DNA of 64,000 nt from Pyropia yezoensis (lineage: Eukaryota > Rhodophyta > Bangiophyceae > Bangiales > Bangiaceae): assembly GCA_009829735.1 (NCBI GenBank), contig CM020620.1, positions 17,752,354 through 17,816,353 of the forward strand. The letters are read 5' to 3'. The notes beneath the pieces were generated by a model. The model made no database searches and was not told the origin of the DNA. It was given only the letters and a program-made list of their open reading frames with translations. Positions within the stretch are counted from its first letter, which is position 1, and the number at the start of each line of letters is the position of its first letter. Shown here in pieces: positions 1-64,000 of this stretch. A program made the position numbers and the translations under genes.

Positions 1-731
1 CGCACCCCTGTAACGAGAGGGACCGGAAGAAAGGCTGGTTGCCGCACGTACAACTGCTGCTGTAAGCCTATCTCCCCACCACGAAGCAAGACAGAGGTAT
101 GCAGGCCAAACGTTTCATGGTCGGGACGGGGAGACCCGGGCTGAGCCCTGCTGTCCCCCCTTTTCCCCCTCAGGGACCCACCACCAAGTAACCCCCCCAG
201 CACCCGCCCACGAATAACCCACGAATATCAAGCGGCGAGATCTTAAGTTAAGATCTCGAGAAGCAACGAAAGGTAGCCCCCCTATTTGGTGCGCTGCTCC
301 GTACGGGCCAGAATCCAGTACATTCACCAATCCCACAACAGGATGGGTGGGATCAGGACTTATGGGTCATTCGCCTCCATGGGTTGGAGGGTTATGTGGG
401 AAGATCCCCGGTCAGCCGTCCCACGTGGACGGCTGCGGGTCGGACGCCAAGTGGGCGTCGACCCGGGTTGGGCGCCGGCAACGCGCCCCCTCATGGAGGT
501 CTCCCGAGGTCTGTAGCCAGTCGGCGTGTAGGGCACACCCTACACGCGTACGCACCTCCCACCAAGTAGCTAGGGGGCACGCGGGGCGTGTGCAACTGGC
601 CACGCCCAGTGTCAACCAAGACACCATTGGGGGCACCTGTAGTAAATGCCCTCCGGGCGAGGGGAGTAGACGTGGACCCCCCTCACCTCACCCCTCGGCA
701 GCCCCGCCCAACTACGGCGTGGCGCCACAAT
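1..731. other. LTR/leader-like fragment left of element A
   Basis: No gene is called here. The first ~250 bases resemble the stretch upstream of the gag gene of element E (about 40140-40380), including a shared plus-strand peptide pattern VSWSGRG and similar flanking C-rich text. Around 270-285 there is a short match (gtagcccccct) to the LTR of element D. The sequence therefore looks like LTR or leader material of a related retrotransposon lying against element A, whose pol similarity begins at about 732. Both outer ends are unresolved because the window starts inside it. Confidence 0.4.
236..258. repeat. 23-bp odd palindrome
   Basis: Perfect inverted repeat with 11-base arms around a central G, core TTAAGTTAA. 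Two palindromes with the same AA-G-TT centre but different arms lie in the related segment upstream of element E (40057-40073 and 40416-40432). Confidence 0.75.
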
Positions 732-1384
732 AACGTCATTGAGGTACACAAGGCAATTTCGCCACTTCACTCCCGACAGGATTTTGTCGATAGCCCGCTG
801 GAATGTAGCGGGTGCATTGGAGAGTCCAAAGGGCATCCTTAGGAACGCAAAAACTCCGCTGTGGCAGACGAATGCGGTCCTGGGAATGTCTTCCTCTGCC
901 TCTGAGATCGGCCAGTACCCGGCATTGCACTCGATAGTGGTGAACTCTGTCGCCTCTCCCAGGGAGTCAATGCACTCATCCATCTTCGGTAACGGGTATG
1001 AATCCTTCTTGGTAACCAAGTTGAGGCGTTGGTAATCGATGCAGAACCGAGGGGTCTGATCCTTCTTTGGTACGATGACTACTGGGGCACCCCTATCTGA
1101 CATCGAAGGTCGGATGACTGGGGCGTCTTGTATACGCTTGACTTCTCCATCGACGATATCTCGTTGGAGTGGCCCAGCCCGGTGAGGCTGGGAGCGAGCT
1201 GGTCGCGCACCTGGTACGAGGTCGATGCTATGTTGTGTTGCCCCAATCGTGCCCAACGCTCCCCCCGTCCACATGCATTCGTGCGTGGTAAGCATACGGC
1301 GGACACCTTGTTCCACCGAAGGGGGAAGGTGAATAAGGTTTGCCTCGGTCTCGATAGGCTCCTTCCAGTCGTCAGCAGGAGGAG
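732..1384 (-). mobile_element. Element A, left block: Ty3/gypsy RT fragment
   Basis: Minus-strand pol fragment of a Ty3/gypsy element. It shows the linker before RT (HLPPSV..GVRRML), RT motifs FCIDY, LPFGLSNAPATF-like text and a CNAGYW block, all closely matching the pol of element D (54678-58844). Similarity to D stops at about 732, where other LTR-like sequence begins. The other half of the element lies at 19109-22480, separated by the insertion of element B. It is a broken fossil with at least several breaks, and the oldest layer of the nest. Confidence 0.85.
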
Positions 1385-1771
1385 TGTAGCACCATAGGAA
1401 TTCCTGCGGTGACCAGACCCCATCTTCAATTGGGCAACACCAATCGGCAACTCGGAGCTACCGGGGGCCACTTCCCAGGCGAATCCTGGGAAGCTCCAGC
1501 TAACACCTGTCCACGGGCGCCAGACCCTGTTAACCGGCAGGGTAGTTGGAGGGTATTTAACGAGGGTCTAGAGGATAGATTGCTAGCGACGGCGAACGGC
1601 TGGGATGCCTGCCGCCGAGCGGCCAACAAACCCCTCCCCTTTGGGGTTCCGCTACGGTCTGGTTTCTTGGTCTAAGGCCTGCAACCGTACCCATTCGGTG
1701 TGCTTTGGTGTGTATCCCCCCAGAAGAGTGTTTCCTGTGCCTCGTCCTTGACAACTGTTTACTGTGCTACA
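1385..1771 (+). repeat. Element B 5' LTR
   Basis: Direct repeat of 18758-19108; 351 bases from 1421 align with 9 differences. It begins TGTAGCAC and ends GTGCTACA, a perfect terminal inverted repeat as expected of an LTR. A TATTTAA box lies at 1554-1560. The start at 1385 is chosen because element A coding similarity ends at 1384; the repeated part alone would start at 1421. Confidence 0.8.
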
Positions 1772-1772
1772 T

Positions 1773-1790
1773 TGGTGGAGCAGCAGGGGA
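1773..1790 (+). promoter_or_regulatory. Element B primer-binding site (putative)
   Basis: TGGTGGAGCAGCAGGGGA follows the LTR end by one base. It starts with TGG, as required to pair with a tRNA CCA end. The tRNA was not identified. Confidence 0.5.
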
Positions 1791-1931
1791 CGGATCCAGT
1801 CACCCCTGAGGGTGACTCCGTTCCCGATCCTAGCCTACGGTAGAGAGCTGTGAACGATCCACTTGTACGTTATTGAAATTCGCTTTTAGACCCCCACCTG
1901 ATTCTTCCCCCTCCGCCCCCTAGACACAAGT

Positions 1932-4900
1932 ATGTCAACCCAAGATACAATTGGAACGGGGCCGACCCCGGCGGCGCGGGGCACCCCCGCCACGACGGGA
2001 GACCCCCAGGAGCAGCCTCCCGGGACAGTCGAGGCCACGGTCACGCCGCCGGCCTCGACGGGAGGCCAGACCACCAGCGCGTTTCATACCGAACTGGGCG
2101 CAGATCAGACGGGGGTAACCCCCGCACGCAGCGACGATACATCTTCGTTGGATTTCACGCTAGTGGCCGCCACATTCCGTCGGATCGATCGACAGATGGC
2201 CGAGATACGCGCGCAACAAACGAGTGCCATCCCCGCGATGTCGATGCTGCAATACTCGCCGACCGCTACCGGACTCCCGGTACGTCGGGCGCTGCCGCCG
2301 TCGCCGTCGGAAAAAGGCAACCCGTCGGACGCGGCCGAGATTCCCCTGACGGCGACAGCGGAAGCGCAGACGGCCCGTCGGACCGCGGCGGCAGATTACG
2401 AGCCCTCCTCCGGCATTCCCCGGAGATACCCGACCGTTTAAGGCTTCGGCCCTGATTCGTCGGACGAATTCGAGCGATCCCAACATCGGCCAGGGGGCCA
2501 GCCCCTCCCGCCGCAAGGGGACCCGGAATTTTCTGTTCCCCCGACAGACTCGACTCGAACAGGCGGAGGGAGACCCCTCGCCGAGGCCAGCCTGTTGGCG
2601 CTGTTTCAACAGGCCATGACACCGGAATTCACCTCCGCGTTCCGGGCTCAGCTGCTAGGCAGCGTCGGAGACACCGACATTATGAACGAAAAGTTCAGGC
2701 CTATCCTGACGACGGACCGCTCCCGGTTGGAAAACACCGGTCAGCGAGTGTCCACCGCGATGCGGCAGACGCCGCTCAAGGCGATCTCGAACATCCAGCA
2801 GCTTATGAATAGGGCCCCCCCCTTCGGAAAACCAGCGGCGCCGCCTCTGGAGCTCATCGGGTTTTTGACCCAATTCAAAGCAACCTGTGATACCACCGTC
2901 GTCAAGAAGGTCTGGCGCTGAAACCTTTACCCTTCTTTGTCGCCACACCGGAGCAGGCCTTCCTCCGCCAGAGTTCCCCTGGCGGCCACGCGGACAGCGC
3001 CATGGCCCCCATCGCCTTGTACGAAGCAGCCCTGCGACAGCTACTCTCGGCCCACCTCAATGAGGAACAATGCGAAGCGCACTACCGCGCTTTGCAAACC
3101 ACAAAGCAGCGGCTGTGGGAAGACGAAGTGGAATATGGGCAACGCACATCCCAAATGGATTACGACGTGGGCAGGATCCTGCCTGCAGGCGAACTCAAGG
3201 CCCTTCTCTTGGCCGGGGTGCCGGACTATGTCCAGCTCGGGGCGAGGAACGCACCCCAGCGGAAGTCAAACTTCAATCGCATGGTGCACCGCTGAAAGCA
3301 GCTGGGCGACGCGTACCGACGGATCAACCCGTCGGACGCGCTCAAACCCAAGCCGTCGAAGAAGTGAAGTGGGGGGGCAACCACGCCCACCACCCTCCTC
3401 CGGTCCGCCCCCGCGACCAGCGGCAATGCACTGGTCACGGAACACGAGGCCCCGCCGGGGACCCCCACGGAAGGCGACTTCCACGAGTTAGCAATGGATC
3501 CAACGCAACCTGAGGCCTTTATCGATGGATCAGGACAAATCCTGGTCGCCGCCACCCCTATGATGGGGCCGAATGGGCATTTGGCTTACGCCACGCCCCC
3601 CGGGGCCCTATACGGTCGGGGTCGAGGCACCAGGGCGCCTTACGTACGCACCACGGGGTTCACCCCGGTAACCGCGTCCTCGTACCACACGCCCCCTACT
3701 TGGGACGTGCCCACGGAACCGCGGACGGGGGGCCCGGCTCACCGGCTGGGCGAATAGATGTTTCGCCTTCCCCAACCACCTCGGGCATTTCAGGAAAGGG
3801 CACTGGGCGAAGCCCCGCCGCGCTTGCCCCAAGGGGGCTCCAAGATCGAACACCGCCGGTCGCGATGCGACACGGAGAGTGTATGCTGTGCGGCGACCCG
3901 AGCCACTGGGTGGCCGACTGCCCCCTGGTGCCGGAGGCGTCCCGTCGAGCAGCAGAAGCGGCCAAGACCGCACGGCTCGCTGCCGCACGGCCGCCGGGCC
4001 GGATCCCGACGATAGATCCGCGGCCGAACCGCACCGGGCCAGTCCCAGCAATGGTGGTGGATTCCGAAGCGCCAAACCCACCCGACCCAGCCTCCCCGAA
4101 GCCGGAAGACACGCCTTCGGGACCCCCAAGCGCGGAAAACGTCCAAGGGGGGGGCGACGGGCCGGGACCGGAGACCGCAAGCCACCGGACGCTCCGATGG
4201 CTCAGCGGGCCCCACTCCGCGCCCGTGCGTCGCGGCGTGATCACGCCGCGCACGCCCTGCGACCTCCCCCGGGAGGATGGGCGCAAGTCCATCCAGGTCC
4301 CAAGAGGCGGCCATGGAAGAACAGGATCTCCCCCGGGACCAAGCCTCAGCCGGCAGACGCCAGCCTCTCTTCAGTAGTCGAACCAGGATTTGTCCTGTTC
4401 ACCATGGGTAACTATAAAATCTTAGCCACGCTCAGCGTGAACGGTTCCTTCACGCGCGCCTTCTTTCCTGTGCTGGACACGGGAGCGGGACCCAATCTTA
4501 TCCGGCGGGACGCCATCCCGGCCGCTTGGCTCCCAGCCATCCGCCTCGGCAGAGGACCGACCATTCGCGACGCGAACGGCAACCTCCTCCAGACATCGGC
4601 AGCTATCACGTTAACCGTGCAGTCGGCCGACTTAATGGTCCCGTGCGACTTCCTGGTGTGTAATACCTTGTCGGTACCCAGCCTCCTGGGGTGTGAGTTC
4701 ATCACCCCCTTCGTGGACGCTATCCGGCCTGGCAAACGGCGGGTCCATCTCATGGACCACGCAGGTAAGCCAAAAGGGGTCACGGCCATCCTCCAGGACC
4801 TAATCATCGACAGTACCGAGGTTAACCTCGCCGCCGCGTATGAGCCCCAGGGGACCGGGTCGCTTCGCTTAGCGAGACGAACCGTATTCGGACCCATGTC

Positions 4901-5069
4901 CGACACCATCGTACCGGTCAACTGCGTTGTAAGCGGCCTCGCCCGGTAACAATCCAACTCCCGGTTATACACCAGGCAAGGCGTAACGGTGGCCAAAGGA
5001 GTCATTGACTTGCCGATGAACGATGTCGCGTTCATCACCGTCGCGAACTATAGGACCCACGCGGCAATA
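1932..5069 (+). pseudogene. Element B gag and protease block
   Basis: Gag starts at the ATG at 1932 (MSTQDTIG) with a long P/T/A-rich N-terminus. A capsid-like region follows at about 2600-3350 (FLTQFKA, then ELKALLLAGVPDY) and parallels the gag of elements A and D. A CCHC zinc knuckle (CMLCGDPSHWVADC) lies near 3885-3925 and a retropepsin-like protease with DTGAGPNLI near 4475-4505. The block is interrupted by the insertion of element C at 5070, and the coding sequence resumes after 12437. Broken fossil. Confidence 0.85.
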
Positions 5070-5942
5070 TGTAAGAATATGCCCCCTAAATGCCCAAGAC
5101 TCTAGCTTCGGGGATAAGGACTCGGGCCTCTCCTTCCCTATCCTTCTCAGCCAACTCCTTCCAAGACGCATCAACTCCCTGGTAATCTGGAGATGCCGCG
5201 CTGTCCGGCCGAGATTCTACGGGTCGCGGGCGGTCAGCACGAGAGCCGCGGATCGGCTACCCGTTAGTACCCTGACCCATCCCCGGACGGATATTTTCTC
5301 TCCGCGGATCAGAGGACTAACGGACCACAGGACAATCCACATCTCTGACTCATCGGCCAGCCGGAACAATCTCCCCACGAGCCAATGGGAACGGCACGAT
5401 TTGCTGACCCACCGGAGATTTTCGACCCGAAGACTGGCGTCTGGCTTACACGCCTCTGCGGCCTTTCCGGCCGACCGGCGTGTGAGGCCAGCCGCGCGGC
5501 GCTACGAGCGCCGCACGCCGCCCCCGCCCCCGCTTGGGGCTGTCTGGTAGGGCGCCTTGGGGCGCGCACACCCACCTTGACTTCTTCTGAGAGCCTATGC
5601 CTTGTTTTGAGCCCATTGGTGCCGCCCCCCCGGTGGCACGGGCAATCACACGCTTTGGGGCACCCTGGGTGCCCCCCCGGGGGTATATAATGCGTGAGTG
5701 CGGGCGCCAACCGGGGAGACCTCGGGGGGAACAACAAACACAGACACAACGACCTCCTTAACCCTCGACCCCCTCGACCCCCTCGACCCTCAACGACGTC
5801 ACGCCCATCTTCTCCCTCACCCCCATCACCGTGACCCCGCCCGTCACCTTCCCCGCGCCCCGCAGCCTCATTGGCTTGCGCGGGCAGCTGACACCGTTCA
5901 CCAGAACGTTGAGGGCTGCCTGGGTGTGGGTGGTGCCTCACA
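5070..5942 (+). repeat. Element C 5' LTR
   Basis: 873-bp direct repeat of 11565-12437, starting TGTAAG and ending CTCACA, with about 12 differences by eye. It contains a TATATAA box at 5684-5690 followed by a C-rich downstream stretch. Confidence 0.95.
5684..5690 (+). promoter_or_regulatory. TATA box in element C LTR
   Basis: TATATAA sits in the 5' LTR just after a G-rich run. The 3' LTR has TATAAAA at the matching place (12179-12185). It fits the U3 promoter of the element. Confidence 0.6.
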
Positions 5943-5944
5943 TG

Positions 5945-5962
5945 TGGTAGCTTCAAACAGCT
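5945..5962 (+). promoter_or_regulatory. Element C primer-binding site (putative)
   Basis: TGGTAGCTTCAAACAGCT begins two bases after the LTR end. The TGG start fits pairing with a tRNA 3' CCA. The tRNA was not identified. Confidence 0.5.
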
Positions 5963-6350
5963 TGACTTCCTTCTGTCGGTGACGTTGCGATTCCGTTTCC
6001 GATTTGGCCCCCCCTGCGTTTGTGCCCTCGTGCTGCCCCCGGTGTTCGGCGTGCCTCGGGCATTGTAATACGAACGCAGCGGGTTCCACCAATCACACCG
6101 AAAGAACACTGCCCTGACACTGCCCTGGTGGCCCCTGTCACGGTTTTTTTTCTTTTGGTCAACGGATTGTTGAAACCCTGTGGGTGCCAAATCAGGTTCC
6201 GAATATTCTTCCTCGGCGTTGGCGGGCGCCCCAACTTCCTCGGCGGCGCCTGCGCGCGCCCCGGCGGCGCGGGCGACCGCAGAGGCACGCGTCACCCCGG
6301 CGGCGCACGCTTCACCGGCGGCGGCATCCACGTCATCCTCTGTGCCGGCG

Positions 6351-6800
6351 ATGGCCGACTCGGCGGCGGCAGGCGCATCCAAGCCCCCCCTCTCGCGCAA
6401 GAGCAAGGGCCCCGCCACGCCCGGCTCGGCGGGCTCAGCCAGGGGGGGCCTGCTGCTGCACCCGCTGGACCCCTCGCGGCGATACACTGCGCCGCCCGCC
6501 CCACGTATTGGGCACATCCGACTCACGGCGGAACGCGCGGCGGAGCAGCGGGAGCAGCGCCGGATCGCCAAGAGCATCCCCAAGGACAAGTACGTGTGCA
6601 AGCCCTGTGGCGTGCGTTGCAACAGCCTGACAGTGCTGCTCGATCATCGCTGGTCGCGGCGCCACCGCAATACGGTCAACCGTCCAGCCACGCGCCCGCG
6701 GTGCGACATCTGCGATCGCGAATGCGAGACGGTGGAACACTTCGAACGCCTCCAGCGTGGCAAGGATCACCACGGCACGCTGGCGCGCCACACCAGTTGA
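6351..6800 (+). CDS. Extra zinc-finger ORF of element C, upstream of gag
   Basis: A 149-residue frame from the ATG at 6351; the same frame stays open upstream to about 6180 without another ATG. The N-terminal part is A/S/P-rich. It then has a first C2H2 motif of the U1/matrin (JAZ) spacing, CKPCGVRC followed by two His at x12 and x5, and a second C-x2-C motif starting CDIC with a His pair ending KDHH. Such fingers usually bind double-stranded RNA or RNA-DNA hybrids; that is family knowledge, not shown here. The position between the LTR and gag is unusual for Ty3/gypsy. It could be a captured host exon or an accessory gene. Function unknown. Confidence 0.55.
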   Translation: MADSAAAGASKPPLSRKSKGPATPGSAGSARGGLLLHPLDPSRRYTAPPAPRIGHIRLTAERAAEQREQRRIAKSIPKDKYVCKPCGVRCNSLTVLLDHRWSRRHRNTVNRPATRPRCDICDRECETVEHFERLQRGKDHHGTLARHTS

Positions 6801-7156
6801 CACCTCGCAACACCCCCCAGGATCTGTGCGAGAGGCGCGATTTGCCACGTGGATTTCCCCCCGCTTGGAAATCCGGCGCGACCCGACTCGGGCCCGCGCG
6901 CGGACGCCGGCGGCAAAATCCGATTGCACACTTGAGTCTGCGAATTCTGTTTCATCGCATCACTTGTGAACCATCAAATAGTGTTGCACATCTTTTGAAT
7001 CGTTGCAGCCACTACCGCTGCACACGTCCAGAATCTCGTGTACAACTACTTTGACCGATCAAATTACCTTGCACATCTTTAAGGACCTGCCTGGCGCCCA
7101 GCCGAAGTAAGTCGATTTAGATCTGCTTAGTTGATTTGATCGTTGCGAATTATACC

Positions 7157-10100
7157 ATGGATCCCCCTAATCATTCTGGTATTAGCCCGACTAATCCAGG
7201 CACGGCCTCAACCGCACCCTCAGCGGAATCATGGAATCAACTAACTGTGTTCGTCTCGCAGATGAGCGCCGAACTCGAGGCTCACAAGCTAGAACTGGCG
7301 GACGCCAAGAAACAGCTGTCGGACGCCAAGGCCAAGGCCACCTGTGCAGGCACAACGACTGCGAGGCCCCACCAGCCCGCGCTGTTCTCCGGCAAGCCCG
7401 GGACACAGTTGAAGCGAGGTGCTCGCACATGGACTCTTATGTGCGGCTGACTGACCCTGACGAAGCGTGCCGGATCGCCTGCACCTACCTGGACGGTGAG
7501 GCGTTCACTTGGTGGCACACCTACAGTCGTACCATCGCGGTCCCCGACTGGACTGCCCTGCGGGCTGCGCTCATCCGTCCCTTCAGACCACTGAACAAGA
7601 CGCAGGCGGCGCGGGACAAGCTGCCCTCCTGGCGTCAAATCAAGGACGTCGGGACGTTCAACAGGACGTTCCTAAGCGTCCTCTTGGATATCCCCGACAT
7701 CACCGAAGCGGAAAAAATCGACCGCTATAGCCGGGGCCTTAAGCGAGACATCTGGCAGGCACTTTGCCTGAAGACCTACACGGATCTTGAATCCCTTATG
7801 ACTGACGCCCTGCGCGTCGAAGCGGCCAAGGCTGGAGCGTCCCGTATTACCAGCAATGTTAGCAGCACTTTTGGGAAGCCACCGACGACAGGTGATATCC
7901 CAATGGACATTTCCAGCATCAAGGTCGACAAGCTGACGCCTGACGAACGCCAGCGCTGTATGCGCGAGGGTCTGTGCCTCCGCTGTCGCGAGAAAGGGCA
8001 CTTGGCTAAGGACTGCCCAAAAACGCCAGCGGAACTGAAGCAGCAACCATTATCAACACTTGTGAAAGACGCTTCTTTGGTTCCAGAAAATATGTCGTCA
8101 CCGTTTGAAGGCCCGCGACTCGGGCTTCTGCTTTCTACTGCTTCTGTCAATGGCAAAGTTTTTAAGGTGCTTTTTGACGACGGGTCTCCCATCAACTTCG
8201 TCTCAAGGCGCCGCGTGACCTCCCTGCATGTGAACACTAGGGAAACGGACTTTGCGGCAAGCATGCCCGATGGCCGCTCTCATGTCCTCGCTGAAACCGT
8301 TGAACCCCTTGAGATTCACATTGGACCGTACCAAGAACGACTACGATTTGCTGTATGGGACTTAAACGCCTACGACCTCATCCTGGGAAAGAAGTGGCGC
8401 GATGACAAGGACGCCAAAATCAACAACAAGAAAAACAAGATCTCCTTCAAGTTCAACAACAAGAACATCTCTATCACAGCCTCCCTCAAAAAGCCTAAAC
8501 CCCTGATCAGTTGGCAACGTCTCGCCCGGGACCTCGTCCGAAGGTGCCCGGTTTTCGCCATCTTCCTGCACTCCGAAGATCCCTCTACCAACTTCGACAT
8601 TAACGCCATTACGATGGGACACGCCGACGACAAGAGAGAAGTTCAAGAGATTCTCAGAGAATACGCCGACGTCTTTCCAGACGAGCTCCCCGACGGACTT
8701 CCTCCTGAGCGCAGTCACAAGTTTAGCATCAAGCTTACCGACGATGCCCGACCACGTCGTAGCGGAATTTACCGACAAGCCGAATGGGAGCTCGAAGAAC
8801 TTAAGACCCAACTTGCCGTCCTGATAAGGAAGGGATTCATCCAACCAAGCGCCTCACAGTGGGGCTCTTCCGTCCTCTTTGCGGCAAAAAAGGACGGTGG
8901 CTGGCGAATGTGCATCGACTACAGGGCCCTAAACAAGGCCACCATCAAGAACGCGTATCCACTACCACGCATCGACGACATCTTCGACCAACTGCGAAAG
9001 GCCAAGTACTTAACGAAGATCGACCTCGGTTCTGGCTACCACCAGATTCGCCTTGATCCGGAAAAAATACCTCTGACGGCGTTTCGAACCACGTACGGAC
9101 TCTATGAGTTCACGGTCGTACCCTTTGGTTTTACGAATGCACCCGCGGTCTTCATGAACCTAATGAACGATGTCTTCAGACCCTACCTGTACGACTTCAT
9201 CTGCGTCTACCTCTCTGACATCCTAGTCTACAGCGAAACCTACGACGATCACCTCAAGCACCTAAGATTAGCACTCGACAAACTACGAGAACACAAGCTC
9301 TACGTCAAGTTGAGCACGTGCCAATTCGCTCGGACCACTGTGGACTACCTCGGTCACGTCATCTCCGAGAAAGGCTTCTCCATGGAAGACTACAAGGTCC
9401 AAGCCATTCGTACATGGGCAACACCGAGAAGCAAAAAGGACGTGCAATCCTTCCTCGGTATGGTCAACTTCTACCGCTGATTCATCAAGGGAATTGCGGC
9501 CGTAGCCACGCCTTTGACAAGGTTGACTGGGAATGTCGACTTCGAGTGGACCCCAGACGCCCAGAAAGCTTTCGAGCAGCTACAGAATCTGACAACAACC
9601 GCACCAGTACTAAGGCCTTTCGACAAGAGATATCCAGTCTACGTGTCTACCGATGCCAGCGGATATGCTGTTGGCGCAGTCCTTGAGCAAGATGACGGAC
9701 GCGGACGGCGTCCAGTGGCATACGTTTCGTTAACTCTCAACATCCACGAGCAACGCTACAGCATTCGTGAACGAGAACTTCTTGCAGTCGTACAAGCCAT
9801 CCGCCATTGGCGCTGCTACCTCTACGGAAGACCCTTTGAGGTCCACACCGACCATGAGTCCCTGAGATACCTAAGAACCCAAGAAAAGCTCAACGATCGT
9901 CAAGTCAAATGGCTGGAGCTTCTGGACCAGTTCCACTTCAAGATTGTCCCCATCAAGGGCACTTCAAATCCCGTGGCTGATGCCCTTTCCAGGCAGCCAC
10001 AAGATGCTCCCGACAAGCACGCCCCCAATCAAGACCTCCTTAGTCGCGTGCTGGCCAAGACCATCAAAGCCATCCCCAAGAAAACTGAAATCAACAACCT

Positions 10101-11553
10101 CATGACCATCAACCAAAGTGATCAAGACCTTGCCACCTTAGAACAAGAGTACGACGCGGACCCCGAGTTTGCCGACCTAGTCAAAGACCCGGTATCTCCC
10201 TACCGGCTGCACATGAGGTTGTTGAAGCGAAGTGACCGTACGTGTATCCCTGTCGGTACTCTACGCCAAAGACTACTCCACGACTACCACGATGTCCCGT
10301 GCCAAGGGCACAAGGAAATCAAGAAAACAACGAAGGCCATTTCTTCCAAGTACTACTGGAAAACAATGCGGAAGGACATCCAAAGATATGTACAAACATG
10401 TGATTTGTGCCAGCGAAACAAGGCTAGCACCCGGTCACCTCTGGGTCACCTCAAACCTCAAGATCCCCCGAACCAACGATGGGCAAGTGTCTCCATGGAC
10501 TTTATCACGCCTCTTCCTCTGACTCCAAGAGGTCACAACGGGATTTACGTCGTTGTCGACCGCCTTTCCAAAATGATTCGCCTCGCCCCTATGAAGCCGG
10601 ACTGTACCGCGCCAGTTGCAGCACAGCTCTATCACGATCATGTCTATGGACACCACGGACTCCCTGCTTATGTCGTCTGCGACAGGGACCGCGTCTTCTT
10701 CTCGAACTTCTGGCGGTCACTCACGGAGATCCTCAAAGTCAAGGTCAAGGCATCTTCAGCCTACCACCCGCAAACTGACAGACAGACTGAGATTATGAAC
10801 AAGAAGATTGAGGAAATCTTGCGAAATTTCGTCAACCATCACCAGGGCGATTGAGACCTATTCTTGGTTGCTGCTGAAGTCGCCTACAACCGGTCGCCAA
10901 ATGCTGTGACGACGTACTCACCCTTCTTCCTGAACTACGGATTCGAACCCAAGACAGTTCCAATGGACATCCTCGACAAGTCAGAATCAAGTATACCTGC
11001 AGTGTTTGACTGGCTAAGCGGTCTCCAACGCGCTCAGGAGACTGCCATATCAGCCATCAAGAGTGCAAATGAGGCGCGCCCGGCGTACGCAAATCGCCAT
11101 CGCCGACCTTGCAAGATTGCCGTCGACGATCTGGTGCTTCTAAGTACCATACACCTTATGCCAGACGCCTTCCAAGGCGCTCGGAAGCTAATGCCCAAGT
11201 ACTCAGGACCCTATCGCGTCACTGAAAGCATTAATGATGTGACTTTCCGTCTGGATCTTCCCCAAGCGGTGCTTGATCGCAAGGTTCACAACGCCTTCCA
11301 TGCGAGCTTGCTAAAGCCGTACCGCGCTGACCCGTACGGCCGACTTCCTCCCGTTCCGCCTCTGGTTACATTTCCGGACGGTGCGGTCGAGTACGAAGTC
11401 GACTCCATCATACGGTCACGAAAGCGCCGAGGACGACTACAGTACCCCGTCAAGTGGAAAGGCTGTGACGTCAGCGAGAACTCCTGGCTGACAAAGCAAG
11501 ACCTTGCGCACGCACCTGAGGTTTTGGACGCGTTCCTTCGGCGCGCGTCCTGA
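7157..11553 (+). pseudogene. Element C gag-pol region
   Basis: Gag and pol read in one direction as a fused polyprotein, starting at ATG 7157 (MDPPNHSG). Parts in order: a Ty3-type capsid (about 7440-7850, with GEAFTWW), a CCHC knuckle (CLRCREKGHLAKDC, near 7970-8015), a protease (near 8170-8230), RT (about 8750-9300, CIDYRALNKATIKNAYPLPR), RNase H (about 9630-10000, TDASGYAVGAVL), an integrase zinc site and core (about 10300-10900), and a C-terminal chromodomain (about 11380-11540, VKWKGCDVSENSW). Fusion of gag with pol contrasts with the separate frames of D and E. Broken, about three breaks. Confidence 0.9.
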
Positions 11554-11564
11554 GGGGGGGGAGG
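11552..11564 (+). promoter_or_regulatory. Element C polypurine tract
   Basis: Thirteen purines (GAGGGGGGGGAGG) abut the 3' LTR, as expected for the plus-strand primer. Confidence 0.8.
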
Positions 11565-12437
11565 TGTAAGGATATGCCCCCTAAATCCCCAAGACTCTAG
11601 CTTCGGGGATAAGGACTCGGGCCTCTCCTTCCCTATCCTTCTCAGCCAACTCCTTCCAAGACGCATCAACTCCCTGGTAATCTGGAGATGCCGCGCTGTC
11701 CGGCCGAGATTCTACGGGTCGCGGGCGGTCAGCACGAGAGCCGCGGATCGGCTACCCGTTAGTACCCTGACCCATCCCCGGACGGATATTTTCTCTCCGC
11801 GGATCAGAGGACTAACGGACCACAGGACAATCCACATCTCTGACTCATCGGCCAGCCGGAACAATCTCCCCACGAGCCAATGGGAACGGCACGATTTGCT
11901 GACCCACCGGAGATTTTCGACCCGAAGACTGGCGTCTGGCTTACACGCCTCTGCGGCCTTTCCGGCCGACCGGCGTGTGAGGCCAGCCGCGCGGCGCTAC
12001 GAGCGCCGCACGCCGCCCCCGCCCCCGCTTGGGGCTGTCTGGTAGGGCGCCTTGGGGCGCGCACACCCACCTTGACTTCTTCTGAGAGCCTATGCCTTGT
12101 TTTGAGCCCATTGGTGCCGCCCCCCCGGTGGCACGGGCAATCACATGCTTTGGGGCACCCTGGGTGCCCCCCCGGGGGTATAAAATGCGTGAGAGCGGGC
12201 GCCAACCGGGGAGACCTCGGGGGGAACAACAAACACAGACACAACGACCTCCTTAACCCTCGACCCCCTCGACCCCCTCGACCCTCAACGACGTCACGCC
12301 CATCTTCTTCCTCACCCCCATCACTGTCACCCCGCCCGTCACCTTCCCCGCGCCCCGCAGCCTCATTGGCTTGCGCGGGCAGCTGACACCGTTCACCAGT
12401 ACGTTGAGGGCTGTTCGGGTGTGGGTGGTGCCTCACA
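11565..12437 (+). repeat. Element C 3' LTR
   Basis: 873-bp direct repeat of 5070-5942 with the same TGTAAG and CTCACA ends. The host sequence of element B resumes directly after it. Confidence 0.95.
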
Positions 12438-15400
12438 TAATACTACCGAAGAATTCCAAGATCGGCATAGCCGACCGGTTTGAAGGAGATATCCTTACAT
12501 TACGACCCGGCAACGGAACAGTACCACTTGATGCCATCGTCACGAGGACAGACGTCGCGACCCGACCAGGTAACACCGACTCCCTGGCTGAGGCAGACCT
12601 CAGCCACGCTCCGACCCCCATGTCGGGGGGAGTACGGCGCGTGCTAACAAAACATGAGGCTATGTGGACAGGGGGGGCCCTGGTGACCATTGGAGCAACC
12701 CAACACCGGATCGAACTTACCCCCGGGGCGCGCCCGGAGCGGTCCCAACCCCACTGCGCTGGACACATGCAACGACAGATCGTTGAAGGAGAAGTAATGC
12801 GTATGATGGACGCTTAAGTCGTGCGCCCATCCATGTCCGAGTGGGGAGCCCCAGTCGTGGTAATTCCTAAAAAGGGTAAGACCCCTCGGTTCTGCACCGA
12901 CTATCGACGTCTGAACTTGATTACCAAGAAGGACTCCTACCTCCTACCTCGTATGGACGAGTGCATTGATTCCCTAGGGGACGCCAAGGTACTCACTACT
13001 ATTTACTGCAACGCGGGCTACTGGCAGATACCCATAGCCGAAGAAGATATCCCAAAGACGGCATTCGTCTGTCACGCGGGAGTCTACGAGTTCCTTCGCA
13101 TGCCTTTTGAATTATCCAATGCGCCGGCCACCTTACAACTAGCCATTGATATCATCCTCTCGGGGGTGAAATGGAAACACTGCCTCGTGTACTTATACGA
13201 TGTCATCGTCTTCTCGCGTAGCATGGAGGACCATGTCAAGCACGTCGTTGAAGTCCTCGGCTTGCTACAGCAAGCCGAGGTCACTTTGCGACTCCGGAAG
13301 TGTGCCTTCTTTCAACGCACCGTCGAGTATCTGGGACACCAGATTACCCCCGGTAAACTAGGGGTTAGCGAAGCTAACACCCGAGCCTTGAGAGACGCGG
13401 AGTTTCCCCGCACCCAAACACAACTCAAGAGCTACTTGGGCATGTGCAACGTGTATCGTCGATTCGTGAAGAACTTTGCGAGGACAGCCCGCCCCCTGAC
13501 TAGATTGACGAGTAATCAACTTCCCAAGAACTTGGGACCACTATCGAGCGAACAAATGGCGAGCTTTGAGTCTCTCAAATCGTCGCTCTTAACCCCTGCT
13601 ATCCTTACCCTTCTTCGAGCAAAGGGGACCTTTGTCATCGACGTCGATGCTTGCGATACCCAGATAGGCTGCGCCCTGCTCCAATCGGCGGAGCCGATTG
13701 CCGAAGAGGAAGCGTCCCTACCGGAGCTGCACCCGGTAGGCTTTTTCAGCCGCACCTTGACTCCGGCGGAGGAGAACTGCAGCGCCACCGAGCGAGAGTG
13801 TCTCGGGGTAGTGTGGGTTATCCAACCCCTACGACCCTACTTGGAACGATCCAAGTTCATCGTACAGTCGGATCATGAACCGTTAAGATGGCTACTGAAC
13901 CTTGGCGACACGGATTCAGACGGTCACGGTCGACTAGCCCGGTGAAGGCTGAAGCTAGCCCAACAAAGCTTCCGCACCATCTACAAGGCGGGGTCCACCC
14001 ACCACATGGGTGACGCCCTGTCCCGATGGGATACTCCAAGCGGAGACGCCCGACCCATCGAAGAGGATATCCCCGTCGTCCTCGTCTGCCTGGCGGCTAA
14101 CCCGGGGCAACCCATCATCGACCACATCCTCGACGAGCTAGGCCACCGCCTAACCCCAGCTGTCTTCCGCACAGCTCAGGGCACAGACGGCGACTGCCGT
14201 CGATACCGAGCGAGCCTCGGCACCAGTAAGACTGGAGCCTTCACGGAAAACGCGGATGGTCTCATCATGCGGGTCGCCCCAATGGACGGGGCAGAGCAAA
14301 TCGTCGTGCCCGCCTCAATGAGACTGCTCATTCTTCGGCGGGAACACAACTCCCTCGCTGCGGGACACCCGGGAAAATCCCGCATGTTCGGATCCATGCG
14401 ACGCTATTACTATTGGCCGGCAATGGCGGTCGACATTGCAGACTACGGAAAGGGATGTACCCCCTGTGCCCAAAACAGATTGAAGTTTCAATCAAGGGTT
14501 ACCCCGATTCAACTATTCCCTCCCTATGGACCTAATGAACTTGTAGCATTAGATATCCTGGGACCCCTACCGCGAACATCCGCGGGCAATGTATACATTG
14601 CCGTTCTCAGCGATCGGTTCACGAAGCTGTCCAGGGCAATAGCCCTGCCAGACGTCGATGCCATCATCATCGTACGAGTCTTCGTGGACCATTGGGTATC
14701 AGCGTATGGGGTGCCCGAATGCTTACTCACCGACAATGGCTCCAACCTTATGTCCAAATTTTGGACCAGGGCCGTAGGACTGCTCGGGGTTAAACCCCTT
14801 CGCACAGCACACTACGACCCACAAACCAATGGACAAGGCGAGCGGTTTAACCGCACCCTCGTCAATATTCTAAAATGCTATGTGGCAGACCACACAGAGA
14901 CCTGAGACAGTTTACTGTCCATGGTCACGCTGGCGTATAACGCTAGACCACATAGGAGTACAAAGATTGCCCCACTCGAGTGGGTTATGCCCATGGGAGT
15001 AGGCAACTTAGCGCTGCCTCCGGGTAGATCTAAACAGTACGAACAACCCCGAGAGCGCAAGACCGAAATGCTACATCTCTCTTACTTGGCCAAGCTGCCA
15101 ACAATGATACCCAAGTTGAGGGAAGCCCTCGACCGAACACAAGCACGCTACAAACGTAACTTCGATGATTGCCTGACGATCCGGAACACTCACATAGTGA
15201 GTGGGGACTGGGTGTACATCAGGCACCAGGCCGTCTCTAGAAACAAAAAGCAACGCCCGATTAAAGAAACGTTCCAGGTGCTCTACAAAGACGGGCACTC
15301 CGTCGTGTTGCACACGGACCGGAACATCAAACGCATTAGCTTGAATGACGTCACACCAGCGCCGGGCGTAGCCCTGATGCCCGTGTCGAATACCCTCCCG

Positions 15401-15577
15401 CATTACATGACACGGGCTAGACCCGTGTCCGGAGGTCCGAATGGTCCGGCTTACGCCATCGAAGTAATCATCGGTCACGCCGATCCGAATGATCCCGATG
15501 GATTTTATGTTCTGATTCAGTGGGTTTGTTATGACCAACTGACATGGGAACCCGCGCATAATATGCCATTTCACTGA
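12438..15577 (+). pseudogene. Element B RT, RNase H, integrase and chromodomain block
   Basis: Continuation of element B pol after the inserted element C. RT lies at about 12740-13230 (DYRRLNLITKKDS; CNAGYWQIPIAEED), RNase H at about 13630-14000 (IDVDACDTQIGCALL), the integrase zinc site at about 14335-14480 (HNSLAAGHPGKS; CTPCAQN), the integrase core at about 14540-14900 (DILGPLP; TDNGSN) and a chromodomain-like tail at 15440-15577 (IEVIIGHADPND...WEPAHNM). Closely related to element D in layout and motifs. Broken fossil with several breaks. Confidence 0.88.
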
Positions 15578-15676
15578 CTGAAATCGTATATGGCGAAAAA
15601 TAATCTTATGTAATTGCATGAACACATTTTACTATCAACTACCATCGAAGCGCGACTAGCATCAAATGTTCTGGCC

Positions 15677-18390
15677 TTACGCCCCGGATGGACGTTGATT
15701 CCAGGAATTCACCTCTGTGGCAATGGCCATCGAGAGCTCACTGGAAGGGCGCTCCCCTTCCACCAACGCCTTTACGTCGTGCAGGAAAGTCTCCCAGTCC
15801 CCCGTCCGCCGCACCGTCGACACCTGCAGACGAAGACTGTCTATTAGTGAGGCGGAGTACCTCACGGGGCCCACCACCACAGCGCCGGGCTCCGCCCGGC
15901 GCCAGAAAACACTAACCCGCCCACGCATGACGCGGGCCATGATGGAGCCCACGCCATTATACCACGGTGCCGGGGGGGCCGACCCACCAGACACCCCGAA
16001 GCCTCGGGGCGGGGGGGCGTCCACCCCATCTCGGGAGTCGACCGGGGGGGGGGCGCGCGGCACCCAAGCCGCGCGCACCGCAGGCGGCGCCGGGGTAGCA
16101 CGTGCGCCAGCCCCCCACGGGCGCTGCGCCCGCCGAGCCCCCCCCCCCTGGCCCTCCGCCCGAGGCCGGCGAGCGGGAGTTACCCGCTGGCAGGCCCGGT
16201 ACGGAAACCAGGACATAACGGCCGGGGGGGGGGTTCGCACCGTACTTGGCACGCCAAGCGTGACCGCCTCTAACCCCTCCGCGAGGTATAATCCTCCCCC
16301 GGCCCCCTCCTCAGATGAGGGGACCACACGCACCGACGCACGGATGACATCCGTGTTCGAATCGTAGGGAGGCAACAACCTCACCTCCCACCAGTCCACG
16401 GCATCGTGGCAGGCGAGGTACCCGGACACCTCCAATCCGCGGTCGGTGCCCGCGCAAAGCGCATCCACCCCCACCTGCGAGCGGTATTCTCGAACAACCA
16501 CGGGGACGCGAAACAAGCGGTGCAGCCGCTCAACGGCGAGCACCCACGCCACAACAACTACACATAGATATTCTATGGTAGCCACTCCCCACAAGACATG
16601 GCGCGGACACCGCGCCAACAAACTGCTGTAATACAGCACCGCCCGCGGAGCGGGAGTGCGAAAAGACCGCGGCGTTTCCCACCCCCCGAGCAGCCATTCG
16701 GGGGGCACCACCAACACGTCCGGGGGAGCCCCGGCACCGGTCGCCCACGCGGTGAGATGGCCCCGCACGTCCGGGCGACGCCCGTCGACGAAGATGCCAT
16801 GATTATGGCGCCAGCTCGTCTGGGCTTTGAGGACAGCGGCCGACGAAAAAGGCCCGTCAAACTCAAGGTACGGAGGGCGCAACGCGGGATGGTATTCCAT
16901 CCCGGAAAACGACCCAGCACGGGGCTCTCGCCCCCCCCATGTGCATGCCTCCAGTTCGGCCACACGGCGCGCGACACGCGCCGGGTACGAAAGATCGGCC
17001 GGTTCGGCAGCATGCGCCAAGTCAGTGACGCCGAAATCGGTAGAGTACACCGCACGAGGGAAATCCCTCAGTCGGTACTGCCAGGCCACAGCTTGACGAT
17101 CTACGTCAAGCTGACACACCCTGGCGTGCTCGTGGCGCTTCCCGGTTGGAGCGCGCACCAACCGGGCCAACTCCACGAACCACGCTTGCGGGCCGGCGGG
17201 GAGCAACAGCTCAACGCTGACACCCGATGTGCCGGTGTGCACGGGCACCAGACGTTCGACGACGGGCCAAGGCGGTGAACCTGCCGCCTGCATCGTCACA
17301 TGGCCATACATTAGCGGCGATATAGGCAAAGCCTGCACCGCCTCCACCAACAGCATCTGCGAGCGGGTCGGGACATACCGACCCGACCCGGCCTCATCCT
17401 CGACAGGCCCCACTTCCACATCTACACTCATCGTCACGGACTCCGTGGCAGCCGTGGGCCGAGGAGCTAAGAACATCCTGGGTACCGTGGCACCGAGTGC
17501 AAATCTCCCCCACCACCCTCCACGTCCCTGGGGGTGCCAGCCACCACGATAGACGAGCTCTCCGAGGTCACCCCTCGCGTCGCGACAACGGCCGCCAACT
17601 GACGCTCAGCGGCAGGCACCGCCTGCGCAACACGAACGGCAGCCAAAGCCGACGCGCGGGCACGCTCAACGTCCCGCGGGGGCGGAGGGCGCAAAGGGGC
17701 ACCCCTCCCAACGGGACCCATCACGCCAGACGGCGGGCCCGCCACGACGGGCACCGGGGGACGCGAGTGAGTACCCGCTCCCCGGACGGTAACCACCCGA
17801 GAAGACCCAGGCCCCGCCCCACCGGGACCGGCGACGCCGCCGGACGACTCACCATCGGTGACCGCCAGGTCCTCGGCGACAGGCGACGGGCCGGGACTCG
17901 CACCCGATTGGCTCCAGCGACCGCCGTCGGAAACCGACCCACCGCCCGCCACCGCCGGTGCGACCGCGGAAGACGATTTGACAGCCAGACGCGCAGATCG
18001 GAGCAAGGCCGGAGCGCCTCCGCGCCGCCCAGTCGACCCACCCCGACGGGAAGATCCCGTCGAGCGCAGGCCAGCCGTCGCAAGACGACGGGAAACGGTA
18101 GCCGTCGTGCCCGCCGAAGGCGCCGGTAAACGCGAAGAGCTTCGCCCAGATGCAGGCCCCGCCTGCCTCTTGCTGGATCCCGACGATTCGCCGTCGCTGC
18201 TTCAGGTCAGCGCCCGTACCTCCCCCGCCGACGTCGGCGCCGACCCTACTGCTGCAGGAATAGCGTACGCACCGACAACGCCCTCACCCTGCGTCACTTT
18301 ACACGGCAAATCCGTACCGGAGGGCGACGGCAGCCGGGCGCCCGTCACGTCGAGGGACTCCTCATCGAGGTACTCAGACCCGTCGTCCAT
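15677..18390 (-). pseudogene. Element B antisense ORF (unknown family)
   Basis: Read on the minus strand, opposite to pol and tail-to-tail with it, about 100 bp from the pol end. The longest open part (15677-17476) is homologous to the antisense protein of element D: SWRHNHGIF against SWRRNHGVM, HDAVDWWEVRLLPPY against HDAVNWAGVLALPPY, and WYNGV...RVMRG against WYEGV...RAMRG. An acidic start (MDDGSEYLDEESLD, ATG at 18388-18390) matches the acidic start of the D protein (EEEEDLLIGEEMEDD). No known domain recognised. Not open throughout; about two or three breaks. Confidence 0.7.
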
Positions 18391-18757
18391 CACGACAGGC
18401 CAAGAGTGAGATCGGCGCTGCCGACCCCACCGCACCTCCCAAGACAGGGCGGGGCCGCTCTCATACACGCCACAGGAGGGCGGCCCTCCACGAACGGCGT
18501 GCCTCACGAGCGGAGGAAATCGCAGGACGGGGCCACACGAGAGGTCGCGAAGCGGTCCCACGCGGCCGTTCGGCCCCACATACGCACCCGCCTCAAAAAG
18601 GTCGGAAACCGACTCCCCCTCCCCGCCCGCGCGTACAGGACGCCCCGAACCGCAGGGCTCCCCCCCAGACGATAAAATCGCCGGGGTGCAATCCCTTCGC
18701 GAACGGAGCAACCGCCACCCAAATCTGAACAATCAGATTCGCACCGCTTGATTACAA

Positions 18758-19108
18758 CATCTTCAATTGAGCAACACCAATCGGCAACTCGGAGCTACCG
18801 GGGGCCACTTCCCAGGCGAATCCTGGGAAGCTCCAGCTAACACCTGTCCACGGGCGCCAGACCCGGTTAACCGGCAGGGTAGTTGGAGGGTATTTAACGA
18901 GGGTCTAGAGGATAGATTGCTAGCGACGGCGAACGGCTGGGATGCCTGCCGCCGAGCGGCCAACAAACCCCTCCCCTTTGGGCTTCCGCTACGGTCTGGT
19001 TTCTTGGTCTAAGGCCTGCAACCCTACCCATTCGATGTGCTTTGGTGTGTATCCCCCCAGGAGAGTGTTCCCTGTGCCTCGTCCTTGACAGCTTTTTACT
19101 GTGCTACA
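18758..19108 (+). repeat. Element B 3' LTR
   Basis: Direct repeat of 1421-1771 with 9 differences in 351 bases, ending GTGCTACA. Its outer start could not be placed exactly. Element A coding sequence resumes at 19109. Confidence 0.85.
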
Positions 19109-22100
19109 AACGGCCAATGCCTCCAGGGGCTCCCCTGGAGTACTCTCATGCCGTTAGAGAATGTCTCCCTCGAAGGGTTCGGCGATGCCGATACGTATCC
19201 CTTTGGGGAAGATGACCTGCCGTCGACGGTAGTTGGCCACCTCGACCGGAGTAGGGCATCCTACTGGCGTGTCAGTGAGGCCATTGGCTACCGTCAAGCC
19301 CTGGTGCTTACATGCCCGCAGGGTGGAGCGGACTCGGCAGACGCCTGCCAAATCGTATTTAACCCATACAACCGTCTCGGACATGGCATCGAAGCGCGTT
19401 CGCTTGGCCAGCCGAAGTGCTTTCGGCTTCGAGTCGGTGTATGGCTCTGCCACGTTGACGTGGCTTCCGGACAACGTCAGGTTCCTGATGATTGCCGTTT
19501 GCCCCCTTGGGGTTTCGTCGGCTTCTTGGAACTCCACGATACTCTGGCCTGGCCGGATGGCTGCAACGTGAACGCTGATGAAAGAGCACCCCAAGACACA
19601 GGGGACTCATAACGTCTCACACGTGAGGAAGTATACCTCCGTGGTAAGATCTCCGGCCTCTACGGTGAGCGTTACCGCTGCCGTGGTCGGAATGCGGCAA
19701 CCGCTTGCATCTTTGATGGTCGCTCCCCGGGTAACTCGGACCTGGTGTAACCACTTCACATAGAGGGTATCCTTCCTGATTAGGTTGGGTCCGGCTCCCG
19801 TATCTAGTACGGGGTAGCATGCCCGCGACGACTGGAAGCTAACCCACAATGTTGCGGAGACCTTGACGTTCTCCAAGGTCAAAAGGACGTGGGCCCTCTT
19901 GAGTTCCGGGGAATCCCGGGCGTCTTGGTTAGACAGCGTGGCCGGGCCCTCTTCCGGTTGCGCGTCCCGTATGGGACGCGCAGCCTGTCCTTCGGGAAGG
20001 GTAGGTCCCGGCGCCCATCTTGCGTTCTAGTTTTGGTACGAAGATGAGCCCCAGGGTTGATGCGCCGTCGACTCAACCGTGCTCGGCACGGTGCTCGCCC
20101 TGTGATTACCCGGTCTCGAGTAATCGAGCCGGCCCAGGGGCCGCGCCGTGCCCTCCCGCCTACGCGCTTCCCGCGTCCTTATCCTCGGCCGTCGGGGCCT
20201 CTTCCGTCTGAGGGGGAGTTACCTCCTCCTCGACGACCATTACTGACCCGGGCTGAGCGTGACTTCCCGGCCCTGTAGGGGGACGGGGGGGGTACCCCGC
20301 CATGGCTGCCTTGCGTTCAGGCGCGGAACGTCGCGCTCCGACCGGTATGAGTCGGCACGCGGACACCCTATGCTGAGGGTCTCCGCATAGCAAACACCCG
20401 GCTGGCCCAGTCGGACTAGCCGATGTCACCATCGGCGGCCCGTAGTTACGGGGGTCTTGCCCGACCGGTCGGGTACCCGTCCCTTGGAACGCCTTGGGGC
20501 CTTGGGTCTCCCGGAAAATGGACTCGCCCAGGCGGGTGGGCCGACCTGTTCCCTTCGGAGGTGCCTTCGTCCGTACGGCCCATGTCGGCATGGGTTGGAA
20601 GGGGTTCCCCGTTACCGGTGTGTACCCCGACGTAAGGGACGCGGTTCCCGCCGCCTTCTTTGACGTGGAACTGCATGCCTGCTGGGGTGATATACGCCGT
20701 CGTGCCCTGCTCATCCGTTACCGGAGTGGCCGGGACCAAGGTGTGGCCGTCCCGATCCACCAACGTGGCGGGCTGTTAGGGGTGATCCTCGGAGTAAGCT
20801 TCGGGATACCCCGAAGCTACTAGCACCGGGGTGGCGCGGGGCGAGATCTTGAATGGCGTTGCCGCCTGGATCTCCTTGGCCTTAGCCCCGTCTGCCTTGG
20901 GCTTGGGGGCAAATGCACACTCCAGGTGCAATGCCCGGTACGCTTCACCCAACGACTTGCAAAGGTGCATCAGCCGGCTGAAGTTAGTTCTGGCCGTGCT
21001 TGCCCCGCGTGCGGAAGTCCGCACGTAGTTCGGCACTCCTGCGCACAGGATGGAGCGCAGCTCCCCCGAACAGTGGAGTTTGCCCAGCTCGTAGTCGAGC
21101 TCTTGGATTTGGCGTTCGAACATCTCTTCGACCTCCCAAGGAAGAGAGGTGGCCGTGCGGAGGGCGCGGTCGTGCTCCTCGCACTTGTCTTCGTAAAGGT
21201 AGCTGCTTTGCAGCTCCTTGAGAATCCCACAGTGATCCATGGGGCTGGCGGCCACCATCATGCCCGGCATCAAGAACGCCTGCCGGAGGATCCGCCTCAC
21301 CCGTTCGCCAGCAAAGAACGGGAGGATATTCATGGCAAGACCCTCGGTAACGAGGGCCTTGTAGGCTGCGGCCTTGAAGCTCGTCAGGAACCCGATGATT
21401 GCCAGCGGGCGCCCGCCCGGGCCTCCAAACATCGGGACTCCCGTCATAAGGGTCTGCATCGATCGGATGGCGCGATGCGAGGTATCCCGCACGACGTCCG
21501 ATACTGCGGACGAGCGGTTCTGCAGTCGGTAGCGTTTCGGTGTGAGTACTGACGGGAACACTTCGTTCACGATCTCCGCGTCAGCGTCCTGGGTTTCCAG
21601 GCGCTTGGCGAGCCGGCGGGTGAGCTCCTCCGTCTCCATACTATTCAGGAGACTCTCAGTAATCTGATTAGTCACTTCCTGGATGAGGTCTGTCGACAGG
21701 GCGTCGGGGTCAGTATCTGACCGCGGTACCTGGTTGGGGCTTCCCTCTGGCGAAGGCAGCACGGAAGTTCCCCCGTACTCGTCCGTGGATTGCTGCGGCG
21801 CGGGAATTCCCGCCGCGTCCTGATCCTGGAGCCCGCTGACGGTAGTCCGTGCCACGCGCTCGCTCCGGCTCCGTTCCAGCTCGGCCGAAGAGTCGGATTC
21901 GCCGCCGTCCGTGCGTAGCCCGTGAGAGGCTTCGCCGATACCGGCGTGCGCTCCCGTCGGGGTAGTGCCTAACTCGACTCCCGCAAAGTGGACAGGCAGT
22001 GGAAGGGTGCGACAGCTGCCCGTCGTGTGGCGCGATGACAACATCACTGCCATTGCGTCCTCCGCTTGCATCAGGCGATCGAATAGCCCATCGAACCGAG

Positions 22101-22480
22101 CCTCGATGCGCGCCATGGATTCCATCATCGATGCATTTGGCGAAACCCGCGCCTGGAGGATATCCTCCGATTCCGATGGATCCGACAGGGTTCCGACTGG
22201 ATCCTCTCGGGCCGTCAGCTAGGTCGAATTCCCCCCATGAGGATGCGCGGTGGTGCTCGTGTCCATAGGATCTACGTTACCGGGGACCATGGTCACGGTG
22301 GGGATTGGCGTAACCGCCGATCCCCCCGCCTGGGCGTTCCCGTCGTTTAGTAACTCGAGTTGTGACGGTGTAATGCGCCGCAGTTACTGAAACCCATCGA
22401 TGCGATCGTCCAGTCGATCGAGCGGACCCTGCCCTTTCCCTGGGCCTTACCCCGTACGACCTCCTTCGCAGGCCTGCCGC
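19109..22480 (-). mobile_element. Element A, right block: gag and protease
   Basis: Minus-strand continuation of element A beyond element B. From right to left: gag (from about 22128, with a capsid-like region at 20900-21450 and ELDYELGKL and AGVPNYVR as in element D), a CCHC knuckle (CLLCGDPQHRVSAC, near 20360-20400), the protease (about 19650-19850, VLDTGAGPNLIRKD) and the protease-RT linker (GSHVNVAEPY, EPFEGDIL) ending at 19109. The 5' LTR is not recognised; the block meets a poly-C run near 22480. Broken in several places. Confidence 0.83.
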
Positions 22481-23047
22481 CCCCCCCCCCCCCTCACGTC
22501 ACGGGTCTGCGAGTCGCAGCCGCCGCCGCCGCTGCCGAAGTCATCGCCCCTGCCAACACTGCCGCTGCTTCAGCGGTCGCTGCCGCCACGCCCGCCGCAG
22601 AGGCAACACTCTCCCCCCCCCCCCCCCCCACGGACTTGTGCGCCGTGGGGGGGGGGTCGAGCTGGCCCCCGTCGCGTGGCTCGCTCGCCCCGCGGGTGGT
22701 GGCGGCGGGCATAGGCGGCAGCGTCGGCAGCTCAGGGGCTCCCGGCCGCGGGCTGCCGCTCTTGGCGCGGGCCACGCCGTCGGCGAGCTGGTCGGCGCCG
22801 CTTGGCGCCGCCGCCCGTGGGGGGGGGGGATCCATCAACCTGCGGGGCGGCCACCTCACACCCCCGGCGCCGGCGGGGCGGGGGGTGGGCGCCTGTGCCG
22901 CCACGCAGCCGCCCCACGCGGCGGGGTCGCCGCTTCTGCGGCCCCACATACATTGTTGCCCACCGCCGCCACCCTCCCCCCTCCCCCTCCCGCCGGCCGG
23001 CGGCGTATGCAGCACGTGGCAGTCAATTCTCCCATCTCCTCTCCCTC

Positions 23048-23080
<33 letters not shown>

Positions 23081-24196
23081 AGTTTCCCCCTCTCACCTCG
23101 CCATGGCCTCCCGCCTGGTCAACATGTTCACGCTCTTCTTGACTTGACCAGCTCACCGCGGCCGCCCCGTTGCTGGCCGTCTTCCTCTCCCGCGTGCGCC
23201 CGCCGCCGCCGCCGCGGCAGGCCACCCCCGCGGCCGCCGCTGCCGCCGCCGCCGCCGCTTCCGACGCTGCCGCATCTGCTGAAGCGGCCGCCGCGGCACT
23301 GCCTCGTGGCGACGCCACCGCCCCCACCGGCTCCGGCACCCCCACCACCGGCACCCCCACCATCGACGCCATCGCCTCCCTTACCGCGCCGGCCGTTCCG
23401 TCGTCCATCTGGTGGCCACGGCGGTTGGGCGCCCCCCTCCCTTGTACCCCTCCCGGCACTGCCCGCCGTCCGCGGGGGAGCCTTCCTTCTGCGGCAAAGC
23501 GCACGGCAGTAGCGGCCGCGTTTGACGCCCTCGGCCTGGGAGAGATTCGGGCGGGGTGGGCGGAGCGGCGCGACGGCCGAAGGGGGGTCGCCGAGAGAGG
23601 GGGAAGAAAGGCGCCCGCCGTGCCGCCCGTGCCCGTGCGCGTGGCGGGCGTGGCGACTGCGCCGAAACATCGGCGGCCACGACATGCGCGCAGCGGGGCC
23701 GGGAGGTGGCCGAAGGGGCGGCGGCCGCGTCGCAGCCGCCACCGCCGCCGCCGCCGCCGCAGACGCCGCCGCCACCGCCACCGCCGCCGCCGCTGCCACG
23801 GCAGCCGCCGCCACCGCGCCCGCCACCCCCTCGTCACCACCCCCGCGCCCGCCGCCGCCGACGCTCGCCCAAAAGGATTCATGGCTGTGTCAATGCATAT
23901 GGGTGCGGTGCGGACACAGGCTCGTGCTCGAAGTACTGCCGGCTGCTTGCGCGCGGTGGCCGTGGGGCTCGCGTCTCCGGCGGTCCTGCGCGAGGCAGCC
24001 GTAGGGGCAAACCCCAGCGCGCTTTGCTCTGGTGGCTGGCCGAGACCACACGAGGGACCATAAGCGCGGCTCCTCTGCTGTGCATTCAGCCCACTCTTTT
24101 GGTGCCGACCCCTATCGTAGTGCATTTTATTTTATTTTTGACATTGGTAGGGGGATGGCCCACACTCGCCTCGAAGATATTTTTAATGCTCAATTG
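22481..24196. other. GC-rich low-complexity region
   Basis: Contains poly-C tracts (22479-22491, 22615-22629, 23049-23080) and degenerate GCC/GCG repeats (for example 23710-23830). Very long open frames exist on both strands but translate to Ala/Pro/Arg/Gly runs, as expected of stop-poor GC-rich repeats. A plus-strand segment at about 23395-23700 is less repetitive (SIWWPRRLGAPLPC) and might be an exon, but I cannot identify it. Confidence 0.6.
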
Positions 24197-26421
24197 TCAC
24201 TCGAATGACGGGCAAGCAGGACGGCAGATATAGCACCGACAATGGCCCCGCGCAACCGGGGTCTCATCGTCTCCACCAAACAAGAAGCAAAGGCGAGTAT
24301 ACAAACAAGAAGTCGCACCCAAAAAGTCTGCTACTCTCTCCAAAGATTGAGCGGCAAGCTGCTGCCGACGAGCTTTCTTTGCCCAAGCCTGGGCCAGCTG
24401 CGCAGCTGTAGGCGGCTCGGCACGGAGACGGGCTACGGTGAAAAGACGGCCGCGCCACTCAACAGGGCGCATCAAAATGCCGCTGGCAGCTAGTTCTTCC
24501 ACGGCTCGCACAGTTGCGCGGGTAGCACCGACACCCAGCTGATCAAAATGGTCGGAGCCGGCGACGTCAGCGATGGCAAAGCGAGCGAATGTGCTCCCTG
24601 GGTTGAACGAAGAGCGCAGCACCGCGTAAAAAAAGTAAGCGGCGACCGCCGACAGTGCGTGCGGCGGGCAATGCCAGAATGGACCACGCCGCACGCTGCA
24701 GTATGCGTGCTCACTCTGCTCGACAGCGACAAAGGAAGCCAAAACCAGAACGTCGAGGACCGCCTCCACACGCTGCAGTTGGAGACCGCGGCCTACAAAA
24801 GCATTGCCATCAATCATGGCGCCTGCCCTGGTGCCCAGTGCCTGCACCACAACGCTGGATCCCGCTTGCACGTCCGCAAGGGAGGCTGCCGCTCGCTCTG
24901 CGGCGCGCTGCAAGGGGCCCAAATCGGCGGGGTTCAAAAACAATAAACACACAACCACGGCTCCATTGCGGCCACTGCGACCAACCTGCTGGGCATACAC
25001 CTCCAAAGAATCCGGCGCGGTCTGGGAACCGTCAGATTGAGAAAAAAAGAAAAGGAATATGCCAATGAACAACGGCAGGATCTAGCAGCAAGAGATGAGA
25101 AAGATGGGCCTAACCGTACCATATGCACGACCACGCGGACCGCAGGGGAATTGATACCAAGACCAAACGCCACAGTGGCGACCACTATGACACCTCGTCG
25201 AGAGGAAAACGCAGCCTCCACCGTCTGACGGTCAGCGCGACCGGCGTGGTAGGAAAAGATCAACACGTCAGTGCTTGGGGGACCGTGCATGCCAGTGTAG
25301 AGACAGTGTAGACGCCTGGCGAGGTCGTCCGCCTGACGACGAGTGTGAACGTAAATGATAGCGTTGCCTTGATGACGAGTAGCATCCATCGCCAAAGAAA
25401 TCGCCCGTCGTTGCCGGTAGTCCACCTCCGCGTCACATTCTTGGCTCGTAGCCCTGCCGCCGCGCTCAAAAAAAAAGGGGGGGCGGTGCTCCACGTGCAG
25501 CGCCAGGTTCGCGCGGAAAAAAGGGTGCCTCGCGACATCTGACCCGCCCATGCCCAGCGCTGACTGCAGCAGCGGCTCTGAGGAGCACCGCAAAGTGGCC
25601 GTCAGGGCGAGACGCCGCAGGCACTGCAGTCGACCTGGTGCTCGCGCCATCGCCGGACGCCACGTAGGCCACGTCAGCCAGGTGTGTGCCTCGTCAAACA
25701 CCACCATACCCTCACCGCAGCGCTCCAAAGCAGGAGCGACTGCGTCGCAGTGGACAATCTGCTCTGGAGACACGATCATCACGGCGTGTGACCTTCTCCG
25801 CACGCCGTCCAGGGCAGCCATGCGGGCGCGCGGGTGGGTATCGGACGTGATAGCAGCTGCCGCAACCCCACAAGACAGGAGATACTCTTCATGCTGCCTG
25901 CACAGAGCAATCAGAGGGCAGACAACAACCGTTACACACCCGGACTGGCACCAGAGCAATGCCGCACTGATGCCAAGCACAAGAGTCTATTCTACCAAAA
26001 CTCCAAGACGAATAGCGTCAGTTTCCATACCTGTCACAATTCTGCTCGGACACGAGGAAAAAGGCATGTGAACAACCGAAAGCAAGCAAACCAGACAGGA
26101 ACATAGTCAACGTACCTTCCCAGAGCCTGTCGCCATGGTACACACGAGGCTAGACGACGGCCGCTCTTGGGAGACCATTCGTAAGACTGCCTCCAGCTGT
26201 CCAGGTCTGAACGATTGCAAGCCGAAGTTCGACTGCAGCACATGTAGCGCCATGCGTTCCATGCTGCTAGGCACCCGTGGGAACTTCCGCTGGTCAATGG
26301 GGAGGATGCGTAGAGGTTCACCGCAGCACAGTAGCGGCAGCAACACGCCGAGCGACTTGCGCAACGTCCAGTTGACAGAAGAACTCGACCACATTCCGAG
26401 GCGGAATTGTTGCCCTAGCAT
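24197..26421 (-). CDS. RecQ-family DEAH-box DNA helicase, three exons
   Basis: ATP-driven 3'-5' DNA unwinding in the nucleus is the family role. I infer exon 1 at 26116-26421, exon 2 at 25120-25986 and exon 3 at 24197-25021, giving about 665 residues. Introns are 129 bp (donor gtacgt, acceptor tag) and 98 bp (donor gtacgg, acceptor cag), both phase 0. Motifs in order: motif 0 FGLQSFRPGQ, motif I ATGSGK|T split by intron 1, Ia CPLIALCRQH, II FDEAH, III LTAT, IV IIYVHTRRQADDLA, V ATVAFGLGINSP, VI QQVGRSGRNG. A winged-helix-like stretch follows, then a Cys cluster (SCLYTRLCFLFGG...HCRCYIC) at the very C-terminus, unlike standard RecQ, where the zinc site directly follows the core. No break is seen. 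The ATG at 26421 is the furthest in-frame start; further upstream exons are possible. Confidence 0.85.
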
Positions 26422-27881
26422 GGGAAATCAGTTCCCTTGAGTTTTAGTGGTGAAAAACCTCACAGCCTCCTTGTCATGTGTACACCTCGGTGGGGTCTAC
26501 TTTGACGACGGATGGCACATCAGCACTTCGCTGTCGTCGTTGTGAAAGCTCATTGGTAGACCAGGAGGCTCTTAATTGTCAGAGCGACCAGTCCGCTACA
26601 ACTTCTCGATGACAGGTTCGCCTCGCCGCAGGGTGCCCCGCCGACTGCGCGTCACCCCCCTGGCCCCGCACCCCCCTCGCGCGGCTTGTGGAAGAGCGGG
26701 GCCTGGAGAGTCGCCAGGACGGGGGTTGATTATGAAGGATGACCCCCACGCTGATTCGAGTGTGCGGAGAATCCGGGCCCTCGTCGTACACGCGCAGCCA
26801 CCGACCATTCCCCAAGTGCGCCCTTACCCGCCACCCCACCCCATAAACCACGCCCGACCAGCTCACGTACGTGGCGCCAGGACAAGTGCTGGCGGGGTCC
26901 TCTACCTGGTTGGTCCGGCGACCACGGCGCCAACACCAACACCGCCGAAGTGGCGAGGCGGGGAGCTTGCGCATGCCCTCTACCCCCCTTGAACAGACCC
27001 CTCCGCCCGACCAGTTCACGTAGGTGGCGCCAGGACAAGCACTGGCGGGGTCCTCTGCCTGGTTAGTCCGGCGACCACGGCGCCAACACCAACACCGCCG
27101 AAGTGGTAAGGCAGGAAGCTTGCGTATGCCCGCTACCCCCCCGAACAGACCCCTCCGCCAGTCATCCGATACACCGGCGGCACGCACGAACGCAGGGATG
27201 GGTTGCGCTGGCGTGCCTCCCGGGATTGGTCGCCCTACCATGCCGGACGCCGGTGGGTGGCGGTTGGCGGCAGTGACAGTGGCGGCGGGAGGCGTCAGAT
27301 TTCTTTGCTGTCCCCAGCCGGCGCGCCCCGGCGGGTGTGGACGTCCGCACGCGTAAGCGCGGCTAAAGAGGGAGGAGACGAATGGCTGGTGAGACTGGGG
27401 CACCCCTCATCCCCGCATTCACGGAGATGTGCTATTTGATTGAATGTTCTCGAAGTTTGACCACCGTTTCACTCATTTGTTGTATTCCAGCTACTGCATG
27501 TCGAGACGTTTCAGTTTTAATGCAGTCAACCACCGCCGCCTCCCTACTCGCCCAGGCACGACGATGCGTAGAGGGCAGCTCCACAGGCAGCGCATGATTC
27601 AGGGGCCACGGACCGCGAGTGAAGCAAATCCCGAGGTCCGGTCGTGAACTGTGGTGTGCCTTCCGTCCGGTATGGCAGGGACTCAGGCGGGGTCTCTCAC
27701 CTGTGCACCAAACAGACCCGACGGCTGCCCATTCTGAATCCGTCATTGTGGCCACGCATTCTCTCCCACCGGCCCTCGTCGCCCATATTCTTTCATTATC
27801 CCCAGCGCGCCAACCCGACCCTGTCCTGCTCTTGACCTGTTCGCCCGCCATCCTACGCCCTCACAGCTGCTTGAGGCAGTC
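26422..27881. other. Intergenic region
   Basis: No gene is recognised between the helicase and the next candidate gene. It contains a two-copy tandem repeat (26854-27159). Open frames on the minus strand follow the repeat and look non-coding. Confidence 0.5.
26854..27159. repeat. Tandem repeat, two copies of about 153 bp
   Basis: Copy 1 starts at 26854 and copy 2 at 27008. Both run from cgaccag through gacaag and tccggcgaccacggcgccaa to ctccgcc, with scattered differences. The unit is not related to the retrotransposons in the window. Confidence 0.85.
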
Positions 27882-29133
27882 ATGGACTCCAATGTTCCGC
27901 CTCCGCGGGCATTTCGAACCCCCTCTGTCCCATCCGCTGCCCGTCCAGGCGCCCAACCTACGGCACGCACGGGCTCCGTTGTGGCGTCGCTGGACAATGG
28001 AGCCGACGTAACCATTGACGATTCCAGCTGCACGGGTGGGAACGGCCTGTACGGCCGCCCTGCGCTCGGTGTGCCAGACAGCATTGTTCGCGAGCTGCAG
28101 CGCCGGCTGGGAGTCATGTACACCGAGCGCCTGGAGGCCGTACAAGCCGCTAAGCTGCATCGAAGTGCAATCCGACAACGCCATGCCATCATGGATGAAA
28201 ACCCAGGGTCTGTCGGGGAACGAAGCGTGGCCGTTCTGCAGCGCCTCCGCGACGGTGTCTCATGTGACCTGTCATTCCAGACTTTGCGCCTTAAACGGCT
28301 TGGGCCCGTGCCCCCGAGCACTGGTGCAGACGACGTCGCCTGCCCGTACGAGCGCGAGCGAAGCAGACTTCTGTCGGCTCGAGAAGGCGGCGGCCCCCGC
28401 ACACTCGACTCCCAAGGTCGCGGCACAGAGGGCCAGCCTGACTCCGGCGCTCCCCGTGTTTTCGCTCAAGATGAAGGCAGCCGACATCGGCTTGCCTCTC
28501 TCCCCCGCGAGTCCCCTGCGCTTTTGGACACTGCTCATTCTTCCCAGCCGGCGGAGGCCCCTTCCTTGGACACCTCTGCAAGTGCCGAGGCGGGGAGAAC
28601 AACAAATCCACCGATTTTTCATGCCCATTGACGCGGACCTGCGGCTGGTTGCAGCCGGCGTAGCGTCTTCTACGCCCGGAGCTGCTTGTGGCACGCATCC
28701 TAGGCTGGAAGTGGCATCGAGCACTGCCGCACCTCCAGTGGCGCCCCTCTCAAGCGCTGTGCGCCCGCCGCCATCCGGCCCCGACGCGGCAGAGCAACAC
28801 GGTGTGTCAACTCTGGTGTTGCCCCTCATCAAGTCTTGTCGGGAGCTAGACAGTCTCTGGCGGGACGGTCGCAAGGATGCGGCTGGTGTCGTTCTCTTGC
28901 CTCCCTTGTCCCTGTTGTGCAACCCGCATGAGCGGCAGAAGCTGTATCCAGGCAGGCTCGCTCCCTCGTCAAAAACCAAGGTCTCAAGATACAAAAGAGT
29001 GGCAGAGGAGATCAGCGCGGTGGGTGGGATTGATATTTTTGAGGCGAAGTGGGGTGAGAGTATAGTGGGCCGTGTCTACACCCAGCTTGCGAAGGGCTCT
29101 TTAAAAGGGGGCAAGCGTGCGAAAGGAATGTAA
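27882..29133 (+). CDS. Candidate gene with possible GCR1_C-like C-terminus
   Basis: Two plus-strand frames follow each other: one from the ATG at 27882 to 28631, the other carrying the C-terminal part and ending at 29133. The first has a helical, non-repetitive segment (SIVRELQRRLGVMYTERLEA). The second ends in a region (KSCRELDSLWRDGRKDAAGV, then SRYKRVAEEISAVGGIDIFE) whose W-R...R-Y-x-R pattern resembles the GCR1_C DNA-binding domain of fungal activators and Crypton-type proteins; this is a weak similarity by eye. The two frames differ by one base, so either an intron of length 3n+1 lies between about 28300 and 28800 or the gene is frameshifted. I could not choose a splice pair. The upstream part is S/P-rich. 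Confidence 0.4.
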
Positions 29134-32100
29134 AGACCACTTGTGTGCGTCTGCAATGCGGTGCTCACTGAGGTGCGCACGAGTGGGTGGAATGACCATG
29201 TCCCCAGCTGTGCTGTCCCGGAAAAAACTGGCCTCATACGCACGACACATGGTCGAGAAAGCTCGGTGCAGGACTCTGCGTACCAGTGCTTCATCTGAGT
29301 AGTATATACAAAGATACGCCGCCGATACAGTACCAGAAACGACGGGCACATACCGTTGAGCAACCACGAGCGGCCTCAGCCTAGCGAACGTCCACGTCGC
29401 TGCGCACCGCCCGCTCCCCACTGTACCGGCTCGCAATAATTGTCCATAACCCACCCCGGCATTGATACGTACCTACGCAGACATACCGGATGCAGAGACA
29501 AACACCGACCAAAAAAAGCGCCCAGCGCGTCCATATCCATGTTGGCAACGTCACGTTTAAAGGGGGGTGAACAAGGGTCGGGGAGGAGGGGGCGAGAGAA
29601 GAGAATCTATGAGAGCGATGCGAAAAGCAAGCACAGGAACGATACAGCGGCGCGTTAGCATTGAGATTCCCCAGAAGAGTGGGAGTGCTTCCACGACAGT
29701 GCACAAGCTCGTGGAAACCACCGCCCACGTGCCCGCACCAGGAGCGACAACGCACCATGTCAGGAAGCGCAGCGGTATCTGCACGCAGCGGCGGCGGAAG
29801 CTTGCAGTGGGGGTGAGGGAAGGGGCGCAGCCAAAGGCGAGCCTCGATCGGGGGCGGGGGAAGGGGGCCAGCTGGAGGCGAAAAAGAGAGCATGGCAATC
29901 GACGGCGGCGTCCGAAAGGGACGGGGCGGGCAGCGGCAGCACGTGGTAGATGGGCACCAGGCGACAATATCAGCGCGGGGATGGCAGCCGGTGGCGCTCG
30001 CGGTGGTGGGGGGCGCAGATGGCGGCGGCAGTGCTTGAAGGGCGGCTGACGGCGGCAGCCCGCAGCGACAGAGAAGTGTGACGCCCGCGGCGGCGGAAAT
30101 GGGCGACAGCCGGTACGTGCGTCACGGAGATCGGGGGGGAAGCAGGTTTTGCTGCAACGGAGGGAGGGCAGCCGGCGTCGGCGGCGATGCGAGCAGCCGG
30201 CGACGGCGGCGGTGGAGGGGGGTCAGCTGGAGGCAGCGGCAGCCCGCAGCGGCGAGGAGGGGAGCTGCCTGAGCACTTGCGCAATCATGCCATGATGGCC
30301 CCAGCCCACTCGCAGCTAGCGCCGGCAACAAGAGAAGTATGGAGTGGAGCAGTTGACGTGAACGCGAAATATGGGAATACAAAAACGGGTGACGTGAATC
30401 TAGATGTGTAACTTCGCATGCTCCAAAGTCCCCGCGTTGTCGATCAGTTCTTGGCTCTTGCTGGCCCCGAGTTGCAGGCCGCCACTATCCAGATCCGCAC
30501 AACCACCCGCTCATATGGCAAGCTGAGACATGCACAGATATCCCTACGCACGGCGCTCCCCCACGCCCAGTGTCAAAGCCATTGTCGCTGCACCACCCGC
30601 CAATGCCGCGCTCGCGGGAACGGACTCTGAGCCTCTCACCGGCTTTTTAGCGCGAGGACGCCTTCGGCCGGCGTCAACTTCGGATTTGCGACTGTCGCAC
30701 TCTTCCCTCCCTCAGTCTTCCATGTCCATCGCTTCTCTAATTATTCTGCGCCTTATCTCCATGTGAAGAGCATAAATGAACATCGCAAAGAAAAAAGAAC
30801 CGTACTCACCATCAGCGACCCACACAAACAACGACCCGCGCCCGCCACTCACTACCGCCCCCTAATCCCAGCAGCCGCTCCTCCCCGCCAGCGGCTCTCC
30901 CCACATGCGGACAGCTGCCCTATGCCGCTAGCGCCGGCACACCGCCCCAAGCAGTCGCCCCCTCTCATCAACAGCCCGCTAACCCACCAGCCGACGCCAC
31001 CCCACACCAGTCCCAGTCCTCCCCCAACGCAGCCCACTCCAACCGGCGAGCAGCGGCCCCGAAGCACCAGCTCTCGCGGCATGCCCCATGCAGACGTCCC
31101 TCCCGCCCTCGCCCATTCCAGCGGGTGCCCCCCCCCCCTCCAGCACACGTGACCCACCGCAGTAGGCGCCCCTCAACTCCAGCACCCTAGCGCCGCACTC
31201 AAGAGCTACCGCACCCCGCCACGGCGGACCCCCCCACGTTCAGGCTCGCTCCCACCGGTAGGCAGCCGCCTCCCGCCTCGAGGGCCAGCGAACCACCTCA
31301 GAGAGCGCCCCCCAGAAACCATCAGCCGCTGCAGCACTTACCGGGCGGCGCCACCAGCCAAATTCACTCAGAACCCCGCGGCAACAGCCGCTCCCGCCGG
31401 TCAGCACCCGGCCCAAGCCGCCAGCGCCCGCGGACCCGTCAGCTGCCTCTCCCCTCCCTCTGGTGGCCGCCCCCTCAATCCAGCACCAGCCCGCAGCCCA
31501 CCAGCAGCCGCGCCGCCCCCACCAGACCCCAGTCGCGAGAGTCGCCAGGCTAGCAAGTGTGGTTGGCACTCCTCCCCTCCGCCGTCAGCCGCCACCGCCG
31601 CGGGCCGCCACCCCATCATGGGGGGCGGCGGCTGCAGCCCGTGGGGGATGCCCGCTGTTGCCAGAGGGGCGGCTGCTGGCCGCGGGGGGGTGGCTGCTGC
31701 AGCCGGGATGGCTCCTGCTGTAGCCGAGGGGCCGGCTGCTACCGGTGGGGGAGCGGGCGCTTCCGGTGTGGGGGCGCCGGCTGCAGCGGCTGCCACACGT
31801 GGTGGGGCGGCTGAAAGCGGCGGGGCGGGCGACTGCTGCGGCCGGGGGGCGGCTGCTACCGTGGGGGGGTGGCTGGCACTGGCGGGGGGGCCGTCTGCTA
31901 CCAGTAGCGGCCCCGCCCCCGCAGGTCGCGGCCGCCCCCCACCGGTAGCGGCCGCCCCACCGCCGGTCGCGGCCGCCCCCCACAGGTGGACCTGCCCCTG
32001 GGCAAAAGATTATTTCAAAGTCGAGGCGTTGAGGATCTTTCTAAATATTCTTCACATGCAAAGTGAAACAAGTGAATGAAGAGTCCCAAGGATTCTATTG

Positions 32101-32401
32101 GCTGAAGGCAAGATGCCCTCGTTCGCTGTGAGCCGGTACGTGCTACATGAGGCTAGGAATCGTCGAGAGCGGTCGCTCCTGTCCATCACTACTGAACGAA
32201 CCTGGGCCAGGTCGGATTCTATTGGTTGGAAGAATACTGGAGAGCATGAGAGCTCGTGTGTGCATGGTTTCGGGGCCGCGGCCGCTGCAGCAGCCGCCTC
32301 GACGGGCATCCAGAATTCAGTGCGCGCAAGCGCCGCCGGAGGCTACCGTTGGAGGAGGTCGAGAGCTTGGCGCCCCCCCCGCCTCCCCTGGGCGCTTGCG
32401 C

Positions 32402-32457
32402 CCGCCCCCCCTCCCCCCCCCCCGCCCCCCCTCCCCCCCCCCCGCCCCCCCCCCGCC
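32402..32457. repeat. C-rich microsatellite
   Basis: Runs of 8-12 C interrupted by single G or T, in direct tandem (cccgccccccctccc pattern). Confidence 0.85.
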
Positions 32458-32941
32458 CTGCTACGGTAACGGGGACGGCGATAACGAGGGCAGCGAAGAC
32501 GGCAACCGCGACGGCGGTGGCGACCGCGGCGGCGGTGGCCGCGGCGGCGGCTGCGGCGGCGGCTGTGGCGGCGCTTCAGTCGCTCCCGCCGCCGCAACCA
32601 CCACCACGTCCACCCCCTATCCCCACCCCGCCCGAGCCGCCACCGTGTGGGTGCTCGTCTGTACCAGCGCCGGCACCAGCGCCGAGGCGGTGCCTTCGCG
32701 GCCGGTCGCCGGCGGTGGCGGCGGCCCGGCGGCAGCTGACGTGCAGTGGCGCGCGGCTGCGGCGGCGGGGTTGCTCGAGCGCGCACGCTGGCGCGCCGAC
32801 AGTGGCGGCGGCGGTGGCGGCGGCGACGGCATCCCGGGCGCTGCCGCCGTTGCGCCCGGCGGCCGCCATAGGCTGGCCTTCCACCTTCACGCCGCGTGCG
32901 TAGTGGGTACCACCGCCGCCGCCGCTGCCACGGCCGACGCC

Positions 32942-33045
32942 TCCCCCCCCCCCCCCCCCCCCCCCCCCGCCGGCCCCCAAGCCTCATGTCCCCCCCCCAC
33001 CCCCCCCCCCCCCCCCCCCCCCGGTGCCCCCCCCCCCCCCCTTTC
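32942..33045. repeat. Poly-C tract
   Basis: Several C runs of 10-20 bases broken by short inserts. Such tracts are prone to sequencing and assembly length error, so frames across it are unreliable. Confidence 0.85.
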
Positions 33046-33249
33046 CCCCCGTCAGCGGCGGTGACGACACACGTGCCCTCACTCTCCGTCCACCTATCAC
33101 CCTGGAACAACAGCACCCCCCAGTATCCGACACCTAAGCGCTGCAGCAACAACAGCCCCTCCAATCCCACCACAACCACCGCCCATCCATCCACGCACCA
33201 CCAGACCACCCCCCCCCCCCACCCCCAAAAGATCAAAACGTACTGCTCA

Positions 33250-33530
33250 GCCGCCCAGCATTGTGCGCCCGCCCCTTGATGACCGCCCGGAACAGGCAGT
33301 GGCCGTCGCCGCGCACCGGCGCGGGGACCAGCGCGGCGCCCACATTCGCCACGCTCCCCTGCCGCAGCATCCGCGTCGCGTACAGCGTCGACGGAACCGA
33401 GGGTGGGGACGCCAGCGGGTGGGCCCCCGCCGCCGCCGCCGGGGGGGACGCCGCGGCGGGGGGTGCCCCCCCTACCGCCGCCGTCGCCGCCGCCTCCTTG
33501 GCCGCCCAGTACTCTGCCCAGGTGCCGCTA
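33250..33530 (-). CDS. OTU-like cysteine protease exon (partial)
   Basis: The minus-strand frame contains GTWAEYWAAKEA, an A/P-rich stretch, and then LVPAPVRGDGHCLFRAVIKG (codons at 33280-33340). GDGHCLFRAV matches the catalytic Asp-Gly-x-Cys motif of OTU deubiquitinases, which cleave ubiquitin chains. A possible donor site (agca|gtacgt) lies just downstream near 33230-33250, so the frame may be an exon. I could not find the rest of the domain, including the catalytic His, in the C-rich sequence to the left, and upstream the frame turns into a poly-Gly run. It may be a gene fragment or a domain carried in a repeat. The start and both boundaries are uncertain. Confidence 0.4.
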
Positions 33531-33538
33531 CCGCCGCC

Positions 33539-33570
<32 letters not shown>

Positions 33571-33576
33571 CCCCGA
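33528..33576. repeat. (CCG)n trinucleotide repeat
   Basis: About 16 near-perfect CCG/CCA units, read as poly-Gly on the minus strand directly beside the OTU-like frame. Confidence 0.9.
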
Positions 33577-34326
33577 CCGACGCGGGCGTCCACGCAGTGG
33601 CCGTCGACGCCGCCGCCGTGCCGGTCGATGGTAGGTGGATGGCTGGCGGGGGCCCGCGCGCCGCCGCGGGGGGGGTGTCCCAGCCGGCGCCGGCGCCGTC
33701 GCCGTCGCTGCCGCTGCTACGGCCGCCCTGCGCGGCGACGGCCAGATCACCCAGCGTGCTCACCCGCCGCCGCCCGTGGGTGCCCGCCCCCGACCGTGCC
33801 GACGACGACGCACGGCCGAGGAGCTCAGAGTAGGAGCCTGTTACGTGGGGGGAAATACACCGGGGGGGGGGGGAGGGGGGGGGGGGACAGAGAGCGAGCG
33901 AAGGGAGCGCAGCGGAAGATGAAAGAAAAACAACAAAAAAACAAGAAAAGAGCGTCGGGTCCATACACCGGAGCCACCACAGGCCAGACGACGGGTGGTG
34001 GGGACGAGCCCGGGGGCAAGGCGGCGACGCGTCGGCGACAACGGCGTCAGTGCCGGGGCTCTCCCCCACCTGGCCGTGGCCGACGGCAGCCACCCCCCCG
34101 CGGCGGGGCAGCCGCCCCCTCCCCCCCCCCCCCCCAAAGAAAGCAGCCCCCCCCCCCGGGGGAGGGGGGCCCCCCCCCCCCCCCAAAAAAAACCTACCGG
34201 CTTGCGTGCAGCCACGCTCCGACTCGCCCACCCCCCACCCCCCCTAAAGCCGCCCCCCGCGCGACCCGCCGGCGCACGCCCGTTGGGGGCAAAACGTACC
34301 CGCCTCGATATCATTCAGGCTCTCCC

Positions 34327-34357
<31 letters not shown>

Positions 34358-34868
34358 CGATGCCGCCGCCGCCCCCGCCGTCTGCCGGTCCCCCCCTGCG
34401 GCGCGCCCCCCCCCCCCCCCCCCGACCCGACACAGAGCGACCCCCCCCGCGGGCCGCGACGCGGTCGTCCACCCCCATCCATCACCAACCACCAGCGCGC
34501 GTCCCAGTAGTCATGTCAGTACACGCCACCCCTCCGCGCGGGACGCAGCGCACAGCAGGCCCGCTTGGCGGGCCAACGCCCCTGCCCGCGCCCCACCCAC
34601 CCACCCAGGCCGTCCCCATCCCTATCGCGTTGACGCACCCCCCCCCGCCGAGCACAGCGGCGCCCCCCGCTGTGCGCCCAGCCGCTCCCGTTGCCCTCCC
34701 CTCCCCCCCTCTCCCCCCCCGCACCCTGCCAACCCTCCTCCCCCCCGAGTGACACGCCGCCGCCCAACGTACAGTGCACCCCCCAGATGTCCCCCCCCCC
34801 CGGCCAGTCCCCGCCGCCCCCCGCGCCCACCTCCTCCAGGCGGGACGCCAGCTGCTCCACCGCCGCCG
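33577..34868. other. Low-complexity GC-rich region
   Basis: Includes a poly-G run (33860-33890), C runs with short A runs (34118-34190), a (CCG)n tract (34325-34357) and another C run (34407-34422). No gene is recognised. Open frames on both strands are compositional. Confidence 0.6.
34325..34357. repeat. (CCG)n trinucleotide repeat
   Basis: Eleven or so uninterrupted CCG units. Confidence 0.9.
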
Positions 34869-37800
34869 TCAACCCCGTCCAGCTGCCGCCGCACCCGCCT
34901 GAACCCCCAACATATCCAGCACTCCTTGAAACAGTACAGACGCAAATTGCGGTCCATTGTCCGATAGTGTACTATCCGGAATGCCATACGCGGCAACCCA
35001 GTGATCTAGGAAGGCTGCCACGACCGACATGGCCGTTATCTCTGCCAGTGGGATCGCTCGCGTAAGTTTCGTGAAGCGGTCACAGATGACCAGGAGGTAC
35101 TGGTTGCCATCCTCGGTCACTGGCAGTGGCCCAAGGATGTCCATTGCCAACGCGGCAAAGGGCTCCTTGGCCGGGAACAATAGCATAGCCGTAGTAGGCC
35201 GCCGTTCCATCAGACGGTTCTGTGCACAACTTGTGCAGGCAGCCACCCAACTGTAGATGTCCACCACCATGGACGGCCAGTAGTACCTGGTCCTCAGGGT
35301 CTGGTACAGTTTACTAGACCCCAGGTGTCCACCCGTGGGAGCGTTATGCTCCCTCTCAAGGATACTGTCCTTGAGGGATGCGGGGACGACAAGTTGTTCG
35401 GTCCCCTGGAATACCCCCCTCCTCATGAGGAGGCCATCGTCTCCCAGGAAGAACCGCGTCTCCGCCACTGTATCCAGGGTATCCCTCTGCGACTTGCAGA
35501 AGGGATCCTCGGCCTGGGCCTTCACTACTTCGTCCAGGGACAGGGGCAAGTACTTCTTGTTCCCTGGCGCCTCGGGATTCAACGCCTGACCCGAGCGCGT
35601 GACTACCCCCACGATGGGGATGTCCTCATCGACTGAAGTGGTGTCCAGTCCCTCGGTAGGTACCCGAGAGAGGCCGTCGGCAAGGGCATGTTGCCTGCCA
35701 GGTCGGTACTCAATATCAAAGTTGAAGGGTGCAAGTCGCACCCTCCACCGGTTGAGACGAGTGTTCGTACAGTCCGTCTTGAAGATGAACTGCAACGCGC
35801 GGTGGTCACAGCGGATGAGGAACTTCTCACCCTCTAGGTAGTGACGAAGTGACGTCACCGCCCATACCACTGCGAGTCCTTCCAACTCGGTGACTCCGTA
35901 GTTCTTCTCGGCCGAGTTTAGCCCCTTGCTGAAGTATCCCACCGGCAAGTACTCCTTGTCCGGCTGTTGCTGAAGCAACACACAACCAAGTTGGTCGTAG
36001 CTAGCGTCCACATCCAGGATGTAGTGGCCTCCCAACCTGGGAATAGCCAGGATAGGGGGCTTCAGCAGAAGGTCCCGAAGAGTCTCAAAGGATTCCTGCT
36101 CCACCCGACTTGGGGGAGGCAGGTTCTTCGGTAGCGTTGAGCTCACTAACTCATTCAACGGCTTCGCCACTTTGGCGAAGCCCTTAGTGAAACGTCGGTA
36201 CACGTTACACATCCCGAGGAAGCTCCTCATCTGGGTCTGGGTCCGGGGGTACTGAGCCTTGCGGATGGCCCTCAAGTTTTTCTCGTTGACACTGAGACGC
36301 CCCGGACGGACAACATGTCCCAAGTACTCCACCTCTTGAGTGAAGAGGTGGCACTTACTCGCCTTCAGTGACACTCCGGCGTCAGCAAGTAGCTTGAACA
36401 CCTGGCCAAGATGGCCAATGTGTTCCTCCGGACTTCGGGAGAACACAATGATATCGTCTAGGTACACGAGACAGATCTGCCACCGTACTCCGGCCAGAAT
36501 CATGTCCATAGCGCGCTGGAAAGTTGCCGGCGCGTTACACAGGCCAAACGGTAGACGCTTGCACTGGTAGGTACCACAGTGACAGGTAAAGGTAGTTTTA
36601 TGCCTGTCCTCCGGGGCAATGGGAATTTGCCAGTACCCCGCGTTACAGTCCAGGGTAGAGAACACGTTTGCCTCCCCCAGAGAGTCCAGACAGTCATCCA
36701 TCCGAGGTAGGGGATAACTATCCTTCACCGTGCTCTCGTTGAGCTTACGGTAGTCGATACAGAACCGGGGGGTCCCATCAACTTTGGGGACGATCACCAC
36801 CGGACTCGCCCACTCGGCGTTGCTGGCCTCGATCACATCGAGGGCCTCCATGCGAGCAACTTGCTCCTTAACGAGGGCCCTTGAACGGGGTCCCCCCCTA
36901 TACGGTTGTTGGCGTATAGGGGGCGCACCGGGTTTCAACTCGATCCGGTGTTGGGTAGCTCTCATGAGTCCCAATTGACCATCCCACAACTTGTGATATT
37001 GGTCCAAGAGGCGTTCAACTTGAACCCTCAACCTGGGTGGAACACCCTCCATGTTTACCTGGGGCCGAGGAGAGGCGGCCGACTTGGCTTGATGCTTCTC
37101 CTTTCCGGACTTCGGGTCGCTACTTGCGCCCGCGCTGAGGGTGACCGCTACTACCGGTCCCTCGTGTTGGTCGATATAGCCGAACTTGGCCCCCGACTTG
37201 AAGAACTTGGGCGACGAGCTCAGGTTCATCACCTGGATCCTCCACGGGACTCCGGCTTTGGAGTCCATCGTGCCAAGGGCAACATGCACTTGGTGCTTGC
37301 GAGCAAGACGGGGGTTAGGGTGCACCAACCCGTTCCCCGCATAATCAGTTACAACATCCACGTGCGCCACCGAGTTGGGGGGCAACATGACTTTACGGGC
37401 TAAACGCAGAGTAGCAGTAAACCCTTCCCTCACAGAACAAACAGGCTTCGACTGTGAAACTGTCACAGGAGCCACAGACTTTCCCTTACCAAGGATGGGG
37501 ATAGTCTCCCCATTCATCAACTTGACCCAGTACTCAGGGCCACAAATCAAAGGCACTTGTGTTACGACATAAGGGGTACCCAGAAGCAGGGGTACCGATA
37601 TATTCTCAACTACACCATAGGTCACGTCGACCTCATGGGTCCCCAACCGAGTTGGTAGGGTCACGGCACCAACGATGGGAAGTACCCCACCATTGATATC
37701 GATCAGATGGTCAGCTTTAGACTTCCAGCGTTGGAGCCTCATCCCCTTTGGTAATAGCGACTTGCGTATCAAGGAGGCTCCTGACCCGGTATCAAGTACG

Positions 37801-38033
37801 ATACGGACACAACAGGCGCGGCCGGGGGCAAGTTGCACCCGTCCAGCCACCTGGAAGTTCTCACCCGTCAGCACCGCGATGACCCGACGTGGGTTTACGT
37901 TCTTGGGAAGTCCCACCCGAGGTGGGCGGACTCCCTTAGGTCGCCGCAGTATCCGACACGGTTGGTTCGTCCTCTTGGCCCACTTGGCCGAGGCTGCCGT
38001 TGTGAGCTTCGGACGACCAGCTCCAACGGTCAT
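34869..38033 (-). pseudogene. Element E pol (protease, RT, RNase H, partial integrase)
   Basis: Frame from the ATG at 38033, which overlaps the gag stop as ATGA. Domains: retropepsin-like protease (VLDTGSGASLI, about residue 80), RT (FCIDYRKLNESTVKDSYPLP; YLDD at about residue 523), RNase H (LDVDASYDQLGCVLL), integrase zinc site (HNAPTGGHLG...CTSCAQN) and the start of the integrase core (MDILGPLPVTEDG; LSDNGPQF). The frame ends in a few Ala/Gly residues from adjoining repeat, so the integrase C-terminus and any chromodomain are not in this copy. The element is therefore a partial fossil, although the part present is open. Confidence 0.88.
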
Positions 38034-39976
38034 TCGTTTCCCGCCGACTTGGCGTCCGAATCTGAGGGCGAAGGGGACGACGACGAGTCCGAGGATGACG
38101 TGTCCGCCCCCTCCGTCGAGGGTGTGGCGACCGCCACCACTGGTCGAGACCCACCCTCGCGGTGTGAACGCACTTCGTTCGTAGCCGACTTCTTACTCGC
38201 ATTCCTAACAAGCTGTTGGATGCGTTTACTCAACTTGGGGCAATCATATGCCCAGTGACCATCGGAGTTGCAGTTCCAACACCGATGATCAGTTCCCGGA
38301 GGGGTCTTCCCAACTGGGGAAGACGACGAGGTACCTTGGGAAGTTCCCACGGCAGCTACCACCCTCTCCTTGCGGATTCGGCGTGCCTCTCGCAACTCTC
38401 TGGCCTGGCGCGCCTCTTCCCGTTCCTTGGCCAACTCGGCCTGACGCTCCTGGCGTTGTTCCTCCCGCAACTTGCGGTAGGCCTCGCCTCTGCGGTAGGC
38501 GAACCTAGCCAACTCGGCCAGGGTTGCCCGGGCAGTGTTATGCTCCCGGGTCTCCATCCGGACTGACCAGTGGAGTCCTTCCACAAACCGACTCTTCACC
38601 ACAGCTTGTGGATGAAGAAACCCACAAAGATTGTTGAGCTTACGGACCCGCTCCGCAAAGGACAACTCGTCCTCCGCCTCTTCCTGATGGGCTTGCGTAA
38701 ACTCCTCGACTTGAGAAGCCAACGCCGCTTCATCAACCATGGCCCTCAACAACCAGTTGACGAGCTCCAAATAGGACGTCACCTCCCCAGCGCCTCCACT
38801 TGAGGAGCTGGGCATGACGGACATAAGTTCTGTCCGCAGGTCTCCCTTCGTAAACTCCTGTAGCATGTAAAAAGCCATGCCTTCACTTATGGCATTGTCG
38901 TCACAGGCTTTTGTGAAACGACGTAGGAACTCAAAGACACGGAGGGGGGGAGTTCCATCCCACTCCGCTTTGTGCCCAAAAGAGTGAAGTGCATTCTTCT
39001 TGGCACGGCCCATGGCTCGGGCCTGGTCAGGACCATACGCCACCGACTTGTTGTGGAGGGCGTAGGTCTCACAGTCAAAGATCCTCTGGTAGACCGGGTT
39101 GGCTACCTGGATCTTGGGCGGCACCTCACGTTGAGGGAACAGCCGCTGTGGCACTGGGGTAAGTTCACCCACAGTGCCTGTAGTCCGGCGCGGCGCGCTT
39201 GGTGTAGCCGCCGGTGTTGTCGGGGGGAACTCCCCCATGAAGGGCGTACGCCCCACCGAGTATGGTGTGGCTCCCTCGTTGGGAGTCACAGGGGTCGCCC
39301 CCTGTTCAGGGCGACCCGAGATAGGTGTCAGGGGGGGCACCCCCTGCGCCTGCGGGCTCGAAGGCCCCAATCCGGTCTGGACATTAAGGCCATCTGGCAA
39401 ACTCGCCACAATCTGATTCAGAATAGTATTCGTCATCGTGACCACCAGGTCCGGCAAAGTCTGCCGCAACACAGTGGTCGCCTCCCGACGGACAGTTTCC
39501 GCGAGGAGTGGATTGACGACTCCAGTTGAGTCTCGGTCCACCTCCGGGAGTCCACCTGAGGGGTAACCACGTTCCTCAGGGGTCTCAACCGGGGGCATGG
39601 GCGCGAGCCCATCGCCGACCAACGGAGGTCCGCCGTCCTCCGAAAGCCTAGTTGGCGATGGCTCCATGCCAAAGTTGGCTCCAACCCGAGTGGAACTCGC
39701 GGGGACAGTCCTCACCCCTTGGGACGTTCCCGTTGAGTATACCACGCGGTGGCCAGACTTCGGCCCACCCACGTCAGAAGTGTCACCCGAGTGAACTCCC
39801 GACTGAGTCGGGGTGGCCTGTTGCCCGCCCGCACTTCCAGTCCTGCTGGCTTGAGGGACCTCTAGTCCCTCTGCGACCCCAGGTAAACCCACCTGTGTCT
39901 CACCAGTATTCAAAGGCACTGAAGTACGTGCGTCACCCGTGTACTCCCCGGACGACGGGGGGTCCGAGCTAGCCAT
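38030..39976 (-). CDS. Element E gag
   Basis: About 648 residues from the ATG at 39976; a GTG at 40000 would extend it by eight residues, but the ATG is preferred. The N-terminal half is G/P/T-rich. A capsid-like region follows (FLRRFTKACDDNAISEGMA, then LNNLCGFLHPQAV), then a strongly charged helix of about 40 residues (REARRIRKERVV) and one CCHC zinc knuckle (CWNCNSDGHWAYDC, about residue 560) near the C-terminus. The acidic Ser-rich tail ends in the overlapping gag-pol junction. It would form the particle shell and bind RNA. The frame is open throughout. Confidence 0.85.
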   Translation of the reverse strand: MASSDPPSSGEYTGDARTSVPLNTGETQVGLPGVAEGLEVPQASRTGSAGGQQATPTQSGVHSGDTSDVGGPKSGHRVVYSTGTSQGVRTVPASSTRVGANFGMEPSPTRLSEDGGPPLVGDGLAPMPPVETPEERGYPSGGLPEVDRDSTGVVNPLLAETVRREATTVLRQTLPDLVVTMTNTILNQIVASLPDGLNVQTGLGPSSPQAQGVPPLTPISGRPEQGATPVTPNEGATPYSVGRTPFMGEFPPTTPAATPSAPRRTTGTVGELTPVPQRLFPQREVPPKIQVANPVYQRIFDCETYALHNKSVAYGPDQARAMGRAKKNALHSFGHKAEWDGTPPLRVFEFLRRFTKACDDNAISEGMAFYMLQEFTKGDLRTELMSVMPSSSSGGAGEVTSYLELVNWLLRAMVDEAALASQVEEFTQAHQEEAEDELSFAERVRKLNNLCGFLHPQAVVKSRFVEGLHWSVRMETREHNTARATLAELARFAYRRGEAYRKLREEQRQERQAELAKEREEARQARELREARRIRKERVVAAVGTSQGTSSSSPVGKTPPGTDHRCWNCNSDGHWAYDCPKLSKRIQQLVRNASKKSATNEVRSHREGGSRPVVAVATPSTEGADTSSSDSSSSPSPSDSDAKSAGNE

Positions 39977-40056
39977 GTTGGCTAACGATCCGTATGACAC
40001 GGTCCAAGTCCACCGTTCCTCTGAGACAGAGGGCCCCCTACACCCGGGTGCACCCG

Positions 40057-40073
40057 GAGGTAAAGTTTACCTC
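40057..40073. repeat. 17-bp odd palindrome upstream of element E gag
   Basis: GAGGTAAAGTTTACCTC, perfect 8-base arms around G. It is nested in a wider pairing of gacagag (about 40025) with ctctgtc (40071-40077). Confidence 0.75.
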
Positions 40074-40084
40074 TGTCCCCTGCT

Positions 40085-40330
40085 GCTCCACCAAATGTGG
40101 CAAAAACCACTCGCACACACAGTACCCAAGTTGGGGCGGTGTGCGAGGGCTGCCTCCCGTGTCGGGGGAACCGGAAGAAGTGCAAGTCGCACACACTCTA
40201 TCCCTGTTGTGGGGCAATCCCCCCACGGACAAACAAGAAGATGGTGTGTGGTCCAACAGTTTCTTGGTCGGGACGGGGACGCAGGGCCAAGCCCCGCTGT
40301 CCCTCCCCTTATCCCCCCAGGGTCCACTCA
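40085..40330 (+). other. Cys-rich plus-strand segment upstream of element E
   Basis: Read on the plus strand (antisense to gag, on its 5' side) this gives CEGCLPCRGNRKKCKSH and later VCGPTVSWSGRG. The window start (1-170) has a homologous stretch in the same frame (TGRKAGC...VCRPNVSWSGRG), with several differences at third codon positions. No complete ORF with a clear start is seen. It could be a small zinc-binding peptide or conserved LTR sequence. Low confidence as coding. Confidence 0.3.
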
Positions 40331-40415
40331 GAATCTCGCCACTCAGAATCTCCCACCCCAGCACCTGCCCACCGGGCCACACGAAAATTCAAGACGATAA
40401 ATGCAGAAAACCCTC

Positions 40416-40432
40416 AAATCCAAGTTGGATTT
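40416..40432. repeat. 17-bp odd palindrome
   Basis: AAATCCAAGTTGGATTT, perfect 8-base arms around G, at the place matching the palindrome at 236-258 in the related left-edge segment. Confidence 0.75.
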
Positions 40433-40655
40433 ACTACTAAGCTAACTATCCCGAACTTAGGGAATATGGACCCAAATGCAGGGGGAGGAACGGATCAGGC
40501 TAGTGGCCTGCCGCCCCTTGCATGGCACGTGTTGCCCCCTACCTGGGGGTCAATACTGCCACAGGGGGTGCGTCGGTGGGCTTTTTGTGCCAACACCCCC
40601 CCTCCAGGCGTCTGTGGGGCACGGGGTGGCGGTTTCTTCCCCCCCAAGATACCCC

Positions 40656-40764
40656 CCGGCCGCCCCCCACCTAGACTCCCACCGGCGGCCCCCACCCCTC
40701 CCCCCCTGATGCTCTCCGGCTGCCCCCCCCCTAGACTCCCACAGGCAGCCCCCACCCCCCCCCA
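40656..40764. repeat. Imperfect tandem duplication, about 50-60 bp units
   Basis: ccgg-c/t-gcccccc...tagactccca...ggcagcccccaccc occurs twice (from 40656 and from 40716) with a few differences, in C-rich DNA. Confidence 0.7.
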
Positions 40765-42797
40765 CAGACCACGCCGCCTGCCTCCCGGGTGCCCCGTCTG
40801 CACCCAGTGAGGGCCCGCCCCGGGGTCAATCCCCTCAGAAGGGGCCTGTGGGAAGGGGGGGGGGCGATCCGCAGCCCACGCCCAGCGTATTCAGTGGCCC
40901 AAGGATAGTCGGCGGGAGGCTTCCAGCTAATCATACGACAACAATCACACGTAGATTTTTATTTCGTGGTCTAGACGAGCCCCACACACAAAGCAGCACG
41001 CGACCATTTAGCAGTCACCCGACAACACGCGCAAAGCGACCGCCGCCCTACCCGCAAAGAAAAAAAATCTCTGAAGATTGACGTCACCGGTCAAACAGTG
41101 GCCAAACAAGCCGTCAGGGCCCCTCCTCCAGCATTTTCCCCGTTTCTGTCTCGTGCGAGGCCCCCTCAGACAAACGTAACATCCACGAGGGATCGGGATG
41201 CGGAGTGACGCGTCGTGGGGACGTCTGATGCCCCCCTCCCCCCCCCCCCCTCTGCCGCTTGGCACGCACTCGACGAGCAACGTCCTCGCTGCCACCAACA
41301 GTGACAAGCCACATAGAGGCGAACCAGCGTCAGAAACAACGTCGATTGCATCCAGGTCGCCAGGCGCGTCGCGATCCGCAGGGCCTCGCGCGGCGCGGAG
41401 CAGTCAAACATGCGGGAAGGGCGTTCAAGCCCGCACAGGCGAACCCGCATAGGACCCTTGCGGGAACAGCAACGCTGTCCCTCACATTGACCGCCCTGCA
41501 CCCCTTCACGATTGACTACCGATCGTTCTGCACTTCCTCACCAAGCCCCTAAAAAAGGTCTTCAGGAGGGGGGTACCAGCGATGACCGAACTGGCGGCGC
41601 GCCTCACACAGTGCTGATACGTGCCAGGACATGTCTTCTCTCCTCCTTTACATCACGTGTGTCCCCAATCAAGCGGTATGCGCTGTCTAAAAGCCAATAG
41701 GGGGCCGGCAAGCCCGCAGTGGTCCCCTTTCGCGCCCCCGGGACCATGCAAGATTTCTGTGAGGTTCATACGTGGCGCGGCCGTTTCCCCTCCTGCCGGC
41801 CACCCCATCAACAGAGGGAGTCGGAATCGCTTCGAAAAACCCAGCGAGACCGATCGTCCAAAAAATTGACCCGCTCTGGGGGCAGGCGAGACCCAACGAT
41901 CGATGAAGTAGCCCACTACACCGAGGTGCGCGCTGGGACGATCGCACCCCCAATCTGGGCACGTCGACTCCCTGGCGGCGATTCGAGACACGTGCCTCGC
42001 ATTCCAGTCTTAAACTTTTTAGTATTTTCGGGGGTTGGTCCGGACGCTCCCAACGACAAGATCCCCAACCTCGTCCAATTCACTGGTGTGTGGAACGTTT
42101 TTTAAACAAGTCCACGTTGATTCGATTCTTCTTGGGGTTTGCGGTTGGTCTTCCAATGAGGTGCCTCCACGTAAGTGCTTAAATGGGTTCATTGAACAAT
42201 GGGGAGGGCTGTTGCTGGGTATGCTCTGAGGCCTGCCCGTTGTATGTACACTATACTGGCCATGCAGGAGGCGAAAAAAGAATGTACTCCACTGCGCAGG
42301 CGCGGCGGCCACGTGCGCTTGTGGTGGAGGCGCGGCGCGAGGCGGCCGCCGGGAGAGCACTGAGCTCGCGACGGGGCAGCCGCAGCTGTCGCCACAGGCT
42401 CCCTCCCGCTTCCCCCGCCAACTGCATCGCCCCCCAGCTGACGTCAACTCTGTGGCGGCTTTGCGCGTGGTGGGGCGGCAGTTGCGTTGACGGCAGCCGC
42501 GTACGAGGCAGCACATTGCATTCATCCTCCCCCCCCCCTTGCTGGTGGCCACGTCCCGCACGGCCCGTACCCGCCCCCGTCCGCCTCTTCTCATTCTTCT
42601 GTGCTTCGCGTGTGCGATTCTGCGTGGTGCTGTATGTTCTCTTCTTCCTCTTTCTGCCATTCAATCCGTGGTGTGGTGGTCTTCCCCTGTTGGTGGTGCC
42701 GTAACGTCTTGTAGCTTGCCAGCGCCAGCTGAGGTCATCTGACATCCTTGCGTCCTATCCTTTGATATTCCCCCGTTGGACTGACAGGATTTTGCGC
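40765..42797. other. Intergenic region upstream of the NTPase-nuclease gene
   Basis: No gene is recognised. Short open frames on both strands lack family features. The last ~300 bases (42500-42797) may hold a 5' exon and intron of the next gene, since a splice acceptor is visible at 42830. Confidence 0.45.
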
Positions 42798-42830
42798 CTG
42801 CTCCTCTTCTCTTGTCTTGCGCCGCCCACA
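42798..42830 (+). promoter_or_regulatory. Putative 3' splice acceptor before the NTPase-nuclease ORF
   Basis: A pyrimidine-rich stretch (ctgctcctcttctcttgtct) runs into cgcccacag at 42822-42830. The long frame is open from just before this point but has no ATG until 42884, which fits an upstream non-coding or short coding exon. Confidence 0.4.
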
Positions 42831-42883
42831 GGATCAGTGGGCTGACCCCAGCGACATCCTCTGTTGCCAAGATCTTGCCCAGC

Positions 42884-45800
42884 ATGCCCCTCGTCCTAGG
42901 GTTTATGGGTGCTTCGACTGGGTCGGACCTTGTTGGAGGAGGCATGTACCACGCGCGCGTCATGCGCATCGGGCAGCCCCCCGGGCTGTTCCCTCAAGTG
43001 GCAGTCGCACGACGGGTGCGGTTCTCCGCAGCGTCGCCCTACCAGGCCTCCTCGCCTCTGCCGTGTCGGCCAGCGACGGTGATGTCTGGCTCTGCAGGTG
43101 TGCCCGGCGACAACCCCAAGGCGCCCAAGGACCCCTCGGCTGTGCTGGCGGAGCTCTACAACAATGCCACGTTTCATTTGCGGAAGAGCGAGCAGGCTAC
43201 AACAGAAGCCGAGCGCGAGGAGCTGCTAACGCTGCACCGAGAAGGGATGGCGCTGTATCGCTCCAAGAAGGCGTCCATCGAGCGGGCCGAGACGGCGGCC
43301 GCAGCCTTAGACCAGCTTGACACAGAGATCGCCAAGCTCACCCACAAGCGCTCCTCGGTGGCGCAGTGGCTTCGCGTGAAGGGCGTCTCCCAGGTGCAAG
43401 CTGGTGACCCGTCAGCTGATCGCGGAAAGAACTACCGTAAGAACTCCCGTCGAGCGGTGCGCAAGCGCATCGGGGAGCTGCGCCAGCTCACCGCGTCGCT
43501 GACGGACTTGCGCATCAAGCGGTTGAGGCTTCTGGACTACAAGCAGGTGTCAGTCGGCGACATCCTCAAGCGCTTGGAGCTGACGCGCCATTCGCGGGAC
43601 GACCGACACCGCGAGCCCCCGTTGTGGTGGGAGGTGTTTCACCCGCTGCCGGCGTGGGACGCGGGGATCGAAGATGGTCAACGGACGGCAGTCCGGATAT
43701 GGAGCACGATGCTGTCGCACAGTGCTCTGGCACCACCTGTGGTGGCCTCGACCGACGAGCCCGTTGACGACTCCTCTGCACCGAAGAACCGTATCCGCGC
43801 CAAGCTTGCAGCTGTGGTCGCTACACCGGGGCTGGGCAAGACGCTCGCGCTGCAGCAGTTTTGCCGACTACACATGCGGCTGGCCAGGGAGGCTGAGGAC
43901 CTGCATTGCTCGTGGGTGGCCGCGGCCACGCTGGACAAGGAGCTGGCCAACGAGGGGCAAACGCTGGCGCAGGTGGCCGACTTTGCTGCGTCGTGTGTCG
44001 TCTTTGGTGTCAACTTCAACGACAATTACGCCATCCAACCAGAAGAGTACGATCTGGTCAATGCGGACGACGCCTACGTGGAAGTGCCTCTGTACCTGCG
44101 GGTCCTTTTCGTCGAGCTGGCCGAGCTGAGGCCTGGAAAGGTGGCTGAGGACTTCACGATGTTTGTGGGACAGGCCTGTGCTGCCATCAAGGCCGGCATT
44201 CTTCCCAGTGATGCTCTCCAAAATGAGGTCATTGAGCTGCTGAGTACCCGGGGATCGCGAGGTGGCGCAGCTAGCCGGATCATCCTGGCCGTAGACGAGC
44301 TGGGCAAGGCGGCCAACCTTCTACCGCCGCAGCCGTACCAGCGCCGCTACCCCGATGCGGCAGCCAAAGTGCCCAACTACGACGCTGCTGACGGGCTGCG
44401 ATCTGCTTGTGCCCGGCTGACGGACAGGTTTGGCGGCCTGACGGTCTGCACATCTATCACCAGTTCTCTGGTGGAGCGCGAGCTCCAGACGCCCTCGCAG
44501 CGGTCGCTGACATACGTCGAGCTGGAGGGCCCCGTCGATGTTCGGCCACTTTTGCGGCGTGCACTGGAGCAATTGGGTGCCAGGGGGCTCCATCTTAGCT
44601 GCTTTGGTTGGCGGTACTCATGGAAGGTGGAGCTGAAGGCGTCACGCGAGGGCCGCGACGTGTCCAACCCTACTCGTTTGCTGGACGCTCTGTGCGCCCT
44701 CACGGGTGGTCACCCACGTTTTGCTTCCTGGGCGGCCGTACTGCTGTCCAGAGCGGGGCCTGGTGCCAGCGTGTGGGGCATCCTCTCGCAAGCAGCGCGC
44801 GACGCCTCTATCGCACTTGTGCCCAGCTCGGACGTCATCTCAGGGATGTACACCGGTACGGACGAGTTCTTCACCAAGATCTTTCGAGGTGAGCAGGTCC
44901 GCTACCATGACAACGCCCTGTCGATCCAGACCGAGGACGGCATCACCCAGTACTCGTGGGACGAGCTGCGCAGCAGCTCCATCGTGATTGCGTCCGGCGG
45001 CAGTGTCTTCAATCCGCTGGTGGTGCCAATGCAGCTGTTTGACGTCATGGCGGGCACCAGGACAACCACCTGTGACGTACTGAAGCCGTTGTCCTACTTT
45101 GCGCCTTCCTCGACGTCGCACTCGGCAACCTGGGAGCGGATGACGGCGGCGATGGAGGTGGTGCGCTCCTTGCTGCGATCGCGCAGGCCTGCCGAGTACC
45201 GAGCCACAACTCTCCGGGGTATGTATGCCACTGCTGTCGACGGGAAAGCCCTCCCTGTCACCCACGTTGGCGATAGCCCCTTGGTGAAGGACGTGCAGTT
45301 GTGTGCTGATCTGCCCTTCAAGGGCGTCCGCAACGACAAGTCCTTTGATGAGCTGCTTATGATGGCTTCGGACCCTGACTACAAGGAGGAGCTGCAGCAG
45401 TGCGTGTGGCTGATGCCCGGCAACGAGGCGGGTATTGATGCCGTCATCTTCTTCAAGTGTGCGTCAGATGGTGCGGGCGTCAAGCAAGGGGACCTCATTG
45501 CGGTGGGATTGCAGTTCAAGAGCTCCAACCTGTTGCAGGGCAACAAGACGGTCCGGCAACTCAACGGCCAGATGGTGCAGGACATGTGGGACAAGCTGTG
45601 CCCAGTGCTTGGCGGAAGCTGGGAGCATTGGCAGAACCGCTTTGCGCTTGTCGTTGTCTGCCGTCTAACTAAGGCGAACTCCTTCGACGCATCCAAGGCG
45701 ACGCCCATCAAGCCGCTCAAGGAGGAGGCTGATGAGCGTGACGTGGAGCGGTACAGTGCTGCAATAACCAACCGACAGTTTGCGCAGCAGTCGCGGGTGG

Positions 45801-45997
45801 GCCAGACGGTGGTTCTCACCTTTGACGACCTCAAGGACTTCTATGGACCTGTCCTCTTCCCTGTGGTGGAGGCTGGGGATCTACTCATGTCCGAGGCCTT
45901 CGTGGGATCTACGATGCCATCCGACAACGACGGTAGCAGCGACGGTGGCGGCGGCGCTGGTGCGGGTGTTGGCGGTAGGCGACACAATGGCGACTAG
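42884..45997 (+). CDS. Crinkler/RHS-like P-loop NTPase fused to a PD-(D/E)XK-like nuclease
   Basis: 1037 residues from the first in-frame ATG (42884); the next ATGs are at LGFMGAS and GGGMYHA. Residues ~90-215 are helical and charged (LYNNATFHLRKSEQA...LTHKRSSVAQWL), coiled-coil-like. Walker A is ATPGLGKT (Lys about residue 319). Walker B is IILAVDELGKA (Asp about 471), followed by a sensor-like TVCTSITSSL and a TGGHPRFAS motif, as seen in Crinkler/RHS-type (CR) NTPases. The C-terminus has GIDAVIFFK (Asp about 852) and GLQFKSSN (Gln-x-Lys about 877-879), the D...QxK pattern of PD-(D/E)XK nucleases. The tail is Asp/Ser/Gly-rich. The CR family includes effectors and nuclear selfish or defence-like proteins; which role applies here is unknown. 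The frame is whole, intronless after the acceptor, and much less repetitive than its surroundings. Confidence 0.6.
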   Translation: MPLVLGFMGASTGSDLVGGGMYHARVMRIGQPPGLFPQVAVARRVRFSAASPYQASSPLPCRPATVMSGSAGVPGDNPKAPKDPSAVLAELYNNATFHLRKSEQATTEAEREELLTLHREGMALYRSKKASIERAETAAAALDQLDTEIAKLTHKRSSVAQWLRVKGVSQVQAGDPSADRGKNYRKNSRRAVRKRIGELRQLTASLTDLRIKRLRLLDYKQVSVGDILKRLELTRHSRDDRHREPPLWWEVFHPLPAWDAGIEDGQRTAVRIWSTMLSHSALAPPVVASTDEPVDDSSAPKNRIRAKLAAVVATPGLGKTLALQQFCRLHMRLAREAEDLHCSWVAAATLDKELANEGQTLAQVADFAASCVVFGVNFNDNYAIQPEEYDLVNADDAYVEVPLYLRVLFVELAELRPGKVAEDFTMFVGQACAAIKAGILPSDALQNEVIELLSTRGSRGGAASRIILAVDELGKAANLLPPQPYQRRYPDAAAKVPNYDAADGLRSACARLTDRFGGLTVCTSITSSLVERELQTPSQRSLTYVELEGPVDVRPLLRRALEQLGARGLHLSCFGWRYSWKVELKASREGRDVSNPTRLLDALCALTGGHPRFASWAAVLLSRAGPGASVWGILSQAARDASIALVPSSDVISGMYTGTDEFFTKIFRGEQVRYHDNALSIQTEDGITQYSWDELRSSSIVIASGGSVFNPLVVPMQLFDVMAGTRTTTCDVLKPLSYFAPSSTSHSATWERMTAAMEVVRSLLRSRRPAEYRATTLRGMYATAVDGKALPVTHVGDSPLVKDVQLCADLPFKGVRNDKSFDELLMMASDPDYKEELQQCVWLMPGNEAGIDAVIFFKCASDGAGVKQGDLIAVGLQFKSSNLLQGNKTVRQLNGQMVQDMWDKLCPVLGGSWEHWQNRFALVVVCRLTKANSFDASKATPIKPLKEEADERDVERYSAAITNRQFAQQSRVGQTVVLTFDDLKDFYGPVLFPVVEAGDLLMSEAFVGSTMPSDNDGSSDGGGGAGAGVGGRRHNGD

Positions 45998-47489
45998 TCG
46001 CCGGCCGCCGCGGCTTAGGAGTCCGCGGCGGCGGTGTTTGATCCCCGCCGCCACGGCGGGCACCTCGCGGACGCCGCCCGCTCCCTTGTCGCCGCGGTGG
46101 AGGTGGATGCGCTGGCACTTTGCCGCCGCGCCGCCGCCGCCGTCGCGGTCCTCTCCGACGCCGACGCGCGGGGGGCGGCGGCGGGCCGTGCGGCGGCGGC
46201 GGCGGCCGCGGCGGCGCTCGACGCGGCAGTCGGCGAGTTGGTCGTCCCGCACCCGCCAGCGACCGTGGTGGCGGGCCCGCCCGCCACGCGGCCGCAGGCG
46301 GATGCGGCGTGGATGGCCACCGTGCAAGCGGCGCCGCAGTGGCGGCAGCGAGGGCGTGTCAGGTCTGCTCTCTGCCGGGCGGTGTCGGCCGCGTCGGCGG
46401 CGTCCGTCGGCGTCGCGCTCGGCTGGGACGCGCCCGCCGCGGGGGGGGAGGGAGGCGGCGTGTGCGCGACGCTGGTGGTGGTGCGGGCGCGGGGAGTTGC
46501 CGCTATTGCCGTCCGCGGCCGCCCCCGAGGGCGCCAACGTGGGCGCTTTGGTGGTGGTGTGGTCGTAGGTGACTGGCGACGATGCCGGCGACCTGTTCCC
46601 CGTCTGCGCAACCGGCGGCACGTCTACCGGCGGGCGGCCGTGACGGTCCAGTGGGGGTTGTGGGGCGACGGCCGCTGATCACGCCGCTCCCTACACCCCT
46701 GACTACAAGGCCATCGCGGCCGCCGCCAGCGGCCGCGCTGAGACGGCAAGGACGGCGGCGGCGGCGGCGGCGACAGTGCTACCAATGCCGCCCGCCGCCA
46801 CGGCCGCTACCGACGACGAGGGAATGCTCGTGGGAGATGAGGCGGGGGCGACTGGCGGTCACGCTGCGACGTTTGCACGTCCCATGTTTGACCCGCTATA
46901 GCTCCGAAGCTACTTCTCTTTCTTACTCTGCTCTTCTTTCAAAGGGAAGCACAACTCACAGGCTTTCCGATTCTGCGCCGAGCTGGGGTATTCGCTGTAT
47001 AAGGAAAGTGTGAGAAATATTTCTGCGCTACGGGCCTCACAAAATCGGGGTATTTTTTGCACTGAAAGAGCCCGTGACAGTATACAAGCAACTCTCGACG
47101 AGTGGCATCTTTGCAAAACGTGTTAGGACGCGACTGGTCGCAAATTTTAGGCATCAGTGGGTCGTCTCCCCAGTTCTGCGCTGCAGGAGAGGGCGAGGAA
47201 GAAGCGCCGTTAGATCAGGCAGACGAGAGGCTTCTGACCCGATTGCAACATCAAATCTGGTCCATGCAACACATGACGGGGGCTACCTTACGTCCAAGTC
47301 CAACTTGAGCCTGCCCGCTCAGTCCAGAGATCCCACCTTGATCCACCCGCAGAGTGCCCGCCTTTTTTGATCCTTCAGCATCTCTGACCAGGTGCCCCAC
47401 AAAGGGTCCCAGAGGCGCCTCGTCACGCACCCCGCACCCGATTCCCGAGCACTGCGCACCCTTGCCGCGGGCACGCGAGGCTCGGCACT
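45998..47489. other. GC-rich region after the NTPase-nuclease gene
   Basis: 46015-46900 is open in several frames, compositionally biased to Ala/Arg codons. A short motif HAAPYTPDYKA at about 46680-46710 recurs in altered form at about 48735-48765. 46900-47489 is less GC-rich and shows no recognisable gene. Confidence 0.45.
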
Positions 47490-47876
47490 ATGCCTTCCCC
47501 TCGGCGTGTGACTGCGGCCGCGCGCACGAGGGGCCGCGCGGTGGGGCGCCTGACCAAGGAGTGTGCGGTGATTATCGCTAATGTGCGCGCATTCTTTGAG
47601 CGGGAGCGCAGGGCGGGGCGCGCGTCTGGACTGCATCGTGACGGGGGTGAGTGAGCGCACCGTGCGGCGCGTGGCTGAGGAGGGGCACGCAAACAGACTG
47701 CCCGGCGGTGGAGAGGCACCCACGCGGACCTCACCCCGGCAAATCCCTCCTGAGGAGCTCGCTCGTGCGCGGGCGGCGGTGTACGCTCAATACGAAAAAA
47801 AAAACCCGCTCAATTCCTACTTTAGACTCGACACTCGCCTACCTCCAGACGGAGGCTGTTGTGCTGTCGTGGTCCC
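47490..47876 (+). pseudogene. IS630/Tc1-like DDE transposase N-terminus, decayed
   Basis: From the ATG at 47490 the frame gives GRLTKECAVIIANVRAFFER, a typical start of eukaryotic IS630/Tc1-type transposases. The next part, VTGVSERTVRRVAEEG (helix-turn-helix), lies in a second frame, with the shift near 47625. The third part, IPTLDSTLAYLQTEAV, lies in a third frame, with the shift near the poly-A run at 47796-47805. The order (Lys-rich helix, GVSERTV, then PTLxxLLxxL) is that of the family. The DDE catalytic core is not seen downstream. It is either a decayed DNA transposon or a first exon with sequence errors. Confidence 0.55.
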
Positions 47877-49557
47877 CCTCCCCCTCTATGTACGCGTGTG
47901 CCTCTGTCGTGCCATAGGGAGCCGCAGGCAATCCCCCCCCCTGTGCCACAGATTGATTCATGTGCACCGCCACCGCCCGCCCGCGCCCCCGCCGGGAGCC
48001 GCAATCGTCGCAAGATCCGACCCCGGCCCATCCCCTCCCCATCGAAGGACACAAGTCGTACAAGCCATTTATTTAGTAGCCCCCCTGAAGAGATCTTGAC
48101 CATTCCCATGTGATGCGACAAAAATCCGGAACATCGCATCGCGAGCCGCTGCAAGAAGAATAAAAGGACACAAAGCGCAATATGACTGCCATACGGACGC
48201 TTCACAGTGCTTTTGAGTGCTTTCTTCGAGAGCACAGTACCGAGGCACATCAAAGAGCAATGTGGAACAGTTTCAGCTTGAAGCGATCATTAACGCCGTT
48301 GTTATGCCTTATTCTTGACCGGTCTAGCTATATGGAATCTACCTTAAGGTGGCACTGCGCCACCTACCTAAGTGGCACCGTGCCACTTGCTAAGAGTGCC
48401 ACCATGGCACTCAGGCAGGTGGCGCCAGACCACCCAGCGCGCCTGGACGAAAGGACCAAACGAGGGTAGCGAGGGAGCAGTAGGACAGGCACACGCTTTG
48501 GGCAGGCGCACGCTTTGGGCGATGCCTGGCCGAGGATCCTTTATTAGTAGGCCGCCCGGCGGGGACTAGCCTCGCCGGGCGCATCATCAAGAGAACGACT
48601 ATTTTCTCATAGAGGTCACTCGGCGGAGCTGCCCGGGCCCTGGCCCCCGCTTGCTCAGCGGACAAGGCTGCCGCCTGTGGGCGGCCGCGGGCCCAAGGTG
48701 GGGATGGTGGGGAAGCGGCGGCTGGCCACGCCTCCTTCCACACCCCCGACCACAAGGCCGGCGCGCGGCCACAGCCGACAGCCGCGCCAAGGCAGTGCTG
48801 GCGGTTGTGCGCGTGACGGCGGCGGCGGAGGCAGCGACGGCAAGTCCGCCGTCGCCACCGATGGTGGCGAGGGAGGCAGCGATGAAGATGTGGCCCGCCT
48901 CCGTCACGACGCTGACGCCAATAGGATGGCGATAGGGGTAGCTGCGGGCGTGCCGGATAAGTGTCAGTCCAGTGCGCGTGGGGCGCGAACGGCAGCGACG
49001 GCCATGTCGCCCGCCGCCGACGCCGCCGGTGTCTCCGTGGCCTCCGCGGCTCTGCCACTCTAGTGGGGCAGTCGCCGCCGTGAGTGCAAGGTATGGTGCG
49101 CGTCGGGACGGCTGACCACGACCGCCGCCCTACCCCATCCCCCCACCTCTCGCCCGCCCACTTTCAATGCCTCGGCGGCGTAGCGGCGGCTTTGCCTGTG
49201 ATTGTCGGCGAGATGATGAGAAAACACCCAGTGTATTCCCCAACGACCCAACACCACGCGCCGGAGCTCCCAACAGGGGAGCGTCGGCGTGGTGTCAAGT
49301 CTGCCCTCGCTCGGTCGCCGTCGTCGCGCCGGCGCACGGCCCGCCCTCATATCCGTGCCCTCGACACGCGGGCCCGGGCCAACACTGGCCAGAACATACC
49401 GCCACAAGCACCCTCCACATGGGTGCGGCAGCGCAAACAAGCCACCTGTCCTCCCAGCCATCCAATCAAACGACAGTACAGATGAAAAACATGCAATTGG
49501 TCCCCAATGTAGAGTGGCCCCCTCGGCACCATATCGGCTGAGCGCGAGGGTGTGCAT
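47877..49557. other. Intergenic region with hairpins
   Basis: No gene is recognised. It contains three consecutive hairpins (48346-48411) and a GC-rich stretch at 48640-49060 with low-complexity frames. A peptide motif HASFHTPDHKA at about 48735-48765 echoes the one at 46680-46710. Confidence 0.45.
48346..48411. repeat. Three consecutive hairpin palindromes
   Basis: AGGTGGC-actgc-GCCACCT (48346-48364), AAGTGGCAC-c-GTGCCACTT (48369-48387) and GAGTGCCA-cca-TGGCACTC (48393-48411). They are spaced 23-24 bases apart and share the GTGGCAC/GTGCCAC core with compensating changes. Confidence 0.75.
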
Positions 49558-50679
49558 CAGGGGTTGTCAAGCGAACTTTTTTTAAGCGTAGTTGCGCGTA
49601 CGATTCAAGCGTACATACGCGGTTGCTTGAACTTTTATCAATCTGAGACAGCTACGCTCGTTCGCCGACGAACCGGAAGATTGTACGTTTAAAGTTGAGT
49701 CTAGGGCGTACATTTTAAAGAACACAAATATCTCGCAAACGCTTTCAATCCAGGACAAGTACGCTTCCGCCACCAGCGCCGCGGCCTCCCTGTTCCGCGC
49801 TGGTGGAGGTTGCGCGGGTTCTCCCTTTGACCTCCTCATTTTCCATGATCTATGTATCTAACTTGATGGAACGGGTCGGGGGGTTAACTGCCCCCCCCCC
49901 CCGACCCATCCCTTTCACCCCTCCCAGTGCAGGTGCGATGGTCTGTCCCCTCCCTACCGTATCTGCCTCCCCATGGCCGCTCCCGGCGGCGGCGGCGCCC
50001 CTCTTGAAGCGCGACCCGGGCTGCCACAATCGATTGGGACAACCACTCTCGTGGGCGTACTTGCGGTGGTGCAGCGGCAGTTGCTGTGGCTGATTTTGCG
50101 TGGGGGGGGGGGTAGCGATATGGCTTCGGGGTGGTTGGGGGGGGTATTGGCCGGGAAAGGGAGTGAGCGGCGGGATTTCATCAATTTAGAAAGCTTGGCC
50201 GCATCACGGTAATGGCGTCGAGTGTGGCGGCAGCGGGGGTGAGGGGGCGGCGTTGGAAGTGACGGCGGCGCCGGTCGCGGCTGTGGCGGGGGCGGTGGTT
50301 GCGGCGGCGGTATCGGCGGTGGCTGGGTTGGGCCCTATACTGACACCGCTGAGCGGTCGTCCTCGAGTCACTGGGGACGGGGACAGCTTGTCGTCCGACG
50401 AGGATGCAGTGTAGCACAGTAATTGTAGCGTGTTGATGTCGACCTTGAGGAGGGCTTGAGTGAGTGATCTACGCTTAAGAGTACGCTCGGGGCCAACCAT
50501 TTTGTTTTACGCTCGACTGGTGTGAAAAATTAATAATCACCGAACAACTACGCTCGATGTCTAGTCAGGGAAATATACGCTCGGCTCCCAGCTTACACTG
50601 CCACATACGCACTCGCTTGTTAATTTTATTACCCATCCGACCTACGCTTGCCGAAATTATGGTCGCTTGACAACCCCTG
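49558..50679. mobile_element. Non-autonomous hAT-like DNA transposon
   Basis: 1122 bp bounded by perfect 17-bp terminal inverted repeats (CAGGGGTTGTCAAGCGA at 49558-49574 and its reverse complement at 50663-50679). Flanking 8-bp duplications gtgtgcat (49550-49557) and gtgtgtat (50680-50687) match at 7 of 8 bases. The CAGGG end and 8-bp duplication are typical of the hAT superfamily. Subterminal zones (49580-49760 and 50465-50660) carry many TACGCTCG/TACGCTT motifs and their complements, plausible transposase-binding sites. The middle (49800-50420) is GC-rich and encodes no recognisable transposase, so it would move only in trans. Confidence 0.85.
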
Positions 50680-50799
50680 GTGTGTATCCCAGCCAAGGCG
50701 GAAACTCACATTGCCACCCTCTATGCGCACCTCCCCAACACTCGCGGGCCAGACAGGCAATATCCGTGCCGCTGGCGCGCGACGGGGAAGGGGTGTGAG

Positions 50800-51162
50800 T
50801 GTAGCACAATAGGAATCCGTCGCACGTCCACTCTCAGGGAACACTCACCAAGGGGGATCGGCACCAACGTCACCGGGAGGCCAAGGTTTCTGTCCTTGGA
50901 GCGCAAGCCACGGGACCAAGATGGGAGCCCAAATGGGAGGGGTTTGTTGTTCTACCTTGGCCGGCGGTGGATTCGCCGCCGGCCCCCTCGTTATAAACCC
51001 TCGGAGACACTACTAACTACCCTCCACCCCAAGATGCAAGTCCCTCTGGTCATACGTAACTTATAGATACCGTGACCAGTACGAACTATCAAATTCAAAG
51101 TTAAGGGTTAGAAGTAGCCCCCCTGATATTAGGGTCACAATACGGACAACCATATTGCTACA
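50800..51162 (-). repeat. Element D 3' LTR
   Basis: 363 bp with perfect 7-base inverted ends (TGTAGCA...TGCTACA), next to a polypurine tract read on the minus strand. The partner LTR is not in the sequence (N gap), so the call rests on ends and position. A hairpin (GGCCGGCGG with CCGCCGGCC, 50959-50984) lies just before a TATA-like site. Confidence 0.75.
50991..50997. promoter_or_regulatory. Symmetrical TATA-like site in element D LTR
   Basis: TTATAAA on the plus strand, TTTATAA on the minus strand. Read on the plus strand it points toward the antisense ORF about 750 bp away; read on the minus strand it would serve the usual U3 promoter. Confidence 0.35.
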
Positions 51163-51174
51163 TATCCCCCCCTT
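51163..51174 (-). promoter_or_regulatory. Element D polypurine tract
   Basis: On the minus strand, AAGGGGGGGATA abuts the LTR start TGTAGCA, fixing the sense direction of the element as that of pol. Confidence 0.65.
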
Positions 51175-51748
51175 AGATTCGGCCCGTCCTCGGGTCGAGT
51201 TGCATTCGGGTTACCGAATGTAAGTGGGTCGCGTGACCGTTTACCCGTCGGGTGGGGCTTTGCGCCCCGTCGCGACAGACACCCCTTTTCGAGGTTGTCT
51301 CAGGGGGGTGCCCCCCTTTGTGTGGTACACACACACGATCCGTTTTCCGGACCGTTAAATTCCCGATGCGGGTTGTGTTCACGCCCCCCCTTTCCGAGGG
51401 GTGGTGCAAGCGGATCCGCCACCAGGTGCCTGGTGGTAGGGGGGCCCCTCTCGTGTGGACGATTGAGTGGGGGGCGGGGGCTGCCCGCGTTGCGTGGGGG
51501 CGGTTGGGGGTGACCCCCCTTACTTACCCCGTGTGTGGGTGTGGCCCCGTCCCGCCCAGGTGCCTGGGTGGAGCGCGGTCGTAGCCCCGTGGGGCGCGGG
51601 TCGACCCGCGTGCCTGCGGCGCTTCTCGTGGCCGTTTGTGGTCATAAGCGCGGGTGTCCGCGCTTCCCTGGCTCGTCCCGGTTATCCCACCGTACCGGGT
51701 TGTAGCCGTCGACGGCTTGTGGGCGCGGGGGATTCCGCACCCGTTATC

Positions 51749-54196
51749 ATGTCCTATCCCCAGGTGCTTGAAGAGGAGGAAGACCTCCTGATCGGGGAGG
51801 AGATGGAGGACGACGCGCCTGTCGGTCCCGACGCCGCGCGTTACGGGGTGAGCTCGTCTGACGACGACGGGCCTGCGGTGTCCGTCCGTCTGTCGGCCGG
51901 AGGACTGTCGTCCGTGTGCAGCGGCACGACGGTGCCGTCGGCCGGAGGTCAACCCGGCGGTCAACCGCGCGCGGCGGCTTCTACCCCCTCTCTGCCGGCT
52001 GCCCGGATGGGGCCTGGTGCCGGTGCCGGCTCACCGCAGGTACCTCAAGATGGTCCGCCCTGCGGCGGAGGTGGCGACCCGCAGCCGACTCCGGCTGGTC
52101 AAGGTGGTCCGGGGGTCCGGGCGGTGACTCCTCGAGGCGGTCCCGACGTTGACGCGGGTGGTGGTGGCGGTGCGACACCCGGTGCGGTGGGTCAAGACGG
52201 TGCGGGTGTCCGCACGGCCGGGGCTCCGGCTCCGGAGGCTGTCCAAGTGCCTTCCACTTCCGAGGCGGGGGCTACGCCGACGGGTGGTGCCGGCGCCGGT
52301 ACCATACCTGCGGTGCCGCGGGTGTCGAGCGGTCAAGACGCTCCTTCTCCCATGGCGGTTGACACCGGGAGTTACTCCGGGCGGGCGCCCGCCCTTCTTC
52401 TTCCTCCTCGGCCTCGTCCATCTCCGACGTCGGCCCCTCTGCCGGTGGTGCGTCCCCCGGCGCCCCCGATTCTTCCTGGTCCTGCCCGGGTTGCCCCGTT
52501 GGGTGGCGGCGTCGCCGTGGCGGCGGGTCAACCCGCCATGTCGGTGTCCGACTTGGTGGCTCGGGTTCGAGGCCTCACGGTGCAAGAGTCGATGGAGTCC
52601 GATGGGCGTATGCGGGTGGACTTCCACCTGGTGCATCCCCGTGGAGAATCCTCCCGGCGCGTCAAGGTGGACCCGTGCTGGGAGCGGGAGTTGGTGCGGC
52701 TGGTCAACCAGCCGAACGCGGTCCGGGTGGAACACCATTGGATCCTGAGTCAGCCGGACGACCGGCATGCGCAGCTCTGGCGCACCCGGGTGGGACGGGG
52801 TGAGGTCTACCTCGACCCCAACTTCGGGGTCTGCGACTTGATTGCCCCCGCGTTGCCGCGGGAGATTGACTACCCGGCTAGTGCTCGGGGGATTGCGGCG
52901 GCGGCGGAGCCGGTTGCGTTTGGGGAGACGGTGAGCCGTACCGGTCGGTATCCCGACTTTGACTACTACCCGGGGGTACCCCCGTATCTGTCGTTGACGG
53001 CTCCCTACCCGCCCATGGCGGGGTTGAAGTCGGCGTCGAGTTGGCGACGTAACCATGGTGTCATGGCGGATGCGTTCCGCACGGATATAACGTGTGCGTT
53101 GCAGACCGGCAACGGTCGTGCTCCGGTATACACTCCCGTGCGCCCGCCGCTATGGCAGGAGGGGTGGGAACCCGCCCCTGCTTTCCGGCTTGACACCGGC
53201 TCCTGCCTCCGATACTTCGGGAGTGTGTTGGCCTCCCGGCCGGTCCACCCGTTGCAGGGTACCTTCACCCTTGAGGTTACCCTCGGGCAGGCTTCATCCT
53301 TCTTGCTGTCCGTCCGCCGGCAGGGTCGTCTGTTTCATCTTCCGACGGGTGTCCGTCGGCACATCGCGCAGTTGGGCGTGGATCTGATAGCCGCCAAGAC
53401 CGGGTTGGCCCGGGAGTTCGAAGCCCTGCTGGCTGTTCACGATGCCGTGAACTGGGCTGGGGTGTTGGCCCTTCCCCCGTACCGGGACCCGCAGGCTGGG
53501 GCTTCCCCCTTGCCTCGTCACTCGTTGCGTGTCCGGCGTACTCAGCCGGGTGAGCCTAGTTGCCATGGGTGGGCGTCCACCGAGGCCGTTCCTGACCTGG
53601 GTATTCCCATGGTTATCCATGACCCTCTTCAGGTCCTTGCTCCGTGGTTCGGTTACCCGATGCCGGCGGCGATTGGCCGTCGTCCCCGAGAGTGGGGCTC
53701 TGTGGGTGGGGAGCGTGAGGTGTCCCGTCGTCGGGCGGAGTACCGCCGTGGTTACGGTGGAGCCCCTTCGGTAGGGTCCTACCGGGCCTCGTATCAGGTG
53801 CCACCGGCTCCGGTGGTAGCCGTGTCGGCTCCTGTGGCTCCTCTGGCTGCGCCAGTGTCACCTCCCGCTCCTGTCCTACATGACGGGGGTCCCCGTCTCT
53901 GGTATGAAGGCGTTGACGCCCTTGTTACCCGCGCAATGCGTGGGGGTCTCTCTGTTAGCTGGGGGGATATCCCCCCAGGTGCTGCGCTGGTTGGGTCAGC
54001 GCGTTGCTTTGGTGGCGTGCTGGACCGCCTCCAGAAAGCTCTGGAGGACGTGGAGGCTGGCCGCAGCACCCTCGTCCAGCTATGCACCGAGGTAACTCGG
54101 GTGGTCGACCGTCGTGACATTGCCGACCGGTGGAGCACGGAGGTATACGCGCTTACGCGTGAGTGGCCTCCCTCGGGCAGTGGGTCTACCCACTGA
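51749..54196 (+). CDS. Element D antisense ORF, unknown 815-residue protein
   Basis: Opposite in strand to pol and tail-to-tail with it. The start is set at the ATG at 51749 because the protein then begins with an acidic stretch (LEEEEDLLIGEEMEDDAPVG) also seen at the start of the element B homologue; the frame is open further upstream to 51467. Residues ~25-260 are G/P/A/T-rich and probably disordered. Residues ~265-640 look folded, with ERELVRLVNQPN, DPNFGVCDLI, SWRRNHGVM (about 430) and HDAVNWAGVLALPPY (about 563). A C-terminal block (about 715-815) has WYEGVDALVTRAMRGG. No zinc knuckle, protease, envelope or polymerase motif and no signal peptide is seen. Plant Ty3/gypsy elements with antisense ORFs between pol and the 3' LTR are known (for example Grande), but I see no similarity. 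Function unknown. Looks whole. Confidence 0.7.
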   Translation: MSYPQVLEEEEDLLIGEEMEDDAPVGPDAARYGVSSSDDDGPAVSVRLSAGGLSSVCSGTTVPSAGGQPGGQPRAAASTPSLPAARMGPGAGAGSPQVPQDGPPCGGGGDPQPTPAGQGGPGVRAVTPRGGPDVDAGGGGGATPGAVGQDGAGVRTAGAPAPEAVQVPSTSEAGATPTGGAGAGTIPAVPRVSSGQDAPSPMAVDTGSYSGRAPALLLPPRPRPSPTSAPLPVVRPPAPPILPGPARVAPLGGGVAVAAGQPAMSVSDLVARVRGLTVQESMESDGRMRVDFHLVHPRGESSRRVKVDPCWERELVRLVNQPNAVRVEHHWILSQPDDRHAQLWRTRVGRGEVYLDPNFGVCDLIAPALPREIDYPASARGIAAAAEPVAFGETVSRTGRYPDFDYYPGVPPYLSLTAPYPPMAGLKSASSWRRNHGVMADAFRTDITCALQTGNGRAPVYTPVRPPLWQEGWEPAPAFRLDTGSCLRYFGSVLASRPVHPLQGTFTLEVTLGQASSFLLSVRRQGRLFHLPTGVRRHIAQLGVDLIAAKTGLAREFEALLAVHDAVNWAGVLALPPYRDPQAGASPLPRHSLRVRRTQPGEPSCHGWASTEAVPDLGIPMVIHDPLQVLAPWFGYPMPAAIGRRPREWGSVGGEREVSRRRAEYRRGYGGAPSVGSYRASYQVPPAPVVAVSAPVAPLAAPVSPPAPVLHDGGPRLWYEGVDALVTRAMRGGLSVSWGDIPPGAALVGSARCFGGVLDRLQKALEDVEAGRSTLVQLCTEVTRVVDRRDIADRWSTEVYALTREWPPSGSGSTH

Positions 54197-54510
54197 GGAG
54201 TGCTATTTGTTTGTGAGGGAGAGGGCCCCGGCAACCCTTATGGTCGCCGGGTAGTAGTGAGTATAAACTCATCCCCCGCTGGGGGCATTCCTTGCCTCTG
54301 TTTGCTGCCCTGGGGAGTACCCCTTCTGGCTCAGTGGTGCCTTGCCTCCCGCCCAACTTCTTCCGGTTGGTTCATGCTTGGGGAGGTTATCCTCCCTCAC
54401 TTTGTGTCTTGGCTTGGGGAGGTCATCCTCCCGTGTAAGCTCCCTAGTTACTTCGATATTATCGGAGTTAGCCGTTACCTTTAAGTTAACTTATTAAGGT
54501 TCATGTTTTT

Positions 54511-54606
54511 ACTTAGTTACCTAAGCTTAGCTCTACTTAGTTACCTAAGCTTGGTTCGACTTAGAAACCTAAGTCTGATTTGACTTAGAAACCTAAGTCT
54601 GCCGTA
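54511..54606. repeat. Four 24-bp tandem hairpin repeats between convergent genes
   Basis: ACTTAGTTACCTAAGC starts at 54511 and 54535, and ACTTAGAAACCTAAGT at 54559 and 54583, an exact 24-base period. Each unit forms a short stem (ACTTAG with CTAAGT). The array sits between the antisense ORF stop (54196) and the pol stop (54678), just after another palindrome (AAGTTAACTT near 54483). A bidirectional terminator or poly(A) boundary is a reasonable inference. Confidence 0.75.
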
Positions 54607-54677
54607 ACCATGTCACACCCTACTTAGTAGGTATAAGCCTCACCCCCCAACAGCCGATGTCGGTGTCGGTTGGGTTG

Positions 54678-57600
54678 TTACAGTAGGCGTCGTCGCCTCA
54701 TGTAAGGCATGAGTAGTTGGCGGGGTATATTCGCCGCCTGTTCCCAGGTGGGTGAGTCGTATCCGACCCACATAACCTTGACGTACCAGGGTCCTGGTAT
54801 GTCCGGGTCGGTGTGTCCGACCACGCTCTCTACTTGGTATGGAATCCCATCCGGTCCCACCGGGTCATCCGACCGGTGGGTTGTAAGAGCTTCATGTAGC
54901 AACCCAGCCGGTACCGGCTGAGGCTGTTCCGGCTTCGGAGCAGGTGTGACATCATTCATACTGATGCGTTGGATCTCCGTATCGGAGTGTAAGATAACAG
55001 AGTGGTCATCTCTGTGGAGGATCTGGTACGGTCCCTTGACCGGTTGCCTAAGCTTGTTCCCTCGGAACTTCTGGTGTCTGATATAGACCCAGTCACCTGT
55101 TACCAGGGTTGCGTTGCGCACCCGTAGTCGGGCGTCGAAGTTCTTCTTGTATCGAAGTTGTGTTCTGTCAAGGGCACCCTTGAGCTTAGGAATCATCCAC
55201 GATAGCTTGGCCAACCAAGCTAGGTGGATGCGTTCGGCGGGTCGGCCCTTCGGTGTATCATACCGAGTGCACCTGCCTGGCGGCAGCGTCAGGTTACCGA
55301 CGCCTAGTGGCATGACCCACTCCAGCGGAGCAATGTTTGTGCTCCGATGTGGCCTGGCATTGTATGCCAGGGTGAGTACGGACAGAAGCCTGTCCCAAGT
55401 GTTCGTGTGCTCTGCCACGTAGCACTGTAGCATGTTGACGATGGTGCGGTTGAACCGCTCCACCTGCCCGTTGGACTGCGGGTGGTAGTCGGATGCCCGA
55501 CGTGGTTCGATACCGAACATGCCCAGGACCTTCGTGCAGAATGCCGACGTAAGGTTTGCTCCGTTATCGGAGAGGAGTTGCTTCATGACTCCGTATGCAC
55601 TGATCCAGTGGTCAACCACTGCGTTCATAATCGTGTATGCCGTATCATTCGGGATGGCTGCCGCTCGTGACAGCTTGGTGAATCGGTCAGACATGACCAG
55701 GATGTACCTGTTCCCTTCTTCCGTTACCGGAAGTGGCCCGAGTATGTCGATAGCGACTTGCTCGTTGGGCCCATCGGGTGGGAATAGCTTCATGGCAGAC
55801 GCCTGCCTATGTAGACTCATGCGGTTACGCGCACAGGGGTGGCATCCCCTTACGTGGTCGACCACGTCGACGGCCATTGCTGGCCAGTAGAAGAACCTTC
55901 GCATTGCTGCGAACATACGTGAACCCCCCGGGTGTCCGGCTGTAGGGTTCTCATGTTCTCGTTCCATGACGGCTTGCCGTAAGGACACGGGAACCACGAC
56001 TTGGTGTCGTCCATCGGCGGGTGCCCGCCGGTATATGAGTCCGTCTTCGTTCTCGGAGAAGATGCCGGCCGTACCGGCCAGGAGGTTAGCACGATGACGT
56101 CTACAGTCATCGTCGTTGGCCTGTGCCTCGCGGAAGTCCGCGAGGGTCAATGGGCACGCAAGGTGTGCCATGGTATGGTCAGCCATACCCTGGGTAGCAT
56201 TACCCACCATGCACACCGGTACTACCGGGATGTCCTCGTCCACCGGGCGGGTATCCCCGCTCGGTGTGTCGAGTCGAGACAACGCGTCTCCGAGGTGGTG
56301 GGTTGACCCAGCCTTATACACCGTGCGGTAGTCGTGCTCGGCCATCTTCAGCCTCCATCGGGCTAGCCTCCCATGGCTATCGGAATCCTTGTCACCAAGG
56401 TTGAGGAGCCATCGTAGGGGTTCGTGGTCGGACCTCACGATGAACCTGGAGCCCTCCAGGTATGGACGGAGCAGTTGCACTGCCCATATAACTCCGAGGC
56501 ATTCACGCTCGGTGGCACTATAGTTCCGCTCAGCCGGGTTGAGTGTCCGGCTGAAGTACCCTACCGGACGTAGGTCCGGGATAACGTTATCGGTACCGAT
56601 CAACGTCTCTCCCTGTAACAGGGTGCATCCCACTTGTGTATCACACGCATCGACATCGATGACGAAGGTACCCCGTCTATGCGGTAACGCAAGGATGGGT
56701 GGGGCTAGTAGGGCTCGCTTCAGCGACTCGAATGCCTCCTCTTCGCTAGGCGAAGGGGGTTGGAGTACCTTGGGTAAGGTACTGCTCGTAAGAACCGTTA
56801 ACGGTTTAGCTATCCGAGCGAAGTCCTTGACGAACCGTCGGTATACATTGCACATTCCCAGGAAGCTCTTGAGCTGCGTCTGGGTGTTAGGGAACCGGGC
56901 ATCCCGGAGTGCCCGGGTATTGGCTTCGAGTACCCCTAGTTTACCAGGGGTTATCTGGTGGCCCAGATATTCGACCGTCTGTTGGAAGAAGGCGCACTTC
57001 TTCAGACGCAGGGTTACCCCGGCGTTCCTCAAGAGGGTGAGTACCTCGTCAACATGTTGTACATGGTCATCCATGTTACGCGAGAAGACGATGACGTCAT
57101 CGAGGTACACTAGGCAGTTACGCCACTTCACCCCAGACAGTATGATGTCGATAGCCCGCTGGAATGTAGCGGGGGCGTTGGACAATCCGAAGGGCATCCT
57201 TAGGAACTCGTACACTCCACTGTGACAGACGAATGCCGTCTTGGGGATATCCTCGTCCGCCACCGGGATCTGCCAGTATCCGGCATTGCAGTCGATGGTG
57301 GTAAACACCGTAGCCTCCCCCAGGGAGTCGATGCATTCATCCATCCTTGGTAAAGGGTATGAGTCCTTCTTGGTAACCAAGTTGAGGCGTCGATAATCGA
57401 TGCAAAACCGAGGGGTTTGATCCTTCTTCGGCACAATAACGACTGGGGCACCCCATTCCGACATCGAAGGTCGGATCACCTTAGCTTCACTCATCCTCTT
57501 CACTTCTCCATCAACGATCTCTCGTTGCATAGGTCCCGCTCGGTGCGGTTGTGAGCGGGCGGGTCGTGCGCCTGGTACCAGGTCTATACGATGTTGGGTT

Positions 57601-58844
57601 GCCCCAATGGTCCCCAAGGCCCCGCCTGTCCACATAACGTCATGCTTTCTTAGCATCCGTCGTACCCCTTCGGCTACCGAAGGGGGAAGGTGGTCGAGGT
57701 CAGCCTCGGCCAGTGCCTTCAAGGCCTCTTGGTCCTTTGGCGGCAGGTCCGCCGGAGCCGCCGATGGGTTAGGCTTCCCGTCATCGGGTTGCTGTCGCTC
57801 GGTGGTCTCGGCGACCGCCAGTACTTCAAGTGGTTCCACTTGACCTTCCTTATCAGGGGTAAGGATATCTCCTTCGTAGAGTTCGGCAATCCCGAGGATA
57901 GTTCCCTTCGGGAGGGTGACTGCCTTACGGCGGTAGTTCGCCATCACTAGGAGGGACGACCCTTCTGCTGGGAGGTCTATGAGACCGTTGGCCATGGTCA
58001 ACCCATGGCGCTTGTACGTCCGTAGGTTGGACTGGACTCTGCAGATGCCTGCGAGGTCGCAGTTAACCGGGAGGACTGTCTCTGACAACGGCTCAAAGCG
58101 AGTCCGCTTGGCCAACCGAAGTGTCTTCGGCTCGACGCTTGTGTACACCTCAGCCACGTTAACGTGGCTTCCTTGTAGCGTCAGGTCCCTGACGATAGCC
58201 GTGTGTCCTCGCTTCGTCCCGTCGGCTTCTTGAAGCTCGACGGTCCTCCGGCCTGGCCGGATTGCATCAACGTGAACGTTGATGAAGGTGCACCCCAGTA
58301 TGCAGGGCACCGATAGCGTTTCACATACCAGGAAGTCAACTTCCGTGGTGAGATCCCCGATGGTAACCCGCAGCGACATCGCTGCGGTCGTACGAATGAG
58401 TCGACCATTCGCGTCCTTGATGGTAGGTCCTCGAGTCACTCTGACTCGTGGAAGCCACTTGTCCGGGAGGGTATCCTTCCGGATAAGGTTGGGTCCAGCC
58501 CCTGTATCCAGTACAGGGTAGTACGATCGTGTCGACTGGGAGTCAACCCCCAGTGTGGCTGATACCTTGAAGTTCTCCAAGGTAAACAACACATGTCCTA
58601 CACCGATATCCGGTGTAGCTCGGGCATCCTGAACGGGGCCCTTGTCTGGTTCAACGTGACGGGGCTTCCCGTCCTTTCCTCCCAACCTTGGAGGTTGGTC
58701 ATCAATCCCCTGACGCCGTGTCGTCGGGGCCGGAAGGTGTACCCGGGGGTTGATGCGGCGTCGGCTCAACCGCGCTCTCCGTGGGGCTTTCCCCGCGGTA
58801 CTCCGGGGTGGCTTGCTTGGGTAACCCCAGCGCCCCCCGGTCAT
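54678..58844 (-). CDS. Element D pol (protease, RT, RNase H, integrase, chromodomain)
   Basis: 1388 residues from the ATG at 58844, eight bases after the gag stop. Protease DTGAGPNLI at about residue 111; RT FCIDYRRLNLVTKKDSYPLP and YLDD at about 580; RNase H IDVDACDTQVGCTLL at about 725; integrase zinc site HENPTAGHPG...CHPCARN at about 965-1010; integrase core AIDILGPLP (about 1030), LSDNGANL and the QVERFNRT block. A C-terminal chromodomain-like module follows (YQVESVVGHTDPD, then VKVMWVGYDSPTWE, about 1335-1388), which in chromoviruses guides integration to heterochromatin. The frame is open from end to end and all domains expected of Ty3/gypsy are present, so it looks whole. Confidence 0.92.
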   Translation of the reverse strand: MTGGRWGYPSKPPRSTAGKAPRRARLSRRRINPRVHLPAPTTRRQGIDDQPPRLGGKDGKPRHVEPDKGPVQDARATPDIGVGHVLFTLENFKVSATLGVDSQSTRSYYPVLDTGAGPNLIRKDTLPDKWLPRVRVTRGPTIKDANGRLIRTTAAMSLRVTIGDLTTEVDFLVCETLSVPCILGCTFINVHVDAIRPGRRTVELQEADGTKRGHTAIVRDLTLQGSHVNVAEVYTSVEPKTLRLAKRTRFEPLSETVLPVNCDLAGICRVQSNLRTYKRHGLTMANGLIDLPAEGSSLLVMANYRRKAVTLPKGTILGIAELYEGDILTPDKEGQVEPLEVLAVAETTERQQPDDGKPNPSAAPADLPPKDQEALKALAEADLDHLPPSVAEGVRRMLRKHDVMWTGGALGTIGATQHRIDLVPGARPARSQPHRAGPMQREIVDGEVKRMSEAKVIRPSMSEWGAPVVIVPKKDQTPRFCIDYRRLNLVTKKDSYPLPRMDECIDSLGEATVFTTIDCNAGYWQIPVADEDIPKTAFVCHSGVYEFLRMPFGLSNAPATFQRAIDIILSGVKWRNCLVYLDDVIVFSRNMDDHVQHVDEVLTLLRNAGVTLRLKKCAFFQQTVEYLGHQITPGKLGVLEANTRALRDARFPNTQTQLKSFLGMCNVYRRFVKDFARIAKPLTVLTSSTLPKVLQPPSPSEEEAFESLKRALLAPPILALPHRRGTFVIDVDACDTQVGCTLLQGETLIGTDNVIPDLRPVGYFSRTLNPAERNYSATERECLGVIWAVQLLRPYLEGSRFIVRSDHEPLRWLLNLGDKDSDSHGRLARWRLKMAEHDYRTVYKAGSTHHLGDALSRLDTPSGDTRPVDEDIPVVPVCMVGNATQGMADHTMAHLACPLTLADFREAQANDDDCRRHRANLLAGTAGIFSENEDGLIYRRAPADGRHQVVVPVSLRQAVMEREHENPTAGHPGGSRMFAAMRRFFYWPAMAVDVVDHVRGCHPCARNRMSLHRQASAMKLFPPDGPNEQVAIDILGPLPVTEEGNRYILVMSDRFTKLSRAAAIPNDTAYTIMNAVVDHWISAYGVMKQLLSDNGANLTSAFCTKVLGMFGIEPRRASDYHPQSNGQVERFNRTIVNMLQCYVAEHTNTWDRLLSVLTLAYNARPHRSTNIAPLEWVMPLGVGNLTLPPGRCTRYDTPKGRPAERIHLAWLAKLSWMIPKLKGALDRTQLRYKKNFDARLRVRNATLVTGDWVYIRHQKFRGNKLRQPVKGPYQILHRDDHSVILHSDTEIQRISMNDVTPAPKPEQPQPVPAGLLHEALTTHRSDDPVGPDGIPYQVESVVGHTDPDIPGPWYVKVMWVGYDSPTWEQAANIPRQLLMPYMRRRRLL

Positions 58845-58852
58845 CCTTCCTC

Positions 58853-59857
58853 TTACTCGTTTCCCGCCCTTGGTAGGGTGCTGTCCGCCGTGACATCCGG
58901 CTGAGGAGGTGCCCCCTCGACGGCCAGTACTCCACCTGGAGCTGGCTGCCTACCCGGTGCGGGTCCGGGTGCTCGGGGGGGATACCCCCCGGTGGATGCC
59001 TTGCGTTGCGCCGCTGCCCGCCGAGACTCCTCGGGGATGAGTGGGCAGGAAGACACCCAGTGCTGGGGATCCCCACACAACATACATCCGGACGTGCCGG
59101 TCCCCCCTTGAGGTCGCATCGGGGTAGCCCCGTAGCTACGGTTGCCTCCCTCGGGCGCCCGAGTGCCTGCTCCCTGGTAGGCCTTGGGTCCTTGGGTCAA
59201 CCGGAACATGGACTCCCCCAACCGGTTGGGTCGGCCCGCAATCTGCGGGGGTGCCTCCGTGCGCACCGCCCATGTTGGCAAGGGTTGGTGCGGGTTACCC
59301 GTCACCGGGGAGTACCCCGTAGTCCGCACATACGGGACGCGCCGTCCCGTTCCTTCGTTGACCTGGAACTGGGTTCCAGCCGGGGCGATGTACGCTACCG
59401 TACCATGTTCATCAATCACCGGCGTCGCCGGTAGCAACAGGTGGCCCTGTTGGTCGACTAGAGGGTCACCCTCACCAATAGGGGTATGTTCGGTCGCCAC
59501 CAGTACTGGTGCGGCCTTACGTTCCACCTTCTCTTGCCTCGGTACCGGGGTAAGACTGGGCTTGCCTCCCTCACCCTTGGGCTTCGGGGCCAAGGCACAC
59601 TCCGGGTGTAGAACCCGGTAGGCGTCACCTAGGGACTTGCACATATGCATCAGTCGACTGAAGTTCGTCCGTGCCGTGTTGGCTCCCCGTGCGGATATCC
59701 GCACGTAGTTGGGTACTCCTGCGAACAGGATGGCTCGTAGCTCCCCTTCTCCGAGGAGCTTCCCCAGCTCGTAGTCGAGCTCTTGGATCCGGCGTCCAAA
59801 CATCTCCTCATCCTCCCAGGACTGGGCGGTGGCAGTGCGAAGGGCCCGATAGTGGTC
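58853..59857 (-). CDS. Element D gag, C-terminal part (N-terminus in gap)
   Basis: The visible part runs from the N gap to a TAA at 58853. It shows the end of the capsid (ELDYELGKLLGEGELRAILF, then NFSRLMHMCKSL), a P/G-rich linker and one CCHC knuckle (CMLCGDPQHWVSSC) before an A/P-rich tail. gag and pol are separate frames with a purine-rich spacer (gaggaagg) between the gag stop and the pol ATG, unlike the fused gag-pol of element C. Confidence 0.85.
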   Translation of the reverse strand, partial: DHYRALRTATAQSWEDEEMFGRRIQELDYELGKLLGEGELRAILFAGVPNYVRISARGANTARTNFSRLMHMCKSLGDAYRVLHPECALAPKPKGEGGKPSLTPVPRQEKVERKAAPVLVATEHTPIGEGDPLVDQQGHLLLPATPVIDEHGTVAYIAPAGTQFQVNEGTGRRVPYVRTTGYSPVTGNPHQPLPTWAVRTEAPPQIAGRPNRLGESMFRLTQGPKAYQGAGTRAPEGGNRSYGATPMRPQGGTGTSGCMLCGDPQHWVSSCPLIPEESRRAAAQRKASTGGYPPRAPGPAPGRQPAPGGVLAVEGAPPQPDVTADSTLPRAGNE

Positions 59858-60357
59858 NNNNNNNNNNNNNNNNNNNNNNNNNNNNNNNNNNNNNNNNNNN
59901 NNNNNNNNNNNNNNNNNNNNNNNNNNNNNNNNNNNNNNNNNNNNNNNNNNNNNNNNNNNNNNNNNNNNNNNNNNNNNNNNNNNNNNNNNNNNNNNNNNNN
60001 NNNNNNNNNNNNNNNNNNNNNNNNNNNNNNNNNNNNNNNNNNNNNNNNNNNNNNNNNNNNNNNNNNNNNNNNNNNNNNNNNNNNNNNNNNNNNNNNNNNN
60101 NNNNNNNNNNNNNNNNNNNNNNNNNNNNNNNNNNNNNNNNNNNNNNNNNNNNNNNNNNNNNNNNNNNNNNNNNNNNNNNNNNNNNNNNNNNNNNNNNNNN
60201 NNNNNNNNNNNNNNNNNNNNNNNNNNNNNNNNNNNNNNNNNNNNNNNNNNNNNNNNNNNNNNNNNNNNNNNNNNNNNNNNNNNNNNNNNNNNNNNNNNNN
60301 NNNNNNNNNNNNNNNNNNNNNNNNNNNNNNNNNNNNNNNNNNNNNNNNNNNNNNNNN
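59858..60357. other. Assembly gap, 500 N
   Basis: Exactly 500 N, probably an arbitrary scaffold gap. Element D gag runs into it from the left. The sequence on its right restarts at a point equal to 51734 in the left copy, so the gap hides either element ends or a misjoin. Confidence 0.99.
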
Positions 60358-60372
60358 TCCGCACCCGTTATC

Positions 60373-62817
60373 ATGTCCTATCCCCAGGTGCTTGAAGAGG
60401 AGGAAGACCTCCTGATCGGGGAGGAGATGGAGGACGACGCGCCTGTCCGGTCCCGACGCCGCGCGTTACGGGGTGAGCTCGTCTGACGACGACGGGCCTG
60501 CGGTGTCCGTCCGTCTGTCGGCCGGAGGACTGTCGTCCGTGTGCAGCGGCACGACGGTGCCGTCGGCCGGAGGTCAACCCGGCGGTCAACCGCGCGCGGC
60601 GGCTTCTACCCCCTCTCTGCCGGCTGCCCGGATGGGGCCTGGTGCCGGTGCCGGCTCACCGCAGGTACCTCAAGATGGTCCGCCCTGCGGCGGAGGTGGC
60701 GACCCGCAGCCGACTCCGGCTGGTCAAGGTGGTCCGGGGGGTCCGGGCGGTGACTCCTCGAGGCGGTCCCGACGTTGACGCGGGTGGTGGTGGCGGTGCG
60801 ACACCCGGTGCGGTGGGTCAAGACGGTGCGGGTGTCCGCACGGCCGGGCTCCGGCTCCGGAGGCTGTCCAAGTGCCTTCCACTTCCGAGGCGGGGGCTAC
60901 GCCGACGGGTGGTGCCGGCGCCGGTACCATACCTGCGGTGCCGCGGGTGTCGAGCGGTCAGACGCTCCTTCTCCCATGGCGGTTGACACCGGGAGTTACT
61001 CCGGGCGGGCGCCCGCCCTTCTTCTTCCTCCTCGGCCTCGTCCATCTCCGACGTCGGCCCCTCTGCCGGTGGTGCGTCCCCCGGCGCCCCCGATTCTTCC
61101 TGGTCCTGCCCGGGTTGCCCCGTTGGGTGGCGGCGTCGCCGTGGCGGCGGGTCAACCCGCCATGTCGGTGTCCGACTTGGTGGCTCGGGTTCGAGGCCTC
61201 ACGGTGCAAGAGTCGATGGAGTCCGATGGGCGTATGCGGGTGGACTTCCACCTGGTGCATCCCCGTGGGAATCCTCCCGGCGCGTCAAGGTGGACCCGTG
61301 CTGGGAGCGGGAGTTGGTGCGGCTGGTCAACCAGCCGAACGCGGTCCGGGTGGAACACCATTGGATCCTGAGTCAGCCGGACGACCGGCATGCGCAGCTC
61401 TGGCGCACCCGGGTGGGACGGGGTGAGGTCTACCTCGACCCCAACTTCGGGGTCTGCGACTTGATTGCCCCCGCGTTGCCGCGGGAGATTGACTACCCGG
61501 CTAGTGCTCGGGGATTGCGGCGGCGGCGGAGCCGGTTGCGTTTGGGGAGACGGTGAGCCGTACCGGTCGGTATCCCGACTTTGACTACTACCCGGGGGGT
61601 ACCCCCGTATCTGTCGTTGACGGCTCCCTACCCGCCCATGGCGGGGTTGAAGTCGGCGTCGAGTTGGCGACGTAACCATGGTGTCATGGCGGATGCGTTC
61701 CGCACGGATATAACGTGTGCGTTGCAGACCGGCAACGGTCGTGCTCCGGTATACACTCCCGTGCGCCCGCCGCTATGGCAGGAGGGTGGGAACCCGCCCC
61801 TGCTTTCCGGCTTGACACCGGCTCCTGCCTCCGATACTTCGGGAGTGTGTTGGCCTCCCGGCCGGTCCACCCGTTGCAGGGTACCTTCACCCTTGAGGTT
61901 ACCCTCGGGCAGGCTTCATCCTTCTTGCTGTCCGTCCGCCGGCAGGGTCGTCTGTTTCATCTTCCGACGGGTGTCCGTCGGCACATCGCGCAGTTGGGCG
62001 TGGATCTGATAGCCGCCAAGACCGGGTTGGCCCGGGAGTTCGAAGCCCTGCTGGCTGTTCACGATGCCGTGAACTGGGCTGGGGTGTTGGCCCTTCCCCC
62101 GTACCGGGACCCGCAGGCTGGGCTTCCCCCTTGCCTCGTCACTCGTTGCGTGTCCGGCGTACTCAGCCGGGTGAGCCTAGTTGCCATGGGTGGGCGTCCA
62201 CCGAGGCCGTTCCTGACCTGGGTATTCCCATGGTTATCCATGACCCTCTTCAGGTCCTTGCTCCGTGGTTCGGTTACCCGATGCCGGCGGCGATTGGCCG
62301 TCGTCCCCGAGAGTGGGGCTCTGTGGGTGGGGAGCGTGAGGTGTCCCGTCGTCGGGCGGAGTACCGCCGTGGTTACGGTGGAGCCCCTTCGGTAGGGTCC
62401 TACCGGGCCTCGTATCAGGTGCCACCGGCTCCGGTGGTAGCCGTGTCGGCTCCTGTGGCTCCTCTGGCTGCGCCAGTGTCACCTCCCGCTCCTGTCCTAC
62501 ATGACGGGGGTCCCCGTCTCTGGTATGAAGGCGTTGACGCCCTTGTTACCCGCGCAATGCGTGGGGGTCTCTCTGTTAGCTGGGGGGATATCCCCCCAGG
62601 TGCTGCGCTGGTTGGGTCAGCGCGTTGCTTTGGTGGCGTGCTGGACCGCCTCCAGAAAGCTCTGGAGGACGTGGAGGCTGGCCGCAGCACCCTCGTCCAG
62701 CTATGCACCGAGGTAACTCGGGTGGTCGACCGTCGTGACATTGCCGACCGGTGGAGCACGGAGGTATACGCGCTTACGCGTGAGTGGCCTCCCTCGGGCA
62801 GTGGGTCTACCCACTGA
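60373..62817 (+). pseudogene. D2 antisense ORF region
   Basis: Same protein as 51749-54196 with the same ATG (60373) and stop (62817), but the frame is not open throughout because of a handful of breaks. These may be sequencing errors in homopolymers rather than real decay. Confidence 0.75.
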
Positions 62818-63131
62818 GGAGTGCTATTTGTTTGTGAGGGAGAGGGCCCCGGCAACCCTTATGGTCGCCGGGTAGTAGTGAGTATAAACTCATCCCCCGC
62901 TGGGGGCATTCCTTGCCTCTGTTTGCTGCCCTGGGGAGTACCCCTTCTGGCTCAGTGGTGCCTTGCCTCCCGCCCAACTTCTTCCGGTTGGTTCATGCTT
63001 GGGGAGGTTATCCTCCCTCACTTTGTGTCTTGGCTTGGGGAGGTCATCCTCCCGTGTAAGCTCCCTAGTTACTTCGATATTATCGGAGTTAGCCGTTACC
63101 TTTAAGTTAACTTATTAAGGTTCATGTTTTT

Positions 63132-63227
63132 ACTTAGTTACCTAAGCTTAGCTCTACTTAGTTACCTAAGCTTGGTTCGACTTAGAAACCTAAGTCTGAT
63201 TTGACTTAGAAACCTAAGTCTGCCGTA
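63132..63227. repeat. D2 copy of the four 24-bp hairpin repeats
   Basis: The units at 63132, 63156, 63180 and 63204 are identical in sequence and spacing to those at 54511-54606. Confidence 0.75.
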
Positions 63228-63297
63228 ACCATGTCACACCCTACTTAGTAGGTATAAGCCTCACCCCCAACAGCCGATGTCGGTGTCGGTTGGGTTG

Positions 63298-64000
63298 TTA
63301 CAGTAGGCGTCGTCGCCTCATGTAAGGCATGAGTAGTTGGCGGGGTATATTCGCCGCCTGTTCCCAGGTGGGTGAGTCGTATCCGACCCACATAACCTTG
63401 ACGTACCAGGGTCCTGGTATGTCCGGGTCGGTGTGTCCGACCACGCTCTCTACTTGGTATGGAATCCCATCCGGTCCCACCGGGTCATCCGACCGGTGGG
63501 TTGTAAGAGCTTCATGTAGCAACCCAGCCGGTACCGGCTGAGGCTGTTCCGGCTTCGGAGCAGGTGTGACATCATTCATACTGATGCGTTGGATCTCCGT
63601 ATCGGAGTGTAAGATAACAGAGTGGTCATCTCTGTGGAGGATCTGGTACGGTCCCTTGACCGGTTGCCTAAGCTTGTTCCCTCGGAACTTCTGGTGTCTG
63701 ATATAGACCCAGTCACCTGTTACCAGGGTTGCGTTGCGCACCCGTAGTCGGGCGTCGAAGTTCTTCTTGTATCGAAGTTGTGTTCTGTCAAGGGCACCCT
63801 TGAGCTTAGGAATCATCCACGATAGCTTGGCCAACCAAGCTAGGTGGATGCGTTCGGCGGGTCGGCCCTTCGGTGTATCATACCGAGTGCACCTGCCTGG
63901 CGGCAGCGTCAGGTTACCGACGCCTAGTGGCATGACCCACTCCAGCGGAGCAATGTTTGTGCTCCGATGTGGCCTGGCATTGTATGCCAGGGTGAGTACG
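63298..64000 (-). CDS. D2 pol C-terminal part (cut by window end)
   Basis: Encodes the last ~234 residues of the element D pol, from the integrase C-terminal region (NIAPLEWVMPLGVGN) through the chromodomain (VKVMWVGYDSPTWE) to the stop at 63298. The sequence appears identical to the matching part of 54678-58844, and the frame is open to the window edge. Confidence 0.88.
   Translation of the reverse strand, partial: VLTLAYNARPHRSTNIAPLEWVMPLGVGNLTLPPGRCTRYDTPKGRPAERIHLAWLAKLSWMIPKLKGALDRTQLRYKKNFDARLRVRNATLVTGDWVYIRHQKFRGNKLRQPVKGPYQILHRDDHSVILHSDTEIQRISMNDVTPAPKPEQPQPVPAGLLHEALTTHRSDDPVGPDGIPYQVESVVGHTDPDIPGPWYVKVMWVGYDSPTWEQAANIPRQLLMPYMRRRRLL

What the first reader, a model, noticed from the sequence alone, without database searches (positions are those of the whole stretch)
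51749..54196. Conserved antisense protein gene in a Ty3/gypsy chromovirus lineage
Elements B and D differ clearly in sequence, yet each carries a large ORF between pol and the 3' LTR on the strand opposite to pol (51749-54196 in D; 15677-18390 in B). The two proteins share an acidic start, the blocks SWRxNHG, HDAVxW...LPPY, FGVxDL and WYxGV...RxMRG, and a G/P-rich N-terminal third, while much of the rest has diverged. That pattern suggests protein-level selection. No known domain is recognised. Antisense ORFs in this position are known from some plant Ty3/gypsy elements, but this family appears different. It could control copy number, silencing or movement.
Basis: partly seen in the sequence, partly recalled or inferred. 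Interest (0 to 1): 0.9.

Follow-up and report, generated by a model that had tools for sequence, protein, structure and literature searches.

The report
Antisense accessory gene in seaweed retrotransposon
A family of jumping genes in nori seaweed carries, besides its usual genes, a real extra protein gene written on the opposite DNA strand that natural selection keeps intact; what the protein does is not yet known.

Summary
The D open reading frame is real: 815 codons at 51749-54196, on the strand opposite to gag-pol, between pol and the 3' LTR of a Ty3 element in what is most likely Pyropia yezoensis. The B counterpart is not an open gene in the window (stop plus frameshift). The gene is multicopy: a 40-nt core tag occurs 793 times and a pol-end tag 883 times, reversed controls 0. 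Selection acts on the protein: core dN/dS between subfamilies is 0.21-0.29, the lowest of six frames in each of four pairs tested; the mirror frame is also low but full of stops. Relatives were found in Pyropia vietnamensis (48%) and a few unnamed contigs, nowhere else searched. No Pfam, NCBIfam or PHROG family reached its cut-off; both AlphaFold models are unusable. The arrangement matches the known 'aORF-3R' genes of plant and fungal Ty3 elements (Grande, RIRE2, Retand, Boty), but the Retand domain (TRP28) was not found and no known relative was detected. Most likely function, inferred only: a nuclear regulator of the element's own family made from an antisense transcript. The stretch beyond the N gap (60358-64000) looks like an assembly duplicate of D.

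The parts
51749..54196 (+). antisense accessory ORF (aORF), 815 aa plus stop
52646..53548 (+). constrained core of the aORF (about aa 300-600)
50800..51162 (-). 3' LTR of element D (TGTAGCAC...TGCTACA on the + strand); inner end read by eye
51163..51176 (-). polypurine tract next to the 3' LTR (read by eye)
51163..51748 (+). 586-nt leader between LTR and aORF, holding two CAGGTGCCTG palindromes (51423, 51557) and a 16-nt palindrome (51595-51610); candidate promoter region
   Evidence: promoter role inferred
54197..54677 (.). spacer between the two converging stops, with two pairs of short direct repeats
54678..58949 (-). pol: protease-like, RT, RNase H, integrase, weak chromodomain-like end
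58853..59857 (-). gag part, cut by the 500-N gap 59858-60357
15677..18390 (-). broken B-type antisense gene: 599-aa ORF 15677-17476 and an N-terminal remnant in another frame with a stop
1421..19108 (+). decayed element B with 351-nt LTRs (1421-1771, 18758-19108), holding a nested element 5070-12438

Best explanation
SHOWN: 51749-54196 is a protein-coding accessory gene of a high-copy Ty3 family in a Pyropia genome, placed antisense between pol and the 3' LTR and kept by selection on its protein. INFERRED: it is transcribed from the integrated copy by an antisense promoter in the 3' LTR or the 586-nt leader; its product works in the nucleus as a regulator of the element's own family, with the acidic N-terminus recruiting host factors and the conserved core and Arg-rich linker contacting nucleic acid or chromatin; the net effect favours propagation, for example by keeping LTRs expressed. 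I put 'real, selected protein gene' at 0.95 and the nuclear-regulator role at about 0.4; the confidence below is for the whole statement.
For: Open 815-codon frame; 50 of 55 scored genome copies without a stop (best-scoring copies only); 793 core tags against 883 pol tags, controls 0; 65 of 100 listed pol tags have the aORF tag in the expected place. Core dN/dS 0.21-0.29 against six subfamily members, binomial p 6e-5 to 2e-17 for five of them, lowest of six frames in the core for four of four pairs tried. Shared variants in 39 intact copies: core 12 silent to 2 changing. Acidic conserved start, Arg-rich linker, no strong hydrophobic segment in D. Grande's aORF-3R product is reported nuclear with its own promoter (PMC7264820, parts 1-2 read).
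Against: No expression, localisation or binding data. No domain and no usable fold. pol is under tighter constraint (0.10-0.12 in the three more divergent copies). The N-terminal region is barely constrained (shared variants 6 silent to 12 changing at aa 60-200; dN/dS above 1 in 4 of 5 close pairs on few changes). In the C-terminal part the mirror frame is a little lower than the true frame in 3 of 4 pairs. 35 of 100 listed pol tags have no exact aORF tag nearby.
Confidence: 0.4

Rival explanations
1. A particle or structural role: the protein is a second Gag-like or packaging/transport factor that joins virus-like particles or the pre-integration complex.
For: It evolves about as fast as gag (B against D: aORF 33%, gag about 40%, pol 63%) and has an Arg-rich linker.
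Against: No similarity to the element's own gag part (best E 0.26); no Pfam match; being made from a separate antisense mRNA gives it no direct link to the packaged RNA (reasoning).
Confidence: 0.2
2. A self-limiting factor: the protein lowers copy number of its own family, in the manner recalled for the Ty1 p22 restriction factor.
For: Antisense position lets dosage rise with copy number; antisense retroviral HBZ lowers sense expression (PMC10186651, passages).
Against: A self-limiting gene is not expected to be kept by selection among spreading copies, yet variants that have spread are constrained in the core; the family is very abundant.
Confidence: 0.15
3. Only the antisense RNA matters: convergent transcription makes double-stranded RNA that limits the element, and the open frame is incidental.
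For: The aORF mRNA would be complementary to the 3' part of the genomic RNA; antisense RNAs of LTR elements can act so (PMC7264820; PMC12786077, passages).
Against: Silent changes far outnumber expectation in this frame only; the frame is open over 815 codons. RNA effects may still act on top.
Confidence: 0.05
4. A recently captured host gene carried as a passenger.
For: Gene capture by LTR elements occurs in plants (PMC7264820).
Against: Three protein searches gave no named host relative: the P. vietnamensis hits are hypothetical proteins whose context was not seen. The gene is shared by subfamilies and two species and is constrained.
Confidence: 0.05

Closest known systems
aORF-3R genes of plant and fungal Ty3/gypsy elements (Grande gene23, RIRE2, Retand ORF4, PvRetro13, Boty), reviewed in PMC7264820 (parts 1-2 of 3 read)
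   Same: Place (between pol and 3' LTR), antisense orientation, presence in many copies, no known function
   Different: No sequence relative among known families was detected; host is a red alga; the pol ends in a chromodomain-like stretch
Retand-lineage antisense TRP28 proteins (PF04195), PMC11963269 (abstract and passages seen)
   Different: PF04195 not found in 7 proteins (E up to 10) nor anywhere in this genome; Retand is described as non-chromovirus; no tandem-repeat array in the D leader or spacer, only two- and three-copy short repeats
HTLV-1 HBZ (PMC10186651, passages seen)
   Same: Antisense gene at the 3' end of a provirus; N-terminal activation domain reported for HBZ, acidic N-terminus here
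   Different: No bZIP or other domain match; 815 aa and unrelated sequence
VANC anti-silencing proteins of plant VANDAL DNA transposons (recalled, from no call)
   Same: Fast-evolving non-mobility gene acting on its own family: a model for the proposed role
   Different: DNA transposons; no sequence comparison made
[quoted passage not shown]
   Same: Accessory gene on the strand opposite to the mobility gene, in algae
   Different: DNA transposon; recognisable domains, none of which matched here

Membership tests
aORF-3R accessory genes | ORF between pol and 3' LTR, antisense to gag-pol | tested here: met
aORF-3R accessory genes | present in most copies of the family | tested here: inconclusive
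   Tag totals 793 against 883; direct pairing shown for 65 of 100 listed pol tags, 35 unresolved
aORF-3R accessory genes | conserved like other element proteins | tested here: met
   Core dN/dS 0.21-0.29, pol C-terminus 0.10-0.12; B against D identity 33%, gag about 40%, pol 63%
aORF-3R accessory genes | own antisense transcript; nuclear product (as for Grande) | not testable with these tools
   no RNA or localisation data
Retand TRP28 proteins | PF04195 domain | tested here: not met
   7 proteins, E up to 10; own genome, 0 matches; none of the 14 control genomes passed the cut-off either, so there was no positive control
Env-like aORF | sense orientation and transmembrane segments | tested here: not met
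   Antisense; highest 19-residue hydropathy 1.37 in D and 1.39 in P0004, though 2.24 in B
HBZ-type antisense regulator | bZIP domain | tested here: not met
   no Pfam match
Chromovirus | chromodomain at the integrase C-terminus | tested here: inconclusive
   Chromo E 0.011, below cut-off; weak PDB matches to chromodomain proteins, E 0.4-1.7
Chromovirus | RT falls in the chromovirus clade | not tested
   no RT tree built

The most novel reading that the evidence does not exclude
The antisense protein is a family-specific anti-silencing or transactivating factor: its core recognises sequence or chromatin of its own LTR and leader (for example the CAGGTGCCTG pair), while its fast-evolving N-terminal region tracks host factors. 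It would be a retrotransposon counterpart of the VANC proteins of plant DNA transposons.
Probability: 0.15. Interest if true: 0.75.

Novelty: new member of a known kind. Interest (0 to 1): 0.45.

Why it matters
Antisense accessory genes of Ty3 elements, known from plants and fungi, still have no assigned function (PMC7264820, PMC11963269). This case adds a red-algal protein family with several subfamilies, hundreds of genomic copies and a clear selection signal. A protein with no detectable kinship in the same place suggests that the arrangement arose more than once and answers a shared need. In a genome of about 108 Mb the expression and binding tests are practical. The arrangement itself is known, which limits the surprise.

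Tried and rejected
Rejected: the gene lying inside a very long LTR. The repeat 51734-55380 / 60358-64000 suggested it, but the right-hand copy starts at a 500-N gap and differs from D by 10 single-base indels and no substitution over about 3.65 kb; D and E show equal numbers of substitutions against two other copies (35 and 35, 46 and 46). I take it as an assembly duplicate. Rejected: B against D dN/dS as evidence (saturated).

Led nowhere: two AlphaFold runs (mean pLDDT 34.8 and 32.7), so no fold search was made; genome contigs and viral-contig scans, 0 relatives among 18 and 50 pattern matches; Rfam, 0 matches at gathering score; PDB profile search, 4 matches at E 0.049 to 0.96, none convincing. 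DUF6214 matched weakly in 2 of 7 proteins (E 0.017 and 0.087, below cut-off) and was not pursued. Literature: ten searches answered. In the listed titles and abstract openings I saw no paper on an antisense gene in a red-algal Ty3 element; that covers the held library only.

Full report
Where the window comes from. The window is contig C3:17752354-17816353 of a 107,475,971-base assembly of 11 contigs. Its three large contigs are 43,592,136, 34,331,705 and 29,385,039 bases. These match the 43.6, 34.3 and 29.4 Mb scaffolds of the Pyropia yezoensis genome paper (PMC7423979, passages seen), so I take it to be that species. That paper reports 48% repeats, LTR elements predominant; the word 'antisense' does not occur in its main text.

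The element. D runs on the minus strand: a gag part (58853-59857, cut by a 500-N gap) and pol with RT, RNase H and integrase (54678-58949) and a weak chromodomain-like end. Then, on the plus strand, comes the 815-codon ORF 51749-54196. To its left lie a 586-nt leader and the 3' LTR, 50800 to about 51162. The outer LTR end is where similarity among D and 29 other fetched copies stops; the inner end was read by eye. D's 5' LTR is not seen, because of the gap. The stretch 60358-64000 is best read as an assembly duplicate of D: 10 single-base indels, most in short base runs, and no substitution.

The B counterpart. B is a decayed element with 351-nt LTRs 97.4% identical and another element nested in it; its pol has stops. 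Its antisense gene is broken by a stop and a frameshift. D and B proteins align over 475 positions at 33%. B gag is about 40% and its RT-to-integrase part 63% identical to D's, so the antisense protein evolves about as fast as gag.

Copies and relatives. 50 of 55 scored genome copies of the D protein have no stop inside (only the best candidates are scored). A 40-nt core tag with up to 3 mismatches occurs 793 times (387 + 406) and a pol-end tag 883 times (432 + 451); each reversed control gives 0. Of the 100 pol tags listed (all exact, on C1), 65 have an exact aORF tag 1470-1501 nt away on the expected side, and none has one on the other strand within 3 kb. The other 35 are unresolved, and 23 of the 88 aORF tags compared lack an exact pol tag. 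Outside this genome the protein is found in Pyropia vietnamensis (48% to D; 10 of the 12 proteins, the query among them) and in unnamed contigs (P0002, P0003, P0011). Scans of prokaryote genomes and of viral contigs found none.

Selection. Against D, the core (aa 300-600) gives dN/dS 0.212 (L061), 0.217 (L062), 0.233 (L056), 0.240 (L033), 0.252 (L045) and 0.285 (L054). Binomial p is 6e-5 to 2e-17 for the five of these six that were tested. For four of them all six frames were tried. In the core the true frame is lowest each time. The mirror frame, which shares its third positions, gives 0.33-0.41 with 11-13 stops; the other four frames give 0.88-4.9. In the N-terminal part the true frame is again lowest, but only at 0.40-0.59. 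In the C-terminal part the mirror frame is slightly lower than the true frame in three of the four pairs, so that part alone does not decide. The pol C-terminus gives 0.10-0.12 for the three more divergent copies, so pol is under tighter constraint. Within 39 intact 815-codon copies (chosen as intact and close to D, so a biased set), variants shared by at least two copies are 12 silent to 2 changing in the core (aa 310-600) and 6 to 12 at aa 60-200 (Fisher p 0.0045). In 4 of 5 close pairs N-terminal dN/dS exceeds 1, on few changes. So the core is constrained and the N-terminal region nearly free.

Mosaic origin. D's N-terminal part is closer to L062 (dS 0.23, over 133 codons) than to L033, L045, L054 and L056 (0.56-0.59). 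Its core is closer to those four (0.08-0.16) than to L062 (0.77). Subfamilies appear to have exchanged pieces of this gene.

Protein features. In D, its close subfamilies and P. vietnamensis the start is a conserved 'DLL' flanked by acidic residues. A variable region with conserved LLLPxRP and DLVAxVR follows, then the core, an Arg-rich linker (net +5, +6 and +9 in D, P. vietnamensis and B) and a C-terminal region. No Pfam, PHROG or NCBIfam family reaches its cut-off. AlphaFold gave mean pLDDT 34.8 and 32.7; I draw nothing firm from them.

Regulatory DNA. The leader has two CAGGTGCCTG sites 134 nt apart, the only ones in the window. Upstream of the start codon both are kept in L002, L056 and L033, one in L045, L054 and L034, none in the two B copies, among the nine loci looked at. 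A 16-nt palindrome lies at 51595-51610. These are candidates only.

What it works like. Antisense genes between pol and the 3' LTR are a recognised class, aORF-3R, in plants and in fungal Boty (PMC7264820, parts 1 and 2 of 3 read). By that review Grande's product is nuclear and transcribed from its own promoter. Retand elements carry TRP28 proteins there (PMC11963269, abstract and passages). TRP28 was tested and not met. By position this gene belongs to the class; by sequence it stands alone so far.

Mechanism. The antisense mRNA is not the packaged RNA, so the protein cannot gain preference for its own copy through packaging; selection then points to action on the family or the locus, most simply in the nucleus. 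Constraint on variants that have spread argues that the protein helps spread. That is reasoning, not a result. I put a nuclear regulator first at about 0.4, a particle role at 0.2 and self-limitation at 0.15.

Noticed in passing
L033-L036 (G000:C2, about 9.88-9.90 Mb): Head-to-tail array with a 3,489-nt period whose unit is LTR, leader, aORF and the first 125 nt of the spacer, without gag or pol. Four identical spacer-LTR junctions, none elsewhere in the genome at up to 3 mismatches. In L034-L036 the ORF stops at aa 761.
   Followed up: partly
60358-64000: Right of the 500-N gap is a second version of 51734-55380 with 10 single-base indels and no substitution: probably an assembly duplicate, so its frameshifts are not evidence of decay.
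   Followed up: yes
window aORF N-terminus and L033, L045, L054, L056, L062: Subfamilies are mosaics: N-terminal part and core of the antisense gene have different closest relatives.
   Followed up: partly
42812-45997: A 1,061-aa plus-strand ORF with weak AAA-domain matches, both below cut-off.
   Followed up: no
34869-40066: Another Ty3-like element with gag and pol ORFs on the minus strand; its pol frame ends early in the integrase region.
   Followed up: no
P0020 (P. vietnamensis MMPV_000838): Annotated protein that seems to fuse the start of the antisense protein to a gag like that of the window's 38030-40000 element, probably a gene model across a nested insertion.
   Followed up: no
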